Below are positions 1 through 64,000 of a DNA stretch of 64,000 nt, piece after piece. The position numbers and the translations under genes are program-made. The notes under the pieces were generated by a model that worked only from the letters and a program-made list of their open reading frames with translations, did not search any database and had not been told where the DNA came from. The stretch is from Pelotomaculum sp. (lineage in GTDB: Bacteria; Bacillota; Desulfotomaculia; Desulfotomaculales; Pelotomaculaceae): assembly GCA_018435055.1 (NCBI GenBank), contig JAHDOA010000035.1, positions 1 through 64,000 of the forward strand. Reading direction: 5' to 3'. Each line of letters starts with the position of its first letter. Position 1 is the stretch's first letter.

Positions 1-318
1 AACGGTGTGTTTGAAGGTTATGTTTCTACAATTACGGTAATGGAATTATTATCTTCTCCCAGAATATCTGAACAACGTTATGAAGCAATTAGAAATTTGC
101 TCGAAGCCTTCGAACATATACCTGTAGATAAGAAAGTTGCATCTATCGCAGGTAATTTGTTATCAACGTACCGTGCCTCACATGGCATAGAGCCTTTGGA
201 CGCCCTTATTGCTGCAACAGCCCTGGCTAACGAGGCAGTTTTATTTACCCTAAATAAAAAACATTTCAGGTTTATTGCGGGTTTAGTCAGTATGAATCCG
301 TATTTAACTGAAACATAA
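1..318 (+). CDS. PIN-domain toxin (VapC-like), 5' end outside window
   Basis: The reading frame is open to the first base, so the N-terminus is missing. The visible ~105 residues look like the C-terminal two thirds of a PIN-domain ribonuclease. The part with EPLDALIAATAL carries the conserved acidic residue of the second half of the PIN active site, followed by a strand (AVLFTLNKKHF) and the final helix. PIN proteins of this size are usually toxins of type II toxin-antitoxin pairs that cut RNA; the antitoxin would lie upstream, outside the window. The neighbourhood is IS debris, which fits a mobile or relic locus. The family call is recognition only and activity cannot be judged. Confidence 0.65.
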   Translation, partial: NGVFEGYVSTITVMELLSSPRISEQRYEAIRNLLEAFEHIPVDKKVASIAGNLLSTYRASHGIEPLDALIAATALANEAVLFTLNKKHFRFIAGLVSMNPYLTET

Positions 319-324
319 AATTAG

Positions 325-471
325 TCGGTGTCAACTTACCCCTGGCTAATTGCCCGGCAGCAGCAGGCGGAACTGGACAGCATGGCTATCTTTAATATCA
401 ACGACGCTAAAAAATGCTGGGTTGAAACTTGTTTGGAACTGGGGCGCCCGGTACCAGAGCCTTTAACCTAG
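325..471 (+). pseudogene. HicB-like antitoxin remnant (C-terminal fragment)
   Basis: A short open stretch without a proper start encodes a tail containing WVETCLELGRPVPEP and ending in a TAG stop. It resembles the end of HicB-type antitoxins, in which a helix with a W/L-x-E-x-A pattern runs into a G-x-P-x-P-x-P segment. No HicA gene is next to it. I read it as a leftover of a toxin-antitoxin gene. The fragment is short, so the assignment is tentative. Confidence 0.3.
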
Positions 472-561
472 AAAACCTTCATTTAAGGTGACTTGTATTT
501 GTTTTACAATCTTCTAGAGAATATACTACTCCTGCGCGGGGTACGACGGCTGGCAGAATGG

Positions 562-584
562 AAAAGGGCTGAAAAGCCCTTTTT
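562..584 (+). terminator. rho-independent terminator
   Basis: AAAAGGGCT and AGCCCTTTT form a 9-bp stem around a GAAA tetraloop, and the 3' arm runs into a T-tract. It follows the toxin-antitoxin remnants and precedes the IS21 fragment. Confidence 0.75.
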
Positions 585-648
585 GCATTCAAACATTTAA
601 TCAGAAACCTGTATGTAAGCCGGCTTCTTTAGTATAGGTGTCACCGTA

Positions 649-1239
649 ATGGAATACCGCAGTCATCATATTACGGGCAAGCCTGCTTCTGTAGGCGAAA
701 TGTTTGAGAAAGAAAGTGTATATCTAAGAACGTTGCCGGGATACGAATTTGAAACGGCTAAATGCTCCAGTGTCAGGGTTAATTCCTTCTCCACAGCACG
801 CTTTGACACCAATGACTACTCTGTCCCTGTTTCCTATTGCGGCAGCAATGTCAGCGTTAAGGGATATGCCGAAAAAGTTGACATTTACTGCAAAGGGCAG
901 CTGATAGCAAGCCATGAACGTTGCTTCAAGCGCCATACGCCAATATACAAGCTGGAGCATTATCTTCCTATTCTGGAGTATCGCGGGCGGGCAGTATTTA
1001 ATGCCGCTCCAGTCCGTCAGAACCTGCCGCCTGAGTTCCTCGATTGGCTTAAAAGTCATTCTGCCGACCACAAAGAGCTTATGCAGCTTCTATGGGACTG
1101 TGCAGACCGTGGCTGGGAAAATGTCTGGAAAAGCAATGTATCTATAACCAAAAAGCCGGTAATTGCCGATATTGTTCCCGTTTCACCTGTTAACCTAGAG
1201 AAATACGATTTGCTTGCCGGTCGAAGGGTGGGTGCATAA
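649..1239 (+). pseudogene. istA: IS21-family transposase IstA, C-terminal fragment
   Basis: About 196 residues match the C-terminal part of IstA (usually ~400-500 residues): the small beta-barrel region after the integrase core (NSFSTARFDTNDYSVP, then KVDIYCKGQLIASH) and the C-terminal tail. The N-terminal helix-turn-helix and the DDE catalytic core are missing, so this cannot transpose. The apparent ATG at 649 is an internal Met, not the original start. The partner istB follows after 1 base, as is normal for IS21, and is also broken. Confidence 0.85.
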
Positions 1240-1240
1240 T

Positions 1241-1839
1241 ATGTCGGTAAACCCTGTTGAAGAGCAGATTCGACTTTACGCAAAGCAGCTGAAAATACCC
1301 ACCTTTGGAGATTACAATGAAATTCTGAGGCGTATGAAACCGGACAGTAAACTTGAAGATATACTTCTGGAGCTAATGAAATCCGAGGGCATCCAACGTC
1401 AGGAGAACCAAAACCGGCGCCGATTAAAGGCGGCACAATTCCCATACCAAAAAACACTTGATGAGTTGGATTTAAGCCGCTACGATGGTTCAATAACGAA
1501 AATGTTTCTTAATGAACTTTGCTTACTGAAGCAAGGGACAACTACACTTTGGGTAGGCTTGAAAATCGGATACAGAAGTCAGACCTGCTTATTCTGGATG
1601 AACTCAGCTACATAAGCTTCAACCGTCATCAGTCTGAATTGCTGTTCAAAGTGGTATCTGAACGAAGCGAAAGAGGTAGTGTGATTGTTACGACCAATCT
1701 GCCTTTTTCTCAGTGGACAGATCTGTTCGAGAATACGACTATGGTCGCCGCTCTGGTTGATCGTCTGACCTTCAAGTCATATGTTCTTGATATGAACGGA
1801 GAATCTTACCGTCTTGAACAAACAATGAAGAGCCATTAA
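1241..1839 (+). pseudogene. istB: IS21-family ATP-binding helper IstB, deleted and frameshifted
   Basis: The frame from 1241 gives the IstB N-terminus (KQLKIPTFGDYNEIL, later FPYQKTLDELDLS). At about 1520-1560 coding switches frame and continues as the IstB C-terminal half (LLILDELSYISF, the Walker B region; then GSVIVTTNLPFSQW and LVDRLTFKSYVLDM) to a stop at 1839. The segment that should carry the Walker A P-loop is missing, so there is an internal deletion plus a frame change. IstB is the AAA+ partner of the IS21 transposase; this copy is dead. Confidence 0.85.
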
Positions 1840-1849
1840 TCTAACCAGG

Positions 1850-1918
1850 TGGCTCACTTTCTAGCGAGCGTTTAGTGGCTCACTTTTAAATGAGCGACTG
1901 GCTCAGTTTCTAGTTGAC
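1850..1918 (+). repeat. right end of IS21-like element, iterated terminal repeats
   Basis: TGGCTCACTTT occurs at 1850 and 1876, and the variant TGGCTCAGTTT at 1899, spaced 26 and 23 bases apart. They sit directly behind istB. Multiple short terminal repeats are typical of IS21 ends, so this marks the right boundary of the element, immediately next to the IS3 remnant. Confidence 0.65.
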
Positions 1919-2815
1919 AATCATAATAGAAATAGCCAACAGGTGGATTGCTCGGGGACATGCATGCAAAACGGTATTGAAAATTGTTGGTGTTCTTGAA
2001 GCAACTTACTATTATCGAAAAAAATCAGAGGGTCAGACTTCTAAAAACCAAAGCTCAAGAAGCGGAAGACCCAACACCGTATATTCCTGGACAAAGGACC
2101 GGCAGCGGGTAAGTGATGAACAGATCAAGGAATGGTTGATGGAACTGGCTACCGGAGAAGAAAGTGCATATGGATACCGGAAATTGGCTATTTGCCTGCG
2201 CCGGCAGCATAACCTGATAATTAACGATAAAAAAGTTTACAGGCTTTGCAAAGAGTTAGATATACTGGCGCCACAGCGGCGGATTAAGGTTAAGCACCCC
2301 AGACGATTGGCAGCAAATCACCAGATTACAGCCTCTGATCAACTCTGGGAAGTAGACTTAAAGTACTGTTATGTCGCTAAAGAAGACCGTTTTTTCTACC
2401 TGATGAGCTTCATTGATGTTTATGACCGGATGATTGTAGATTACCACCTGGGCTATCTTGCGAAGGGAAACATGCCGCCCAGATCCTGCAACGGGCTTTG
2501 TGGAAACGGCAGCTCTTTGAAACTGACAGCCGACCAGTCATCCGAAGCGATAACGGTCCCCAGTTTATCAGCCATGTGTTCGAAGAAGCCTGTGTGAAAT
2601 TTACTGTTGAGCATGAGCGGATTCCACCTCAAACACCGAATAAAAACGCCCATATAGAGTCTTTTCACGCCTTACTGGAATCAGAATGTTTGAGTCGGTA
2701 TGAATTTTCGTCGTATCAAGAAGCCTATCAGATAGTTATTGAATACATCCAATTTTATAATGAACGACGTATACATGGCAGCTTATATGACTTTTCGCCT
2801 TGCGAATTTCGCCAA
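1914..2815 (+). pseudogene. IS3-family transposase OrfB, one frameshift
   Basis: The first frame (1914 to about 2465) gives the OrfB N-terminus, a YGYRKLAICLRRQ segment and the first catalytic Asp in LWEVDLKY. A frame change near 2458-2470 leads to the second frame with the second Asp (VIRSDNGPQF) and the catalytic Glu (HIESFHALLESE), ending around FSPCEFRQL. Joined, the two give a full-length ~300-residue DDE integrase. No orfA is present upstream. Beyond about 2811 the sequence belongs to an interrupted gene on the other strand. The natural stop codon seems to be lost at the junction. Confidence 0.85.
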
Positions 2816-2966
2816 CTGTATTTACTATTAAAAGCGCAAGATACCAGACTAATTGCCTGTTGCGGGCGGCAGGCCACAGGGCCAGGCCCTTCCAGATCAC
2901 TGACCAGGCAATTAATAAATAGAATAGAGGGTTGTTCGGTTGTAAGATTTGTAATACATTATCCAT
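2811..2966 (-). pseudogene. DUF5652-like membrane protein truncated by the IS3 element
   Basis: On the minus strand an ATG at 2966 overlaps the end of the XRE regulator by 8 bases. It encodes a hydrophobic protein with NPLFYLLIAWSVIWKG, LALWPAARN and VWYLALLIVNTVG, the pattern I associate with DUF5652, a small two-helix membrane protein. After VNTVG the family usually continues into a second membrane stretch, but here the frame runs into the end of the IS3 transposase and becomes unrelated sequence to a stop near 2736. The IS3 copy therefore seems to have removed the C-terminus. It was probably co-transcribed with the XRE regulator. Confidence 0.6.
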
Positions 2967-4083
2967 TTGTATTCCTCCCTATATTTATTTTTAGTTTATC
3001 AATTATGCTTTTATATCGCGGCTGTTCTGCTAAAGTCGCAAAGGCTGGATTTGATAAGACACATTGCAGCATGCTTTCTTTGATTACTTTTTCATTCCGT
3101 GGGGCGCCGGTACCTAAATCAAATTCTGCAAACCAGCCATCAATTGCATCAAAGAAAGAATCCCCGTGTAATGAACAAGGAAAGAAGCCCCTGGTGCAGA
3201 TATCTGCATATTTCTGTAACATACCAAGGGATTTTTCAATATTGCCCTGTAAACTGTATACCTGTGCTGCTGTAAAATAGATCTGCGCCATAGTGTTTGG
3301 ATGTAATCGTTCTAAATCATAGATAGCTGCAACAGATAGTGCCCGGTGTAGAATTTCCTCGGTTTTATTGCTGTTATCGGCATTTAGCAGCAAATAGGCC
3401 GGCGTAGCTCCTATTAGCGCAAGCAGGTGCTGATACATACTGATTTGCGTTACTTCTTTTGCCTTTGATGCATTTCCCATGAGCTGATAGGCCCGGGCCA
3501 CAATTTCGTGATCCGTGGGCAGCGGCCGGATGGATTCGCCCAGCAGATCCAAAACCTCCCGGGGCTGCAGCAGCATCAGGTGGCAAACAGCTTCAAAAGA
3601 AGTTGCTTCCCTGGAGAGCCATACGTCTCCACTTTCAGTTTTAATTCTGACGCATAACTCGACTGCTTCTTTTAATATAGCTTCTTGCGCTATCTTTTCT
3701 TCTGCCAGCATATGGTGATTGGCCAGCAGCACTGCCATCTGCAGCAGCAGCGGAAAACAGGAATAGTATTTTTTAATTATTTTCCGGCATTCTTCCAGGA
3801 CGTCATTAAATGGCCGGGTAGCAAAGTCAGATGCCAGTCTATGATACAATTTTTTGATATCTTCCTTTGCCATCTGTGGTGCATAATCAATCAACCTGTC
3901 AACGCTGATGTTAAAATAGGCCGCAAGCTGCGGCAGGAAGGTAATGTCGGGATAACTCTGCCCGGTTTCCCATTTTGAAACAGATGCCTTGGAGACCCCG
4001 ACATATGCCGCAAGTTCATCCTGGGTAATACCTTTTTCTTTGCGTTTTGCAGCAAGCGTTTTGGCAATATTGATTTCTTTCAT
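2959..4083 (-). CDS. XRE-family transcriptional regulator with TPR-like C-terminus
   Basis: Residues ~1-65 are a Cro/CI-type helix-turn-helix (RKEKGITQDELAAYVGVS, then KASVSKWETGQSYPD). The remaining ~300 residues are helical, with spacing suggestive of tetratricopeptide-like repeats (AQIYFTAAQVYSLQGNIEKSL). This is the architecture of many Firmicutes regulators that sense a peptide or protein ligand through the C-terminal repeats. The start at 4083 is preceded by a GAGGTGATC-type ribosome site. The truncated DUF5652 gene overlaps its end, so the pair formed one operon. Targets are unknown. Confidence 0.85.
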   Translation of the reverse strand: MKEINIAKTLAAKRKEKGITQDELAAYVGVSKASVSKWETGQSYPDITFLPQLAAYFNISVDRLIDYAPQMAKEDIKKLYHRLASDFATRPFNDVLEECRKIIKKYYSCFPLLLQMAVLLANHHMLAEEKIAQEAILKEAVELCVRIKTESGDVWLSREATSFEAVCHLMLLQPREVLDLLGESIRPLPTDHEIVARAYQLMGNASKAKEVTQISMYQHLLALIGATPAYLLLNADNSNKTEEILHRALSVAAIYDLERLHPNTMAQIYFTAAQVYSLQGNIEKSLGMLQKYADICTRGFFPCSLHGDSFFDAIDGWFAEFDLGTGAPRNEKVIKESMLQCVLSNPAFATLAEQPRYKSIIDKLKINIGRNTNG

Positions 4084-4198
4084 ATGATCACCTCAAGTAT
4101 AATTGTACGGGTTTTAGCCCATAAAACAATGGATTGGTGGTTGACTTTAGTTGAATAAATCAACCACAGGGAAACTTGAGATAAGGAAGAGAATACCA

Positions 4199-5254
4199 TT
4201 AATGCTGCAATTCATTTACCAGTTTTCGCCTGTCGACAGTTCGCGGGGGTTCTTCAAGCCAGCCGTTTTCGATTAAAATATTTATCCCATCCTCGGCAAA
4301 ATCGCCCGATGCCGGCATTAAACGCAGCAGGTTAGCCTTAATGTCATGTCGGTAACTATAAACCATTATATTCGTAAAATCTAATACCCCGCAGGTGTTT
4401 AGTAATGCTGTTTGAGACATTATCAGCCTGTCCGAAAAAGGCGGAACCGTAGACTCAGTAACCATAGTATCCCAGGAAATGGGTACCGGAATATCTTCCT
4501 TCTGTAATATTGCACTGAAGGTATCGCTCACCTTTGAAGCTAATTTTATTCCTCTGTCTATATAATCACGCACTTTTTTTGACCTTACTACCTGCCTAAA
4601 TCCTGTTAAAAGGCACTTTCCAGTGTTATTATGTAATATAACATGGAAAACTGAGGAAACTTCCTGCGCTAGGAGAGGCCTCTTTTCACCTAAAAAGCCC
4701 GTTAAAAATGACTGTTTTTTAACTAAATCAATATTATGGGATGTAGTAACATAAGGGGGCCTGATATATAGCCCTTTTGATAAAATGGTATTATTTATAT
4801 GCTCAAATAGCTGATAAAAGGAATTGCTGCAGTAAGCGTAAAATTTTAAAACATCGGATCTGGTCGAAGTGACAAAGTTTATACTATTTATAGGTATATC
4901 GAATTTACTGTAACATAATAGATAATACAAATAGAAATTGTCTGAAAATAGTCGTGGCGCTTTAAAGTTTACATCTTCGCTGTCTGAAAAACCCATAGGG
5001 ACAGGTAGATTTTCCTTTTGAAATATATCTGTTATCTTTCTTAATCTTTGAGTTTCTATAGCAAGAGCTTCCTTCAATAGCGACCTGGCGTTTTTATCGT
5101 CAACATTTGCTAAATAGCTTTTCTTAAAACAAGTAACAAGGCTGTTTATAACATAGGTATTCCAGAGGTTCCCTATCTCTGATGAAGTTAGCCCCGGGGT
5201 ATGGGTTATATTATTGTTATAAGCCGGGGTTTTATTCTCAGACACTGTTTCCAT
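4199..5254 (-). CDS. DUF3231 family protein (spore coat CotF-like, duplicated)
   Basis: The 351-residue protein consists of two similar ~165-residue halves, each helical with the pattern of ferritin-like DUF3231 proteins. A KENLPVPMGFSDSED block in the first half corresponds to KEDIPVPISWDTMV in the second. Each half starts with helices rich in Tyr and Leu. The family is found in spore-forming Firmicutes and is related to spore coat CotF-like proteins. It is monocistronic on the minus strand. A role in the spore is inferred from the family. Confidence 0.8.
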   Translation of the reverse strand: METVSENKTPAYNNNITHTPGLTSSEIGNLWNTYVINSLVTCFKKSYLANVDDKNARSLLKEALAIETQRLRKITDIFQKENLPVPMGFSDSEDVNFKAPRLFSDNFYLYYLLCYSKFDIPINSINFVTSTRSDVLKFYAYCSNSFYQLFEHINNTILSKGLYIRPPYVTTSHNIDLVKKQSFLTGFLGEKRPLLAQEVSSVFHVILHNNTGKCLLTGFRQVVRSKKVRDYIDRGIKLASKVSDTFSAILQKEDIPVPISWDTMVTESTVPPFSDRLIMSQTALLNTCGVLDFTNIMVYSYRHDIKANLLRLMPASGDFAEDGINILIENGWLEEPPRTVDRRKLVNELQH

Positions 5255-5574
5255 CTAAAGACTACCCCTTCCTGGTAAAAGTTGTTTTATTATTTGCTCT
5301 AATGAGGAATTAATACTTTATTCAATGTCGTATTGCCCTGGAAACGTACAGCCCTCCTCCCAGTGTTATTTTCCCCGGGAGATATGAAACATACAATTCC
5401 AACGATAGGTTTATTTATTCGAGTCAATACCTGGTATCTTCCCTATTAATTCGATCATCTATTAATGGTATAATAAAACCAACTTGCTGGTTTTAACTGA
5501 TTCCCTGTTAGGTAATTCCAGCGTTAAAGCCAGTCGCGAAAATATCATGACAACCGAAAGTGAGGTGATCATAA
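5255..5574. other. intergenic region between divergent genes
   Basis: 320 bases between the DUF3231 gene (minus) and the GyrI-like gene (plus). It contains a TATAAT at 5469-5474 on the plus strand without a convincing -35, and a clear ribosome site (GAGGTGATC) just before the ATG at 5575. I see no ORF, repeat or RNA gene. Confidence 0.5.
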
Positions 5575-6033
5575 ATGGACTTAAATATTGAGCTGAACGA
5601 GCAAGCCGCGCAGCCGGTTTTATCCATCAGGGCCAGGACCACCTTAGATGGGCTGCCGCTGCTTATTGGCGGATCCTACAGGGAGATTGCAGAATACCTG
5701 GCGGAATTGGGCGAGCAGCCGGCACATGCGCCGTATACCGCCTATTACAACCTGGACATGCAGGATTTGGACGTGGAAATAGGTTTCCCGGTGGCAAAGC
5801 CGCTGCCCGGGAAAGGTGAGATCAAGGCCGGCGAAATCCCTGCAGGCAGGTACGTGTCCTGCATGTATAAAGGACCCTATGCGCAGATGGAGCCGGTGTA
5901 CAATGAAATGAACAAATGGATGCAGAAAAACAACCTTGAGCCGGTGGGCATAGCCTACGAATATTACTATAACGGGCCGCAGGATGTGCCGGAAAACGAG
6001 CTGTTGACCAGGATATCAATGCCTGTAAAATAA
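5575..6033 (+). CDS. GyrI-like / effector-binding domain protein
   Basis: 152 residues form a stand-alone effector-binding (GyrI/SOUL-like) domain: an N-terminal strand, a GSYREIAEYLAEL helix, a central IGFPVAKPLPGKGEI segment, the AGRYVSCMYKGPYAQM motif typical of AraC/BmrR effector-binding domains, and a C-terminal EYYYNGPQDVPENELLT block. There is no DNA-binding domain. Free-standing members bind small amphipathic molecules or have hydrolase activity; the ligand here is unknown. The MBL-fold gene follows 33 bases downstream and is probably co-transcribed. Confidence 0.8.
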   Translation: MDLNIELNEQAAQPVLSIRARTTLDGLPLLIGGSYREIAEYLAELGEQPAHAPYTAYYNLDMQDLDVEIGFPVAKPLPGKGEIKAGEIPAGRYVSCMYKGPYAQMEPVYNEMNKWMQKNNLEPVGIAYEYYYNGPQDVPENELLTRISMPVK

Positions 6034-6066
6034 TCTACATGATATGACAGCTGAGTTAGGAAGTGA

Positions 6067-7053
6067 ATGCAAATTATTGAAGAAGTTCTATCTGGTATTT
6101 ACGCTATAAAGGTACCCCTCCCGGGCAATCCTCTTCAGGCTATAAATGCCTACTTGATAAAAGGCCGGGAGCGCAACCTGCTCATTGACACCGGGTTTAA
6201 CCGGGTAGAATGCCGGACAGCGCTTTTAAACGGGCTGAAATCATTGGACGCCGCTCCGGATAAAACCGACATTTTCATCACTCATATGCATGCCGACCAC
6301 TGCGGCCTGATCAATGCTGTGGCCACAGAGAAGAACGCAGTATACTGCAGCGCGGTCGACGCGAAACGCATCAACTGGGCGATCACACCGGAATACTGGC
6401 CGAAAAACCTGGCTTACGCGGGTTCGCACGGTTTCCCGGTGCGCGAGCACAGGGGTGAGCTCCTGCAGCATCCCGCCCAGAAATACGGCCCTGACAGCCA
6501 GCATGACTTTAGTGTGGCCGGGGAAGGCGATGTCCTGGAAGCCGGTGAATATGCGTTTGTTGTTGTGGAAACACCGGGCCACACGCCGGGGCATATTTGC
6601 CTGTATGAACCGGATAAAAAAATATTGTTTTCCGGCGATCATATATTAGACGAGATCACGCCCAATATAACCATGTTTTATGAAGGGCTGCCGGACCCCC
6701 TGGGCTGGTACCTGCAGAGCCTGGACAAGGTAGACCGGATGGCAATCGACCTGGTATTGCCGGGACACCAGAGGGTTATTGAAGATACGCATCAGCGGAT
6801 CGTTGAACTAAAGCAGCATTACGACAATAGGCTGCGTGAGGTTATGACCGTTCTGGAGGGCGGCTCGATGAGCGCCTTTCAGGTTGCCGGCGGGATAACC
6901 TGGGATATACCGTGCGCCTGGGACAAGTTTCCGCTGCAACAGTTGTGGTTCGCCACCGGGGAAATCATTTCCCACCTGGAACATTTGCGGCAGCAAAACA
7001 AGGTGCGCAGGTTCGAATGTGAGGGGAACCTGCTGTTTGAGCTGGTGAAATAG
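6067..7053 (+). CDS. MBL-fold metallo-hydrolase
   Basis: The metal-binding signature HMHADH lies at residues 73-78 (H73, H75, D77, H78). ETPGHTPGH follows at about residue 170, SGDHIL near 190 and an LPGHQ motif near 240. The 328-residue length and a helical C-terminal extension place it in the glyoxalase II-like group of metallo-beta-lactamase-fold hydrolases. The N-terminal INAYLIKG and LLIDTGF strands are standard. It is preceded by an AGGAAGTG ribosome site. The substrate cannot be deduced. Confidence 0.85.
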   Translation: MQIIEEVLSGIYAIKVPLPGNPLQAINAYLIKGRERNLLIDTGFNRVECRTALLNGLKSLDAAPDKTDIFITHMHADHCGLINAVATEKNAVYCSAVDAKRINWAITPEYWPKNLAYAGSHGFPVREHRGELLQHPAQKYGPDSQHDFSVAGEGDVLEAGEYAFVVVETPGHTPGHICLYEPDKKILFSGDHILDEITPNITMFYEGLPDPLGWYLQSLDKVDRMAIDLVLPGHQRVIEDTHQRIVELKQHYDNRLREVMTVLEGGSMSAFQVAGGITWDIPCAWDKFPLQQLWFATGEIISHLEHLRQQNKVRRFECEGNLLFELVK

Positions 7054-7072
7054 GGCCAGGGTATACCGGGTG

Positions 7073-7462
7073 TTATACGTGTTTATAGCCCCTTTTGCAG
7101 GGTATCACACCCCGCACACCGCCACGCGGGTTTTCCGTGTCGCCTTTTCTTCTCGGGATTAGATGGATATGCGCGTGCATGACGGTTTGCCCGGCTGTTT
7201 CTCCACAGTTTGTGCCGATATTAAAGCCCAGCACGGTGGGATCTTCACTGGTAATTTTATCTTTCAGATACCTTATTAAACCTTCTGCGTCGTGTATTTC
7301 CTGTGTGGTCATGGTAAAGTAGTCGGTAGTGTGGCGGCGGGGGATAATCAGCATGTGGCCCGGGGTTACGGGACATCCATCTTCCAGGGCAAAGACAGCG
7401 CCGTTTTCTCCTGCTTTGTCTTTAATTCTTTCCGGATCGCAAAATGGGCAATATTCTTTCAT
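7073..7462 (-). CDS. HIT-family nucleotide-binding protein
   Basis: The histidine triad reads HAHIHLIPRR (H96, H98, H100), preceded by GFNIGTNCGETAGQT, the usual upstream glycine-rich loop. CPFC near the N-terminus suggests a zinc site as in Hint-type proteins. The 129-residue length fits HIT hydrolases acting on AMP-linked phosphoramidates or dinucleotides. It is convergent with the MBL gene. A large inverted repeat and a candidate promoter lie just upstream (7470-7533). Confidence 0.9.
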   Translation of the reverse strand: MKEYCPFCDPERIKDKAGENGAVFALEDGCPVTPGHMLIIPRRHTTDYFTMTTQEIHDAEGLIRYLKDKITSEDPTVLGFNIGTNCGETAGQTVMHAHIHLIPRRKGDTENPRGGVRGVIPCKRGYKHV

Positions 7463-7469
7463 AATATTG

Positions 7470-7533
7470 AAATAACCCCTTCTTTTTTGGTTGTGTCATT
7501 TAACACAATTATACCCTGAAGAAGGGGTTATTT
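7470..7533 (-). promoter_or_regulatory. 15-bp inverted repeat with embedded promoter and palindrome
   Basis: AAATAACCCCTTCTT (7470-7484) and AAGAAGGGGTTATTT (7519-7533) are perfect complements around a 34-base loop. Read on the minus strand, the loop holds a TATAAT-like -10 and a TTGTGT-N6-ACACAA palindrome. The 3' arm carries the AAGAAGGGG that could serve as the HIT ribosome site. The structure could terminate htpG read-through while providing a promoter for the HIT gene. Confidence 0.5.
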
Positions 7534-7571
7534 GTATGGCTGTCAGGCATATTATTATATTTTTGTCAAGG

Positions 7572-9425
7572 TTACAATGTCCTTTCCAGTATCCGGTTGA
7601 CGCGCTCGACCATAGCCAGCGGGTTAATTACCAGACCGGCGGAGATGAGAGCATTATCAAAAACCTGCTCAGCGACAACCCGGGCAAATTCCGGATCTTC
7701 TTCCCGCAGCGCGTCCAACTTCTTGATCAGCTTGTGCCTGGTGTTGATCTCCAGGGCTTTTCCGCCCACGTCGCCGAAGTCCCTGTTGGCGGCTTGCATG
7801 ACCCGCTGCATGCTGCTGGTGATCATCGGATTGAGGTTTAGAATGATGGCCGGGCTATCAACCAGACGGCTGGAAACGTTGACCTCACTTACTTTTTCTC
7901 CGAGGGTTTCTTTGAGCCAGGCAGTCAGGGCGCTTGTTTTCTCGCTGTCAAGCGGCTCTTCGCCAGGTTTGTCTGCGGGGCCGGGCAGTTCCAGGCCGGC
8001 CCTGTCGGCGGAAACGAGTTTTTTCCCTTCGTATTCGCCAAGATTGCTAAAAACGAAATCATCTATTGGTTCATAGTTGTAAATAATTTCATGGCCGCCG
8101 GCCCGGAAAGCCTCGATATAGGGTCCGGCCTCAATAGCTTCCCTGCTGGGTCCGTTGATAAAATAAATGTCTTTTTGCCCGTCCTTCATTCTCCCGGCAT
8201 AGTCGGCCAGCGAGATCAGTTGACCCGGTTCTGCTGCCGAGGATTCGAAACGCAGCAGCTTAATAAGGTCTTTTTGGTAAGTAAAGTCCGTAGTGGCGCC
8301 CTCTTTTATAAACATACCGAAAGTATGCCAAAACCCGGCGTATTTTTCCGGGTCGTCCTGTGATTCCTTGTCCAGGAACTTGAGAAAACGCCCGGTGATC
8401 ACTTTCTGCAGCCTGGCGATCAGCGCGCTGTCCTGGGCAGTTTCGCGGGAGATGTTGAGCGGGATGTCCTCGCTGTCCACCACGCCTTTGACAAAGCGCA
8501 GCCATTCAGGCAGTATGGTTTCCGAATGGGGCTGGATTAAGATCCTGCGGCTGTACAGGTTTGTTCCCGGTTTCATCCTGTTGAAGCCGAACCGTTCAAA
8601 ATTATTTTTCGGCACAAACAACAGGGCGTTGATCGCCAGGGGCGCGTCAGCGGTGAAATGCAGCCGGTAGAGCGGCTCGTCATAAGCGGTGGCGATGAAC
8701 TTGTAAAACTCATTATATTCTTCTTCGGTCACCTCGTTCTTATTGCGCGTCCAAATGGCCTGGACGGTATTGACCTGCTCCCCGTTGACCTTGATCGGGA
8801 AGGGGACAAAACTGGAGTATTCCCTGATTATTTCCTTGACTCTTGCCGTCCCGGCAAATTCGTGGGCGTCCTCTTTAAGCTCCAGGACAATTTTTGTTCC
8901 CCTCGGCAGGCCGTCCGCCGTCCGCACATCGTAGCTGCCCAGGCCTTCTGAAACCCACTCGCAGCCCGACTCCCCGGGGAGGTAGGAGCGGGTGAGCACC
9001 CTTATTTTTTTAGCCACCATAAAAGCAGAGTAAAAGCCCACGCCAAACTGGCCGATCAGGTTAAGGTCCTTTTTGTCCGGTTCATTCAGCTGCTGAATGA
9101 ACGTCTTTGATCCCGAGTGGGCGATGGTGCCCAGGTTTTCCACCAGTTCGTCCCTGGTCATGCCGATGCCGGTGTCGATAACGGTGATGGTATTCTCCTT
9201 GTCGTCCAGCTCAATGGAAATTTCCAGCGGCAGGTCCTGCTCCACCGCTTCCTTATTTACCACAGACTCGTAGCGTAGTTTTTCAAGAGCGTCCGCGCTG
9301 TTGGAGATAAGTTCCCGCAGAAAGATTTCCCGGTCAGTGTAAAGGGAATTCACTACAATATTCAGCAGTTTTTTTACTTCAGTTTGAAATTCTCTGTTTT
9401 CAAATTGCTGAGTAGCTTCAGGCAT
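7572..9425 (-). CDS. htpG: molecular chaperone HtpG (Hsp90)
   Basis: 617 residues, full length for bacterial Hsp90. The GHKL ATP-binding domain is at residues ~1-220 with ELISNSADAL (ATP/Mg-binding Asn), DTGIGMTRDEL and GQFGVGFYSAFMVA. The middle domain contains GVVDSEDIPLNISRE with its catalytic-loop Arg, followed by the C-terminal dimerisation domain. It helps fold and maintain client proteins in the cytosol. The ATG is preceded by GGAGGTG. It lies 92 bases downstream of the ArsC/Spx-like gene on the same strand, with a hairpin repeat between them. Confidence 0.97.
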   Translation of the reverse strand: MPEATQQFENREFQTEVKKLLNIVVNSLYTDREIFLRELISNSADALEKLRYESVVNKEAVEQDLPLEISIELDDKENTITVIDTGIGMTRDELVENLGTIAHSGSKTFIQQLNEPDKKDLNLIGQFGVGFYSAFMVAKKIRVLTRSYLPGESGCEWVSEGLGSYDVRTADGLPRGTKIVLELKEDAHEFAGTARVKEIIREYSSFVPFPIKVNGEQVNTVQAIWTRNKNEVTEEEYNEFYKFIATAYDEPLYRLHFTADAPLAINALLFVPKNNFERFGFNRMKPGTNLYSRRILIQPHSETILPEWLRFVKGVVDSEDIPLNISRETAQDSALIARLQKVITGRFLKFLDKESQDDPEKYAGFWHTFGMFIKEGATTDFTYQKDLIKLLRFESSAAEPGQLISLADYAGRMKDGQKDIYFINGPSREAIEAGPYIEAFRAGGHEIIYNYEPIDDFVFSNLGEYEGKKLVSADRAGLELPGPADKPGEEPLDSEKTSALTAWLKETLGEKVSEVNVSSRLVDSPAIILNLNPMITSSMQRVMQAANRDFGDVGGKALEINTRHKLIKKLDALREEDPEFARVVAEQVFDNALISAGLVINPLAMVERVNRILERTL

Positions 9426-9461
9426 ATACTAACACCTCCAGAATATTATTTGTTAGTTTGG

Positions 9462-9490
9462 TGAGACAAGGGGACGGTCCTTTTGTCTCA
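9462..9490. repeat. dispersed hairpin repeat, copy 1
   Basis: TGAGACAA and TTGTCTCA form a perfect 8-bp stem around a core containing GGGGACGGTCC. It is the reverse complement, with few changes, of the copy at 9963-9991, so the ArsC/Spx-like gene is flanked by an inverted pair. It lies between that gene and htpG. Confidence 0.75.
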
Positions 9491-9517
9491 TCCTTTTGTC
9501 TCATCTTATCATGGCTT

Positions 9518-9868
9518 TTATCCCTTTAGAAATCCTTCTATTTGTTCTGGTACAAACCCCACCACCAGTTTTTTGCCGTCGGTCAGCAATGGGCGGTACA
9601 TCGCTTTGGGGTTGGCGGCTAAAAATTCCGCAACCTCGCGCTCAGACAGGTCTTTGGCATTTATTTTCGCCTTTTTATAATTTGTGCTTCTTTCATTGAG
9701 CAGGCCGTTGACTCTTATACCGCCCATGCCGGCGAGTTCAAACAGTTCCGCAGTAGTGGGTGGTTCTTTAACTATGTCCCGGTAGTTATAGTCCACGCCT
9801 TTTTCCGAAAGCCACGCTTTCGCTTTGCGGCAGGTTGTTCAGGTGGGAAAACAGTAAAATTCCAGCAT
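9518..9868 (-). CDS. ArsC/Spx-like thioredoxin-fold protein, candidate selenoprotein (UGA = Sec10)
   Basis: Translating from the ATG at 9866-9868 gives an ArsC/Spx family N-terminus in which codon 10 is TGA (9839-9841), exactly where the family has the first cysteine of its CxxC site: FPT-U-TTCRKAKAWL. Cys13 is present, as is the conserved Arg in AMYRPLL near residue 92. Read through, the protein has the family's usual ~116 residues and no other stop. A GGAG ribosome site lies 12 bases before the ATG. A stem-loop starts 8 bases after the UGA and matches the bacterial SECIS pattern. Known: UxxC sites are common in prokaryotic selenoproteins. Inferred: a Sec-dependent thiol oxidoreductase or reductase; arsenate may not be the substrate. 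The alternative is a nonsense mutation, in which case only the 92-residue stretch 9518-9796 would be a frame from an internal Met. Most gene finders would truncate it there. Confidence 0.78.
9805..9841 (-). promoter_or_regulatory. candidate bacterial SECIS element with its UGA
   Basis: In the minus-strand mRNA the UGA (9841-9839) is followed by CCG-C-AAAGC / GCTTT-CGG, an 8-bp stem with one bulged C (9830-9822 and 9812-9805). The 9-base apical loop GAAAGCGTG begins with G. The loop starts 17 bases after the UGA. These features agree with the bacterial SECIS rules I know: apical loop ~16-37 bases after UGA and G among its first two bases. Confidence 0.7.
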
Positions 9869-10184
9869 GTTGGTTGATCACTCCTTGTTTGTTTTGGTGG
9901 TATAAGGAGAGGTTCCCCCTATAAAATATTCAAGGGCGGCGCCGGAGACAGTCCTCCATGAATGAGACAGAAGGACCGTCCCCTTGTTTCACTGAAAGTT
10001 TATTATTTCTAGTTCTGGCTCAAAAAATCCTCCAGGAGCGGATAAAAGCGCTGCGATAAAGATAAATATAAACTGAATTTTTTTAATCTACTATGATTAG
10101 ACTACAAATTATGGTATTTTTAAATATAGGGTAAATATTTTGCCGTGTTTATAACAAAACGACAGGAGAAGGAGGTTTTGCATA
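9869..10184. other. intergenic region between divergent genes
   Basis: 316 bases between the selenoprotein candidate (minus) and the acyl-CoA dehydrogenase (plus). It holds hairpin repeat copy 2 (9963-9991) and an AT-rich stretch from about 10075 to 10145 that probably carries the promoter of the acyl-CoA dehydrogenase operon. An AGAAGGAGG ribosome site precedes the ATG at 10185. I see no ORF or RNA gene. Confidence 0.5.
9963..9991. repeat. dispersed hairpin repeat, copy 2
   Basis: TGAGACAG, core AAGGACCGTCCCC, then TTGTTTCA; the arms pair with two G-T wobbles. It is in inverted orientation to copy 1 at 9462-9490 and together they bracket the ArsC/Spx-like gene. Confidence 0.75.
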
Positions 10185-11324
10185 ATGATTAGCCTTTCTG
10201 AGCAGCAGGAACTAATGAGGAAAGTGGTTAGGGAATTTGTTGAGAATGAATTAGCCCCGATCGCGCAGAAAATTGACGAGGAGGACACCTGCCCTGTTGA
10301 ACTGTTCAAGAAAACGGCCGAGCTCGGGTTCAACGGTGTTTTCGTGCCTGTGAGCTACGGCGGGGCTGGCCTGGGCTACACGGAAATGGCCATTATCGTT
10401 GAAGAAATTGCCCGGCACGCCGCAGGTTTCGGCATGGGTCTGGTGGCTCATTACATGGCTGTTTACGCCATCATGACCTGGGGCACTGAAGAGCAAAAGC
10501 AGAAGTACCTGCCCATGGTCTGCTCGGGATCCTTCGGGGGACTTTCCGTTACCGAGCCGGGAGGCGGCTCTGACTTCATGGGACAAAAATCAACCGGCCA
10601 GCTGGTTGATAACGAATGGGTTTTAAACGGCCGCAAGTGCTTCATCACCAATTCGCACTGCATGGGAGTCAACGTGGTTTCTGTGCGCACAGGTGAAGAC
10701 GCTAAAGGGCGCCCTCAGCTTTCGGCTTTCATAGTTGAAGGAGGCACGCCGGGCCATAATGCAGGCCGGAAGGAAAAAAAGGCCGGCCTCAGGGGGTCAT
10801 TTACCGGGGACATCATCCTGGACAACGTGCGGCTGCCCCAGGACAATTTGCTCGGCAAGCAGGGCGACGGGGCCAAAATCAGCCTGGGCACTCTAGGAGA
10901 AATGGGCCGGGGCGGGACGGCTGCGGTGGCCCTGGGCATACTGCGCGGGTGCCTGGAAGAGTCAGTGAAATACGCGAAAGAACGTATCATATATGGAAAG
11001 CCCCTGTCAAACCTGACCAACATACAGTTTGCAATCGCCCAGAACCGCACCGATTACGAGGCCGCCCGCCTGTTAACCTATAACGCTGTAGGCATAAAAG
11101 ACGCCGGCAAACCGTGTTCATCTGAAATTGCCATGGCCAAGTTCTTTGCCGCGGAAGCTGCCGTCAACGCCGCCAAGCGGACGATGGACCTGATGGGAGG
11201 TTACGGGGTGGTGACCGACTACCCGGTCAGCCGTTATCTGAGAGACGCCATGGCCACTATTCCCGGGTGCGGCACGTCGCATATTATGCAGATAATTATC
11301 GCGGGCGGTGAACTGAGAAAGTAA
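10185..11324 (+). CDS. acyl-CoA dehydrogenase with Cys at the usual catalytic Glu position
   Basis: 379 residues in the three-domain acyl-CoA dehydrogenase layout. The FAD/substrate region shows SVTEPGGGSDF and RKCFITN. The C-terminal helical domain contains IYGKPLSNLTNIQF and the LMGGYGVVTDYPVSRYLRDA block. The usual catalytic base lies in a YEGTSE-like motif; here the equivalent reads PGCGTSHIM, placing Cys362 at that position. The alternative base of isovaleryl-CoA dehydrogenases, just before a conserved Arg, is Gly here (EMGRGG). The catalytic residue is therefore unclear, and an unusual substrate is possible. etfB and etfA follow directly, so the electrons go to ETF. Confidence 0.9.
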   Translation: MISLSEQQELMRKVVREFVENELAPIAQKIDEEDTCPVELFKKTAELGFNGVFVPVSYGGAGLGYTEMAIIVEEIARHAAGFGMGLVAHYMAVYAIMTWGTEEQKQKYLPMVCSGSFGGLSVTEPGGGSDFMGQKSTGQLVDNEWVLNGRKCFITNSHCMGVNVVSVRTGEDAKGRPQLSAFIVEGGTPGHNAGRKEKKAGLRGSFTGDIILDNVRLPQDNLLGKQGDGAKISLGTLGEMGRGGTAAVALGILRGCLEESVKYAKERIIYGKPLSNLTNIQFAIAQNRTDYEAARLLTYNAVGIKDAGKPCSSEIAMAKFFAAEAAVNAAKRTMDLMGGYGVVTDYPVSRYLRDAMATIPGCGTSHIMQIIIAGGELRK

Positions 11325-11348
11325 TTTATTCAGGGGGGATCAGAAGTC

Positions 11349-12143
11349 ATGAACATCGCGGTCTGCGTTAAGCCTGTCCCGGATCCCAAACACTATGACA
11401 AAATAACCATTGACCCTGAAACCAAGCTGCTGAACCGGCAGGGGGCGCCGACGGTAATAAACCCGGCTGACAAAAACGCCATTGAAGCCGCCCTCCAGTT
11501 AAAGGAGCAGTTTGGCGGCAAAGTCGTGCTGCTCAGCATGGCTCCCCCGTCTGCCAGGGAGACGCTGACTGAAGGGCTGGCCATGGGTGCGGACGAGGCT
11601 TTTCTCCTGAGCGACCGCGCCTTTGTCGGGTCAGACACCCTTGCCACGGCCAGGGTTCTCGCCGCCGGGCTTAAGAAAATCGGAAGTCATGACCTGGTCC
11701 TGACCGGCTCTGAAAGCGCCGACAGCGGGACCAGCCATATACCTTCCCAGCTGGGTGAGCTGCTGGGGTACGCCCATTTGAACTGTCTCACGGAAATTCA
11801 ACTGGAAGCTTCCACCCTGCGCCTGAAGTCCAGGATCGAAAACGGTTACGCTGAATACGAGGGCAGCCTTCCCATGGTCCTGGGTGTGGCGAGGGAGATA
11901 AATACCCCCCGCTATACTACGCTGATGGGGGTGGTAACTGCAGGGAAAAAACCCTTCACGCTCTGGGGTATCGACGATCTGGGGCTAGACCCCGCTTGCG
12001 TCGGCCTGGCCGGTTCTCCGACCCGGCCAGGCGAGCTGCATATGCCCAGCCACGGGAGAAAATCGGAAATGCTGGCGGGGGAACCCGGCGATGTTGCCGA
12101 AAAAATTTTAGCAATCCTGCGCTCCGCAGGCGTGCTGGCCTAG
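11349..12143 (+). CDS. etfB: electron transfer flavoprotein beta subunit
   Basis: 264 residues. It starts with NIAVCVKPVPDP, has a NPADKNAIEAALQLKE block and a nucleotide-binding segment (LVLTGSESADSG), as in EtfB. EtfB forms a heterodimer with EtfA and takes electrons from acyl-CoA dehydrogenases. It is encoded 24 bases after the dehydrogenase with a GGGGGATC-type ribosome site and 15 bases before etfA. I could not decide from sequence whether it is a bifurcating type. Confidence 0.95.
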   Translation: MNIAVCVKPVPDPKHYDKITIDPETKLLNRQGAPTVINPADKNAIEAALQLKEQFGGKVVLLSMAPPSARETLTEGLAMGADEAFLLSDRAFVGSDTLATARVLAAGLKKIGSHDLVLTGSESADSGTSHIPSQLGELLGYAHLNCLTEIQLEASTLRLKSRIENGYAEYEGSLPMVLGVAREINTPRYTTLMGVVTAGKKPFTLWGIDDLGLDPACVGLAGSPTRPGELHMPSHGRKSEMLAGEPGDVAEKILAILRSAGVLA

Positions 12144-12158
12144 AGGGGGAGTTTAAGC

Positions 12159-13166
12159 ATGGGTGAACAGCCCGGTGAGGTATGGGTAGTAGTGGAACAA
12201 ACCGGCGGACGGCCCGCTGAAGTTTCCTTCGAACTATTGGGCAAAGCGCGTGAGCTCGCGGCCCATGGAGGCGGCTCGCGGACCTCGGCCGTGATCATGG
12301 GAAGCGGTGTCGGACATTTGGCGGAAGAGCTGGTCGCCGGCGGCGCGGACCGGGTCTATATAGTTGAAGACCACCGGTTGGAGAATTACGTTAATAACAC
12401 ATATGCCCTGGTGCTGGAATACCTGATCAAAAAGTACCGGCCTGAAATAGTGCTCTGCAGCTCCTCGTTCCAGGGCAGCGAACTTTCGGCAACGGTGGCG
12501 GCCAGGCTGGAGACGGGTCTGGCGGCACACTGCGTCGACCTTTATATTAACAGCCGGGGGGATTTGGTACAGGTGGTCCCCGCTTTCGGCGGGATGGTCC
12601 TCGGCGATATTTTATGCCCCGGGTCACGGCCGCAGATGGCCAGCGTCAAACCCGGCGTTTTTCAGAAACCGGAAAGAGACACCGGGCGCACCGGCGTGGT
12701 CATCAAGGAAGAGGCGGCTGTACTGAATGGTTACATTTCTCCTTTGAGGGCCGTACGTACCATCCGGAGAGAGCCGTCTGAACTGCCGCTGGAGAAAGCT
12801 GAGACTGTGGTGGCGGGCGGCTGGGGAGTGGGAGCGGAAGCCTGGCCTTACCTGGAACAGCTTGCCGCGGAGCTCTCAGGCGCGTTAGGCTGCACCAGGC
12901 CGGCCCTGGACGAGGGTTGGGCCAAAGGAGAACACGCCCTGATCGGCGCCAGCGGGAAAACAGTACGACCGCGGGCATACATCGGGTTCGGAATTTCAGG
13001 GACCACCCACCACGTTGTCGGCATGAAGGACAGCGGTATAATTATAAACATCAACACAGACCCCGGCGCGCCTGTCTTCCAGGTGTCGGATTACGGGGTG
13101 GTGGCCGACGCCAAAAAATTTCTCCCGCTGCTGCTGGAGAAAATAAGGGAGCACAAAGGGAAATAA
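12159..13166 (+). CDS. etfA: electron transfer flavoprotein alpha subunit
   Basis: 335 residues. The C-terminal FAD-binding domain has the family signature: GFGISGTTHHVVGMKDSG, then NTDPGAPVFQVSDYGVVAD. The N-terminal domain (VWVVVEQTGGRPAEVSFELL) pairs with EtfB. There is no fused ferredoxin domain. It completes a dehydrogenase-etfB-etfA operon that ends at a strong hairpin (13210-13245). Confidence 0.95.
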   Translation: MGEQPGEVWVVVEQTGGRPAEVSFELLGKARELAAHGGGSRTSAVIMGSGVGHLAEELVAGGADRVYIVEDHRLENYVNNTYALVLEYLIKKYRPEIVLCSSSFQGSELSATVAARLETGLAAHCVDLYINSRGDLVQVVPAFGGMVLGDILCPGSRPQMASVKPGVFQKPERDTGRTGVVIKEEAAVLNGYISPLRAVRTIRREPSELPLEKAETVVAGGWGVGAEAWPYLEQLAAELSGALGCTRPALDEGWAKGEHALIGASGKTVRPRAYIGFGISGTTHHVVGMKDSGIIININTDPGAPVFQVSDYGVVADAKKFLPLLLEKIREHKGK

Positions 13167-13209
13167 CTGAGCAGAAGTGAAACAGGGGGAACAAAAAGAA
13201 CGCCGGCTA

Positions 13210-13245
13210 CAAAGCGCCTGTGGTTTTATTGTCACAGGCGCTTTG
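13210..13245 (+). terminator. hairpin terminator after etfA
   Basis: CAAAGCGCCTGTG (13210-13222) and CACAGGCGCTTTG (13233-13245) form a perfect 13-bp stem. The following T-tract is weak (GTATTATAGTTTT). Confidence 0.75.
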
Positions 13246-13405
13246 GTATTATAGTTTTACATGCCTCCCTGGCCCGCCTCTATCTACGGGTAGGTTGCCT
13301 GACTAAAAATTGAACATCAAGGGAAAAATCCCTGTTTTTATGTTGAAATTTTCAGTGTTGTGTTAATATAAGTGTGTTATCTTGAATACTAGGGGGTTGT
13401 GGTCA

Positions 13406-14266
13406 TTGGCAGTTAATAAACTAATAAAGGCTGCCGGCAGGGGGGACCCGCCGGAAAAGATCAGGTACCTGGTCAGGGAAAAAGGCATGGATGTCGACGT
13501 CCAGGATGAAAACGGCATGAGCCCTTTGATATATGCCGCTTTTTTCGGACACGAGGATGTTGTAAAAGAGCTGCTGGCCCTCGGGGCTAACGTCAACGCC
13601 AGGGGAAACAGCGGGGTTACCGTCCTGCTGGCTGCCTTGCAGAAAGCCGGTAATGATAATATCGTCAGGCTGCTGATTGACAGCGGCGCTGATGTCAACG
13701 CCAGTGACGGGCAGGGGCTGACCCCGCTCATGACCGCCATATACAACGGCAGCAGTGAGATGACGCTGTATTTGCTTGAAAAAGGGGCCGACGTCAGCTT
13801 TAAAAACAGCAAGGGGTGGACAGCCCTCGACCTGGCCAAGCAGATAGGAAACCGCCGGCTCTTACAGGTCCTGCACCAGGCCGGTTCATTCAAAAACGCC
13901 GACCTGATCTACGCGGCCAGGACCGGCGATGTTAACTGGCTGGACGAAATGATAAAAGGCGGCGCGGATGTGAACGCCAGCAACGAGGACCAGGAGACTC
14001 CCCTCTTATGGGCCTCTTTCAACGGACATTACAGAGTGGTCAGGACTCTGCTGGACCACGGAGCCAGGGTTAACGACAGGGGCAAAGAAGGGTGGAGCGC
14101 CCTGATGGCCGCGGTGGAGACCGGCCGTGAAGATATGGTGAAAATCCTGCTGGAGCGGGGCGCAGATGTCAGTTTTAAAACTGACACGGGTGACACGGCG
14201 CTGACTATAGCCCAAAAGAACGGCCACAGTAACATTGTAAACTTAATTCAAAGTGCCGGAGGATAG
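13406..14266 (+). CDS. ankyrin-repeat protein
   Basis: 286 residues from the TTG at 13406, chosen because AGGGGG lies 9 bases upstream. About seven to eight 33-residue ankyrin repeats fill the protein, with the G-x-TPL/SAL-x-A-A and LL-x-x-GADV-N hallmarks (for example LLIDSGADVNASDGQGLTPL). The first repeat starts near residue 40. There is no signal peptide or membrane segment, so it is probably a cytosolic protein-binding scaffold. It lies 9 bases before the transaminase gene and may be co-transcribed. The partner is unknown. Confidence 0.88.
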   Translation: MAVNKLIKAAGRGDPPEKIRYLVREKGMDVDVQDENGMSPLIYAAFFGHEDVVKELLALGANVNARGNSGVTVLLAALQKAGNDNIVRLLIDSGADVNASDGQGLTPLMTAIYNGSSEMTLYLLEKGADVSFKNSKGWTALDLAKQIGNRRLLQVLHQAGSFKNADLIYAARTGDVNWLDEMIKGGADVNASNEDQETPLLWASFNGHYRVVRTLLDHGARVNDRGKEGWSALMAAVETGREDMVKILLERGADVSFKTDTGDTALTIAQKNGHSNIVNLIQSAGG

Positions 14267-14275
14267 AGTGAAGAT

Positions 14276-15115
14276 ATGGAGTTGGCGTATTTGAACGGCT
14301 GGCTGGGCGCTCTTGAAGATGCCCGCGTCTCAGTAAATGACCGGGGCTACAACTTTGGAGACGGTGTGTACGAAGTGGTGCGGGCGTATAACGGGGTGAT
14401 GTTCGCCCTGGAAGAGCACCTGGAAAGGTTGGCGCTTAGCGCGGCTGCCGTGGAAATCGACCTGCCCTGGGAACCGGCCCGGCTTAAAAATATCACGAAA
14501 GATACCCTTGGCAAAAGCGGGATCAAAGAAGCGCTGGTATATATCCAGGTGACCCGCGGCACGGCCCCCAGAAACCACGTGTCTGATGAGGAGATGCGGC
14601 CCAACCTGCTGGTAACGGTGCGGAATATGCCCCACATACCTCCGTCACTTTACACAGAGGGTGTAAAGGCAATTACCATGCCCGAGTTCCGGTGGCAGAT
14701 ACGCAACGTAAAATCAATATCGCTGCAGGCCAGTGTGCTGGCCAAGCGCAGGGCCGAACGGGCCGGAGCTGCAGAGGCTATTTTTGTGCTGCCGGACGGG
14801 ACGGTCACAGAGGGCGCTTCCAGCAATATATTTATCGTTAAAGACGGTGTTTTAATGACTCATCCCGCGGACAACAGGATCCTCGCGGGTGTTATACGGC
14901 ACTTTGTCCTCAAGGTGGCCGGGACGCTGGATGTAAAGTCCGTGGTAGAGCCTTTTAATATTTTGGATTTGGTGAAGGCGGAAGAGGTCTTTATTACCGG
15001 CACGGTGGCCGAAGTAGTGCCGGTGGTAAATGTGGACGGGAAAATAATCGGCGGTGGCAGGCCCGGTCCGCTGACAGCCCGTATTCACAAAGGTTTTGTT
15101 TCACTCATAAAATAG
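14276..15115 (+). CDS. dat: class IV aminotransferase, probably D-amino-acid transaminase
   Basis: 279 residues, fold-type IV PLP enzyme. NDRGYNFGDGVYEVVRAYNG near residues 20-40 is very like D-alanine aminotransferases. The PLP lysine lies in NVKSISLQASVLAKR (K near 144). GTVTEGASSNIFIV and EVFITGTVAEVVPV complete the active site. The likely reaction is D-alanine plus 2-oxoglutarate to pyruvate plus D-glutamate, supplying wall precursors. Branched-chain aminotransferase or aminodeoxychorismate lyase are alternatives, less favoured by the N-terminal motif. Confidence 0.88.
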   Translation: MELAYLNGWLGALEDARVSVNDRGYNFGDGVYEVVRAYNGVMFALEEHLERLALSAAAVEIDLPWEPARLKNITKDTLGKSGIKEALVYIQVTRGTAPRNHVSDEEMRPNLLVTVRNMPHIPPSLYTEGVKAITMPEFRWQIRNVKSISLQASVLAKRRAERAGAAEAIFVLPDGTVTEGASSNIFIVKDGVLMTHPADNRILAGVIRHFVLKVAGTLDVKSVVEPFNILDLVKAEEVFITGTVAEVVPVVNVDGKIIGGGRPGPLTARIHKGFVSLIK

Positions 15116-15216
15116 TTTTATGATTTGTTAATAATTAAGAAACATTTAGTTAATGTTCCCCCGCTATAATGACAAAAAAAATAATGATTTGAATATACAT
15201 TAATGGGGGGATAAAC

Positions 15217-15312
15217 ATGGATATAGCGGCAGCCGTTTTTACCACATTATTTTTCGTGTTGGGAATTCCCTGGCTCGAAGACTATATAATTGCTGAAAGG
15301 TGTCCCGCCTGA
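15217..15312 (+). CDS. 31-residue hydrophobic small protein
   Basis: A short ORF with a GGGGGG ribosome site 6-7 bases before the ATG. It encodes one hydrophobic helix (AAAVFTTLFFVLGIPWL) followed by a short polar tail with Glu, Asp and a Cys. It is followed by a terminator at 15332-15362, so it could be its own transcription unit. I recognise no family. It could be a membrane microprotein or chance. Confidence 0.45.
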   Translation: MDIAAAVFTTLFFVLGIPWLEDYIIAERCPA

Positions 15313-15331
15313 TGTATGGTAATGAAAATAT

Positions 15332-15362
15332 GAACCGGTCCCGCGAAAACGGGGGCCGGTTC
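15332..15362. terminator. hairpin terminator, probably bidirectional
   Basis: GAACCGG (15332-15338) and CCGGTTC (15356-15362) enclose an inner CCCG/CGGG pairing. The plus-strand side continues into AATGTTTTT. It separates the small ORF (plus) from the anti-sigma gene (minus), which ends at 15373. Confidence 0.65.
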
Positions 15363-15372
15363 AATGTTTTTA

Positions 15373-16965
15373 TCAGCGCGGGTCGTAACCGGTAACTGTC
15401 CAGATGCCGGTTTCGTCCTGCCGTACCAGCCGCTCCAGGTAAACCTGTTTAACCGGGCCGCTGGACACCTCCACCACTGCCTCAACGCCGTTGTTGGCTG
15501 CCAGCCTGAAAGACGACATCGGTAACACCGGTTCACCGTTGATTCCTTCCGGCGTTACTTTGAGGTTGACGAAGGTAAGTGACACCTGCAGGGGGTCAAG
15601 CTGCCAGGGGCCGTGCCCGCCGTCCACCTGGCGCTGGTCGGCCCTGGCGATCTCAATGTCCACCGGGACCTTAATCTGGGCTTTTTCCGCCAGGCCCCCG
15701 CTGCCGTCAGGGATGGCCAGGTCTGCGGCGATCTGGCCGGCCAGCTCAGCCCGCCTGGCGCCTTCAACCAGGATCTCCAGCCCGTCCTGCCGCCAGCGCA
15801 GCCTTTCCTGCCATACCTCCAGCGGTCCTCCGGCCGCAGCGCCAAGCGCGGCGCCCGGCTCCGGCTCGAAAGAACCTGCGACGGCAGTTTCGACAACGGT
15901 GGCGTCACTGTAATCCAGGACGATACGGCCCTGGCCGGCAAAGATGCGGTCCGGCGCTTCCCGCGGCAGCAGCGGAGCCAGACCGCTGATCGCGGCTGCT
16001 TCGGCCACTGTAACAACCAGCTGCGCGGGGTCCTTTTCCACCACTTTGTATCCTTCCGGCGCCTGGTAGGTGAATATTGCAGGATCTATTTCAGCGTTGG
16101 GTTCAAAGCTTATAAAGGTGTACGTCGTCTGCAGGGCGTTCTGCATCGCTGTCTGCAGCTGGACGGGCAGGGATGTTTCCGCGTCTATCCACAAATAGTA
16201 GGGCAGACCTCCCGGAGGTGAAATTTCAAGCTTTTCAGCCTGGCGGCCCATTATTATTTCCGTTCCGGCAGCTGTATGCGGGTACTGTTTGGCCAGCCGG
16301 GCCTCGTCCCGCAGGTCAAAATTGTTCCGGGTGGGGTCAGGCGCGGGGGGCAGCAGGGCTACTTCCCTGTTCTGCGTAAGGACCTGCCATTTCTGCTGGC
16401 CGTTATTGACGGTCAGGGTGTCGTCCTCCTGCCGGGTAGCGTACTTGTCGCCTTCATTCCATATTTCCACCCGGCGGACCATCCATTCCTCGCCTGCCGC
16501 GTTGCGGGCGCGCACCTCAAGTACGCCGTGGTAGCCGGACAGTTTTGAGACCGCTTTATCCATCGCGTAGACCACGTCACGGCCGAAAAAGACCGACCAG
16601 CCCGCCAGAGCCGCGCACAGGATTATACCCGCTGCCAGCGCCGCGGCGGAGGGGAGATACCACCTGCGGCGGGATTGTCCGGCCGCGCCTTTATTGGCCC
16701 GGCTTCCCTGTTCGCGGTCAGGTCCAGCCTGCCGGCCAGCGCCTGCGGCATCGTTTTTTTGTATTGCGCCGGCCACCGCCTTGGCCAGCCTTTCCGGGTA
16801 CCCCGGACCGGGCAGCGTCGGTTCCTTGAGCGAACGGATCAGCCTGGCCGCTGACTGGAGTTTTTCCAGCCCGGGATTATCCGGAGACCCAAGGTGTTTT
16901 TCCGGGTCACGCTCTTCGTTCAGGGCGTCTATATATGCGGAAAGCCTTTCTTCGGGATTTTTCAT
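15373..16965 (-). CDS. membrane-anchored anti-sigma-like protein with MucB/RseB-type outer domain
   Basis: 530 residues. The N-terminal ~100 residues are cytoplasmic and charged, resembling a zinc-less anti-sigma domain. One membrane helix follows (SAAALAAGIILCAALAGWSVFF, residues ~108-129). The outside part begins with a LolA/RseB-like domain (DKAVSKLSGYHGVLEVRARN; GGLPYYLWIDAETSLPVQ; FTYQAPEGYKVV). The last ~200 residues show no family I know. It starts 16 bases after the ECF sigma gene with an AAGGAGGG site, so the two form a sigma/anti-sigma pair. The inferred role is holding the sigma factor at the membrane until an envelope signal arrives. Confidence 0.75.
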   Translation of the reverse strand: MKNPEERLSAYIDALNEERDPEKHLGSPDNPGLEKLQSAARLIRSLKEPTLPGPGYPERLAKAVAGAIQKNDAAGAGRQAGPDREQGSRANKGAAGQSRRRWYLPSAAALAAGIILCAALAGWSVFFGRDVVYAMDKAVSKLSGYHGVLEVRARNAAGEEWMVRRVEIWNEGDKYATRQEDDTLTVNNGQQKWQVLTQNREVALLPPAPDPTRNNFDLRDEARLAKQYPHTAAGTEIIMGRQAEKLEISPPGGLPYYLWIDAETSLPVQLQTAMQNALQTTYTFISFEPNAEIDPAIFTYQAPEGYKVVEKDPAQLVVTVAEAAAISGLAPLLPREAPDRIFAGQGRIVLDYSDATVVETAVAGSFEPEPGAALGAAAGGPLEVWQERLRWRQDGLEILVEGARRAELAGQIAADLAIPDGSGGLAEKAQIKVPVDIEIARADQRQVDGGHGPWQLDPLQVSLTFVNLKVTPEGINGEPVLPMSSFRLAANNGVEAVVEVSSGPVKQVYLERLVRQDETGIWTVTGYDPR

Positions 16966-16981
16966 TCATAAACCCTCCTTA

Positions 16982-17527
16982 TCAGTCGTTGTCATCCAGG
17001 AGCCGCGCCAGGATCTGTAAAGCCCGGTATTGGGACGTGCGGACAGCGGCTTCTGTTTTTCCCAGGAGCCTTGCGGTCTCGGCGACCGTGTACCCTTTGA
17101 TAATCCTTAAATCCAGTACAGCCCGCTGGTCCTTGCCCAGTCCGGCTAAGGCGTTTTCCACCTGCAGGCGCCGGGCGACGTCGTTTTGACAGTCCGTCTC
17201 ATCCGCTGCTGTAAGATCTGCTTCCTCAAAATTGGCAGGCGTGCCCCATCGTTTTTTCTGCCGCCAGCGGTCACGCAGCACATTCAAGGCGACGTTTCGC
17301 ATAAAACCCGGGAAATTTTTTGAGGGTACTTTATTCTCCCGCAAGTAAGGCAGGCTCCTGAGATAGGTTTCCTGGGTTATGTCTTCGGCTTCTTCGCGGT
17401 TCTGGACTCTGAAGTATATAAAGCGGTATAAAGGTTCCCAGGTATCAAGGCAGATCTGTTCAATTGACCTGAGGCTGCCTTCTCCAGCCATTTTAAGTTC
17501 ATTATAATTGTTCACAGGTTTCAACAC
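16982..17527 (-). CDS. ECF-type RNA polymerase sigma factor
   Basis: 181 residues with the two-domain ECF layout. Sigma region 2 is at residues ~20-95 (WEPLYRFIYFRVQNREEAEDITQETYLR; a FMRNVALNVLRDRWR helix). Region 4 is at residues ~120-175 (LGKDQRAVLDLRIIKGYTVAETARLLGKTEAAVRTSQYRAL). It directs RNA polymerase to a small envelope- or stress-type regulon. A candidate ECF promoter (TGTAAC-N17-CGTT) lies just upstream, suggesting autoregulation. The anti-sigma gene follows at once. Confidence 0.93.
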   Translation of the reverse strand: MLKPVNNYNELKMAGEGSLRSIEQICLDTWEPLYRFIYFRVQNREEAEDITQETYLRSLPYLRENKVPSKNFPGFMRNVALNVLRDRWRQKKRWGTPANFEEADLTAADETDCQNDVARRLQVENALAGLGKDQRAVLDLRIIKGYTVAETARLLGKTEAAVRTSQYRALQILARLLDDND

Positions 17528-17558
17528 CTTCTCTCCCGGCCGGGTTTCTAATAATAAT

Positions 17559-17585
17559 AACGTTTTTGCGGGGGCTGCTGTTACA
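17559..17585 (-). promoter_or_regulatory. candidate ECF sigma promoter for the sigma/anti-sigma operon
   Basis: On the minus strand TGTAAC (17585-17580) and CGTT (17562-17559) are 17 bases apart, like the SigX/SigW type promoters of Bacillus (TGTAAC or TGAAAC with CGAC or CGTA). It sits about 32 bases before the sigma start codon. Confidence 0.45.
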
Positions 17586-17608
17586 TGAAAATTCTGCCAT
17601 TGAACTAA

Positions 17609-17647
17609 TAAAAAAACTCCAAGGGGATGATCGATCCTGCTGGAGTT
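17609..17647 (-). terminator. rho-independent terminator, second after hisF
   Basis: Read on the minus strand, AACTCCA (17647-17641) pairs with TGGAGTT (17621-17615), followed by a T-run. The loop contains an additional GGATCGATC-like palindrome. Confidence 0.6.
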
Positions 17648-17710
17648 GGTTTAGTATTTGTTTATTTTATGTGTTTATTCAAGGCGCTCCGGGGGACTGG
17701 CGGCACGATC

Positions 17711-17741
17711 AAAAAGGGGGATGAGAATTATCCCGTCCCCC
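17711..17741 (-). terminator. rho-independent terminator after hisF
   Basis: Read on the minus strand, GGGGGA pairs with TCCCCC (outer arms 17741-17736 and 17721-17716), with partial inner pairing, followed by TTTTT. It lies 14 bases after the hisF stop. Confidence 0.7.
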
Positions 17742-17754
17742 GGATTATATGATT

Positions 17755-18513
17755 TTACCTGGTTTTGACACCGTTGTCGTCCAGGTATTTTTTTAGCTCA
17801 AGAATATTGATTTCACCAAAGTGGAAGACGGATGCCGCGAGCAGGATGTCTGCCTTCCCGTCCCGGGCAGCCTCCAGGAAATGTTCCATCGTGCCGGCCC
17901 CGCCGGAGGCGATGACCGGGACCTTTACCACTTCTTTTATGCCGCGGATCAGGGGGATGTCATAACCGGTTTTTGCCCCGTCACGGGCCTTGCTGGTGGG
18001 CAGTATGTAGCCCGCGCCCCTGGCTTCCGCCTCTTTGGCCCATTCGACGGCGTCCTTCCCCGTGGGAGTGTTGCCGCCGTCTATGTAGACCTCGTAACCG
18101 GAGGGGAGGGCTGGATTCCGGTCAACGTCAATCGCCACCACCAGTTTGGCGGAGCCGAATTCCGCGGCGGCCTGGTCTATCAGGCCGGGGTTGCGGAAGG
18201 CAGCGCTGCTGATGGAAACCCGGTCGGCCCCGGCTTCCAGGACTTCTCCGGCCCCTGCCACGGAAGCTATGCCTCCCCCCACCGTGAAAGGAACGGTCGC
18301 GACCTGTGCTACCCGCCGCACCGCGTCTAAAGTTGTTTTCCGTTGCTCGATGGTAGCGGTGATGTCCAGAAAAGCCAGTTCGTCAGCTCCGTTCTGGCAG
18401 TAAATCCTGGCGCATTCGACAGGGTCGCCGGCGTCCCTGAGATTTACAAAATGGACCCCTTTTACCACTCTTCCGCCCTTCATGTCCAGGCAGGGCATTA
18501 TCAGAACCTTGCT
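17755..18513 (-). CDS. hisF: HisF-like imidazole glycerol phosphate synthase subunit, stand-alone
   Basis: 252 residues from the TTG at 18513, chosen because GGAG lies 10 bases before it and because it puts the catalytic Asp at position 11 as in other HisF proteins (PCLDMKGGRVVKG). The upstream ATG at 18525 is too close to the Shine-Dalgarno. It is a TIM barrel with ADELAFLDITA, FTVGGGI, VVAIDVDR (second catalytic Asp) and VIASGGAG phosphate loops. HisF makes IGP and AICAR from PRFAR using ammonia from HisH. No his genes are nearby. The segment usually LLTSMDRDGTKDGYD reads LPTSKARDGAKTGYD here, with an Asp replaced by Ala, so it may be a paralogue rather than the pathway enzyme. Confidence 0.85.
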   Translation of the reverse strand, partial: SKVLIMPCLDMKGGRVVKGVHFVNLRDAGDPVECARIYCQNGADELAFLDITATIEQRKTTLDAVRRVAQVATVPFTVGGGIASVAGAGEVLEAGADRVSISSAAFRNPGLIDQAAAEFGSAKLVVAIDVDRNPALPSGYEVYIDGGNTPTGKDAVEWAKEAEARGAGYILPTSKARDGAKTGYDIPLIRGIKEVVKVPVIASGGAGTMEHFLEAARDGKADILLAASVFHFGEINILELKKYLDDNGVKTR

Positions 18514-18631
18514 CAATATAATCATATCTCCTTTCTATTGCCAGGCTGATGCCGGGACTTTATTAAATTCCAGGTAAAACTTTAAATTCCTCTATTAAAC
18601 CAATTATAATTATTGGCATGAAGGGAGATGC

Positions 18632-18990
18632 GTTGACCTGAGTTTCAGCGAACAGTTATTGCAGCTGGTTACAAACTACGGTTACCTGGGCCTGGATATT
18701 TATTTCATTATTGATACGCTGGGGGTGCTGCTTCCTTCAAAATCTGAAAAATTATTGAAAGCCGGGGAATGGTTCTGCAAATATGGAGCGCCGTTCATAG
18801 TTTTCGCCTATTTTATCCCGGGCATGAGTCACGTCACACCGTACCTCTGCGGTATTTCCAGGCTGTCTTTCCTGAAGGTGCTATTCTTTTCGACCATCGG
18901 GGCTTTCCTCTGGGTAGTCACTTTTACTTATATCGGGCGTTTACACAGGAAAACTGGCGATAAGATTAGTTATGATAAGGGGGGAGCGAA
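18632..18990 (+). pseudogene. DedA-family membrane protein, internally deleted
   Basis: The frame begins with the DedA N-terminus (LLQLVTNYGYLGLDIYFIIDTLGVLLPS) but jumps directly to the middle of the family (LKAGEWFCKYGAPFIVFAYFIPGMSHVTPYLCGISRLSFLK; IGAFLWVVTFTYIG), skipping the region after the PSE motif. Near 18945 the frame is lost; the other frame continues as a QENW tail typical of DedA. No good start codon is in frame near the ribosome site. I read it as a gene with a deletion and a frameshift. Intact DedA proteins are membrane undecaprenyl-phosphate or lipid carriers. Confidence 0.65.
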
Positions 18991-18991
18991 A

Positions 18992-19128
18992 ATGAGAATC
19001 GGCGTTTGCGCGCGTATCATAAAAAAATAAACTTGTGTTTTGAGTGTACGGAGTTTCCATGTGAAATAACTAAAGAAGGGCCTATAAGCTTTGGATACTG
19101 CCGGTACATAGCAGGTAAGGAGTTTTAA
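18992..19128 (+). pseudogene. DUF3795-like Cys-rich fragment, frameshifted
   Basis: A GGGGGGAG ribosome site precedes ATG 18992, encoding MRIGVCARIIKK and then a stop at a run of A residues. Shifting frame at the A-run continues as LCFECTEFPCEITKEG and FGYCRYIAGKEF to a TAA at 19126-19128. The FECxEFPC pattern recalls DUF3795 proteins. The fragment is short, so this is a weak family call with a visible frameshift. Confidence 0.35.
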
Positions 19129-19186
19129 GACTGGCTGAATAATAAATTATCAAAAACCCGGAGATAGTACTGGAGGAGCTGATCCA

Positions 19187-20017
19187 TTGTCCGACATGCC
19201 TTTGGCCAAAGAAATAACCTGCAAAAGCGCCCTCACCAAAACCGGCATCCCCGGGTTTCAATATTGCCTGAACCCCTACGTGGGGTGTGCTCATAATTGT
19301 ATATATTGCTATGCTTCTTTCATGTGCCGTTTTTCCGGCCACAAGGAGCCCTGGGGGACGTTTGTGGACGCCAAGGTGAACATTGCCCGGGTTTTGGAGA
19401 AACAGCTAAACGCCAGGCGAGCGCCGGAAGGCAAGCTTATTATAGGCAGCGTTACCGATGCCTACCAGCAGGCTGAGGCCTATTACGGGCTTACCCGCTC
19501 CTGCCTTGAAGCGCTGGTCCGGCGCCCGTCGCTGGAAGTGGAGATCCTGACCAAGTCAGCCCTGGTGGTCAGGGACATATCCCTTCTTGCCAAGCTCCCG
19601 GGCTGCACGGTGGGCTTTACCATTACTACCGTTGATGAAAAAACGGCGCGAGTATTTGAACCGGGCGCGCCTCCACCGGGCCTTCGCCTGGCGGCAGCGA
19701 GGCAGCTGGTTGAGGCGGGGATACCGGTCTGGGTCTTTATCGCCCCGGTACTGCCCGGAGTGGGGGACGGCGAAGACGCCCTGTCCGCGCTGTTTAGAGA
19801 ATTAAAGAGAGCCGGGGTCAAAGAAGTCCTGGCAGATACCTTAAACCCCTATCCCGCGGTGATCCAGCGGCTGAAGAAAGTATACCGGGAGAAATATCCC
19901 GCGGCATTGATGGACCTCGATCTGTGTTCTTCTGACCGGGGGCTGTACCGCGGCAGTCTGAGAAAGAAGCTAAAAACAATTTCAAGCCGGTATGGCTGCA
20001 GCCTGTCGGTAATTTAA
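19187..20017 (+). CDS. radical SAM protein, spore photoproduct lyase-like family
   Basis: 276 residues. The radical-SAM cluster motif is CAHNCIYCYA (CxxxCxxC, residues ~34-41) after the typical NPYVGC lead. Further family blocks are GSVTDAYQQAE, VEILTKSALVVRD, VGFTITTVD and VFIAPVLPGV. This matches the SPL-like/Rv2578c radical SAM group of unknown substrate. It lacks the C-terminal features of true spore photoproduct lyase. The start is TTG at 19187 with GGAGG upstream; ATG at 19196 is an alternative. It is a single gene. Confidence 0.88.
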   Translation: MSDMPLAKEITCKSALTKTGIPGFQYCLNPYVGCAHNCIYCYASFMCRFSGHKEPWGTFVDAKVNIARVLEKQLNARRAPEGKLIIGSVTDAYQQAEAYYGLTRSCLEALVRRPSLEVEILTKSALVVRDISLLAKLPGCTVGFTITTVDEKTARVFEPGAPPPGLRLAAARQLVEAGIPVWVFIAPVLPGVGDGEDALSALFRELKRAGVKEVLADTLNPYPAVIQRLKKVYREKYPAALMDLDLCSSDRGLYRGSLRKKLKTISSRYGCSLSVI

Positions 20018-20192
20018 CAGGTCAAATTATTATAGAATAATTTCAACACGCCATTTTCAGCGCCTCATCAAAAATGTTTATTTATTACTCAGAGTGGAGT
20101 ACCTTATTTTCTCTGCTGAAAAATTTTCGCAACTAAACGGGTATTAGAAACGTCTAACTAGTAAGTTGAATATTCTGGCGAGGTGAAGCAAG

Positions 20193-21506
20193 TTGAAAAA
20201 AATACTGCCGCTTTTGGTGGTTATCTTTCTGGTGTTGTTTCTGGCAGGATGCAGTGAGAATAACATTGTCAATACGGGAGACCCACAGGTGACGCACCCC
20301 CAGCCGGAGGCTAGTAACGGAATAGAGGCCGGCCCGGCCGGAGACAGCCAGGATGAAGCGCCACAGGACCCGGGTTCCGGTCCTGAAACCGGCGGGGAAA
20401 CTACGCGCTTTAAGCTGGGCAATGAACTGCTGATGAGCAAGTACCATTACCTGGTGGAAGGAAAGAAAGTAGGGCTTGTTACCAACCAAAGCGGTGTGAA
20501 CAGCCGGGGCCAAAGCACTATAGACGTTCTGGCTAGTGATAAATCGCTGCAGCTGACTGCTCTTTACGGACCCGAGCACGGCATTGACGGCACCGCCAGC
20601 GCCGGAGAGTATGTGGAGTCTTACACGCATCCCGTACTTGGCATTCCCGTGTACAGCCTGTACGGGAGCACCAGGATGCCCACCGCGGCGATGCTGGAAA
20701 ATATCGACGTCCTTGTGTTTGATATCCAGGACATAGGGGCGAGGTCTTATACTTACATGTCCACCCTGAATTACTGCATGGTAGCCGCCCAAAAATACGG
20801 CAAGCCGGTGCTGGTGCTCGACCGTCCCAACCCGGTAGGAGGCCTTATTGTGGAGGGGCCGGTCATGGAAGACCCTTACATTACCTTCGTGGGTGTGGAC
20901 AACCTGCCGATGGCCCACGGCATGACGGCCGGTGAGCTGGCGCAGTTCTTCAACCGCAAAATTGGCGCGGACCTTAAGGTGATCCCCATGGAAGGTTATT
21001 CCAGGGGGATGATCTACCAGGATACGGGTCTGTCGTGGGTGCAAACGTCGCCGAACATCCCGGACCTTGACTCTGTTTTTGGCTACATGGCCACCGGCTT
21101 GGGGGAAGGGACGGGTATCGCGCAGGCTGACAAGTTCAAGTGGATCGGCGGCAAAGGCATCGACGCGCGGAGGTTCGCCGATCTCCTGAACAACGCGGGG
21201 CTCCCGGGCGTGACCTTTATTCCGGAAGTCAGGGGGGAAGCAGGCGGGGTCCGCTTGAAGATTCAGGACTACCATTCTTTTAACCCGGCCAAAACAGGCA
21301 TCTATGCCCTGGCATACGCCCACTCGCTGAATAATTTCACCGTTCCGAAAAGCGGCGAGACCATCGTGATGTTTGATAAAATCATGGGCAGCGATAAAAT
21401 CGGCCGGTACCTGGAGCAGGGCCTCACCCCGCAGCAGATTGAAGCGAATTATACCCCCTTGCTAAACCATTTCAAAGCGGAGCGGAATAATCATCTTATA
21501 TATTAG
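20193..21506 (+). CDS. DUF1343 lipoprotein, NamZ-type exo-beta-N-acetylmuramidase
   Basis: 437 residues. The N-terminus is a lipoprotein signal (MKKILPLLVVIFLVLFLAGC, lipobox LAGC, mature Cys20), followed by a ~50-residue Pro/Gly/Glu-rich linker. The rest is a DUF1343 domain: VGLVTNQSGV, LYGPEHGIDG, GIPVYSLYGS, DIQDIGARSYTYM, VLDRPNPVGG and GLGEGTGIAQ. Members of this family (NamZ, GH171) release MurNAc from peptidoglycan fragments. It would sit on the outside of the membrane and act in wall turnover or scavenging. Confidence 0.88.
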   Translation: MKKILPLLVVIFLVLFLAGCSENNIVNTGDPQVTHPQPEASNGIEAGPAGDSQDEAPQDPGSGPETGGETTRFKLGNELLMSKYHYLVEGKKVGLVTNQSGVNSRGQSTIDVLASDKSLQLTALYGPEHGIDGTASAGEYVESYTHPVLGIPVYSLYGSTRMPTAAMLENIDVLVFDIQDIGARSYTYMSTLNYCMVAAQKYGKPVLVLDRPNPVGGLIVEGPVMEDPYITFVGVDNLPMAHGMTAGELAQFFNRKIGADLKVIPMEGYSRGMIYQDTGLSWVQTSPNIPDLDSVFGYMATGLGEGTGIAQADKFKWIGGKGIDARRFADLLNNAGLPGVTFIPEVRGEAGGVRLKIQDYHSFNPAKTGIYALAYAHSLNNFTVPKSGETIVMFDKIMGSDKIGRYLEQGLTPQQIEANYTPLLNHFKAERNNHLIY

Positions 21507-21532
21507 TCCCCTGTGTGTTCCTCTAGCACATT

Positions 21533-22291
21533 TTAATTTGATGCTATCAGATCTTTTACGACCTCAGCCGCTATCAGCAGGCCGGCTACCGGGGGGACGA
21601 ATGAAATGCTGCCGGGGACCCTGCGGTGGGCGGCGTGGGGCCGGGCAGCGTTTGCAGGGCAGCCGCAGGATGTTTCATCTCCGGTTTCTTCTATCTCTAA
21701 TGGCTTCAGCGGTTCTTCTTTTGAGTAAACCACCTTTAAATCCTTGACTCCCTTTTTTCTTAATTCCCTGCGCATTACCCTGGCCAGGGGGCAGACTGAA
21801 GTTTCGTATATGTCGGCTACGGCAAATTTCATCGGGTCAAGCTTATTACCCGCCCCCATGGAGCTGATTACCGATATGCCCAGCCGTTTGGCGTTTACAA
21901 CCAGGTCGATCTTGGCGGTTACCGTGTCCACCGCGTCAACAATATAGTCATAGTCCGGTTTGATCAGTTCCCGCGCCTTTTCCGGAAGATAGAACGTCTT
22001 ATGTGCAACTACCGCAACCCCGGGGTTGATATCAAGAATGCGGTCCCGCATAACCTCAACCTTGGGTTTGCCAATGGTCTTCCTCGTGGCGTGGATCTGC
22101 CTGTTGATGTTGGTGAGGCTGACGCTGTCGCCATCAACCAGCGCAAGGCCGCCAACACCTGCCCTGACCAGTCCCTCGACTGCAAAAGACCCCACCCCGC
22201 CGATACCAAATACGGCAACCTTGCTGCGCGCCAGCTTTTCAAGCGCCGCTTTCCCGATCAGCATTTCTGTTCGATAAAACTCGTTGTGCAT
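21533..22291 (-). CDS. tcdA: tRNA threonylcarbamoyladenosine dehydratase (TcdA/CsdL-like)
   Basis: 252 residues from the ATG at 22289-22291 (MHNEFYRTEMLIG, AAGGGTG upstream). It is an E1-like adenylating enzyme: Rossmann motif GIGGVGSFAVEGLVRAGVG, ATP-binding ALVDGDSVSLTNINRQ, a YDYIVDAVDTVTAK segment and VPPVAGLLIAAEVVKDL at the end. TcdA cyclises t6A37 of tRNA to ct6A. A small Cys pair (TSCGC) occurs before the C-terminus. It is convergent with the NamZ-like gene. Confidence 0.9.
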   Translation of the reverse strand: MHNEFYRTEMLIGKAALEKLARSKVAVFGIGGVGSFAVEGLVRAGVGGLALVDGDSVSLTNINRQIHATRKTIGKPKVEVMRDRILDINPGVAVVAHKTFYLPEKARELIKPDYDYIVDAVDTVTAKIDLVVNAKRLGISVISSMGAGNKLDPMKFAVADIYETSVCPLARVMRRELRKKGVKDLKVVYSKEEPLKPLEIEETGDETSCGCPANAARPHAAHRRVPGSISFVPPVAGLLIAAEVVKDLIASN

Positions 22292-22647
22292 AGAAAACAC
22301 CCTTAATTGACGTTTTAATATGCCGGGTCTGCATTGTTTATTTTCTATGGTTTTACCCTGCAATTGTTGCTATTATAACATACTGCTCTTATGATTCCGG
22401 CTTCGGCCGCCGGCCCCGGTCCCTAACATAAATTTTTCGGCAAAATGGGGTTGCTAAATAGGGTTTGCTATATGAAGGGATTACGCGGGTGTCTGCCCTT
22501 TAGCCAATGGCCAGCCGGAAAAAAGGGGTGTTTTTTTCATTGGAAACCGATACCGTTTCATTGCAGGGTTTAAGTTATCCTGGGAGAAATATATAATCAG
22601 GCTAATCGGAAACGGTAGTAAATAATCAAGGGTTATAGGAGGGGCAC
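22292..22647. other. intergenic region with a near-palindrome
   Basis: 356 bases between tcdA (minus) and the small membrane protein (plus). Around 22540-22562 GAAACCGATACCGTTTC is an imperfect palindrome, and a related CGGAAACGGTAG lies at about 22607-22618, 30-40 bases before the gene at 22648. They may be operator sites. A GGAGGGG ribosome site precedes the ATG. I see no further ORF. Confidence 0.4.
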
Positions 22648-23037
22648 ATGAGACTTTTTTTAATTATCGCGGGAATAATATTATTTCTTACTATTATTGC
22701 TGTTGGCGTTGTCGGCTATAAAAAATCAAAAAAATTATATGCCGAATTTATTGAAAAGACCATAGCCAGGCTGCCCTGGACAAAGGCGGAGATCCTGGAA
22801 CTAAATATAGAAAAACTAAATACCGGGGCAAAATATACCATCACCTTTGTTGAGAATGGCAACAAGAACAGGCATGTAGTCTACGAGGATAGTATAAAGG
22901 TGATTGCTGACCTGAAGAATAATGAAAAACCGTACATAAAATATAAGCATCTAAAGAATGATGTTCCATTTCCAAAAGTAAGGGGTTGGGTAGTAGATCG
23001 CGGATTTTATAATATTGAATTATATATTGAGAAATGA
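22648..23037 (+). CDS. hypothetical single-pass membrane protein
   Basis: 129 residues with one N-terminal membrane helix (LFLIIAGIILFLTIIAVGVVGY), then a Lys-rich short stretch and a ~95-residue soluble domain rich in alternating polar and hydrophobic strands (KYTITFVENGNKNRHVVYEDSIKV). The helix probably anchors the domain outside or at the inner face. I do not recognise a family. Its base composition is more AT-rich than its neighbours. It lies 133 bases before the P-type ATPase, with a hairpin repeat between. Confidence 0.65.
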   Translation: MRLFLIIAGIILFLTIIAVGVVGYKKSKKLYAEFIEKTIARLPWTKAEILELNIEKLNTGAKYTITFVENGNKNRHVVYEDSIKVIADLKNNEKPYIKYKHLKNDVPFPKVRGWVVDRGFYNIELYIEK

Positions 23038-23118
23038 TAGAGAGGGACGTTTTCCTGTGGCGCGAAAAGAAACTGTTCCTTGTAACAGTGCCAGAACAAT
23101 GGGTACATAAGATTATTC

Positions 23119-23149
23119 TGCGACAGTTGGAAACCGTCCCCCTGTCGCA
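23119..23149. repeat. dispersed hairpin repeat, copy 3
   Basis: TGCGACAG and CTGTCGCA form a perfect 8-bp stem around a core ending in AAACCGTCCCC. The stem differs from copies 1 and 2 in both arms, so pairing is kept. A degenerate second copy may precede it at about 23041-23065 (GGGACGTTTTCCTGTGGCGCG). Confidence 0.75.
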
Positions 23150-23170
23150 ACGTCGCATTTGGAGGGTTAA

Positions 23171-25873
23171 ATGCAGGAGAAAAAGTGGTATTCCATTGAT
23201 ACGGATGAATTGTGCCGGGATTTAAACACCAGCGCCGGGACAGGCCTTGAAGCCACAGAAGCAGCCAACCGCTTGCGCAACTATGGCCCAAATGTTCTGC
23301 AGGAAAAACCGCCCCGCAGTATTTTATCAATTTTCTTTAGCCAGATGAAAGAAATCCTGGTATTGATCCTCATCTTCGCCGTTGTTGTTTCAGCATTTCT
23401 TGGCGAGTGGGAGGATGCCATTGTCATCCTTATTATCGTAATCCTGAACGCCGTAATCAGCGTACTGCAGGAGAGTAAGGCTGAAAACGCCCTTAAGGCT
23501 TTGAAGGACATGACCAAACCATCGGCAAAAGTGTTGAGGGGCGGGCAGGTAATACAGATAAACGCGGAGGAAATAGTGCCGGGTGATTTAATCCTGCTCG
23601 ACGCCGGCGATTCGGTCCCGGCAGACGCCAGGCTGGTTGAGGCGGTTTCCCTGCACTCCAACGAGTCGGCGCTTACCGGAGAGTCTGTGCCGGCTGAAAA
23701 AAATACGGCCGTGATAAGCTCCGGCCAGATACCGGTTGGGGACCGGAAAAACATGCTTTTCATGGGAACGACCATAACCAGCGGGCGCGGTAGAGCCATT
23801 GTGGTGGATACGGGGATGAACACCGAGCTGGGACGAATCGCCCGGCTGCTGGACGATTCTGTTCCCGAGTCTACCCCCTTGCAGCAGAGGTTGGGCAAGC
23901 TGGGAAAAACACTGGGGATTGCCGCCGCGTCTATCGTAGTCCTGGTATTTATAATAGGACTGTGGCGCGGTGAAAATTTGCTGGAAATGTTCATGGTGGC
24001 TATCAGCCTGGCTGTAGCAGCGGTGCCCGAAGGGTTGCCCGCTGTGGTGACCATTGTGCTTGCCCTCGGTGTGACCAGGATGAGCCGCCGCCAGGCTATT
24101 ATAAGGAGACTTCCAGCGGTTGAAACACTGGGAACGGCGACGGTAATCTGCTCGGACAAAACAGGTACCCTCACTAAAAACGAAATGACTGTAACCCGTA
24201 TCTATGTCGCGGACAATTTTTTTGAGGTAACCGGCGCCGGCTACGAGATAGAGGGTAAGTTTTTAGGGCAAGACGGTAATGAAGTGATACCCCGGGATGA
24301 TCAGGGCCTGGCCTTGATCCTTTACGGAGGCCTGCTGAACTGTGATGCCCGGTTGGAAGAAACGGAAAAAGGTTACCGCGTCATCGGCGACCCAACCGAG
24401 GGCGCGCTGGTGGTTGCCGCTGCTAAAGCGGGACTGAAAAATGAAAACGCCGGCGCCGGGAGTCCCCGCCTGGCTGAAATCCCCTTTGATTCCGAGCGCA
24501 AAATGATGACTACCTTCCATTATGTCGATGGACTTATACAGTCATTCACCAAGGGCGCGCCCGACCTGGTTCTGGAGCGCTGTACAACTGTTTTGACACG
24601 AGAGGGCAACGCCGCCGCCAGTGAAGATATCAAAAAAAGGCTCCTAGAAGTAAATTCTGCTCTCGCGTCACAGGGACAGCGCGTACTGGCTCTGGCCGCC
24701 CGCGGGTGGTCTGAAGCGCCGGAACGGCCCTCGCCGGAAACCGTGGAAAGAGAGATGACCTTCATCGGTTATTTTGCCATCCAGGATCCACCCCGGCCTG
24801 AAGTCAAAGATGCGGTGGCGGTTTGCCACAGGGCGGGTATCCGCACGATTATGATTACCGGTGACCACCGTGAGACTGCCGCGGCTATCGCCAGGGAACT
24901 GGATATTATGCGCCCGGGAGACAAAAGCCTTACGGGTGACCAGCTTGAACAGATGGATGACGAAGAGTTAAAAGAAGCGGTAAGAGAGGTAACTGTCTTC
25001 GCCAGGGTGTCACCCGAGCACAAGCTGCGAATTGTCGAGGCTTTGAAGCATCATGGACATATCGTGGCCATGACCGGTGACGGTGTCAACGACGCCCCTG
25101 CCCTGAAAAGGGCTGACATAGGGGCTGCTATGGGGATCAGCGGAACCGAGGTCGCTAAGGAGGCTTCGGACATGGTCCTGCAGGACGATAATTTTACCAC
25201 CATCGTCAGGGCGGTGGAGGAAGGGCGGACTATCTACAATAATATCCGCGGCTCAGTGCAGTACCTGCTGTCCTGCAACACCGGGGAAATTGCGGCTATC
25301 TTCTCATCGCTTTTGCTGGGACTGGGGAGCCCTTTAAGCGCGATCCAGATACTCTGGCTGAACCTGGTTACCGATGGTCCGCCCGCCCTGGCCCTTGGTT
25401 TGGAGCCACCACAGAAGGATATCATGGACATACCGCCACGCAAGCCTCAGGAGGGTATGTTTGCCGGAGGCGTGGGCGCCAGGATATTATGGCAGGGAAT
25501 AATGATCGGCCTCCTGTCCTTGAGCGCATACTGGCTTGCCCTGAGCTGGGGGCGGACCCTGCAGGAAGCTCACACCATGACTTTTATCACCATGGCCCTG
25601 TCGCAGATAGTTCATTCCTTCAACGTCCGGAGTATGGAACATTCTCTTTTTACTATAGGATTCGGCACCAACCGCAGTTTAATATTTGCGTTTATAATTT
25701 CTGCGGCAGCGCTGTTAATAGTGATATTTATACCTTTCCTTAGAGAGGTGTTTGAAACTGTTATGCTTCGGCCGTCTGACTGGGCTGTTGTGCTTGGTTT
25801 GAGCATCACACCGCTGTTTGTGGTTGAGATTAGTAAAATGATGCGCAGGACCCGTCCGTCTGTCGAAAAATGA
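23171..25873 (+). CDS. P-type cation-transporting ATPase, calcium (P2A) type
   Basis: 900 residues. The order is: cation ATPase N-domain (residues ~1-75), first membrane pair, actuator domain with LTGESVPAEK, M3-M4 with AVPEGLPAVV, phosphorylation motif SDKTGTLT (Asp329), nucleotide-binding domain with KGAPD, the MTGDGVNDAPAL hinge, and six C-terminal helices. PEGLP in M4 and the overall resemblance to SERCA/PMR1-like bacterial pumps indicate Ca2+ (possibly Mn2+) export. GGAGGG precedes the ATG. It stands alone. Confidence 0.93.
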   Translation: MQEKKWYSIDTDELCRDLNTSAGTGLEATEAANRLRNYGPNVLQEKPPRSILSIFFSQMKEILVLILIFAVVVSAFLGEWEDAIVILIIVILNAVISVLQESKAENALKALKDMTKPSAKVLRGGQVIQINAEEIVPGDLILLDAGDSVPADARLVEAVSLHSNESALTGESVPAEKNTAVISSGQIPVGDRKNMLFMGTTITSGRGRAIVVDTGMNTELGRIARLLDDSVPESTPLQQRLGKLGKTLGIAAASIVVLVFIIGLWRGENLLEMFMVAISLAVAAVPEGLPAVVTIVLALGVTRMSRRQAIIRRLPAVETLGTATVICSDKTGTLTKNEMTVTRIYVADNFFEVTGAGYEIEGKFLGQDGNEVIPRDDQGLALILYGGLLNCDARLEETEKGYRVIGDPTEGALVVAAAKAGLKNENAGAGSPRLAEIPFDSERKMMTTFHYVDGLIQSFTKGAPDLVLERCTTVLTREGNAAASEDIKKRLLEVNSALASQGQRVLALAARGWSEAPERPSPETVEREMTFIGYFAIQDPPRPEVKDAVAVCHRAGIRTIMITGDHRETAAAIARELDIMRPGDKSLTGDQLEQMDDEELKEAVREVTVFARVSPEHKLRIVEALKHHGHIVAMTGDGVNDAPALKRADIGAAMGISGTEVAKEASDMVLQDDNFTTIVRAVEEGRTIYNNIRGSVQYLLSCNTGEIAAIFSSLLLGLGSPLSAIQILWLNLVTDGPPALALGLEPPQKDIMDIPPRKPQEGMFAGGVGARILWQGIMIGLLSLSAYWLALSWGRTLQEAHTMTFITMALSQIVHSFNVRSMEHSLFTIGFGTNRSLIFAFIISAAALLIVIFIPFLREVFETVMLRPSDWAVVLGLSITPLFVVEISKMMRRTRPSVEK

Positions 25874-25941
25874 CACGGGGAGTCATATTATCAAGTGGGA
25901 CAGGGGATCTGGGGGATATGTCATCCTCGCAGGCCACTGGG

Positions 25942-25970
25942 CGTGCCAGGAGAACCGTCCCCGTGGTACG
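25942..25970. repeat. dispersed hairpin repeat, copy 4
   Basis: CGTGCCA, core GGAGAACCGTCCCCG, then TGGTACG; a 7-bp stem with one wobble. A third stem sequence on the same core. It lies 17 bases before the corrinoid activator start. Confidence 0.7.
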
Positions 25971-25987
25971 GGAGGAAGTAATGGTAT

Positions 25988-27841
25988 ATGCCTGACGACT
26001 ATGTAACTGCGACGTTTATGCCTTCCGGCGCAAAAACGGAGGCGCTTATGGGCGCCAATCTGATTAAAGCGGCCCTTGAGGCCGGCATAGAGGTTGACGC
26101 CGTGTGCGGAGGAAAGGGCGCCTGCGGCAAATGCCGGGCGAAGATAATTAAAGGCGCTGTTAGTGAGACAACCGCTTCCGAGGCGGAACACCTTACAACG
26201 GAGGAACTGAAAAACGGCTATGTCTTGCTTTGCCAGAGGAAGGCGCTGGGCGACGTTGTAATAGAAACGCAGCCTGAACGCGCCCGGCTGGATAACCACG
26301 CGCCGGCGAAGGGTAAATTGATGGACGCAGCTCTAGAGGTGGCGCCTCCGGTGGCAAAAACCTATCACCAGCTGGCCAGGCCGGCCATCAATGACCAGGT
26401 GGCTGACCTGGACAGGGTACTCAGCCGCTTGCCCGGGGAGAAAAGAGCGGACGTCAAACTGGTAACCCGGCTTCCGGCTTTGTTAAGGGAAGCCGGGTAT
26501 TGCGTAACGTCGGTTGTCCTGGAAGACGAGCTGCTCTCCCTGGAGAAGGGTAACACAGTGTCGGAGATGTACGGTATAGCTTTTGACGTGGGTACGACCA
26601 GTGTGGCCGGATACCTGGCCGACCTGGCGGGCGGCAAGGTGCTCGCTTCGCTCGCCTCCGCCAACCGCCAGAGGGCGCACGGGGCCGATGTGGTGTCGCG
26701 CATCACGTACACCATGGAGGACGATAACGGACTCGCTGAACTGCAGCGATTGATAGCGCAAACAATTGATGAAATCGTCAGCGGTTTGCTGAGCCGGTCC
26801 GGGGTGCCCGCAGAGCGGGTGTACACCCTGACATTTATCGGCAATACGGTGATGAGCCACCTGCTGCTGGGCGTTTCACCCGTGGGTGTCGCCTCGGCGC
26901 CTTTTGTGCCGGCTTTTTCCCGCAGCTTGCAAGGTACGGCGGCCGACCTTGGTTTAAAGAGCCTGCCCGCTTATACCCGTTTCGTACTTTTGCCGAACGT
27001 GGCCGGCTATGTAGGTTCCGATACTGTCGGTGTGATACTGGCCACCAGAATATATGATCTGCCCGGCACATGGCTGGCGGTTGACATCGGCACCAACGGC
27101 GAAATCGTCCTTGCTTCAGGCGGCCGGCTGCTTACCTGCTCAACGGCGGCCGGGCCCGCCTTTGAAGGGGCTTCCATCAGCCAGGGTATGAGGGCTGAAC
27201 CGGGCGCCATATACCAGGTCCGCATGGAAAATGACGTGGAGCTGGCTGTTATCGGTGGTACAAAACCTGTTGGCATATGCGGATCAGGGCTAATCGACGC
27301 CGTTTCAGAAATAGCCAGAATAGGCCTTGTCAAGAGCAGCGGCCGCATCAAAGATCCCCGGGACCTGCCGCCCGGCTTTCCCGCTTCATTGATGCGCAGG
27401 ATTAAACAGGACGGCAACAGCTATAAATTTGTTTTAGCGGAAGGGGAGCGCGAGGTCGCCATCACTCAGAGCGATATAAACAAACTGCAATTGGGTAAAG
27501 GCGCAGTTAGAGCAGGGATAGAAATATTACTCAATGAACTTAACTTGCAACCCTCTGATCTGGATGGAATTTTACTGGCAGGCGCTTTTGGCAGCAACCT
27601 GCGCCCCGCAAGTCTTAAAGGGATCGGCATGCTGCCGGAAGTCAGCCTTGATCGCGTTAAATCCGTGGGGAACGCGGCAGGTACGGGCGCAATTCTGGCC
27701 CTCCTGTCTAAAAGGCAGCTGGAAACCGTGCTGGCGCTGCCGGAACGTATTGAACACGTGGAATTATCTCTGCACGGCGGGTTTCAGCGCGCTTTTGCCA
27801 GGGGGCTGAGCTTTAAGGTTGAAAACCATGTTAAGCAATAG
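25988..27841 (+). CDS. reductive activator of corrinoid proteins (RACo-like, DUF4445)
   Basis: 617 residues. The N-terminal plant-type [2Fe-2S] ferredoxin domain has C40, C46, C49 (AVCGGKGACGKC) and C82. A linker follows, then an ASKHA-type ATPase domain (GIAFDVGTTSVAGYL; TWLAVDIGTNGEIVL; GGTKPVGICGSGLID; ILLAGAFGSNL). The family uses ATP to push an electron onto inactive Co(II) corrinoid proteins and restore Co(I). It heads a run of methyltransferase genes, and the next one overlaps its end, so it most likely serves the corrinoid proteins at 29646 and 31950. Confidence 0.9.
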   Translation: MPDDYVTATFMPSGAKTEALMGANLIKAALEAGIEVDAVCGGKGACGKCRAKIIKGAVSETTASEAEHLTTEELKNGYVLLCQRKALGDVVIETQPERARLDNHAPAKGKLMDAALEVAPPVAKTYHQLARPAINDQVADLDRVLSRLPGEKRADVKLVTRLPALLREAGYCVTSVVLEDELLSLEKGNTVSEMYGIAFDVGTTSVAGYLADLAGGKVLASLASANRQRAHGADVVSRITYTMEDDNGLAELQRLIAQTIDEIVSGLLSRSGVPAERVYTLTFIGNTVMSHLLLGVSPVGVASAPFVPAFSRSLQGTAADLGLKSLPAYTRFVLLPNVAGYVGSDTVGVILATRIYDLPGTWLAVDIGTNGEIVLASGGRLLTCSTAAGPAFEGASISQGMRAEPGAIYQVRMENDVELAVIGGTKPVGICGSGLIDAVSEIARIGLVKSSGRIKDPRDLPPGFPASLMRRIKQDGNSYKFVLAEGEREVAITQSDINKLQLGKGAVRAGIEILLNELNLQPSDLDGILLAGAFGSNLRPASLKGIGMLPEVSLDRVKSVGNAAGTGAILALLSKRQLETVLALPERIEHVELSLHGGFQRAFARGLSFKVENHVKQ

Positions 27842-28754
27842 TAAGGAAACCTGTTCCGGCAGCCGGAGCAGGGTGGAGGCGGCTATCCAGCGCCGGGAGA
27901 CGGACAGGGTCCCCAAAGGCGAGATCTGCATTGACGAAGCAGTGGTAAAAACCAGTTTGTCCGTTGACAAAGCGGGCTTTGACAAGAAACTTGAGTTCAT
28001 TAACAAACTGGGGCTTGATATCGTCTGCCTGGATCCCGTGTATCCCGAATTTATTGGAAGGCTGCCGGATCCCGCGGAGGTCTGCTGGGCCGATCTGGGC
28101 GATTGGGTCAACACCGGCCTTTTTAGCTTTGCCGTGCTGGACGGGGTCCTCGGGTGGGGCATTAAGTGTTTTGGTTTTAACCAATTTTTAACCCTGCCGA
28201 ACAAGTCTCCCCTTTCTATTCATAGCTTTACTGAAAAAGTAACGAGTCTGAACATAGAAATGGCCGGGCGGTTAATTGACGCGGGCATAGACGGCCTGAT
28301 CATCGCGGATGATCTGGCCTACCGGAGGGGGCTATTAATTAAGCCCCGGGATATGAGAAGATATGTCTTTTCTGCCCTGCAGTCACAAGTGGCTGAGATG
28401 CGCCGCGGCGGCGTCCCGGTTTTTATCCACTCGGACGGTAATATCAACGAAATTATCCCCGATATTATTGAGGCCGGATTTAATGGGCTGCACTGTATAG
28501 ACCGCAACTCATCCATGGATATTTTAGAGCTGCAGCGCAATTACGGCGACAGGCTTTGTTTTTGGGGCAGCCTGAGCGCGGAAGATTTGATTAAAGCGCA
28601 CGATCCGGGCTGTTTACAAGGCCTGCTGGATACGATATGCGCTACTGCCGCAAAAAATGGCTTTATCCTGGGCACGGACTGCGGCTTGTTCAAGGGAATC
28701 GATCTGGACGGCCTGGCTCTCATTTATGAAAGAGTAAATTGCGTAGCCCCATAA
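27828..28754 (+). CDS. URO-D fold methyltransferase (MtaA/CmuA-like)
   Basis: 308 residues from the ATG at 27828, overlapping the activator gene by 14 bases. It has a uroporphyrinogen-decarboxylase fold (RVEAAIQRRETDRVPKGE start; GLIIADDLAYRRGLLIKP; PVFIHSDGNINEIIPDII; LHCIDRNSSMDI; FILGTDCGL). In this fold, members outside haem synthesis are zinc-dependent methyltransferases working with corrinoid proteins. The His/Cys pair for zinc could be HSD and GTDC. It is shorter than the second URO-D protein at 30531. Its role, either substrate methyltransferase or transfer from corrinoid to acceptor, is open. Confidence 0.8.
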   Translation: MLSNSKETCSGSRSRVEAAIQRRETDRVPKGEICIDEAVVKTSLSVDKAGFDKKLEFINKLGLDIVCLDPVYPEFIGRLPDPAEVCWADLGDWVNTGLFSFAVLDGVLGWGIKCFGFNQFLTLPNKSPLSIHSFTEKVTSLNIEMAGRLIDAGIDGLIIADDLAYRRGLLIKPRDMRRYVFSALQSQVAEMRRGGVPVFIHSDGNINEIIPDIIEAGFNGLHCIDRNSSMDILELQRNYGDRLCFWGSLSAEDLIKAHDPGCLQGLLDTICATAAKNGFILGTDCGLFKGIDLDGLALIYERVNCVAP

Positions 28755-28795
28755 TTGTCCATGGTGTTTCAGCTTCGCTCAGTTAAAAAAATTTT

Positions 28796-28824
28796 TTGAC
28801 AATTGATAAAACTTATAATAAGAT
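28796..28824 (+). promoter_or_regulatory. sigma-A promoter of the gntR gene
   Basis: TTGACA (28796-28801) and TAAGAT (28819-28824) are separated by exactly 17 bases. The operator at 28831-28846 overlaps the expected start of transcription. Confidence 0.6.
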
Positions 28825-28830
28825 TAATTT

Positions 28831-28846
28831 GTATAGATGTCTAAAC
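28831..28846. promoter_or_regulatory. GntR operator candidate 1 (autoregulation)
   Basis: GTATAGATGTCTAAAC fits the palindrome GTNTAG-N4-CTANAC. It lies 14 bases before the gntR start codon and downstream of a good promoter. The same palindrome appears at 30302 and 33554. Confidence 0.7.
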
Positions 28847-28859
28847 AGGATGAGGAAAA

Positions 28860-29630
28860 ATGAAAAGTTTAACCCACCAGGAAGAGATAATCGATAAATA
28901 TTCAGTTATCCCTATTTATTACCAGCTGACTAAAATTCTTGAGAAATGCATCCTTGACGGACGGCTCAAACCAGGCGAAGCATTGCCGCCCGAACATGAA
29001 ATTGCTGAAAAGTACGGTATTAGCCGTATGACGGTAAGAAGGGCTATCTCGGAATTGATTGGGGTCGGCATGGTCTATTCCCAAAAAGGGAAGGGAAATT
29101 TCGTCGCCAGGCCAAGGCTGGATGATTTTGTATTTGAGCTGGTCAATTTTTACGAGGAAATACAAAAAAGAGGCATGAAGTCGAATGCAAAGCTGCTTGG
29201 CGTTAAAATTGTCAGGGCTGACGAATTGTTGGCAAAGAAACTAGAGGTAGAGATTAATACTACCTGCCTTTACATACGGATGGTTTTATCTGCGGACGAT
29301 GAGCCTTTGGTTTACGAGAATAAGTACGTAGTCTACAGCAAGCAAAAACCGATACTGGAAACCGAGCTGAAAGACCCCTCATTATCAAATCTGGCCTCCA
29401 TCCACGGCGATCACTTTCCAATAATAAGCAAGAGGGTTTTGCAAGCATCCATAGCCACAGAAGAAGAATCCTTAATACTGGGAACGGGCCTTAACGCGCC
29501 CGTTTTTGTGGTTGAGCAAACAGTCTATGATACCGGTAAAAAGCCTATCGGCTGGGGGAAATCAATTTACAGAGGCGACAGGTACAAACTTACCAGTTAT
29601 ATTGGCTGGCCTGTCGATGACATTGGTTAA
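28860..29630 (+). CDS. GntR-family regulator, HutC subfamily (UTRA domain)
   Basis: 256 residues. The N-terminal winged helix has the GntR signature (IPIYYQLTKILEKCILDG; LPPEHEIAEKYGISRMTVRRAI). Residues ~100-250 form a UTRA ligand-binding domain (VNFYEEIQKRG; YIRMVLSADDEPLVYENKYVV; VFVVEQTVYDTGKKPIGWGKSIYRGDRYKL). Such regulators release DNA on binding a small ligand. It sits inside the methyltransferase cluster, and three matching palindromes (28831, 30302, 33554) mark its probable targets. The inducer is likely the methylated substrate or a product of it. Confidence 0.93.
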   Translation: MKSLTHQEEIIDKYSVIPIYYQLTKILEKCILDGRLKPGEALPPEHEIAEKYGISRMTVRRAISELIGVGMVYSQKGKGNFVARPRLDDFVFELVNFYEEIQKRGMKSNAKLLGVKIVRADELLAKKLEVEINTTCLYIRMVLSADDEPLVYENKYVVYSKQKPILETELKDPSLSNLASIHGDHFPIISKRVLQASIATEEESLILGTGLNAPVFVVEQTVYDTGKKPIGWGKSIYRGDRYKLTSYIGWPVDDIG

Positions 29631-29645
29631 CAAGGTGGTTTTACT

Positions 29646-30284
29646 ATGATTAACGGTTTAATTAAAGCCATAGCCAATTTGGAAGAAGAAACAACCCTCA
29701 GGCTGGTCAGAGAAAAGGTAGAGTCGGGCGAGACCCCTTTGGAGATAGTGGAACAATGCAGAAAAGGGGTCGAGATCGTCGGCAAAAGATACAGTGAAGA
29801 AATCTACTATTTATCAGATCTGATAATGTCGGAAGAGATATTCAGGGGAGTAATGGAAATCCTGGAGCCCTATTTTCCCAAGAATACCGCCCAAAAAGAG
29901 TTTAAGTTAATAATGGGCACCATTGAAGGCGACATCCATGACCTGGGGAAAAACATAGTAATAAACTTATTGCGCTCTGTCGGTTTTGAAGTCCTTGACC
30001 TTGGCGTGGACGTCCAGCCCGGGGACTTTGTCGAGTGTGTCAGAGAAACAGGCGCTTCAGTGATCGGCATATCCGTCCTGCTTACTTTTTCCATAAACTC
30101 TGTCAAAAAGGTGATAAAACTCCTGGGAGAAGCCGGCCTGCGCGACAAGGTAACTGTTGTTATCGGCGGGTACCCAATCAACGAGAGGATCAGGGAATAC
30201 ACGGGCGCCGACTATTACGAAACGGACGCTGTAAAGGCAGTGGAGTTATTCAAAAGAATTATCATGGAAAAAGAGGGTAGTTAA
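29646..30284 (+). CDS. corrinoid protein (MtaC/MtvC-like) 1
   Basis: 212 residues. The N-terminal helical cap (B12-binding-2) covers residues ~1-85. The Rossmann-like cobalamin-binding domain has the DxHxxG signature DIHDLG (residues 96-101), with His98 as lower cobalt ligand, then GFEVLDLGVDV and SVLLTFSINSVKK. It shuttles a methyl group between a substrate methyltransferase and a second methyltransferase. It lies 15 bases after gntR and is separated from the second URO-D gene by the operator region. Confidence 0.93.
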   Translation: MINGLIKAIANLEEETTLRLVREKVESGETPLEIVEQCRKGVEIVGKRYSEEIYYLSDLIMSEEIFRGVMEILEPYFPKNTAQKEFKLIMGTIEGDIHDLGKNIVINLLRSVGFEVLDLGVDVQPGDFVECVRETGASVIGISVLLTFSINSVKKVIKLLGEAGLRDKVTVVIGGYPINERIREYTGADYYETDAVKAVELFKRIIMEKEGS

Positions 30285-30301
30285 AAATTTTTGGCGATGA
30301 T

Positions 30302-30334
30302 GTATAGACAACTAGACCGATTTTTAATTATAAA
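30302..30334 (+). promoter_or_regulatory. GntR operator candidate 2 overlapping a promoter
   Basis: GTATAGACAACTAGAC (30302-30317) fits GTNTAG-N4-CTANAC. Inside it TAGACA (30305-30310) can serve as -35 with TATAAA (30329-30334) as -10 after 18 bases, so a bound regulator would block the promoter of the second methyltransferase operon. Confidence 0.65.
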
Positions 30335-30425
30335 TGCATTTCTTATAAATAATTAAGGAGGGATTTTAAATCAATATTGTGATATCGCTTTGGAAAATAT
30401 AAAACCAAAGGAGGAAAGGGGTTAT

Positions 30426-30488
30426 TTGCCGTATCGTTTTAATGTGGCTGTATTTATCTTCAGCATGGCCGGTAGGCGCAGTATCTAA
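30426..30488 (+). CDS. possible 20-residue leader peptide
   Basis: In the ~210-base leader of the methyltransferase operon an AAAGGAGGAAAGGGG site is followed by TTG 30426 and a 20-codon ORF (begins PYRFNVAVFIF, stop TAA). A second unused AAGGAGGG site occurs at about 30355. No residue bias hints at attenuation, so this may be chance. Confidence 0.2.
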   Translation: MPYRFNVAVFIFSMAGRRSI

Positions 30489-30530
30489 TTAGATGTCATT
30501 GGTATGCATAAAAAAATCGGGGGTGTATGT

Positions 30531-31904
30531 ATGTCCGAAAATATCCAACAGAAATACAATGAAAGACTAAGGCGTTATCAAGCCGCCATAGCCCTGGAGA
30601 TGCCTGACAGGATACCCATCTCGGCCGGCTCAAATTATTTTGCCGAAGTTTATGCCGGCCATACCAACCAGGAATTCATTTACGACGTTGACAAATGGAA
30701 AGAAGCCGACGTGAAATTTGTAAACGATTTTCCCGAGGTTGACGCTTTCAGATCGGGAAGGTTCTGGGGCCCTCTCCACGACGCGGTCGGTTTTAACATG
30801 TACAAGCTTCCCGGCCGGGAATTGTCTCCCCGTACCCAGTTTCAGTTTGTGGAAGGGGAAAGGATGAAGGCCGACGAGTACGACTTGCTGATTAACGACC
30901 CGGTTAATTTTCTCTTTGAAAGGTTCCTTCCGCGCACTCTGAATGACTTTAAGGAGCCGGGTTCCGCCCGCGCCAACGTAGCCCTGATTAAAGGCGCCAT
31001 GGCTTCGGCGATGCTGGGCGGATTTATGAGAAACCGTTCCATGTACCTGCAGAGTGAGCTGGGTATGCCGAATTCCATGGGGGGTGTGTTTTTAGCGCCG
31101 TTTGATTACCTGGCCGACGGGCTCAGGGGTCTCAGGGGAGTCATGCTGGACGTGCGCAGACAGCCGGACAAGATCCTGGAAGCCTGCGAGGCGCTGATCC
31201 CCGATATAGTCAACGCCGGCCTGGCCATCGCGGACCCGCTCAGGCGCAGCCCGATCTTCCTGCCCCTGCACAGGGGAGCGTTCCCGTTCCTTTCGCCCAA
31301 ACAATTTGACGAACTGTACTGGCCGTCTCTGAAAAAGACCATGCTGATGTTTATTGACGCCGGGTATACCATCAGGGCCTACCTGGAGGGCGACTGGGGC
31401 CCCAACTGGCACCATTTCCGCGAATTGCCGAAAGGCAAGGTGCTGTGTGACATTGATGTCCAGGGAGATATCTTTAAGGCCAAAGAAGACCTGGGCGGCT
31501 ACCAGTGCATCGCCGGCGGGATGCCGGATTCACTGCTGATCTTGGGCGCACCGGCTGAGGTAAAGGAAAGAGTGAAACTCTTGTGCGAGACTGTGGGCAA
31601 GGACGGCGGCTTCATTATTAACGGCGGATGCGGTATTCCTTACGACACGAAGCCGGAAAATTTCAAAGCTATGCTCGAGGCTGTACTTGAATACGGCAGG
31701 TACAGCGACACATTTGATTTTGAAATCCATATGAGCCCTACCCCGCCAGCCGGGTGGCAGCCCCCCAGGCGCAGGGTGGTCACCCCCTGGGAAGTTAAAC
31801 TGCAGGAACTGGGGGGAGTCAAAGGAGAAGAAAGCCCGATTAAGAAAAACTGGGAAATGTTAGAGCACATGGCTTTTAACTGGCTGTTCTCCTGGTTGTG
31901 GTAA
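30531..31904 (+). CDS. URO-D fold corrinoid-dependent methyltransferase (MT-I type)
   Basis: 457 residues from the ATG at 30531 (GGGGGTGT site; an ATG 27 bases upstream is less likely). Uroporphyrinogen-decarboxylase-like, but longer than URO-D enzymes, as in anaerobic demethylase components. Blocks include ALEMPDRIPISAGSNYF, GAMASAMLGGFMRN, FDELYWPSLKKTMLMF and IINGGCGIPYDTKPEN near the C-terminus. It directly precedes corrinoid protein 2 and the pterin methyltransferase, giving the classic order MT-I, corrinoid, MT-II. The substrate (methoxyaromatic, methylamine-like or other) cannot be read from sequence. Confidence 0.85.
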   Translation: MSENIQQKYNERLRRYQAAIALEMPDRIPISAGSNYFAEVYAGHTNQEFIYDVDKWKEADVKFVNDFPEVDAFRSGRFWGPLHDAVGFNMYKLPGRELSPRTQFQFVEGERMKADEYDLLINDPVNFLFERFLPRTLNDFKEPGSARANVALIKGAMASAMLGGFMRNRSMYLQSELGMPNSMGGVFLAPFDYLADGLRGLRGVMLDVRRQPDKILEACEALIPDIVNAGLAIADPLRRSPIFLPLHRGAFPFLSPKQFDELYWPSLKKTMLMFIDAGYTIRAYLEGDWGPNWHHFRELPKGKVLCDIDVQGDIFKAKEDLGGYQCIAGGMPDSLLILGAPAEVKERVKLLCETVGKDGGFIINGGCGIPYDTKPENFKAMLEAVLEYGRYSDTFDFEIHMSPTPPAGWQPPRRRVVTPWEVKLQELGGVKGEESPIKKNWEMLEHMAFNWLFSWLW

Positions 31905-31949
31905 TGCCCGGACAGAGTTTGAAATTTACTAAGCGGAAGGATGATAATA

Positions 31950-32591
31950 ATGGGTAATCTGACACAATTGGCACAGGCTCTGGTAGATCTGGATGAAGAA
32001 CTGGTCAACAAAATAGTTAAAGAAAAAATCGCCGCCGGTGAAGCGCCGCTAGATATTATTAAAGAATGCAACGAGGGCATGGGCAAAATTGGCAAGCTTT
32101 TTGAAGCCAATGAATACTACTTGAGCGAACTGATTATGTCCGGGGAAATCCTTAAGGGGGTAATGAATGAGCTGGAGCCGCTGCTGGCCAATGTTGAAAA
32201 AGAAGCGTCGACAGCCGATGTGGTGGTCATCGGGACAGTTAAAGACGATATCCATGACATCGGGAAAAACATCGTGGTGACATTGCTGAAAGGGACCGGC
32301 TTCGATGTTATCGATTTGGGAGTGGACGTCCCTGCTGAAACCTTCGTAAAAACAATTAAAGAAACAGGCGCCAGGGTACTTGGCCTCAGCGCGCTGCTCA
32401 ACTTTACCTTCCCCGCCATGAAGGAGGTTGTGGATCAGCTTGCCGCCGCCGGGCTGCGCGACCAGGTTAAGGTGATTATCGGCGGCGCGCCGTGCAATGA
32501 AGAGGTCCGCCAGTTTACCGGGGCCGATTATTTGGCGAAAGACGCCGCCACAGGTGTCAATATCTGCAAAGAGATATTTGGAAAGTGTTAA
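31950..32591 (+). CDS. corrinoid protein (MtvC/MtaC-like) 2
   Basis: 213 residues from the ATG at 31950, preceded by AAGGA at good spacing. It has the same layout as the protein at 29646: helical cap, then DIHDIG (residues 100-105, His102 as cobalt ligand), GFDVIDLGVDV and LGLSALLNFTFP. The two copies are clearly homologous but not near-identical, so they may serve different methyltransferases. Being between MT-I and the pterin methyltransferase, this one is the likely methyl carrier of that operon. Confidence 0.93.
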   Translation: MGNLTQLAQALVDLDEELVNKIVKEKIAAGEAPLDIIKECNEGMGKIGKLFEANEYYLSELIMSGEILKGVMNELEPLLANVEKEASTADVVVIGTVKDDIHDIGKNIVVTLLKGTGFDVIDLGVDVPAETFVKTIKETGARVLGLSALLNFTFPAMKEVVDQLAAAGLRDQVKVIIGGAPCNEEVRQFTGADYLAKDAATGVNICKEIFGKC

Positions 32592-32602
32592 CATGACAAA
32601 GA

Positions 32603-32637
32603 GGAGACCAGCCGGCTTTAATGGCTGGTTGGTCTCC
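32603..32637 (+). other. intra-operon hairpin
   Basis: GGAGACC-AGCC pairs with GGCT-(GGTT-free bulge)-GGTCTCC (32603-32613 with 32623-32637). There is no T-run. It could stabilise the upstream message or partly attenuate read-through into the pterin methyltransferase. Confidence 0.5.
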
Positions 32638-32673
32638 GGTTAATGTCTAATAATCAAGGCGGAGGACATATAG

Positions 32674-33525
32674 ATGGAAACCAGACTTGCTAGCGCAAAC
32701 AAGGAACTGTTCATCAGCGCCGACAGGCCGACCACCCTGATCGGCGAGCGGATTAATCCCACCGGCAAAAAAAAGCTGGCCGCAGCTCTGCAGAGCGGCG
32801 TATATGATGAGATCGTGCGCCGCGAGGCAAGGGAGCAAGTAGCCGCGGGCGCCCACATGCTGGATGTTAATGTCGGCGCGGGCGGCGTCGATGAGGTCGC
32901 CTTACTGCCTGAAGTAGTAAAAACCGTGATGGACGAGGTGGATGTCCCCCTCTGCATCGATAGCGGCAACCCCTATGCTATTGAAGCGGCGCTCAAGGTA
33001 TACAAGGGCAAGCCTCTGATTAATTCAGTTAGGGGAGAAGGGCATTCGCTACAGACTGTCCTGCCCCTGGTAAAAGAATACGGCGCGGCTGTCATTGTCC
33101 TGCCGCTGGACCAGAAGGGCATTCCTAACAACGCTGAGGACAGGATGCAAATAGCCGACCGGATTGTGGAGCAATGTGTAAAAACGGGTATACCGTTAGA
33201 GGACATCGTAATTGATTGCCTGGCCCTTTCCGTGGGAGTGGACAGCAATGCCGGGCTGGTTACCCTGGAGACAATCAAACGGGTAAAAGAAAATTATGGC
33301 GTCAACATAACCCTGGGGGCAAGCAATATCTCCTTCAGCCTGCCGGGGCGGGAAGCAGTCAACGACGCTTTTTTAAGCATGGCCATAGCCGCAGGTGTTA
33401 CCTGCCCCGTGGTAAATGCCGCCAAAGCCCGCAAATGCGCCCAGGCCACGGATTTGCTCCTGGGCCGGGATAAATTTGCCCTGCGCTATATCAAATATTA
33501 CAGGCAGAATAAAGAGCTGTTTTAA
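32674..33525 (+). CDS. corrinoid:tetrahydrofolate methyltransferase (MtvA/AcsE-like)
   Basis: 283 residues with a pterin-binding TIM barrel: TTLIGERINPTGKKKL, AHMLDVNVG, PLCIDSGNPYAIEAAL, LINSVRGEG, VIDCLALSVGVD and LGASNISFSLPGR. It moves a methyl group between the cobalt of a corrinoid protein and N5 of tetrahydrofolate. In this operon the direction is probably from methyl-corrinoid to THF, giving methyl-THF for the C1 enzymes downstream. AcsE of acetyl-CoA synthesis belongs to the same family, but no CODH/ACS genes are present here. Confidence 0.9.
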   Translation: METRLASANKELFISADRPTTLIGERINPTGKKKLAAALQSGVYDEIVRREAREQVAAGAHMLDVNVGAGGVDEVALLPEVVKTVMDEVDVPLCIDSGNPYAIEAALKVYKGKPLINSVRGEGHSLQTVLPLVKEYGAAVIVLPLDQKGIPNNAEDRMQIADRIVEQCVKTGIPLEDIVIDCLALSVGVDSNAGLVTLETIKRVKENYGVNITLGASNISFSLPGREAVNDAFLSMAIAAGVTCPVVNAAKARKCAQATDLLLGRDKFALRYIKYYRQNKELF

Positions 33526-33553
33526 ATAGCCCGTCTAATTTTTAATTGTCGCA

Positions 33554-33569
33554 GTATAGACAACTAGAC
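33554..33569. promoter_or_regulatory. GntR operator candidate 3 (upstream of fhs)
   Basis: GTATAGACAACTAGAC is identical over 16 bases to the site at 30302. It lies 31 bases before the fhs start. I could not place a convincing -35/-10 around it; it may act as a roadblock or overlap an atypical promoter. Confidence 0.65.
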
Positions 33570-33599
33570 TAATTTCCGGGTATGGAAGGAAGAAAAATA

Positions 33600-35360
33600 G
33601 TGACCTATGACGCTACAAAACTAAAGGATTACCAAATTGCCGAAGCAGCGGAAAAAAACATGCCCACACCCGCGCAGTGGCAGGAAAAGCTGGGTCTGGA
33701 AAGGGATGAAGTGATCCCCTACGGCAGGATCTGCAAGCTTGATTTTATTAAAATAGCCGATCGCCTGAAAAACAGGCCCGACGGCAAATACATCAACGTG
33801 ACAGCGATTACCCCCACCCCGCTGGGTGAAGGTAAAACCACCACTACCATTGGGCTGGTGGAGGGGCTGGGCAAGCGCGGCAAGCATGCCGGCGCCGCTA
33901 TCCGCCAGCCCTCCGGCGGACCCACTATGAATATTAAGGGGACCGCAGCCGGCGGCGGCAATGCCCTGGCCATACCGATGACTGAATTTTCCCTCGGGCT
34001 GACCGGCGACATTAACGACATCATGAATGCCCACAACCTGGGCATGGTCGCCCTTAACGCCCGGATGCAGCATGAGAGGAACTACGACGACGCTGAGCTG
34101 GCCAGGCGCGGCTTGCGGCGGCTCGACATCGACCCCACCAACGTGCGCATGGGCTGGGTTATCGATTTTTGCGCCCAGGGCCTGCGCAAGATCATCATGG
34201 GCATCGGCGGCAGGATGGACGGCTATATGATGGAATCAAATTTCAACATCGCCGTAAGTTCCGAACTAATGGCCATACTTGCCGTGGCGACGGATTTAAA
34301 AGACCTGAGAGACAGGATCGGCAAAATAATCGTGGCTTATGACAAGAAGGGTAACCCGGTGACCACGTCAGATTTGGAAGTCGCCGGCGCCATGGCTGCC
34401 TTTATGCGCAACGCTATTAACCCCACCTTGATGAGCACCGTTGAATACCAGCCCGTACTGGTCCACGCCGGCCCCTTCGCCAATATTGCGATCGGCCAGT
34501 CCTCCATCATCGCCGACCGCATCGCCCTGAAGATGTTTGATTACAACGTGACCGAAAGCGGCTTTGCCGCCGACATCGGGTTTGAAAAGTTCTGGAACGT
34601 AAAGTGCCGTTTTAGCGGCCTGACGCCCAACGTCTCCGTGATTACAGCTACGATCAGGGCGCTTAAGATGCACGGCGGCGGCCCCCGGGTGGCGCCAGGC
34701 CGCTCCCTGCCCGACGAGTATGCCAGGGAAAACCTGGAGCTGCTGGAAAAAGGCGTAGCCAATCTGCAGCACCATATCGCCACCGTGAAAAAATCCGGGA
34801 TTAAACCAGTTGTTTGTATCAACGCCTTCAGCACCGACACCAGGGAGGAAATTGCCATGGTACGCCGCTATGCCGAGCAGGCCGGCGCCCGCTGCGCGCT
34901 TTCCGAGCACTGGCTAAAAGGAGGAGAGGGCGCTCTTGAGCTGGCCGACGCCGTTATCGACGCCTGCTGCGAAAAAACGGACTTCAGGTACCTTTACCCC
35001 ATGGAAATGCCGTTGCGGCAGAGGGTCGAAACAATCGCCAGGGAGGTTTACGGCGCGGCCGGAGTATCCTGGACAGCGGAGGCGGAAGAAAAGGCCAGGC
35101 GTTTTGAGGCTGACCCCGCCTATGCGGATTTTGCTACCATGATGGTGAAAACCCACCTGAGCCTTACCCATGACCCCGCCCTCAAAGGGGTACCCGCAGG
35201 CTGGATTCTGCCTGTCCGCGACGTGCTGGTTTTTGCCGGCGCCCGGTTCCTGTGCCCCATGACAGGCTGTATCAGCCTGATGCCCGGCACGGGTTCGGAT
35301 CCCGCTTACCGCAGAATAGATATTGACACAACTACCGGTAAAGTGCTTGGCCTTTTCTAA
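33600..35360 (+). CDS. fhs: formate-tetrahydrofolate ligase
   Basis: 586 residues from GTG 33600, chosen because GGAAGGAAG is 7 bases upstream. ATG 33582 would leave the Shine-Dalgarno inside the gene. The P-loop [40 protein letters not shown] and a C-terminal [14 protein letters not shown] block are diagnostic. It ligates formate to THF with ATP; in reverse, formyl-THF yields ATP and formate. The protein is some 25 residues longer than the usual ~557-560, partly through an N-terminal extension. It heads a C1 operon running to fchA. Confidence 0.97.
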
Positions 35361-35409
35361 GCAGGTAAATATACCGGCCATGCGGAATTAGTTGTTTGGA
35401 GGTAACCAA

Positions 35410-37356
35410 ATGAGCAAATATATACCGCCATGCGCCAACGCTTGTCCAGTAAACACAGATGTGCGGGGCTATCTGGCCGCAATTGCCAGGCAGGATTATG
35501 CGGAAGCCTGCCGCCTGATCAGCGCCAACAACCCCTTTCCCTCGGTATGCGCCTGGGTGTGCCCCCATCCCTGCGAAGACAGCTGCCGGAGGGCCGCTGT
35601 CGACAGCGCCCTGTCCATACGCAATCTGAAAAGGTTTGCTGTGGAAACCGCAGGCCCCCCGGATAACCGGGACGCCGCGCCGGTCAACAAAACAGGCAAA
35701 AAGGTGGCCGTCGTGGGAGCGGGTCCCGGCGGGCTTACTGCCGCCTATGATCTGGCCAGGCAGGGACACGCTGTGGTAGTTTACGAAAAAAACAACGGCC
35801 TGGGCGGGCATTTTTTGACTTCGTTGCCGGTGTACCGCCTGCCCAGGGAGATGCTCAAAAGAGATACAGATAAGATACTGGCAGCCGGAGTCGAAGTTCG
35901 TACCGGGGTTGAGGTCGGGAAAGACATAACCATCGCCCGGCTCAGAGACCAGTATGACGCCCTGGTCATAAGCGTCGGCCTTTCCAGCAGCAAAAGCCTG
36001 CCCCTGCCGGGCGCCGGCCGTCCAGGCGTAATCATGGCCCTGCCCTTTTTGCATAAAGCCAATATAGGAGAGAAGCAGGCAATCGGCAGCAGCGTCCTGG
36101 TGATCGGCGGCGGCGACGTGGCCATGGATGTAGCCCGCACAGCCGTGCGCCTCGGCGCCGCACAGGTAAAAACAATCTGCCTGGAATTTCGCGACCAGAT
36201 GCCCGCCCATGAATGGGAGGTAGAGGAGGCGCTTGATGAGGGCGTCGTCCTCATCAACGGTTACGGGCCGGTGGAAATACTGAGCTGTGATGATCAAATC
36301 ACAGGCCTCAAGGCACAAAAGGTAAAATCCGTCTTTGACCGGGAGGGGAGATTCAGCCCCGTCTTCCAGCCCGGCGAGTTCTTAATCATACCGTGCGATA
36401 CGGTAATCCAGGCCGTCGGCCAGGCGCCCGATAACAGCTTCTTAAACGGGAGCGGCCTGGCCGTCAACTCCAGGGGCGGGATCGTGACAGATAAGGATAC
36501 CATGACAACTAGCGTGCCGGGCGTCTTTACCTGCGGCGAAATCGTCAACGGGCCGGGACCCGCCATTGCCGCCGTGGCCTCAGGTCACCGGGTGGCGGAG
36601 CTGGTAAACAGCTTTTTAAGCGGCGCGCCGGCAGCCTGCCCTGAAATAATAGAAATAATTGGCCCTCTGCCGGCAAAAGTGATAAAATTAATTCCCGTAC
36701 AAAGCCGCCGGAAAATGCCGGCGTCAGCCCCGGCGGTCAGAAAAAACAATTTTCTGCCTTATGAACTGGGATTCGATGAAAAGTCAGCCCTGTATGAAGC
36801 CGGCCGTTGTCTCAGCTGCGGGCTGGGAGCGCAGGTGGACCCGGAAAAATGTGCCGCCTGCCTGACCTGCCTGAGGGTCTGCCCCTATCAGGCGCCGGTT
36901 GTCGGTGGTTTGGCCGGTATACCCCCGGAGGGATGCCAGGCCTGCGGCGTCTGCGCCGCTTTTTGCCCCGCTGACGCCATCTCGGTGGAAAACCTGGACA
37001 TGGGTATTATTAAAAACACGCTGGACGCTGTTTCGGGAGAAACCGGCCTGGTTATATTTGCGGGCCGGGATACTTACCATGATGTTTTAGCAGGGGCGCT
37101 GCAGAATAAAGCGCCTGACCTGAAAACCGCTACCGCCATAGTCCTGCCCACAGCCGGCGCGCTTCGGCTCGAATGGATTCTGGGCGCGTTTGAAAACGGC
37201 GCCGCGGCGGTGGCCATAGTGCAGGATAAAAAAGGGAGCCGTCACGCCGTCAGCGACCAGTTTCTCAAGGCCTTGATCACCCGCGCCCAAAATTTGCTCG
37301 AGGCTGCCGGCATACCCGGCGCAAACCTTTCTTACCACATCTTGGAGGAAGATTGA
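35410..37356 (+). CDS. GltD-like flavoprotein fused to two [4Fe-4S] ferredoxin motifs and an MvhD-like tail
   Basis: 648 residues from ATG 35410 (TTTGGAGG site). Residues ~1-85 are the GltD/NfnB N-terminal Fe-S domain (CANACPVNTDVRGYL; CAWVCPHPCEDSCRR). FAD site: VVGAGPGGLTAAYDLA. NAD(P) site: VIGGGDVAMDVARTA. EIVNGPGPAIAAVASG closes the GltD part. Residues ~465-530 carry two ferredoxin motifs (CAACLTCLRVCP; CQACGVCAAFCP). The last ~110 residues (VLPTAGALRLEWILGAFENG onwards) resemble MvhD, the hydrogenase/Hdr linker subunit, but without its cysteines. Placed before metV and metF, it is a candidate electron donor or acceptor for methylene-THF reductase. The MvhD likeness is from memory. Confidence 0.8.
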   Translation: MSKYIPPCANACPVNTDVRGYLAAIARQDYAEACRLISANNPFPSVCAWVCPHPCEDSCRRAAVDSALSIRNLKRFAVETAGPPDNRDAAPVNKTGKKVAVVGAGPGGLTAAYDLARQGHAVVVYEKNNGLGGHFLTSLPVYRLPREMLKRDTDKILAAGVEVRTGVEVGKDITIARLRDQYDALVISVGLSSSKSLPLPGAGRPGVIMALPFLHKANIGEKQAIGSSVLVIGGGDVAMDVARTAVRLGAAQVKTICLEFRDQMPAHEWEVEEALDEGVVLINGYGPVEILSCDDQITGLKAQKVKSVFDREGRFSPVFQPGEFLIIPCDTVIQAVGQAPDNSFLNGSGLAVNSRGGIVTDKDTMTTSVPGVFTCGEIVNGPGPAIAAVASGHRVAELVNSFLSGAPAACPEIIEIIGPLPAKVIKLIPVQSRRKMPASAPAVRKNNFLPYELGFDEKSALYEAGRCLSCGLGAQVDPEKCAACLTCLRVCPYQAPVVGGLAGIPPEGCQACGVCAAFCPADAISVENLDMGIIKNTLDAVSGETGLVIFAGRDTYHDVLAGALQNKAPDLKTATAIVLPTAGALRLEWILGAFENGAAAVAIVQDKKGSRHAVSDQFLKALITRAQNLLEAAGIPGANLSYHILEED

Positions 37357-37407
37357 TTTAAAAGCATGGCTGACCAGGGCCAAATACAGGACAAGGGGTA
37401 ATGCCAC

Positions 37408-37974
37408 ATGGTGGACAGTAAGAAAATCAGGGCCGCGGTGAAAATGATCCTGGAGGCTATCGGCGAGGACCCCCAAAGGGAGGGTTTGAAAGAAACCCCC
37501 GCCCGGGTGGCCCGCATGTATAAAGATATATTCTCCGGTCTGGCTGAGGATCCGGAAAAGCACCTGTGCAAGAAATTTACCGAAGACCACGACGAAATGG
37601 TGCTGGTTAAAGATATACCCCTGTATTCCATGTGTGAACACCACTTGCTTCCTTTTTACGGCATGGCGCACATTGCCTATATCCCCAAAAACGGGAAAGT
37701 TACCGGCCTCTCCAAGCTGGTCAGGGTAATGGAGGGATTTGCCCGGCGGCCGCAGCTGCAGGAAAAACTGACTTCACAAATTGCCGACGCTATTGTAAAA
37801 GGCCTGGACCCGCACGGTGTTATGGTAATCATTGAGGCCGAGCACATGTGCATGACCATGCGGGGAGTGCGCAAGCCCGGTTCCCGTACTGTTACCTCCG
37901 CCGTCAGGGGGCTTTTTGAGAGGAGTGTGGCCACCAGGGCCGAAGCCTTGCAGTTAATCAAGGGCAAGCATTAA
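37408..37974 (+). CDS. folE: GTP cyclohydrolase I
   Basis: 188 residues. Zinc and active-site motifs: [13 protein letters not shown] (Cys and His ligands), [24 protein letters not shown] and [12 protein letters not shown] with the third ligand Cys. It makes dihydroneopterin triphosphate from GTP, the first step to folate. Its place inside a THF-using C1 operon suggests that cofactor supply is co-ordinated with C1 flux. Confidence 0.97.
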
Positions 37975-38041
37975 GTCAGTTGACTATATAAAAAAAACAC
38001 CCGGGATGTCTGAAATTAAATCCGCAAAGGAGAAGGAACGC

Positions 38042-38713
38042 TTGATAAAAGCTCAGCAAAAGGATATAAGGGAAATAGCGGAGATGGTCGTGGATTGCCA
38101 CAAGGTGCTGCTGGCGGGCTGCGGCGGCTGTGTCACCGTATGCCTGGCGGGCGGCGAACAGGAAACAAAAATAATGGCCGGCGCCCTGCGGCTGATCAGG
38201 AGGCGCTCCGGCAGGCCCCTGGAAACCTTGACCTGCGTGCCCACCAGACAATGCGAGCCGGAGTTTCTCCAGCCCCTGGATGAACTGGTCAAAGACGTTG
38301 ACGCTGTAATTTCCCTGGCCTGCGGCGTTGGAGTACAGTACCTGGCTGAAAGGTACCGGGACAAATGGGTAGTGCCGGCTCTGGACACAGTGTTCGCCGG
38401 CGGGACAAAAACGCCCGGCGTATGGGAAGAGAAATGCGGGCTTTGCGGCGACTGTATACTGCATCAGACCGGGGGGATCTGTCCGGTAATACGCTGTGCA
38501 AAAAGCATACTAAACGGTCCCTGCGGCGGCTCGCAAAACGGCAAGTGCGAGCTCGGGCAGGATGTGGACTGCGCCTGGCAGTTGATTTATGACCGCATGA
38601 AGACCCTGGGGAGGTTGTCTGAACTAACTGCTGTCCAGCCGCCCAAGGACTGGTCAAAATCAAGGGACGGCGGCCCCCGCAGGTTGACCAGAGAGGAATT
38701 GATCACCCCATGA
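38042..38713 (+). CDS. metV: MetV, zinc/Fe-S partner of methylene-THF reductase
   Basis: 223 residues from TTG 38042, preferred over ATG 38006 because AAAGGAGAAGG lies just upstream and the resulting start (MIKAQQKDIREI) matches how MetV proteins usually begin. CGGCVTVC follows near residue 30. The C-terminal Cys cluster (CGLCGDC, GGICPVIRC, NGPCGGSQNGKCE) is that of the methylene-THF reductase C-terminal family. MetV binds MetF and is thought to pass electrons to its flavin. The ATGA overlap with metF confirms the pairing. Confidence 0.92.
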   Translation: MIKAQQKDIREIAEMVVDCHKVLLAGCGGCVTVCLAGGEQETKIMAGALRLIRRRSGRPLETLTCVPTRQCEPEFLQPLDELVKDVDAVISLACGVGVQYLAERYRDKWVVPALDTVFAGGTKTPGVWEEKCGLCGDCILHQTGGICPVIRCAKSILNGPCGGSQNGKCELGQDVDCAWQLIYDRMKTLGRLSELTAVQPPKDWSKSRDGGPRRLTREELITP

Positions 38714-39639
38714 CTTATCTGAGCAAGCTTCATAAAACACTGGAAGACGGGCATTTCGCCGTTACTGCTGAAATAGGGCCGCCCAAGCACGCGTCGGCGC
38801 AGGGCCTCAGGCGCCATGCCCGAATGCTGGGGAGCAGTGTGGACGCCGCCAACATAACCGACTGCCAGACCGCCATAGTGCGGCTTTCCAGCATCGCCGC
38901 CGGCGTGCACGTCCTCAGCTGCGGGGTTGAGCCGATTGCCCAGATGACTTGCCGGGACAGGAACCGCATCGCCATCCAGGCCGACCTTTTGGGGGCATAC
39001 AGCCTGGGCCTGCGCAACCTGCTCTGCCTTTCCGGCGACCACCAGAAATTCGGCAACCACCCGGCTGCGAGAAATGTCTATGACCTGGATTCAGTCCAGC
39101 TAATCAGCCTGGTGCGCAGGATGCGCGACGAAAGCAAGTTTTTTTGCGGAGAAGAGATTAAAGAAAACCAGCCGGCGTTTTATATCGGCGCCGTGGCCAA
39201 CCCCTTCGCCGACCCCTTTGAATTCAGGGTTGACCGGCTGGAGAAAAAAATCAAGGCCGGGGCGCAATTCATCCAGACTCAGTGTGTCTTTGACCTGGAG
39301 CGCTTTGAGCGTTTCATGGAGTTGGTCAGGGCCAGGGGCCTGGACCAGAGGGCGCACATTCTGGCCGGGGTCACCCCGCTGAAGAGCTGGCGCGCTGCCA
39401 GGTATCTGCAGACCGGCGTATCCGGGATGAGCGTGCCGGAAGCCCTGGTGGAAAGGCTGAAAAAGGCGGCAGACCCCAAAAAAGAAGGGGCGGCGGTATG
39501 CGTTGAACAGATCAGGTACATCAAGGAAAACATCAAAGGGGTACACGGCGTCCATATCATGGCCATCGCCTGGGAAGAGATCGTCCCTGAAATTGTGGAA
39601 CAGGCCGGGCTGGCGCCACGGCCGGCAACAGGCAATTGA
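38710..39639 (+). CDS. metF: methylenetetrahydrofolate reductase
   Basis: 309 residues, TIM-barrel MTHFR: FAVTAEIGPPKHAS, ANITDCQTAIVRLSS, PIAQMTCRDRNRIA, NLLCLSGDH, GAVANPFADP, KAGAQFIQTQCVFD and LAGVTPLKS. It interconverts methylene-THF and methyl-THF on FAD. In acetogens this enzyme works with MetV and varying electron partners. Here the flavoprotein-ferredoxin fusion at 35410 is in the same operon. With methyl-THF supplied by the methyltransferases upstream, it could run in the oxidative direction. Confidence 0.95.
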   Translation: MTYLSKLHKTLEDGHFAVTAEIGPPKHASAQGLRRHARMLGSSVDAANITDCQTAIVRLSSIAAGVHVLSCGVEPIAQMTCRDRNRIAIQADLLGAYSLGLRNLLCLSGDHQKFGNHPAARNVYDLDSVQLISLVRRMRDESKFFCGEEIKENQPAFYIGAVANPFADPFEFRVDRLEKKIKAGAQFIQTQCVFDLERFERFMELVRARGLDQRAHILAGVTPLKSWRAARYLQTGVSGMSVPEALVERLKKAADPKKEGAAVCVEQIRYIKENIKGVHGVHIMAIAWEEIVPEIVEQAGLAPRPATGN

Positions 39640-39666
39640 ACCAGCAGCTCATGTGAAGGATATAAT
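39636..39666 (+). promoter_or_regulatory. weak promoter candidate before folD
   Basis: TTGAAC (39636-39641) and TATAAT (39661-39666) are 19 bases apart, in the 112-base gap between metF and folD. Spacing is longer than usual, so folD and fchA may have their own weak promoter or simply be read from fhs. Confidence 0.3.
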
Positions 39667-39751
39667 AATAAAGAATCGCTCAAAACTTCGCCCGCAGGCT
39701 GTGTTGAATAGAGGACAGCGGGCCGGGTAATAAATAAGGAGATCGTTATAA

Positions 39752-40606
39752 ATGTCAAAGATTATCGATGGTAAATCAGTTGCGGCGGCAGTCCGGGAAG
39801 AGATTAAGGCGGAAATGGCCGGCCTTAAGGAAGAGGGTATTACTCCTAAAATGGCTATTATTATGATCGGGGACGATCCGGCTTCGGCATTTTACTCCCG
39901 ATCCATCGAAAAAGCCTGCATCAACGCCGGCGCCTTATCCGAGAAGTTTTCCTTTAACGGCGCCGGTGATGAGGAAGAGGTCGTCGCTGTCCTGCAAAAG
40001 CTCAACAAAGACAGCAGTGTCCACGGGATTATGATTATGCTGCCGCTGCCCAGGGGGATTAACAAACAGAGGATCCTGGAGGCTGTCTCACCTTTAAAGG
40101 ATTTAGACGGGGTACACCCGCTCAACCGTGCTTATAATCTCAGTAATAACGAAGGACTGTTCCCTTCCACGCCCCAGAGTTGTATAGAAATATTGCGGCG
40201 CAACGGCATATCAATTGAAGGAAAGCATGCTGTTCTGGTAGGCCGGGGAGAGTCGGTGGGCAAGCCATTGATCTATATGATGCTGAACCAGAATGCCACG
40301 GTGACTGTTTGCCATTCCAAAACCAGTGATCTGGCTCATCATACCCGCCAGGCCGACATTCTCATCGCTGCTGTGGGAAAACCAAAAATGATCACAGCTG
40401 AAATGGTAAAGCCGGGCGCGGTGGTGGTTGATGTTGGGATTAACGAGACTGAGGACGGCGGCTTATGCGGGGATGTCGATTTTGAAAACGTGCTGGCGGT
40501 AGCCGGCGCTGTTACCCCTGTGCCGGGCGGTGTCGGCAGCCTGACCACAGCGCTTATTTTAAAAAATCTGCTTAAAGCAATAGAGCTGGGCAAGAAAATA
40601 TCTTAA
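39752..40606 (+). CDS. folD: bifunctional methylene-THF dehydrogenase/methenyl-THF cyclohydrolase
   Basis: 284 residues. Family blocks: MAIIMIGDDPASAFYSRSIEKA (active-site Tyr and Lys), GIMIMLPLPRGINKQRIL, LKDLDGVHPLNRAYNL, VLVGRGESVGKPL (NADP loop) and TPVPGGVGSLTTALIL. It interconverts methylene-THF, methenyl-THF and formyl-THF. With fchA next door, the cyclohydrolase step may be shared. A TAAGGAG ribosome site precedes ATG 39752. Confidence 0.96.
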   Translation: MSKIIDGKSVAAAVREEIKAEMAGLKEEGITPKMAIIMIGDDPASAFYSRSIEKACINAGALSEKFSFNGAGDEEEVVAVLQKLNKDSSVHGIMIMLPLPRGINKQRILEAVSPLKDLDGVHPLNRAYNLSNNEGLFPSTPQSCIEILRRNGISIEGKHAVLVGRGESVGKPLIYMMLNQNATVTVCHSKTSDLAHHTRQADILIAAVGKPKMITAEMVKPGAVVVDVGINETEDGGLCGDVDFENVLAVAGAVTPVPGGVGSLTTALILKNLLKAIELGKKIS

Positions 40607-40657
40607 TATTATGTTATAAGGGAGGCTAAGGCCTAAAAGGAAAGGAATGTTATCAGC

Positions 40658-41293
40658 ATGAGCGATATATTTGATTACTCATTCAGGAAGATACTGGCTA
40701 TCTCTGCATCCGATGCGCCCACCCCGGGGGGGGGCGGCGTTTCCGCCCTGGCCGGCGCGCTGGGTACGGCTATGGCGGCCATGGTGGGTAACCTGACCCT
40801 GGGCAGGCCCAGGTATGCGGATGTAGAGGCTGAAGCGCGGGATGTCACCGGCAGGGCTTATTGGATCATGGCCGAACTGGAAAAATTAATGGCTGCGGAT
40901 ATGGCGGCCTTCAGTAAGTTAATGGACGCTTACAGGCTGCCCAGAAGCAATGAGGCGGAAAAAGCGAGGCGCGGAGAGGCAGTGCGGGATGCGGCCAAAG
41001 AAGCCGCCAGGGTACCCCTGGATATCGCGGAAACACTCCTTGAAGCGCTGGTCATAACGGAGAAAATATCCCGGATCGGCAACAAAATGGCCATCAGCGA
41101 CGCCGGGGTGGCGGCTTACATCTGTGAAGCGGCCCTGCAAGCGGTTTTGCTCAATGTCGATATAAATGTCACGGTGATCAATGACCCGGATTTTGTGGCG
41201 GGGGCAAATAAAAGAAGAAATGAAATTGCCGGCGAGGCCGGGCGGCTCAGGGATATGGCCCTGGTTGCGGTAAAGGAAAGAATGTCCGGATAA
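40658..41293 (+). CDS. fchA: cyclodeaminase/cyclohydrolase family protein (FchA)
   Basis: 211 residues, all helical. The N-terminal DAPTPGGGGVSALAGALGTAM is the signature of the formiminotransferase-cyclodeaminase family, followed by MVGNLTLGRP and ISDAGVAAYICEAALQAVLLNV. In C1 operons FchA serves as methenyl-THF cyclohydrolase. It lies 51 bases after folD and ends the C1 operon. Confidence 0.93.
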   Translation: MSDIFDYSFRKILAISASDAPTPGGGGVSALAGALGTAMAAMVGNLTLGRPRYADVEAEARDVTGRAYWIMAELEKLMAADMAAFSKLMDAYRLPRSNEAEKARRGEAVRDAAKEAARVPLDIAETLLEALVITEKISRIGNKMAISDAGVAAYICEAALQAVLLNVDINVTVINDPDFVAGANKRRNEIAGEAGRLRDMALVAVKERMSG

Positions 41294-41312
41294 GTTGTAT
41301 TAAAAAGAATTA

Positions 41313-41716
41313 TTAATTTGTTCTTGCGGCCACCCGGGGGGTGGTCTTGTTATGTTTAATGACTTTTTGCGGGCCGCTGGCAAAACGGGCGTACTTTGAA
41401 CCTTCCGGGTGGTAGGCGGCAACGCCCAGCCCGCTCAACAACGCGGCTGTCAATAAAATATGATAACCTGTGGCATAGCCTGTCAGTGACATGCCCAACC
41501 CGGCCAGCAGGCAGCCTTGAAACGGTCGCTGAAAATGCCGAAAGCCGGTTGAATCACTGAAGAACTCAGGTTAAATGACAGCATGGCCATGCCTACCTGC
41601 AGCTGGCTCAGCGCTAAAACCGGCTGCAGGAAGGTCAAAATTATCGGCAGCGCTCCCTGGTTAAGATCAACAAAGGCGTGTCCAGTGCCCAATAGTCCTA
41701 ATATTTTTTTATTCAT
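41313..41716 (-). pseudogene. MFS transporter fragment (fosmidomycin-resistance-like)
   Basis: From ATG 41716 the frame gives an MFS N-terminus (GHAFVDLNQGALPIILTFLQPVLALS; QPAFGIFSDRF). At about 41500 coding moves to another frame (GMSLTGYATGYHILLTAALLSGLGVAAYHPEGSKYA) and stops at 41313. Only about 135 of ~400 residues are left. The AAYHPEGSKYA block is characteristic of Fsr-like transporters. Frameshift plus C-terminal loss make it a relic. Confidence 0.75.
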
Positions 41717-41995
41717 ACGCTCATCCCTTCACAAGCAGTCTAATTTCCGGCAAGGACAAAAGCCGGCTTAGCCGGCGGGCAGATGTTACTAAACAATCTT
41801 ACTACAATGGGGCGCAAAGTGTATAGAGTAAATATTTTGTATACAGTAGTGGAAAAAGAGAGCTGCCCCTTGTTTTATTTGTCGCACTTAAGGATTGTTA
41901 TAGGGTGTTGTAAATGCTATCATAAAACCAGATAAGATGTTTTATTATATAAGTTTTATAATTGATTAACCGGAGTCGATGGGGATGATGCGCTG

Positions 41996-42973
41996 ATGAA
42001 AAAAAGGATCGCGGCTTTGCTCCTGATTGTGGTGTTTGGCTCCTTATGCTACCTGGGCTACGACAGGTACGTTAAAGAGAATCAGCCGGACACGCTGGAG
42101 GCGACGGGGACTATCGAAGCGACACAGGTGGAGCTGAGGGCCAAGGTGGCCGGCGCCCTGCGGGGGCTGGCCGTATCTGCCGGTGATCCCGTGGCGAAGG
42201 ACCAGCTGGTGGCGGAAATTGTGCGCAACGACCTGGTCGCGCAAAAGGAAAGAGACGCCCTCTCCGTGGCCAGGGCGCAGGCGCAGCTGAATGACCTCAT
42301 TGCGGGCGCCAGGGAGCAGGAAATTGAGGAAGCGCAGATCGCCGTGGATACCGCCCGGTTAAATTACGACCAGGCCGTGAAGGACTATGACCGGGCTGTC
42401 GCCTTATATAAGGAAAAAGTTATTTCGGACACTGACATGGAAGGGGCGGAAACAGCGTGCAAAAAGTCGCGGAACGCCCTGGAATCAGCAAAGATCAGGT
42501 TGAGCCTGCTGGTGGCCGGCAGCCGGCCGGAGCAAATCGAGGCGGCCAGGGCTGAGCTGGAACGCAATATCGCAGTGTTAAAAGCAACCGAGGCCCTTTT
42601 TGCCGACACGAAAATTATCTGTCCAATAAACGGGACAGTGCTCACCAGGAATTTTGAAGACGGGGAAGTGGTCCAGGCGGGCGCTTCCGTGGCCACCATC
42701 GCCAATTTAAACGACATGTGGATTAAGATATATATCCCCACCGACGACCTGCCCAAAATCAAGCTGGGCCAGCAGGTTAAATTCACCGTCAGCGGCAGCG
42801 CCGGGGAGTACACGGGAGTGATCGCGGAAATAGCCTCCCAGGGCGAATACACGCCGAAAACAATCCAGACCAAAAAGGAACGCGCCAATATTGTTTACGC
42901 GGTGAAAATTAAGGTCAACAACGAAAATAATATTTTGAAGCCGGGTATGCCTGCTGAAGTCGTACTCGATTAG
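41996..42973 (+). CDS. HlyD/YbhG-type membrane fusion protein
   Basis: 325 residues. One N-terminal membrane anchor ([18 protein letters not shown]), a biotinyl-lipoyl-like half ([23 protein letters not shown]), a long coiled coil from about residue 80 to 190 rich in Arg/Glu/Ala, the second lipoyl half ([23 protein letters not shown]) and a beta-barrel with [15 protein letters not shown]. It is the periplasmic-adaptor-like partner of the ABC exporter encoded by the next three genes. In a Gram-positive cell it would extend outside the membrane. Confidence 0.92.
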
Positions 42974-42984
42974 AGGAGCGGCAG

Positions 42985-43878
42985 ATGATCGAGATAGAAC
43001 ACCTCACCCGGAAATTCGGCGCCATTACAGCGGTCAGCGAGGTTTCCCTGAAAATTGAAAAGGGGGACATCTTCGGCCTGTTAGGCCCGGACGGGGCCGG
43101 TAAAACCACCCTGCTGCGGATGGTGTGCGGGCTGATTAATCCCACCAGCGGCCATGTCACCCTTTTTGGCGGGGAGAAGGACGCCGGCTGTTTCGGTTAC
43201 ATGCCCCAGCGGTTCAGCCTCTGCGGCGACTTGACGGTGATGGAAAACATAGATATTTTCGGTTCCCTTTATCAGCTCGGCAAAAAGACGATCAGGGAGC
43301 GGGCCGATGAGATCCTGGAGCTGACGAAACTGGCGCAGTTCAAGACGCGGTTTGCGGACGCCCTGTCCGGCGGGATGAAACAAAAGCTCGCCCTGACCTG
43401 CGCCCTGGTGATCAGGCCGGAAATGCTGATCCTCGATGAACCCACTTTCGGGGTGGATCCGGAATTCCGGAAAGAGTTCTGGAAGATACTGTACACGCTT
43501 AACCGGGACGGGATGACCATATTCGTGTCCACACCATACATGGACGAGGCGGACCTCTGCCATAAAGTGGCCCTTTTGGACCGCGGCAGGATCGTGGCGG
43601 TGGGCGCGCCCGGCCAGCTGAAAAAACAGATTAAGCACAAAATTATCGAGATTAAAGCAGACGTCAAAGACCTGGACTTTCTGGGCGAACTTCCCGAAGT
43701 CTCTGACGCGAGCTTTTACGGGGACAGGTACCATGTGGCCGTTCCTGCGGTGGAGCCGGCGAAGATAGCCATTGCCAGGCGCCTTTCTGAAAAAGGCATA
43801 ACTATATCTATCATGGAGGAGATCACCCCCTCCATGGAGGATGTCTTTGTATCCCTGACGGAAAAAGAGGTGGTCTAA
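42985..43878 (+). CDS. ABC exporter ATPase 1 (YbhF N-half-like)
   Basis: 297 residues. Walker A reads GPDGAGKTT (Asp where most have Asn), signature [11 protein letters not shown], Walker [16 protein letters not shown], then a His-less switch ([14 protein letters not shown]). The GPDGAGKT form and pairing with a second ATPase match the N-terminal half of YbhF, which in many bacteria is one fused protein. Here the halves are separate genes. The lack of a normal switch His suggests that this site hydrolyses ATP poorly. Confidence 0.9.
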
Positions 43879-43879
43879 A

Positions 43880-44800
43880 GTGGACAACACCGTGATAACC
43901 ACCCGCGCGTTGACCAAGACCTTCGGTTCCTTTACTGCCGTCGACAAGATCTCCATGGAGGTCAGGCGGGGAGAAATATACGGGTTCCTGGGTCCCAACG
44001 GCTCCGGCAAGTCAACCACAATCCGCATGTTGTGCGGCATCCTGGAGCCCACGTCCGGTTCCGGCGCCGTACTTGGCTACGACCTGGTCCGCGAAGCAGA
44101 AAAAATCAAGCGCAAAATCGGCTATATGTCGCAAAAGTTCAGCCTTTACGATGACCTCACTGTTTACGAAAACCTGGATTTCTACGCCGGATTGTACAGT
44201 ATTCCGCAACGGGAACGGAAAAAAAGGATCGGCGAAATGATCGAAATGGCCCTTTTAAGGGGCAGGGAAAACGAACTGGCGGCCAACCTGAGCGGCGGCT
44301 GGAAACAGCGACTGGCCCTGGGCTGCGCGATTATATCCCGCCCGGCGGTCCTTTTTCTGGATGAGCCCACCAGCGGGGTGAGCCCGACCAGCAGGCGAGC
44401 TTTTTTTAGAATAATCCAGCAGCTGGCCAATGAAAATACAACCGTCATGGTAACCACGCATTTCATGGACGAGGCCGAGCGCTGCTACCGTATCGCCTTT
44501 ATTTCCGAGGGCCGCCTGATTGCCGACGACACGCCGGAAAACCTGAAAAATAATGTGATTAAAGGTGTCCTGGCGGAAGTTATCCATCCCGACGCCCTGT
44601 ACATTATCGATAATCTGGAAAAACTGCCCTATGTGCTGGAATGTTCCAACCACGGGCCGGCGCTGCACGTCTTGCTGGAATCAGCAGGCGCTGTTCAGGC
44701 GCTTAATAATTATACGGGAGTCGAGGCTAAAATTATCAGGCCGTCCCTGGAGGATGTTTTTGTCTCCCTGGCCAAGAAGAACAGGAGGCAGGTGTCTTAA
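43880..44800 (+). CDS. ABC exporter ATPase 2 (YbhF C-half-like)
   Basis: 306 residues. Walker A GPNGSGKSTT, Q-loop YMSQKFSLYDDL, signature LSGGWKQRLAL, Walker B LFLDEPTSGVSPTSRR and switch HFMDEAERC. It starts 2 bases after ATPase 1 and overlaps the permease by 1 base, so all are made together. The two ATPases probably form an asymmetric heterodimer. Confidence 0.92.
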   Translation: MDNTVITTRALTKTFGSFTAVDKISMEVRRGEIYGFLGPNGSGKSTTIRMLCGILEPTSGSGAVLGYDLVREAEKIKRKIGYMSQKFSLYDDLTVYENLDFYAGLYSIPQRERKKRIGEMIEMALLRGRENELAANLSGGWKQRLALGCAIISRPAVLFLDEPTSGVSPTSRRAFFRIIQQLANENTTVMVTTHFMDEAERCYRIAFISEGRLIADDTPENLKNNVIKGVLAEVIHPDALYIIDNLEKLPYVLECSNHGPALHVLLESAGAVQALNNYTGVEAKIIRPSLEDVFVSLAKKNRRQVS

Positions 44801-45909
44801 TGGGCAGGATCCTGGCCATTTTAAAAAAAGAGTTTTTACAGATGCGCCGCGACCGGCTGACCCTGGGTATGGTTTTTGCGCTGCCCTTGTTCCAGCTGCT
44901 TTTGTTCGGCTACGCCATACAAACGGAGGTTAAGCACATTCCCACCGCTGTGTTTGACCAGTCCCTTTCCGCCGAAAGCCGGGATATGCTGGAAGCTTTC
45001 AGCGCCTCCGGGTATTTCGACGTTTATTACTCGGCCGCCGGTTACGCCGAGATTACGCATATGATCGACAGCGGCAAGGCCAGGGTGGGCATTATCTTTC
45101 CGCCTGATTTCAGTGAAAACCTCAAGCGGGGGGACACAGCGGCGGTGCAGGTGCTGGTTGACGCCAGCGACAGCATGTCGTCCGCCACTGCTATTGCCAC
45201 AGCCAACGCCATCGGCCTTTTAAAATCGCAAAAATTTTTTATCCAGAAAACACAGCTGGCCAATATTCCCTATGACATCAGAGTGCGGCCCTGGTATAAC
45301 CCGGACGGCATTACCGCCTACTATATGGTGCCGGCGATCCTGGGGATCATCGTGACCATGACTATGGTGATGATGACTGCCGCGGCGATTGTCAGGGAGC
45401 GGGAAAGGGGCACGCTGGAGCAGTTAATGGTCACGCCGATCAAATCATATGAACTGATGCTTGGTAAGATCATCCCCTACATCGGGCTGGGCTACCTGCA
45501 AATAACCGTAGCCCTGCTGGTAGGCGCGCTGGTATTCCATGTGCCGATCCAGGGCAGCCTGCTGGAGCTGTACGGCCTGACCCTGTTCTTCATAACCGCC
45601 TCGCTGGGTATCGGTATCCTGATTTCAAATATCGCTAAAAACCAGATGCAGGCTTTCCAGATGTCCTTCTTTGTCCTGCTGCCCAGCATTATGCTGTCCG
45701 GCTTCCTTTTCCCCAGGGAAGCCATGCCGCTCATTGTACAATACATCGGCGATATTCTCCCGTTGACCTATTACCTGGTGATCATCCGGGGTATAGTTTT
45801 AAAAGGGATCGGGTTTTCCTACCTGATCTCACAGGTAGCGGCGCTCCTGGTTTTTTCCGTTGTCCTGGTAACCCTGAGTATAATCAAATTCAAGAAGAGA
45901 ATCGCTTAG
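44800..45909 (+). CDS. ABC-2 type permease (YbhS/YbhR-like)
   Basis: 369 residues. One N-terminal helix (LGMVFALPLFQLLLFGYAI), a large outside domain of ~150 residues (AVFDQSLSAESRDMLEAF onwards), then five helices with the ABC-2 motif RERERGTLEQLMVTPI before the third. The cluster has one permease gene where YbhSR-type exporters have two, so a homodimer is likely. Substrate could be drugs, cations or lipids. Confidence 0.92.
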   Translation: MGRILAILKKEFLQMRRDRLTLGMVFALPLFQLLLFGYAIQTEVKHIPTAVFDQSLSAESRDMLEAFSASGYFDVYYSAAGYAEITHMIDSGKARVGIIFPPDFSENLKRGDTAAVQVLVDASDSMSSATAIATANAIGLLKSQKFFIQKTQLANIPYDIRVRPWYNPDGITAYYMVPAILGIIVTMTMVMMTAAAIVRERERGTLEQLMVTPIKSYELMLGKIIPYIGLGYLQITVALLVGALVFHVPIQGSLLELYGLTLFFITASLGIGILISNIAKNQMQAFQMSFFVLLPSIMLSGFLFPREAMPLIVQYIGDILPLTYYLVIIRGIVLKGIGFSYLISQVAALLVFSVVLVTLSIIKFKKRIA

Positions 45910-46267
45910 GCGCAATAATTTAGCGCCAGACGGCGCTCCAGGCTGTTCGATAAGTAGCTTATAAACAAGCGGGTGATTTAAAATAATAGATTACAGGGGA
46001 AGGATAGAAAACAAAATGCACATAGAAGATGCGGTACAGTCGTTATTCAACATATATCTTTACGGCATAGTAAAAAAGTAAAATTTGCGACAGTGCGACA
46101 GGGGTTCTCTTCTGTCGCATTGTAAAAAGTATTGGGATTTTTACTATTATAAAAAATCTTCAGAAAGTTCAGTTTATACTAATTACCAATGATATAATTA
46201 ATAAAGCGGATAGAATCAAGTGGGTGGATTACATGGAAAACGTGAAGCATCGCTGGAGGTGAATTTA
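45910..46267. other. intergenic region with repeat and possible 21-residue ORF
   Basis: 358 bases between the exporter and the histidine kinase. It begins with a short GGCGC/GCGCC stem at 45909-45927. A small ORF (46016-46081, 21 codons, GGGGAAGGA upstream, begins MHIEDAVQSLFNIYL) may be chance. Hairpin repeat copy 5 follows at 46094-46119, then AT-rich sequence with no clear promoter. Confidence 0.4.
46094..46119. repeat. dispersed hairpin repeat, copy 5
   Basis: TGCGACAG and CTGTCGCA form the same perfect stem as copy 3. The core is shortened to GGGTTCTCTT, as if ACG had been lost from GGGACGGTTCTC-like sequence. Confidence 0.7.
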
Positions 46268-47905
46268 ATGGCCTTGTACAGGGAATCGGCTGCGAATACT
46301 GAAAAGGAATTGGCCGGAGGCGAATGTCAGCATATCATTGTAGAGCTTACCAGGCAGAATAACCGCATGGCGATTATCCAGCAAATAGCCAAAAGCATAA
46401 ACGTGGAAATGACCTACGAGGAGATCATCGACGAGGTGGCCGCCCCTTTGCGAGGCGTGCTGTCTTATGACCTGCTGAGCTTTTGTTTGCTGGAAAAAGG
46501 GCAGCTGATTATTAGAGCAAGCATTCCCAAGGAACAGGAAATACTTGGGGAGGGCTGGGTGCTGCACAGCAACAACTCGGCGCCCTGGAAGGCTATCAAT
46601 GATAAACGTTGCTTTTTAAGACAGGACATCTGGCATGATTCCCACAAATACCAGGAAGACGAACATTTGCGCATGGTTGATATAAAATCAGCGATCATGG
46701 CGCCGCTGCTGGTAAACAACGAGGCCATAGGCGCAGTTAATTTTGGTAGTAAAATGACTTACGCCTATTCGGAGAATGATTTTATTTTCGTGCAGCAGCT
46801 GGCTGACCAGCTTGCGGTTTGTATTAACAACGCCCGCCTGTTTGGAGAGGTTTCCAAAAGCAAGAGAGAGTGGGAGGAAACATTCAAGGCGGTTCCCGAC
46901 AAGCTTTTTCTGATAAACCGTTCGTTTAACGTGCTGAGATATAATAAACAGGAAAATTTACTTGTAGACAATGACGCCGGGGAACATAAATGCTGCAAAC
47001 TGTTGGACTGCTGCGGCGGTGACCGGCAGCTTTGTCCCGCCGTCGAAGCGTTTAAAACCGGCAAGTCTACTACAAAGGAGGTAACCCATCCTTATACCAG
47101 GTCAATCTTTAATATTTCAGCTTATCCCGTATATAACGAAAACAACGAGCTTTCAGCCATGGTAATTTATGTGCATGACGTAACGGTTAAAAGGAGGATG
47201 GAGGCGCAACTCTTTCAGTCTGCCAAGTTGGCCGCCATCGGCGAGATGGCGGCGGGAGTGGCGCATGAATTGAACAGTCCGCTGACCGCTGTTATCGGCA
47301 ACGCCGGTTTGATCTTAAGAAGGACCGCCAGTGATGACAAACATTACAAGCTGCTGGAGGATATTAAGAACTGCGGCCAGAGGAGCAAGCGGATTATCCA
47401 AAACCTTTTAACCTTCGCCCGCCAGGATAGTTACACTTTTGAGCCGGTTTCATTAAATGATGTCGTTGAAAGCAGCCTTTATCTCATTTCCTACCAGATC
47501 GAAAAGAATAAAATAACCATTGATAAAAAAACAGGCAGTAATCTACCCCTGATCATGGGCAACAGGTTGCAACTTGAGCAGGTAGTGATCAATTTTTTGC
47601 TCAACGCACGTGACGCGCTGGAAGGTTTAAGCGATGCCCGGATCGAGATTTGCACAGGAGTAATTGAGGACCAGGAAACTGGCGGTCCGGCTGTTGTGAT
47701 CAATGTCAGCGACAACGGTAAAGGGATGGAGCAAGGCCTCTTGAACCAGATTTTCAATCCTTTTTTCACAACCAAGGAAAAAACCCGGGGGACAGGGCTG
47801 GGGCTGCCGGTCAGCCTGGGCATAGCCCAGACCCATGGCGGCAGAATAGAAGTGGTCAGTGAACCCGGCGCCGGGAGCACATTTTCTTTGATCCTCCCGG
47901 TATAG
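46268..47905 (+). CDS. cytosolic GAF-PAS sensor histidine kinase
   Basis: 545 residues from ATG 46268 (GGAGGTG site; the frame extends to a GTG at 46220). No membrane helix. GAF domain at residues ~30-195 (MTYEEIIDEVAAPLRGVL; VNFGSKMTYAYSEND). PAS domain at ~205-310 with a Cys-rich loop (HKCCKLLDCCGGDRQLCPA) that could bind a metal or Fe-S cluster. HisKA with AHELNSPLTAV and HATPase with NFLLNARDAL, SDNGKGM and GTGLGLPVSLG. It lies 128 bases before a sigma-54 activator and is surely its partner. A cytosolic redox or ligand signal is likely. Confidence 0.92.
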   Translation: MALYRESAANTEKELAGGECQHIIVELTRQNNRMAIIQQIAKSINVEMTYEEIIDEVAAPLRGVLSYDLLSFCLLEKGQLIIRASIPKEQEILGEGWVLHSNNSAPWKAINDKRCFLRQDIWHDSHKYQEDEHLRMVDIKSAIMAPLLVNNEAIGAVNFGSKMTYAYSENDFIFVQQLADQLAVCINNARLFGEVSKSKREWEETFKAVPDKLFLINRSFNVLRYNKQENLLVDNDAGEHKCCKLLDCCGGDRQLCPAVEAFKTGKSTTKEVTHPYTRSIFNISAYPVYNENNELSAMVIYVHDVTVKRRMEAQLFQSAKLAAIGEMAAGVAHELNSPLTAVIGNAGLILRRTASDDKHYKLLEDIKNCGQRSKRIIQNLLTFARQDSYTFEPVSLNDVVESSLYLISYQIEKNKITIDKKTGSNLPLIMGNRLQLEQVVINFLLNARDALEGLSDARIEICTGVIEDQETGGPAVVINVSDNGKGMEQGLLNQIFNPFFTTKEKTRGTGLGLPVSLGIAQTHGGRIEVVSEPGAGSTFSLILPV

Positions 47906-48033
47906 CACTGTAGCCCGGGGAGCGAAAAAGAGCCGTGCAAAAGCGATTTCAAGGCGTGTAAGCGCCAGACTCTAAGACAAATATTGTCATGTGCGAATAA
48001 AGTAAAACTGCAATGGCACGGGAGAGAGGAACA

Positions 48034-49494
48034 ATGAGAAAACCAGCAATTCTGGTTGTTGACGATGAAGTTGAAGTAGGCACTTTTTTTGAATACTATT
48101 TACGAGAAGAAAAAGGCTACCCGGTAGATGTGGCGAATTCCGGCAGGGAGGCCAGGACGCTGTTCCAGCGGAAGAAATATGACCTGGCCCTGGTTGACCT
48201 GAAGTTGCCTGATACGGATGGGATTACCCTGCTGAAGGAAATAAAGGAAATCAACCCCGGTTGCGAGATTATTATTATGACTGGCTACAGCACTGTAAAG
48301 ACAGCGGTAGAGGCGATGAAGCTGGGCGCCCTTGACTATATTGATAAACCCTTTGAAGAGTTGGACGAGCTTGATAGTATCATCAACCAGGCGGTGCGCC
48401 TGATATTAAATAGGAGCCGGTTTGACGCCGGTGGCATTGAAAAAATTGCTTCGGATTTTGGTATAGTGACCGCCAGGAACAGCCCGTTTAAAAAGCTGCT
48501 TCTATTGTGCAAGAAAGTGGCAACCAGAAAAATATCAATTCTTATTGAAGGTGAAACAGGCACGGGAAAAGAGGTCCTGGCCAGGTTTATTCACGCCAAC
48601 AGTTTACGAGCTGATTTCCCGTTTATTAGCATTAACTGCGGCGCCTTGCCTGAGACCCTGCTGGAAAGCGAACTTTTCGGGCACGAAAAAGGAGCTTTTA
48701 CCGGCGCCCAGGGATTGAGACACGGCATATTCGAGCTTGCGGACAGAGGGACACTTTTTTTAGATGAGGTTGCAGAGGCCACAGCAGCGATCCAGGTTAA
48801 ACTGCTTAGAGTGCTGGAAAACGGTGAGTTTTTCAGAGTAGGAGCTGAAAAACCGATCAAATCAGATGTGCGGATAATTGCCGCTACCAACAAAAACCTG
48901 CAAGAGGCTGCACGAAATAATCTGTTCAGGGAAGACCTGCTATACCGTCTTGACGTTGTACGTATCAACATACCCCCGCTGCGCAAGCGCAGGATGGACA
49001 TACTGCCTTTGGTCGACTATTTTATCGAAAAGAACCGCCCTGTGGAAGATTTGCCGGGGAAAGTTGTGTTTAGCCCGGAGGCCAGGGAAATGCTGCAAAA
49101 CTATGACTGGCCGGGTAATGTGAGGGAACTTGCAAATGCGGTGGCCAGGGCTATGGTGATCAGAGAGAGCAGCATCATGGGCGCTGAATGTTTGCCTAGA
49201 AATATTACTTTTTACTGTAATGAAAGATTGCCGGGGCAGTCCGAAAGTTTTGCCCGCCGGGACTTGAAAGGGACAATCCGGGAAATGGCTGAAAGAATCC
49301 AAGAAATCATTACGGGTGATGAAGACATGGATATTAAAGCGATTTCAGAACTATTAAAAAGCGAGTCGGAAAAGATAATCAAAAAAATAATTGAAAAGAC
49401 CCTTGTAAAAACGGGCAACAACAGGTCGGAAGCGGCCAGGCTCCTGCATGTGAGTCCAAGGGTCCTAAGGTACCTGCTTAACGAGAAGGAATAG
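48034..49494 (+). CDS. NtrC-family sigma-54-dependent response regulator
   Basis: 486 residues from ATG 48034 (GAGAGGA site). Receiver domain with Asp10-Asp11 acidic pair, phospho-Asp55 (LALVDLKLPD), and Lys in YIDKPF. AAA+ domain with Walker A GETGTGKE, sigma-54 loop GAFTGA, Walker B TLFLDEV. C-terminal Fis-type HTH (GNNRSEAARLLHVSPRVLRYLL). It activates RNA polymerase with sigma-54. A near-perfect -24/-12 promoter lies 175 bases after its stop, in front of the Nfn/hydroxylase operon. Confidence 0.96.
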   Translation: MRKPAILVVDDEVEVGTFFEYYLREEKGYPVDVANSGREARTLFQRKKYDLALVDLKLPDTDGITLLKEIKEINPGCEIIIMTGYSTVKTAVEAMKLGALDYIDKPFEELDELDSIINQAVRLILNRSRFDAGGIEKIASDFGIVTARNSPFKKLLLLCKKVATRKISILIEGETGTGKEVLARFIHANSLRADFPFISINCGALPETLLESELFGHEKGAFTGAQGLRHGIFELADRGTLFLDEVAEATAAIQVKLLRVLENGEFFRVGAEKPIKSDVRIIAATNKNLQEAARNNLFREDLLYRLDVVRINIPPLRKRRMDILPLVDYFIEKNRPVEDLPGKVVFSPEAREMLQNYDWPGNVRELANAVARAMVIRESSIMGAECLPRNITFYCNERLPGQSESFARRDLKGTIREMAERIQEIITGDEDMDIKAISELLKSESEKIIKKIIEKTLVKTGNNRSEAARLLHVSPRVLRYLLNEKE

Positions 49495-49533
49495 GATGAA
49501 CATTTAATAGTAAAAAAAGGATAAAATTTTTTT

Positions 49534-49569
49534 CAAGCTGCCGAAAAATCGGCAGCTTGACGTTTTTTT
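49534..49569 (+). terminator. rho-independent terminator after the response regulator
   Basis: CAAGCTGCCG (49534-49543) and CGGCAGCTTG (49550-49559) form a perfect 10-bp stem with AAAAAT loop, then ACG and seven T. It closes the two-component operon, so the downstream operon needs its own promoter. Confidence 0.92.
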
Positions 49570-49668
49570 GGCGGCTTTTTGTCAGGCGAGTTTGAAAATT
49601 CATTATTTTTAGGGTCTGCAGGTTGGGCAAATCGTAAATTGTTGAATATTTAGAATATTTATTTTTTC

Positions 49669-49683
49669 TGGCACGTTATTTGC
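49669..49683 (+). promoter_or_regulatory. sigma-54 (-24/-12) promoter
   Basis: TGGCACG (49669-49675), four bases, then TTGC (49680-49683) followed by A: a full match to the TGGCACG-N4-TTGCW consensus. It is 50 bases before the nfnA-like start codon and downstream of the sigma-54 activator gene. An upstream activator site was not evident, though AATATT repeats lie at about 49644-49660. Confidence 0.88.
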
Positions 49684-49733
49684 AAATACAGTTGGTAAAG
49701 AAATATTTTTGAAGGGAGGAGTAAGGTTCTTTT

Positions 49734-50597
49734 ATGTACAGGATTGTAAGAAAAGAAGCGCTGGCGCCAACGCTGAGCCTTTTTGAAATTGAGGCTCCGC
49801 TGGTGGCGCGTAAGGCCCGGGCCGGACAGTTTGTCATCCTGCGCATTAATGAGGAGGGGGAGAGAATACCGCTGACTATCGCTGACTTTGACCGGGCGAG
49901 GGAAACCATCACCTGTGTCTTTCAGGAGGTCGGCAAAACAACAAAAGAGCTGGGCACTTTATGTGAAGGAGATTATTTGCAGGATTTTGCAGGGCCGCTG
50001 GGGCTGCCGTCACACATTGAAAACTTTGGCCGTGTAGTCTGCGTGGGCGGCGGCTTAGGTGTAGCGCCGGTTTTCCCCATTGCCCGGGCTTTAAAGGAAG
50101 CGGGCAACGAGGTAATCGGCATTATGGGAGCGCGCACGAAGGAACTGCTTTTCTGGGAGGAAAAAATGTATTCCGCCTGCAGCGAGCTGTGGGTGACCAC
50201 TGATGACGGCTCCTATAGCCGGAAAGGTTTTGTCACTGATTTGCTGCGTGAAGTAATTGAAAAGAAAAAAGACGTCGGTTTGTGTGTGGCCATAGGGCCG
50301 TTGCCGATGATGCGGGCGGTATGTGGCCTGACGCGGGAGTATGGTTTGAAAACCGTCGTCAGCCTCAACTCCATTATGGTCGACGGCACCGGTATGTGCG
50401 GCTGCTGCAGGGTAACAGTTGGCGGCAAAACCAAATTTGCCTGTGTGGATGGCCCTGAGTTTGACGGCCATCTGGTGGATTTTGAGGAGATGGCCAGGCG
50501 GGCGGTTATTTACAAGCCGCAGGAGCAGTTAGCTGTTTCCCGGTATGTTAAAAATAGCGCGCATAATTGCAGCTGCGGCTGTGGAGGTGGCAGATAG
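49734..50597 (+). CDS. nfnA: NfnA/SudB-like FAD/NAD-binding and [2Fe-2S] subunit
   Basis: 287 residues of the dihydroorotate dehydrogenase PyrK-like family. FAD motif ERIPLTIAD near residue 45, NAD loop CVGGGLGVAPVFPIA near 105, and a C-terminal [2Fe-2S] motif (GTGMCGCCRVTVGG then FACVDGPEFD). A Cys-rich tail (NCSCGCGGG) is extra. NfnA with NfnB forms the bifurcating NADH-dependent ferredoxin:NADP oxidoreductase; the same families also occur as sulfide dehydrogenase SudBA. First gene behind the sigma-54 promoter. In this operon it may hand electrons from the molybdenum hydroxylase to NAD(P) or ferredoxin. Confidence 0.85.
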   Translation: MYRIVRKEALAPTLSLFEIEAPLVARKARAGQFVILRINEEGERIPLTIADFDRARETITCVFQEVGKTTKELGTLCEGDYLQDFAGPLGLPSHIENFGRVVCVGGGLGVAPVFPIARALKEAGNEVIGIMGARTKELLFWEEKMYSACSELWVTTDDGSYSRKGFVTDLLREVIEKKKDVGLCVAIGPLPMMRAVCGLTREYGLKTVVSLNSIMVDGTGMCGCCRVTVGGKTKFACVDGPEFDGHLVDFEEMARRAVIYKPQEQLAVSRYVKNSAHNCSCGCGGGR

Positions 50598-52016
50598 TTG
50601 AACGGGGGAAGCAAGCCTAAAAAAACTATTGAACCGAAGAAAAACCCGATGCCGTGTCAGGAGCCGGCAGTGCGAGCCAGGAATTTTAACGAAGTGGCTC
50701 TGGGATACTCGGAAGAAGCTGTTGTGGCCGAAGCCAACCGTTGCCTGCAGTGCAAGAACGCGCCCTGCCGCCAGGGGTGCCCGGTGGAAGTGGACATCCC
50801 GGCGTTCATAGGCCTGGCTGCCGGGGGGGATTTCTACGGAGCGATTAGGAAGCTGAAGGAAAAGAATGCCCTGCCGGCGGTATGCGGCCGGGTCTGTCCG
50901 CAGGAAAGCCAGTGTGAGAAATACTGCACTCTGGGCAAAAAGCACGAGCCGGTAGCCATCGGCCGTATCGAGCGATTTTGCGCGGATTGGGAACTGGCCG
51001 GCGCAGCGCTGCCCCAGGAGGTAAAACCCCCCACGGGCAAAAAAGTGGCGGTTGTGGGATCAGGCCCTTCCGGCTTGACCTGTGCCGCCGATTTAGCCAA
51101 GCTTGGCCATCAGGTTACCATTTTTGAAGCGCTGCATGTTCCCGGCGGGGTTTTAATGTACGGCATCCCGGAATTCAGGTTGCCTAAAAATGTGGTGCAA
51201 ACAGAGATCGGCAACCTCAAAGATTTGGGCGTTAATATCGAGGTAAACGCTGTGGTCGGCAAATTTGCCGTGGTTGACGAGTTGCTTAACGGAGGCGGCT
51301 TTGACGCGGTTTTTATCGGTACCGGCGCGGGGCTGCCTTACTTTATGAACATACCCGGGGAAAACGCCTGCGGCGTATATTCGGCCAACGAGTTTCTCAC
51401 CCGGACCAACTTGATGAAAGCCTACCGCTTTCCTGAGGCGGACACGCCCATCAGGGTAGGCCGCAAGGTAGCAGTGCTGGGCGGCGGCAATGTGGCCATG
51501 GACGCGGCCCGCACCGCCCTGCGGCTGGGCGCCGAGGAATCATGGATTGTTTACCGGCGTTCAAAAAAGGAGCTTCCCGCCCGCCACGAGGAAGTGGAAC
51601 ATGCTGAGGAGGAAGGCGTCAAGTTTGCCTTTTTGACCAGCCCCACCAGGATTATCTATAACGACGACTACTGGGTGACAGCCATGGAATGCCTGCAATA
51701 CAAGCTCGGCGAACCGGACGCTTCCGGCAGGCGCAGCCCCGTCCCCATACCGGGCTCGGAATTCGTTATGGATGTGGATACTGTTGTAGTGGCTATCGGC
51801 CAGGGCCCGAACCCGCTGGTTCCCGGGACCACCGAAGGCCTGCAGTGCAATAAAAAAGGCAACATCGTGGCCGATCCCGGGACCGGCGCCACTTCCAAGC
51901 CTGGCGTATACGCCGGCGGCGATGTAGTCACAGGCGCCGCCACAGTAATCCTGGCGATGGGCGCCGGGCGGACGGCGGCCAAATCAATCCATGCTTATTT
52001 AAGCGGCAAGAACTAG
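50598..52016 (+). CDS. nfnB: NfnB/GltD-like flavoprotein (NADPH subunit)
   Basis: 472 residues from TTG 50598, which directly follows nfnA (GGAGGTGG site). N-terminal two-cluster Fe-S domain (CLQCKNAPCRQGCPVEVDI; CGRVCPQESQCEKYC), FAD motif VVGSGPSGLTCAADLA, NADP loop VLGGGNVAMDAARTALRLGA, YRRSKKELPARHEEVEHA and final GDVVTGAATVILAMGAGR. The length and layout match NfnB. Glutamate synthase small subunit is the alternative, but no gltB is present. Confidence 0.88.
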   Translation: MNGGSKPKKTIEPKKNPMPCQEPAVRARNFNEVALGYSEEAVVAEANRCLQCKNAPCRQGCPVEVDIPAFIGLAAGGDFYGAIRKLKEKNALPAVCGRVCPQESQCEKYCTLGKKHEPVAIGRIERFCADWELAGAALPQEVKPPTGKKVAVVGSGPSGLTCAADLAKLGHQVTIFEALHVPGGVLMYGIPEFRLPKNVVQTEIGNLKDLGVNIEVNAVVGKFAVVDELLNGGGFDAVFIGTGAGLPYFMNIPGENACGVYSANEFLTRTNLMKAYRFPEADTPIRVGRKVAVLGGGNVAMDAARTALRLGAEESWIVYRRSKKELPARHEEVEHAEEEGVKFAFLTSPTRIIYNDDYWVTAMECLQYKLGEPDASGRRSPVPIPGSEFVMDVDTVVVAIGQGPNPLVPGTTEGLQCNKKGNIVADPGTGATSKPGVYAGGDVVTGAATVILAMGAGRTAAKSIHAYLSGKN

Positions 52017-52041
52017 AAATTTGTTAGGAGGAGGTTAATTT

Positions 52042-52917
52042 ATGCTGCAGGATTACCTGTTTCCGGAAACTATCAGTGAGGCTGTTTCCTTTTTGCAAAA
52101 CAATGAAGGACAGGCAAGAATAATTGCCGGCGGCACCGACCTGCTGCTGGATATCCCGGAAGGCAAGGTCAAAACAAATTGCCTGGTCGATATCAACCGC
52201 ATCTCTGAACTGAAAAAAATCACCATGGAGGACGGCGTGATATATATTGGGGCGGCGGTCACCCACAACCAGGTGGCGGGCTCTGAGCTTATCCAGGAAA
52301 AGGCGGCTGCCCTGGCCTGCGCCGCAAGTTGCGTCGGTTCCCATCAGGTCAGGAATTCAGCGACCGTAGCCGGCAACGTCTGCAATGCCCAGCCTGCCGC
52401 AGACACTGCTGTAGCGCTGGTAGCGCTTGGCGCAACCGTGGAGATAGCTACTCCCGACGGTACGCAGTATGCGCTGGTGGAAAAAACGTATGCCGGGGTG
52501 GGCAAGTCCACCATTGACAGCACCTGCCAGTTGGTGACCAGGGTAAGCTTCCCGGCTGCCCGGAAAAATCAGGGGACAGCCTTTGTGCGTCTCCATCAGC
52601 GCAATGCGCTGGCTCTGCCTATGCTGAACGTGGCGGTCATGGTAGAGCTGGCGGGCGGCCGGTTCAAGTGGGCACGTATTTGTATGGCGCCAGTTGGCCC
52701 CGGCCCGATGCGCGCGTTAAGCGCGGAACAGGCTTTAAAGGATGCCGAAATCACCCCGGAAGTAATTGAAAAAGCGTCCCGGGCCGTGTTGGAGCATGCC
52801 AACCCCAGAAACAGCGCGCTCAGGGGTTCCAAGGAATACCGTACTTCAGTACTGCCCGTGCTGGTAAGAAGAGCCCTGGAACAGGCTGTCGCCAACGCCG
52901 GCGGCACATGTAATTAA
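52042..52917 (+). CDS. molybdenum hydroxylase FAD subunit (XdhB/CoxM-like)
   Basis: 291 residues. The FAD-binding blocks IIAGGTDLLLD and HQVRNSATVAGNVCNAQPAAD are characteristic, followed by a CO dehydrogenase flavoprotein C-terminal domain (ALPMLNVAVMVELAG). It transfers electrons from the Fe-S subunit to an acceptor. GGAGGAGG precedes the ATG. It belongs to a three-subunit hydroxylase with the next two genes. Confidence 0.93.
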   Translation: MLQDYLFPETISEAVSFLQNNEGQARIIAGGTDLLLDIPEGKVKTNCLVDINRISELKKITMEDGVIYIGAAVTHNQVAGSELIQEKAAALACAASCVGSHQVRNSATVAGNVCNAQPAADTAVALVALGATVEIATPDGTQYALVEKTYAGVGKSTIDSTCQLVTRVSFPAARKNQGTAFVRLHQRNALALPMLNVAVMVELAGGRFKWARICMAPVGPGPMRALSAEQALKDAEITPEVIEKASRAVLEHANPRNSALRGSKEYRTSVLPVLVRRALEQAVANAGGTCN

Positions 52918-52935
52918 TACAGGAGGAGGTAAACT

Positions 52936-53415
52936 ATGAACCTGAAAATCCTTAAATTCACACTTAACGGGGAGCCGATAGAAATAACTGTTTCTCCTGA
53001 TGATATGCTTGTTGACGTATTAAGAGACAAACTTGAACTAACCGGAACAAAAAAAGGATGCGGTAAGGGAGAATGCGGCGCCTGTACGGTAATTATCAAC
53101 GGTGAGGCCGTCAATTCCTGCCTGGTTCCCGCTATGAAGACTATGGGCGCCAATGTGGAGACCATTGAGGGTATAGGCAGCCCGGAGAAATTTCACCCGG
53201 TGCAGGAGGCCTTTATGGACCTGGGCGCCATCCAGTGTGGTTTTTGCACGCCGGGCATGATTATGTCCGCAAAAGCGCTGCTGGACAAAACAACCAGCCC
53301 GACCAGCAAAGAGATTAAGCGGTCTCTTTCTGGTAACATTTGCCGTTGCACGGGCTATGTGAAAATTGAGGAAGCGGTGCAGGCGGCTGCTGAAAAGATG
53401 AGAGAAAAACAGTAA
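52936..53415 (+). CDS. molybdenum hydroxylase [2Fe-2S] subunit (XdhC/CoxS-like)
   Basis: 159 residues. Two [2Fe-2S] clusters: the plant-type GCGKGECGACTVIINGE with NSC after it, and the helical-domain cluster QCGFCTPGMIM plus NICRCTGY. It carries electrons from the molybdenum site to the FAD subunit. It sits between the FAD and molybdopterin subunit genes with short gaps. Confidence 0.96.
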   Translation: MNLKILKFTLNGEPIEITVSPDDMLVDVLRDKLELTGTKKGCGKGECGACTVIINGEAVNSCLVPAMKTMGANVETIEGIGSPEKFHPVQEAFMDLGAIQCGFCTPGMIMSAKALLDKTTSPTSKEIKRSLSGNICRCTGYVKIEEAVQAAAEKMREKQ

Positions 53416-53428
53416 AGGAGGGGGCAGC

Positions 53429-55765
53429 ATGAAAGAATACAAAGTTATTGGGCAAAGTGTAAGAAGGCTGGACGCGGTAGAAAAGGCTACAGGAACAGCG
53501 GGATTTACCAGCGATATGAAATTGCCGGGTATGCTTTATGGCAAAGTGCTGCGCAGCCCGCACCCGCATGCCCGGATAGTTGGCATTGACACGTCTGAGG
53601 CGGAAAAACTGCCCGGAGTGAAGGCGGTAGCTACTTATAAAAATACACCGAGGGAATTATTTAATACATCCGCCACTATGACCTTTACTGTGCCTCCCAT
53701 GCTACCGGTGCTGGACCAGTATATTTTCGACAATGTGGTGCGTTATGTAGGCGATGAGGTGGCGGCTGTCGCCGCTACCAGCGAAAAAATTGCCGAGGCG
53801 GCCCTGGGGTTGATCAAGGTCGAATACGAACTCCTGCCCGCAGTTTATGACCCGAAGGAAGCCTTGACTCCTGGGGCGCCTGTAATTCACGAGAGTGAAA
53901 AAAAGAATATTCCCGGTGAGATTATTCAAATACCGTATGGCGATGTGGACAAGGGTTTTACTGAATCCGATATAATCATTGAAAAGGAGTTCAAGCTTCC
54001 GGTACAAAAACAAGCCCAGATGGAAACCCAGGCCGCCGTGGCTCAGGTGGGGCTGGACGGGAAAATAACGGTCTGGTCTACAACCCAGACGCCGCACCCG
54101 ACAAAAATGATCCTATCCAAAGTGTTCAGTATTCCCGAGAGCAAAATCAGGGTCCTTAACCCGCCTTATATCGGTGGTGGTTTCGGAGTTAGAATTGGCT
54201 GCAGCGCCAAAGCCGAACCAATTGCGGTAGCGCTGTCCATGCTGGCTAAAAAGCCTGTCAAAGTAGTTTACAGCAGAAAAGAAGATTTTATTGCTTCGGA
54301 CACCCGCCATGGCGGTTATGTGTCGGTAAAGCTGGGCGCTAAAAAAGACGGCGCCTTCCATGCCATGTATCTAAAAGCGACCTTGAACGGCGGCGCATAC
54401 TGCAGTTTCAGCGTCGAGACACCCGGCGTGCTTGGCTGCATGGGTTTGGCGGTTTACCGCGTCCCCAACCAGTTATATTACGGTCACAGTGTCTATACTA
54501 ACACTACCCCAGCGGGAGCGATGCGCGGTTTCGGCAACCCGCAGGCGATGTACGCCATTGAGTCAGTTGTGGACATGATGGCGGAAAAGCTGGGCATGGA
54601 TCCGCTGAAGTTGCGCCTGAAGAACATTATGCAGGTCGGAGACCCCTGGGTTCTTCCTTATAGGTGTGGTTCTACCGGTCTGGCTGAATGCATTGAAAAA
54701 GGCGCCAAAAGTATCGGTTGGGAAAACCGCGGCAAGTTAAATAAACCCGGCGCCAGGAAATTAAGGGGCATCGGCATGGGGGTTGGCACCCACGTCAGTA
54801 ACGCCTGGCCCTTTTGCGGCGATTACGACAATGCCTATATCACTGTACAGCAGGACGGTTCCGTGCACCTGGCCAGCGGCGTTCCCGATATGGGGACAGG
54901 CACCAGCACTTCGCTGCCGCAGCTGGTCGCTGAAGTGGTTGGTGTCGGTCTTGACCAGGTCAGCATGACGTTTGCGGATACGGCTTCGACCCCGTTCGAT
55001 ATCGGCAGCCACGCCAGCCGGACCCTGTACGCCGCCGGCACAGCGGTTGTTGAGGCGGCCAGGGACGTTAGAAAGCAGGTCCTTGAGTATGCCGCTGACT
55101 TGTTTAAAGTAGCGCCGGAAAGATTAGTCCTGCAGGACGGGGTCATATCCGCGGCCAGCCAGGATGCCGGCGCTGTTGGCGACAACTGTTCGGGCGCCCC
55201 GGTATGTAAAATTGGCGGGGTGGAAAAGAAAAGCATAACATTAAAAGAGCTGGCTTATGACGCGCACCTGCGCAACAAGCAGTTTATCGGCGTGGGGCGG
55301 ATAGTGCCTGATAACGCTCCCCCATGGCACGCCCATTTTGCCGAGGTGGAGGTCGACACCGAATTATGTCAGGTCAGAGTGCTTAAAGTTGCCGCAGTGC
55401 ACGACGTCGGTAAAGCCATCCATCCGGTAATTTGTGAAGGACAGATTGAGGGTGGTGTTCTGCAGGGCATTGGTTACGCGCTGAGCGAAGAAATAAAATA
55501 CGATGAAAAAGGCCGGCAATTAGAAAACAGTTTCCACAAGTACATGCTGCTGACCGCTGACGACGTGCCGGAAATTGAGGCGATGCTCGTCGAGTCAAAC
55601 GATCCCACCGGACCTTTCGGCGCTAAAGGTGTCGGTGAATGCGGCCTTGTGCCGACGGCGCCCGCCATCGTCAACGCCATTTATGACGCTACCGGGATCA
55701 GGTTCTATGAGATTCCGGTCACCGAAGAGAAAATATTCAAGGCTTTAAAGGAACACGTTAAGTAG
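53429..55765 (+). CDS. molybdenum hydroxylase large subunit (xanthine dehydrogenase family)
   Basis: 778 residues, normal for the molybdopterin subunit. QTQ-like, IGGGFGVRIG and AGAMRGFGNPQAMYAIE motifs contact the cofactor, and the catalytic Glu is in FGAKGVGECGLVPTAPAI near the end. Substrates in this family include purines, nicotinate and other N-heterocycles. The presence of yqeB and yqeC downstream suggests a selenium-dependent enzyme with a labile Se ligand. There is no in-frame UGA, consistent with Se being in the cofactor, not Sec. Confidence 0.93.
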   Translation: MKEYKVIGQSVRRLDAVEKATGTAGFTSDMKLPGMLYGKVLRSPHPHARIVGIDTSEAEKLPGVKAVATYKNTPRELFNTSATMTFTVPPMLPVLDQYIFDNVVRYVGDEVAAVAATSEKIAEAALGLIKVEYELLPAVYDPKEALTPGAPVIHESEKKNIPGEIIQIPYGDVDKGFTESDIIIEKEFKLPVQKQAQMETQAAVAQVGLDGKITVWSTTQTPHPTKMILSKVFSIPESKIRVLNPPYIGGGFGVRIGCSAKAEPIAVALSMLAKKPVKVVYSRKEDFIASDTRHGGYVSVKLGAKKDGAFHAMYLKATLNGGAYCSFSVETPGVLGCMGLAVYRVPNQLYYGHSVYTNTTPAGAMRGFGNPQAMYAIESVVDMMAEKLGMDPLKLRLKNIMQVGDPWVLPYRCGSTGLAECIEKGAKSIGWENRGKLNKPGARKLRGIGMGVGTHVSNAWPFCGDYDNAYITVQQDGSVHLASGVPDMGTGTSTSLPQLVAEVVGVGLDQVSMTFADTASTPFDIGSHASRTLYAAGTAVVEAARDVRKQVLEYAADLFKVAPERLVLQDGVISAASQDAGAVGDNCSGAPVCKIGGVEKKSITLKELAYDAHLRNKQFIGVGRIVPDNAPPWHAHFAEVEVDTELCQVRVLKVAAVHDVGKAIHPVICEGQIEGGVLQGIGYALSEEIKYDEKGRQLENSFHKYMLLTADDVPEIEAMLVESNDPTGPFGAKGVGECGLVPTAPAIVNAIYDATGIRFYEIPVTEEKIFKALKEHVK

Positions 55766-55784
55766 AATTGTTTGGATAAAGCCC

Positions 55785-55819
55785 GGCACGGTCCGCCGGC
55801 GTAAGCGGCGGCCCGTGCC
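55785..55819 (+). other. strong GC-rich hairpin without T-run
   Basis: GGCACGG-T-CCGCCG pairs with CGGCGG-C-CCGTGCC around a 7-base loop. It lies between the hydroxylase and the MoeA-like gene; likely a processing or stability element rather than a terminator. Confidence 0.6.
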
Positions 55820-55835
55820 CAGGGGCTATTTCCCC

Positions 55836-55859
55836 GATGTTGAATATGATGTTGAATAT
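55836..55859 (+). repeat. 12-bp perfect tandem duplication
   Basis: GATGTTGAATAT occurs twice in direct succession just before the ribosome site of the MoeA-like gene. A related GTTGAATATT lies at 49641-49650 upstream of the sigma-54 promoter. Confidence 0.7.
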
Positions 55860-55873
55860 TAGGTGGTGGAGAG

Positions 55874-56908
55874 TTGATATTGCAGACGATTAGAGTGGAG
55901 GACGCCGTCGGCAAGGTCTTGAGCCATGATATAACAAAAATCGTCAAAGGAGAGTTTAAAGGCGCCTATTTTAAAAAAGGCCGGGTAATAAACAAACAAG
56001 ATATACCCGAACTGCTCAAGCTGGGCAAGGAAAATATTTACGTGCTGGAAATAGAGAAGGGTGAAGTCCATGAAGATGAGGCCGGTGTAAGACTGGGAAT
56101 TGCCGTCGCGGGTGAAAACACAAGATGGACCGGGCCGAAGGAAAGCAGGGTGAATATTTATGCCTGCTGTGACGGACTTTTAAAAATAAATGTGCCGTCC
56201 CTGGAAGCGGTTAACGGGCTGCCTGATGTGATTTTGTCCACACTGCTGAACAACACTGTGGTGAAAAAAGGCGACATTCTTGCCGGGACCAAGGTGATTC
56301 CCCTGCTGGTACCCGAACATACGCTGGCCGAGGCTGAAAGGATTTGCCGGGAGGCCGGCTGGCTGATCAAGGTCAAGCCCTTTAAACCGCATCGGGTAGG
56401 CGTCGTAATCACCGGGAATGAAGTATATAAAAAACGGATCAGGGACGGTTTCGGGCCAATCATCAAGGAAAAAGTGGCAGCCTTTGGCTCCGCGGTGACG
56501 CGGGTTGAATACGTCCCCGACGACCGCGACGAGATCAAGAATAAAATATGTGCAATGGCCGCCGGCGGGGTAGAGATAATTTTTGTTACCGGCGGCATGT
56601 CTGTCGACCCGGACGATGTGACACCCAAAGCCATCCGCCTGACAGGGGCGATCGTGGAAAAATACGGCGCCCCGGCGCTGCCGGGGGCCATGTTTATGCT
56701 TGCTTACCTGGGCGATGCGCCGGTTTTAGGCATTCCGGCCTGTGGCATGTTTTTTAAGACCACCATTGTAGATTTACTGCTGCCCAGGCTGCTGGCCGGT
56801 GAAAAAATAACCGGGAAAGATATTGTGTCCCTGGCGCACGGCGGACTCTGCAGGTCGTGCGATACTTGCCGCTTTCCCAACTGTACTTTTGGAAAGGGCG
56901 CTAATTAA
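55874..56908 (+). CDS. MoeA/MogA-like molybdopterin-binding protein
   Basis: 344 residues from TTG 55874 (GGTGGAGAG site). The C-terminal half is a MoCF-biosynthesis domain (HRVGVVITGNEVYKKRIRDG; VTGGMSVDPDDVTP; LPGAMFMLAYLGDAPVLGIP). The N-terminal half lacks the full MoeA layout and instead has GKVLSHDITKIVKGEFKG. A C-terminal CRSCDTCRFPNC patch may bind metal. It probably prepares or loads molybdopterin for the hydroxylase. Confidence 0.88.
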   Translation: MILQTIRVEDAVGKVLSHDITKIVKGEFKGAYFKKGRVINKQDIPELLKLGKENIYVLEIEKGEVHEDEAGVRLGIAVAGENTRWTGPKESRVNIYACCDGLLKINVPSLEAVNGLPDVILSTLLNNTVVKKGDILAGTKVIPLLVPEHTLAEAERICREAGWLIKVKPFKPHRVGVVITGNEVYKKRIRDGFGPIIKEKVAAFGSAVTRVEYVPDDRDEIKNKICAMAAGGVEIIFVTGGMSVDPDDVTPKAIRLTGAIVEKYGAPALPGAMFMLAYLGDAPVLGIPACGMFFKTTIVDLLLPRLLAGEKITGKDIVSLAHGGLCRSCDTCRFPNCTFGKGAN

Positions 56909-56953
56909 AATACCGGGAGCCAATGAGACAGAAAAGGGGAGGGAGCTGACGGT

Positions 56954-58123
56954 ATGGGTACATTTAAACTGAACCAGGAAATTGTTATCGTCACGGTAAT
57001 CAGCCAGAAAGGTCTTTCATGCAACCTGATTGGCAGGAAAAAAGCTTTTGCTCAAGATCAAGAAGCTGGCGGCCTGACGTTGGCATGGCTGGAAGAGCAG
57101 GCGGCGGAACAGGCCAGGAAGGTTTTGGCGAGCGGATCCTTTAAAGTCGTCAATCTCCACAATACAGCCAGACCGGATGAAAAAGCAGAAGTTATGGTCG
57201 AACCTTATTTTCCGCCATATGAATTAATCATTCTGGGCGGCGGACATATTGCCCAACCTTTGGCAGCCGCCGGCCGGCTGCTTGGCTACCATGTTACCGT
57301 GTTCGATGACCGCCCGGAATTTGTTTCGTTTGAACACGTTCCCGCTGCTGACAGAGGTGTTTCCTCCAATTTTGAATATATTGAGGAGTATCTTGACTTC
57401 GGCCCGCGGAGCAGTGTTGTTATTGTTACCCGCGGTCACCAGCATGATCTTGAATGCCTGCAAAAGGTGATTAAGCGCCCGGTGGCCTATATCGGTATGG
57501 TTGGAAGCAGTCGCAAGGTAGACATGATTAAGGAGGAACTCCGGCGCCAGGGTTTTAGCCGTCAGGTTATTGACTCAGTGTATATGCCTGTAGGCCTGGA
57601 TATAGGAGCGCAGACCCCGGAAGAGATTGCTGTCAGCATAGCGGCCGAATTGATCAGAGTACGGCGCGGAGGAATGGGCTATTCACTAAAATATGGTGGG
57701 TTGCCAAAAGATAAGAAATTAAATACCGGAGAGATGCCGAAAGCTGCGGACCAGGATATTTTAAGAAAGGCGGTAACAGCTGCCACAGACAATATCCCGG
57801 CGGCCATGGCCACGATAGTTAAATCGAAGGGCTCGACACCGCGTAAAGCCGGGGCAAGGATGCTTGTGTACAGGGACGGGCGTATTTGCGGCACTATCGG
57901 CGGCGGGTTTGCGGAGCATGAAGTAAGAATGCAGGCTATAAATGTAATGAATGACTATTTGCCGTCTTTTCATAAGGTATCCATGGACGCCGATATAGCG
58001 GCCGGGGATGGAATGATCTGCGGCGGGTCGGTGGAGGTTTTTATTGAGCCGGTAAGCGATTATGCCGGGATATTCAACGGGGGTGAACATTTTGCGCTGC
58101 GCCGGGCGGTTGGTAGTAATTAA
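56954..58123 (+). CDS. XdhC/CoxI-family maturation protein
   Basis: 389 residues. The NAD-binding XdhC Rossmann domain comes first (YELIILGGGHIAQPLAAAGRL; VVIVTRGHQHDLECLQ; IGMVGSSRKVDMI). The XdhC/CoxI N-domain is at the C-terminal side (AMATIVKSKGSTPRKAGARMLV; GTIGGGFAEHEV; GDGMICGGSVEVFIEP), so the usual order is swapped or fused. XdhC binds molybdenum cofactor and helps insert the sulfido (or selenido) ligand. It overlaps yqeB. Confidence 0.88.
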   Translation: MGTFKLNQEIVIVTVISQKGLSCNLIGRKKAFAQDQEAGGLTLAWLEEQAAEQARKVLASGSFKVVNLHNTARPDEKAEVMVEPYFPPYELIILGGGHIAQPLAAAGRLLGYHVTVFDDRPEFVSFEHVPAADRGVSSNFEYIEEYLDFGPRSSVVIVTRGHQHDLECLQKVIKRPVAYIGMVGSSRKVDMIKEELRRQGFSRQVIDSVYMPVGLDIGAQTPEEIAVSIAAELIRVRRGGMGYSLKYGGLPKDKKLNTGEMPKAADQDILRKAVTAATDNIPAAMATIVKSKGSTPRKAGARMLVYRDGRICGTIGGGFAEHEVRMQAINVMNDYLPSFHKVSMDADIAAGDGMICGGSVEVFIEPVSDYAGIFNGGEHFALRRAVGSN

Positions 58124-58910
58124 GGGGGCCGGGGACCTGGCTACGGGCTGTGCCTGGCGCCTCCGGCAGAGTGGGTTTTATGCGCTCATGACTGAATTGC
58201 CGCAGCCTCTGGTGATAAGGCGAACGGTGGCCTTTGCGGAGGCAGTCTACGCGGGTTCAATGGTGGTAGAAGGGGTAGAGGCAGTCCTGGCAGAAAATAC
58301 GGAGAATGCCCTGCAATTGTTGAAAACAGGCAGGATACCGGTGCTTGTGGATCCGCAGGCCGCAGTGGTAAGTCAAATAAAGCCGGTGGCTTTTATTGAC
58401 GCGGTGATGGCGAAAAGAAACACCGGTACCAAAATAAACGACGCCCCCCTGGTCGTCGGTCTGGGGCCGGGATTCACCGCCGGTGTGGATGTCCACGCGG
58501 TGGTTGAAACAAAGAGGGGGCATAACCTGGGCCGGGTTTTATATCAGGGGGAAACTGCTCCAGACACTGGTGTGCCCGGTGAGATTATGGGCTTTGCGGC
58601 TGAAAGGCTTTTAAGGGCACCGGCTGATGGAGTGATTGAGCCATGGCGCAATATCGGTGACCCGGTGAAAAAGGGGGAAACAATAGTTTTTGTCGGAGGT
58701 ATCCCGGTGCAGGCAAAAGTTTCAGGTGTCGTCAGGGGTATGATCAGGGCGGGTGTATGGGCGTCAGCAGGGATGAAAATAGGCGATATCGACCCGCGGG
58801 GTATTAAAGAATATTGCTGCAGTATATCAGATAAAGCCCTTGCCGTGGGCGGCGGTGTGCTGGAAGCCGTATGCGGTTATTATTTCGGCAAAGGGCAGAA
58901 AAGGAATTAA
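58083..58910 (+). CDS. yqeB: YqeB, selenium-dependent molybdenum hydroxylase maturation protein
   Basis: 275 residues if started at GTG 58083; the family start VVIKGAGDLATGCAWRL lies ~10 codons further, so TTG 58110 is possible. Conserved blocks are GAGDLATG, TELPQPLVIRRTVAFAEAVY, VDARMAKRN-like FIDAVMAKRNTG and VGLGPGFTAGVDVHAVVETKRGH. YqeB and YqeC mark bacteria that use selenium as a labile cofactor in molybdenum hydroxylases. It overlaps the XdhC-like gene by 41 bases. Confidence 0.9.
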   Translation: MNILRCAGRLVVIKGAGDLATGCAWRLRQSGFYALMTELPQPLVIRRTVAFAEAVYAGSMVVEGVEAVLAENTENALQLLKTGRIPVLVDPQAAVVSQIKPVAFIDAVMAKRNTGTKINDAPLVVGLGPGFTAGVDVHAVVETKRGHNLGRVLYQGETAPDTGVPGEIMGFAAERLLRAPADGVIEPWRNIGDPVKKGETIVFVGGIPVQAKVSGVVRGMIRAGVWASAGMKIGDIDPRGIKEYCCSISDKALAVGGGVLEAVCGYYFGKGQKRN

Positions 58911-58915
58911 TTCAT

Positions 58916-59674
58916 GTGAAAATTATCGAGGCTTTGTGCCTGTCAAATAGAGGAGTTGTTTCATTTGTCGGCGGCGGCGGCAAAACGTCGCTTATGTTTC
59001 GCTTGAACGGGGAAATACCACTCAGCCGCCGGGTAGTAATCACGACAACGACTAAAATATATATGCCGGCGGCTGATAAATATCCCGCCGTGATGCTGTC
59101 AGGTAAGAGGCCGGTTAAAAAAACGCTGCAAAATATCCTGCAGTCCGGGGCCAGGCCGGTGCTAGGGCAGCGCCTGCTGCCGGATAACAAAGTCAAAGGC
59201 CTCAGCGCCGGGAGCTTAGACAGGCTGATTAATGAAAACAACTGCTTTGCTGATTTTGTGCTGATAGAAGCGGACGGGTCCAGGGGACGTTCCCTCAAAG
59301 GTTACCTCGATTATGAGCCGGTCGTGCCACGTACCACGACATTGCTGGTCGTGGTCATCGGGGCCGATGTTATTGGGAAGGCGTTGGATGACAGTGCCGT
59401 GCACCGCCCCGAGACCCTTTCCAGAATGATTGGATTGAAACCGGGAGCTGTACTAGACGCGGAAAACATCGCCGGGCTGATTATCCATCCCGGTGGGGTT
59501 TTGCGCTCATGTCCGCCCGGCGCCAGGATTGTGCCTTTTATCAATAAAGTCGACTGTCTGCAGAGCAGGGATGAAGCATACAGACTGGCGAAGCTGCTGC
59601 TCGGCGGGAGGATCAGAAGTGTAATTCTCGGTTCCGCCACCGGTGAAAACCCGGTAATTGACGTTATAGACTAA
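58916..59674 (+). CDS. yqeC: YqeC, selenium-dependent hydroxylase accessory protein
   Basis: 252 residues from GTG 58916 (AAGGAATT site). P-loop SFVGGGGKTSLMFRL near residue 20, VVITTTTKIYMP, LIEADGSRGRSLKGY and FINKVDCL near the end, all typical of YqeC. It is a putative nucleotide-binding factor for assembling the selenium-containing molybdenum cofactor. It lies 5 bases after yqeB and is the last recognised gene of the operon. Confidence 0.9.
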   Translation: MKIIEALCLSNRGVVSFVGGGGKTSLMFRLNGEIPLSRRVVITTTTKIYMPAADKYPAVMLSGKRPVKKTLQNILQSGARPVLGQRLLPDNKVKGLSAGSLDRLINENNCFADFVLIEADGSRGRSLKGYLDYEPVVPRTTTLLVVVIGADVIGKALDDSAVHRPETLSRMIGLKPGAVLDAENIAGLIIHPGGVLRSCPPGARIVPFINKVDCLQSRDEAYRLAKLLLGGRIRSVILGSATGENPVIDVID

Positions 59675-59996
59675 AAAGGGCAGGTTAAATAATGATCTCT
59701 TCAATGATTTTAAAAGGTGTGAAGGGGCCGGAGAAAACCTGTCCCGGCTGTGGGACAGGTTTCTAAAACTGCCTGTTGAAGACGAGGCTGTGGTCTTTGA
59801 CGCAGATAAACCTGATCACCTTCAGATACATTTACAACTTTAAGCGGTTTACCCACTACTCTCCTTTCCATACTTCTCTTTGACATGGATAAACCTAAAG
59901 GCTGTTCTGGTCCAGGTTGTTTTATAAATTATCCATGTCAAGGATTTTTTTTTAAATATGACTTTTTTGATTTATTATGAAAATTAAGTAGTGTTT
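59675..59996. other. intergenic region with hairpin
   Basis: 322 bases between converging operons. AAACCTGTCCC (59735-59745) and GGGACAGGTTT (59752-59762) form a perfect 11-bp hairpin, perhaps the first terminator after yqeC. Short ORFs here (24 codons at 59692 plus strand; 53 codons at 59710-59871 minus strand) match nothing I know. The large hairpin at 59880-59953 completes the gap. Confidence 0.5.
59880..59953 (+). terminator. long hairpin with T-run
   Basis: TTGACATGGATAA (59880-59892) and TTATCCATGTCAA (59929-59941) are perfect 13-bp complements, with extra AACCT/AGGTT pairing inside, followed by GGA and nine T. It is an efficient-looking end to the molybdenum hydroxylase operon; the perfect long arms could also be the relic of a tiny mobile repeat. 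Confidence 0.7.
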
Positions 59997-60701
59997 TTAA
60001 TTTGTCAGGGTCTCCTTCATCCAATCCAAAAGGCTCAGCCCGTGTTCTTCCCGGATTTTTTCTACATCCGTGAATCCCTTTATACTACCATTGTGCAGAG
60101 ACATGACCATGTCCAGCAACGGTTCCACCTCGGACACCTCATGAGTTGACAGTAAAACCGTTTGTTCCCGCAGGTCCAGGTAGGAGAGCATGGATTTGAT
60201 TATGGCGTCCCGGGCCAGGGGATCCAGCCCGGCCAGTGGTTCGTCCATCAAAAGAAGCGGCGCCCGGCGGGAAAGGACCAGTAAAATTTTTAACCGGCCG
60301 AGGTTCCCTTTGGACAGATGCCTGACTTTTTTATCTGGCTCAAGCTGCATGAAGCGTAAAATTTCCCCGGCCTTTTGCATGTCAAAATCCGCAAAAAGAC
60401 CGGCGTTGAACCTGATTGTTTCCTCTACTGTGAAGAAAGGGTAAAGGATATCCTTTTCTGAGAGAAAGGCCACTTCCCCGGCGATGCGGCGGCTGGCCGG
60501 TTTGCCGTTTACTGTTACAGAACCCCGGGTGGAGCGGGCCAGGCCGGCGATCATTTTTAAAATCGTGGATTTGCCGCTGCCGTTTGGTCCCACCAGGGCG
60601 ATTATTTTACAGCGCGGCAGGTCGAAGCTGATATCGTTAACGGCATACTGGTTCAGGTACTTTTTAGTTACATTTGTAAATTTAACAATATGGCCGGACA
60701 T
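59997..60701 (-). CDS. ABC transporter ATPase (YtrB-like)
   Basis: 234 residues. Walker A GPNGSGKST, signature LSKGNLGRLKI (a degenerate LSGGQ), Walker B LLLMDEPLAGLDP, switch STHEVSE. The degenerate signature is usual in the YtrB group. It is the last gene of a three-gene minus-strand operon: permease, GntR regulator, ATPase. It would energise export by the permease. Confidence 0.9.
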   Translation of the reverse strand: MSGHIVKFTNVTKKYLNQYAVNDISFDLPRCKIIALVGPNGSGKSTILKMIAGLARSTRGSVTVNGKPASRRIAGEVAFLSEKDILYPFFTVEETIRFNAGLFADFDMQKAGEILRFMQLEPDKKVRHLSKGNLGRLKILLVLSRRAPLLLMDEPLAGLDPLARDAIIKSMLSYLDLREQTVLLSTHEVSEVEPLLDMVMSLHNGSIKGFTDVEKIREEHGLSLLDWMKETLTN

Positions 60702-60703
60702 AA

Positions 60704-61069
60704 TTATACCCCTTTCAATTCCTGGCTGACGCCAGCCATGATTTCTTCCGGGCTGAAGCCCGATTCCCGCATGTCTTTAATAAAGCGGCCGATCTGCTCG
60801 TTTTTCAAATCTTCCCGCAGCCGCCTTAGCCTGGTTTCGTTTTCTGTGATATAAGAACCCAGGCCGCGCCTGGTTTCAGCAATCTCCAGGCGTTCCAGTT
60901 CGCTGTAGACCCTTTGCACGGTATTGGGGTTCACGCCGGCATGCACGGCCATCTCCCGTACCGACGGCAGTTTGGCGCCGGGCTCGATCTCGCCGCGTAT
61001 TACCTGCCGGCAGAGGCGCTGTAGTATCTGCAGGTAAATGGGCTGGGTGTTGTTGAATTTTTCGCGCAT
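60704..61069 (-). CDS. GntR-family regulator, YtrA subfamily
   Basis: 121 residues. Winged helix with PIYLQILQRLCRQVIRGEI, KLPSVREMAVHAGVNPNTVQRVY and LERLEIAETRRGLGSYI, then a short helical tail for dimerisation, as in YtrA-type repressors. It is 2 bases before the ATPase and 4 after the permease. It probably represses its own operon through the palindrome at 61878-61890. Confidence 0.93.
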   Translation of the reverse strand: MREKFNNTQPIYLQILQRLCRQVIRGEIEPGAKLPSVREMAVHAGVNPNTVQRVYSELERLEIAETRRGLGSYITENETRLRRLREDLKNEQIGRFIKDMRESGFSPEEIMAGVSQELKGV

Positions 61070-61073
61070 AACA

Positions 61074-61850
61074 CTATGCCTCTACCTTGTGGTCTATCAG
61101 CCAGGCCGAAAGGGCGAATAAGCCCACAGTCAGGAGGAGGTAGAATAGTATCTCTCCCGTAAAGATCTGGCCCGCGTTTATATTAGTCCGTGGTACCAGT
61201 GGAAGATTATGCATGCTGATATTGATCGCTCCCCAGTCGGTTATTAGCTTAAAAACCCGGGTTTGCTGCAGCTGTCCGAATCCGGCGGCCGCCAGGGCGA
61301 AAACAGCGATACCGGCCAGCCAGCGGAACCTGCCCAGGACATTCCCGGCCATGGCAATTGCAACCGAAATCAGGGTGGCCCAGGCCCCGATGTAAACACT
61401 GGCGGCGATGGTAAAAACAGCGGAATAAGTGCCGGCCTCCAGGATAAATGGCAGCAGGGACGAAGAGTTCATGCCCAGCTGCTCCGGATGCGGGTTGATA
61501 ATAATCCCAAGCAGCAGCAACGCGGCTGTTGCAATAATAATCGCCAGCATCTGCAGCATGGCCACGGCCAGCTTGGCCATCAGCAGCATCCAGGCCGGCT
61601 GGGGGCTGTGCAGCCAGAGGTGAGGCGTGACTTTCCATTCCCAGGCCAGGCTTTTCAGCATATATATGGCTGGGTAAAACAGCAGGAGCACCAGGAGCAT
61701 AGCTGCCGGAGCAATAATAAATCCTATGTTGCGGCTGTAAGATAGAAAGACAAGCCAGAGACCTCCGATAAAGAGGATGGCAAAAGACAGGATAGTGGAA
61801 TTCCGGGTCATGCGGAATTCCTTTTGCAACAGGCTCAACCAGGCGTTCAT
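61074..61850 (-). CDS. six-helix ABC permease
   Basis: 258 residues with six predicted membrane helices, among them ILSFAILFIGGLWLVFL, PAAMLLVLLLFYPAIYML, LAVAMLQMLAIIIATAALLLLG, and the last EILFYLLLTVGLFALSAWL. It is first in the operon. The type resembles the YtrC/D or ABC-2 permeases found with YtrA regulators. Substrate could be an antibiotic or wall-related compound. Confidence 0.8.
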   Translation of the reverse strand: MNAWLSLLQKEFRMTRNSTILSFAILFIGGLWLVFLSYSRNIGFIIAPAAMLLVLLLFYPAIYMLKSLAWEWKVTPHLWLHSPQPAWMLLMAKLAVAMLQMLAIIIATAALLLLGIIINPHPEQLGMNSSSLLPFILEAGTYSAVFTIAASVYIGAWATLISVAIAMAGNVLGRFRWLAGIAVFALAAAGFGQLQQTRVFKLITDWGAINISMHNLPLVPRTNINAGQIFTGEILFYLLLTVGLFALSAWLIDHKVEA

Positions 61851-61877
61851 TTAGATCAATCCCCCTAAATTTTACTG

Positions 61878-61924
61878 TAACACTGTGTTAGCCTAATAGT
61901 ACACCATGTCACTATTACTGTCAA
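61878..61924 (-). promoter_or_regulatory. promoter and palindromic operator of the ABC operon
   Basis: On the minus strand TTGACA (61924-61919) and TACTAT (61901-61896) are 17 bases apart. Directly downstream TAACAC-T-GTGTTA (61878-61890) is a perfect palindrome, a plausible site for the YtrA-like repressor. Confidence 0.65.
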
Positions 61925-61994
61925 TGTTTTAATTGAAAATTTGCTGCCAGGGTAGTAAGATAGTGGTGGGAATGTAATTTTGCCCTAATAAAAA

Positions 61995-62025
61995 GCTCCC
62001 TTTTCTGGGGAGCAGTTTGATTTTT
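61995..62025 (+). terminator. hairpin upstream of yitT-like gene
   Basis: GCTCCC (61995-62000) and GGGAGC (62008-62013) with a T-rich tail ending in TTTTT. No gene lies upstream on this strand, so it may attenuate the gene at 62054. Confidence 0.4.
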
Positions 62026-62053
62026 ATAAAGTTTTTTAGAGTGAGTGTTTTTT

Positions 62054-62947
62054 ATGCCTGAAATTATGAAAAAAACTGTGAAAGCCAGAAAAAATTATGC
62101 TGCGATGCTGCGGACATCTCTTAAACTGTTCAAAAAGCTCATCGGCATTGCCGCCGGCGCCACGCTTATAGCCGTCTCCTTTAATGCTTTTGTGATACCC
62201 TATGGGCTGCTGGCGGGCGGGATTTCCGGCCTGGCCATAATGGGCAGTTACCTTTTTAATTTTCCAGTTAACCTGGGTATATTCTTATTAAATATACCGA
62301 TATTCTTGTGGGGTCTAAAGGTACTCAAATGGCGATTGGTTTTATACAGCGCCGTGGGGACGGCGGTTGTAATCGCAGCGCTGCCTCTGTCGGCGCCGTA
62401 CATCCCGGCGCCTGCTTTGGACCTCTTTCTGGCGTCTGTCTCTTCCGGTGTTGTGAGCGGAATCGGCATTGGCATTATATTCAAGTTGGGCGCTTCTACC
62501 GGTGGCACGGACATAGCGGCTATTATTATGAAAAGGAAGAAAAACATCTCTGTCGGAGCCACCAACTTTTACTGCAACATAGTGGTGCTGTCGCTCTCAC
62601 TTTTCTTCTTCGATTTAAAAATCGCGATGTATACCGCTATCAGCATGTGGGTGACCGCAAGGGTTACCGACTCCGTAATTGAAGGTTTTAACCGCAACAA
62701 ATCTGTTACAATTATTTCTAGCCGGAGCAGTGAAATAGCGCGCCGGATTATGAAGGAAACTGACCGGGGGGTCACCTACCTGGAAGGATACGGAGCTTAT
62801 ACGGGTGAAGGGAAAAAACTCATCAACTGTATCGTCAGCCATTATCAAATTGCGAAACTCAAGGAAATTGTACTGGAAGTCGACAGTGACGCATTTATCT
62901 TTATCACGGAAACCGTGGAAGTGATGGGCAAAGGCTTTACAATATAA
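62054..62947 (+). CDS. YitT-family membrane protein (DUF161 + DUF2179)
   Basis: 297 residues from ATG 62054. Five to six membrane helices occupy residues ~25-205 (GAGATLIAVSFNAFVIPYGL-like first block; GGISGLAIMGSYLF; GASTGGTDIAAIIMKR). The C-terminal DUF2179 domain follows (SVTIISSRSSEIARRIMKE; GVTYLEGYGAYTGEGKKLI). Members are common in Firmicutes; the function is unclear, with transport suspected. It is a single gene. Confidence 0.92.
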   Translation: MPEIMKKTVKARKNYAAMLRTSLKLFKKLIGIAAGATLIAVSFNAFVIPYGLLAGGISGLAIMGSYLFNFPVNLGIFLLNIPIFLWGLKVLKWRLVLYSAVGTAVVIAALPLSAPYIPAPALDLFLASVSSGVVSGIGIGIIFKLGASTGGTDIAAIIMKRKKNISVGATNFYCNIVVLSLSLFFFDLKIAMYTAISMWVTARVTDSVIEGFNRNKSVTIISSRSSEIARRIMKETDRGVTYLEGYGAYTGEGKKLINCIVSHYQIAKLKEIVLEVDSDAFIFITETVEVMGKGFTI

Positions 62948-62953
62948 AGCAGA

Positions 62954-62989
62954 AAGCACACGAGGCCAGTTCACCGTTCCCGTGTGCTT
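62954..62989. terminator. hairpin between convergent genes
   Basis: AAGCACACG (62954-62962) and CGTGTGCTT (62981-62989) form a perfect 9-bp stem with an 18-base loop. T-runs are weak on both sides; probably a shared terminator. Confidence 0.6.
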
Positions 62990-62997
62990 ATGGCCTG

Positions 62998-63654
62998 TCA
63001 TTTGCCGGCCAGAATGCGGATGTCTTCAATCCGCACATGCAGCCCGTGGCTTTTTTCTAGTAGCATATTGACGAGTCCGGTATGGTTTAACGCCATCATA
63101 CAGAAACCCGGCAAAAATGTCACCCGGCAGCCGAAGGAGGGTTCTTTGGTAATCCTTTTCGCTATGCCCTCAAACCCAATCATGTGATAGGCTGTTACAT
63201 CTTTTACTTCCATGTCACGGGAATATTTCGGGCCAACCACCCATGTATACAGCAACCCGGTTTGCCATTCCGCCTCGATCACCTGCAGGACGTGTGGTAT
63301 GGGGCAGCCTGCTCCCATAGGCCTGCCGAGCACAATGTCACCTTTTTTTATATCCATTTTTTCCACCATGTCTGAACGGAACGGGAGGACTATCTTGCGG
63401 GCGGATATTTCACCTGGCAGCGGGCCGAGAATAAAGTCATAGGGGTGTCCCAGAGCGTCTATACCTGAATAGGCAGTTTCGCTTATACCGCTGTTATGTG
63501 GCCGGACAACGTTTTCAGTATAAAAAGGACAGTCTGCAAGGTCTTTATTTTTTGTTTCCACCATCCGCAGAAAATTCTTGCAGTTTTTCTCACCGCACTG
63601 GCCGCAGTTTTTACCTGGTGGCAGCCACGACAATTTCTTGGACAATCTATTCAC
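62998..63654 (-). CDS. [4Fe-4S] protein with CxxCxxxxC domain
   Basis: 218 residues. The N-terminus has NCGQCGEKNCKNFL and a later CPFY Cys, the four-cysteine [4Fe-4S] domain (PF04060-like) found in corrinoid and electron-transfer proteins. The rest is a beta-rich domain (IVLPFRSDMVEKMDIKKGDIVLGRPMGAGCPIPH) that I do not recognise. It overlaps the end of the GTPase gene by 8 bases, so both are one operon and may be a metal-site maturation pair. Confidence 0.75.
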   Translation of the reverse strand: MNRLSKKLSWLPPGKNCGQCGEKNCKNFLRMVETKNKDLADCPFYTENVVRPHNSGISETAYSGIDALGHPYDFILGPLPGEISARKIVLPFRSDMVEKMDIKKGDIVLGRPMGAGCPIPHVLQVIEAEWQTGLLYTWVVGPKYSRDMEVKDVTAYHMIGFEGIAKRITKEPSFGCRVTFLPGFCMMALNHTGLVNMLLEKSHGLHVRIEDIRILAGK

Positions 63655-64000
63655 CTCTGTACAGGTATTCGGCGGTTTGCCCGTCCAGTTTTTGAATCAC
63701 CCCAAAATGATGTTTCCAGCCGATTTCCTTCTTGCCGACGCAAATCGTACAGGTGCCCAAGGGCGGGTTCCCTTTTAAAACCAGAGTTTCAGCGTCAATA
63801 TCGCCGGAATTCCTGATTATTTCGTATAAGCGGTGCAGTGACGTGCCCTGCAGCGCGTTGGTCTCCATGAGGATTAAATTTGAATGGGTTTCTTTTATTT
63901 TTTGTACCAGGACTTCTCTTTCAGCCTGGCTGACCAGGTCGATTTTCGTTACCACGGCGATATCGGCAAGGGTAACCATGCAGCCCATCTTTTCCGGCGC
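63647..64000 (-). CDS. HypB/CobW-like GTPase, 5' end outside window
   Basis: The frame is open to the window edge, leaving ~118 C-terminal residues. VVTKIDLVSQAEREVL holds the TKID guanine-specificity motif, followed by ILMETNALQGTSLHRLYEII, the G3E GTPase ending. The tail has CTICVGKKEIGWKHHF with Cys and His residues that could bind metal. The family delivers nickel, cobalt or similar metals to enzymes. The P-loop lies outside the window. Confidence 0.75.
   Translation of the reverse strand, partial: APEKMGCMVTLADIAVVTKIDLVSQAEREVLVQKIKETHSNLILMETNALQGTSLHRLYEIIRNSGDIDAETLVLKGNPPLGTCTICVGKKEIGWKHHFGVIQKLDGQTAEYLYRGE

Follow-up and report, generated by a model that had tools for sequence, protein, structure and literature searches.

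Selenoproteins of the ArsC type have been described on several occasions. Members with a UxxS motif are known from the Sargasso Sea (PMC1088965), and ArsC-like selenoproteins were found in two genomes (PMC1794560). The GOS survey of 2008 lists 'Arsenate reductase 2', a set of 42 UxxC sequences assigned to cd03032 (PMC2398784), and a catalogue from 2022 contains an 'arsenate reductase-like protein' of COG1393, again with UxxC (PMC9312934). In a 2006 table for Desulfotomaculum reducens, an ArsC-like selenoprotein is not among the entries. Our literature search for a Spx-like selenoprotein found none; cd03032 is the Spx subfamily of ArsC.

A gene of this general kind is present in the window analysed here, a stretch of 64,000 nucleotides from Pelotomaculum sp. 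(contig JAHDOA010000035.1, positions 1 to 64,000). As UxxC proteins of the ArsC type were already catalogued (PMC2398784, PMC9312934), the novelty initially attributed to the gene was overstated; the kind is known and the window protein adds to it. The previously catalogued proteins belong to the same COG and Pfam family, have Sec as the first residue of UxxC and commonly have Cys homologues, a likeness of family and motif only. While they come from marine metagenomes or other sources, the clade of the window protein is from Bacillota and differs by one additional Cys, located four residues ahead of Sec. What is added is a well-supported clade of ArsC/Spx selenoproteins with the motif C-x3-U-x2-C, which occurs in many Bacillota families.

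The gene is located at 9518-9868 on the minus strand and has 117 codons, including the stop codon TAA (9520-9518). The sole internal stop is a TGA at codon 10 (9841-9839), after which the frame is open up to the TAA. Coordinates, strand and frame as given in an earlier note on this DNA are correct. When read through the TGA, the selenoprotein has 116 residues and begins with MLEFYCFPTUTTCRKAKAWL... Cys6 (codon 9851-9853, minus), four residues ahead of Sec, is conserved across the FYC..U..C clade. Cys13 (9830-9832, minus) is the presumed resolving Cys of UxxC, and Arg92 (9593-9595, minus) is the invariant anion-binding Arg of the family, for which a role in Spx has been described (PMC2801614). 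The ribosome site that had been noted before the ATG exists as a Shine-Dalgarno-like AAGGAG (9881-9886, minus), but its spacing of 12 nt is rather long. Genus mates carry GGAGG-type sites at the homologous start and closer to it, and because of these the ATG is probably right.

We have little doubt that this gene encodes a selenoprotein and that the UGA at codon 10 is read as Sec. Sec insertion itself we infer from the conserved UGA, the coding constraint, the Sec machinery, the covariation in a SECIS-like hairpin and the family to which the protein belongs. Ribosomes would decode UGA codon 10 as selenocysteine, with SelB and Sec-tRNA supplying it and a hairpin 23 nt downstream directing the insertion. 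The expected product, 116 residues long, is of the ArsC/Spx sequence type and has C-x3-U-x2-C as its active site.

UGA is normally a stop, and the gene might be a pseudogene or might yield a product without the active site that starts at GTG 9796, as an ORF of 92 aa, the longest without recoding, follows from there. Decayed fragments of the gene do occur elsewhere (L018, L022). One of these two partial copies is from another genus and covers only residues 84-114; the other is a second, broken copy in a genus mate, covering residues 20-61 with a TAA inside. However, in the case of the window gene, divergent relatives have a TGA at this very codon, between identical flanks (MLxFYCFPT..TTC), and it is followed by a region under strong purifying selection. 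In addition, the codons upstream of the TGA and the start site are conserved, and SelA co-occurs with the UGA form. A true stop is thus very improbable, and its pseudogene version is ruled out by the conservation of the TGA and by dN/dS. It had been proposed that automatic annotation would cut the gene to an internal Met. The start without recoding would be the GTG instead, while the predicted loss of the active site would indeed occur in any pipeline that treats UGA as a stop.

Homologues were taken from a genome sample in which draws are not independent. Each of the five other species covered from the genus has the TGA at this codon, in proteins that are 64-77% identical, and so do two loci from public contigs (L024, L025). 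The sample also comprised 398 genomes of the phylum, in which the 14 top-ranking matches other than the gene itself (36-56% identical) have exactly one TGA each, and the first Cys form ranks beneath these 14. The UGA-form clade is spread across many families of the Bacillota, and every parsed member has the motif C-x3-U-x2-C. In comparisons with genus mates, dN/dS past the TGA is about 0.12-0.22 and third positions absorb most of the changes, by which measure the codons past the TGA are under purifying selection. Thus, homologues have Cys where the window gene has its in-frame UGA, and the sequence to either side is conserved, a pattern that the note had proposed to look for by alignment.

The exchange between UGA and Cys, which was also to be looked for, occurs between closely neighbouring species. 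A second clade of the family contains proteins from two congeneric species, one with CYPKCTTC (L016) and the other with CYPKUTTC (L017). The two proteins are otherwise near-identical and syntenic, and are encoded beside an ORF that resembles carbamoyl-phosphate synthase (a name based on reading its sequence). In a tree of 52 proteins, computed with the focal column masked, the distribution of U and C requires four changes, compared to 13.2 with shuffled labels. A further group (families f4, f7 and f9, and one from f1) has the motif U-x-T-V and has kept Sec while the second Cys is lost. This suggests that Sec, rather than a Sec/Cys pair, is what selection keeps in this group. The L016/L017 pair and the U-x-T-V sister clade provide natural material for the question why Sec is chosen.

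The same genome carries the genes for selenocysteine insertion, selA, selB, selC and selD, for which a check had been suggested. A tRNA-Sec with anticodon UCA scores 71.9 bits and is also detected by ARAGORN. The profile matches for selA (616.6 bits) and selB (367.6 bits) are about 40 bp apart on one contig (C49), and selD (L072) scores 396.2 bits. The selD gene is itself a selenoprotein gene, with a UGA in its active site (SAGUAAK). All 18 genomes with the UGA form have a SelA above the cut-off, compared to 4 of 20 with the Cys form (Fisher p 2.2e-7, to be taken as a guide since species are not independent). Together with the conserved UGA, the U/C exchange and the covariation described below, these genes support the reading as a candidate selenoprotein.

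The genes yqeB (58062-58907, plus strand; TIGR03309, 364 bits) and yqeC (58871-59671, plus strand; TIGR03172, 171 bits), which had been taken to point to selenium use, are both present in the window. They mark the selenium-cofactor trait and not the recoding of UGA. An XdhC-like gene adjoins them and subunits resembling xanthine dehydrogenase are encoded at 52042-55762; the region is a cluster for a molybdenum hydroxylase with selenium cofactor.

Downstream of the UGA, a hairpin with the features of a bSECIS upper stem-loop is found at 9806-9822 (minus strand; CGAAAGC-GUG-GCUUUCG). It has 7 bp and -12.7 kcal/mol, and its apical loop GUG (9815-9813) is 23 nt past the UGA, which agrees with the bSECIS rules of PMC13188914. 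Among 21 sequences of the clade, three of the seven pairs show compensatory changes on both sides (C-G to G-C, G-C to A-U, A-U to U-G). The covariation score is above that of every slid register and was reached by none of 500 shuffles. Upon shuffling of synonymous codons, the mean z was -1.29 for 36 UGA forms and +0.13 for 15 Cys forms; the UGA forms fold better than expected while the Cys forms do not. Taken alone, the hairpin of the window is only modestly stable (whole-region z -1.60; p 0.03 in the gene-level shuffle). An Rfam search with the element matched no family. The U-x-T-V clade has its loop 20 nt past the UGA, with GGA or GAA as the usual sequence.

The earlier note had described a stem-loop with a 9-nt loop that starts 17 nt after the UGA. 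A SECIS-like hairpin is indeed backed by the covariation and by the synonymous shuffles, but the register with the GUG loop at 23 nt is the better one. The 9-nt-loop register shows 92% pairing but not a single two-sided change, and the best window fold that contains this loop has -9.6 kcal/mol, compared to -16.2 kcal/mol for the best one with the GUG loop. RNAalifold selected part of the 9-nt-loop register, with a covariation term of almost zero. As the 5' arm is repeated (AAAGCGAAAGCG), the RNA may switch between the two registers.

Translation of the TGA as a residue gives a protein that matches PF03960 (ArsC) over its full length with 69.7 bits (cut-off 24, E 2.6e-19). The Spx/MgsR model TIGR01617 is also matched over the full length (87.1 bits, cut-off 75.05), and the ORF is intact over the length of the family, as had been claimed, except for the one internal TGA. 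In a gap-free alignment, U10 and C13 coincide with the two cysteines of CxxC in the Spx chain 3l78, and the TGA was correctly placed by the note at the first redox Cys. The matches place the predicted protein among the UxxC selenoproteins of COG1393/PF03960. A second PF03960 protein was not found in the genome, so that the window gene is the only member of the family. The best-scoring solved relative is 3gkx, a 'putative ArsC family related protein' (E 1.1e-17, residues 4-111), which has Cys where the window protein has Sec. The model ArsC_rel_Se_1 (NF041106) likewise describes selenoproteins of the ArsC family in which Sec takes the place of the catalytic Cys, but with 30.5 bits against a subfamily cut-off of 85 the window protein is not a member. 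An AlphaFold prediction from the single sequence without an alignment was of low confidence (pLDDT 51.7) and was discarded.

On balance, we favour a stand-alone cytosolic selenol/thiol oxidoreductase that is not a canonical Spx, with the redox function predicted from motif and family. Sec10 would attack a substrate, oxidised or anionic, that Arg92 holds in place, the adduct would be resolved by Cys13 (perhaps Cys6), and re-reduction by thioredoxin would follow; nucleophile, resolving residue, substrate and electron donor are all presumed roles. An enzyme rather than a Spx is indicated by the Arg at residue 52, by the missing C-terminal tail, by the UxTV relatives and by the absence of another PF03960 gene from the genome.

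The similarity to Spx of Bacillus subtilis (PDB 1z3e, 3gfk, 7f75) extends over the full length and includes CxxC/UxxC at 10-13 as well as Arg60 and Arg92, which align with positions used by Spx. Together with the TIGR01617 match above the cut-off, this would fit a redox-switch transcription regulator that binds the alpha-CTD of RNA polymerase when U10-C13 is oxidised. However, Spx needs Gly52 for binding of RNA polymerase, and a G52R exchange in B. subtilis Spx disrupts the binding of the alpha-CTD (PMC2801614). The window protein has Arg at residue 52, and it ends at residue 116, so that the C-terminal tail of Spx is absent. For the residue comparison, the register of G52 was checked on 3l78. 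Three Spx-specific models (NF002459, NF009210, NF009885) remain far below their cut-offs (84.3 of 123, 64.7 of 159 and 62.4 of 152), and Arg60 is replaced by Lys in some genus mates. The argument from R52 is valid for the genus of the window and not for the whole clade, because a few distant UGA-form relatives (L041, L044) have Gly at this place.

We consider such a regulator quite unlikely, and the name that the NCBI model would assign, 'Spx/MgsR family RNA polymerase-binding regulatory protein', is likely to mislead here. Speculative and decidedly doubtful is a global redox sensor that is switched by a U10-C13 selenenylsulfide and contacts its partner through a surface other than that around Gly52. 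If this were true, it would be the only Spx-type protein of the genome.

An oxidoreductase could also be a dedicated reductase for arsenate, or for a selenate-like oxyanion, with Sec as the nucleophile. The protein belongs to the ArsC fold family, Arg60 and Arg92 are aligned, and related ArsC-type selenoproteins have been named arsenate reductases (PMC1088965, PMC2398784). However, the arsenate reductase equivalog TIGR00014 gives only 48.2 bits (cut-off 106.05), Arg60 varies within the clade, and the neighbouring genes code for Hsp90, HIT, GyrI-like, metallo-hydrolase and acyl-CoA dehydrogenase proteins, with no gene of ars type among them. We therefore regard this specialisation as unlikely and retain the more general oxidoreductase. 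No operon partner that hints at a substrate was found at the locus. The gene neighbourhood was rejected as a guide to function, as the adjacency of htpG is limited to the window and two genus mates in the neighbourhood comparison.

The selenoprotein gene is flanked by two copies, in opposite orientation, of a palindromic repeat (GACAAGGGGACGGTCCTTTTGTCTC; 9466-9490, plus strand, and 9963-9987, minus strand). There are about 40 copies in the genome, often paired, either inverted or in clusters. Within one of the clusters (L087) lies an ORF whose sequence resembles a REP-associated tyrosine transposase, and for this reason the repeats look like a REP/RAYT system.

Elsewhere in the window (29646-41290), the genes for two corrinoid proteins flank a 466-aa ORF that matched no NCBIfam model. 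The corrinoid genes are followed by those for methyltetrahydrofolate methyltransferase, formate-THF ligase and other folate C1 enzymes. The region is a candidate methyl-transfer cluster, and the 466-aa ORF is a candidate for an unnamed methyltransferase.
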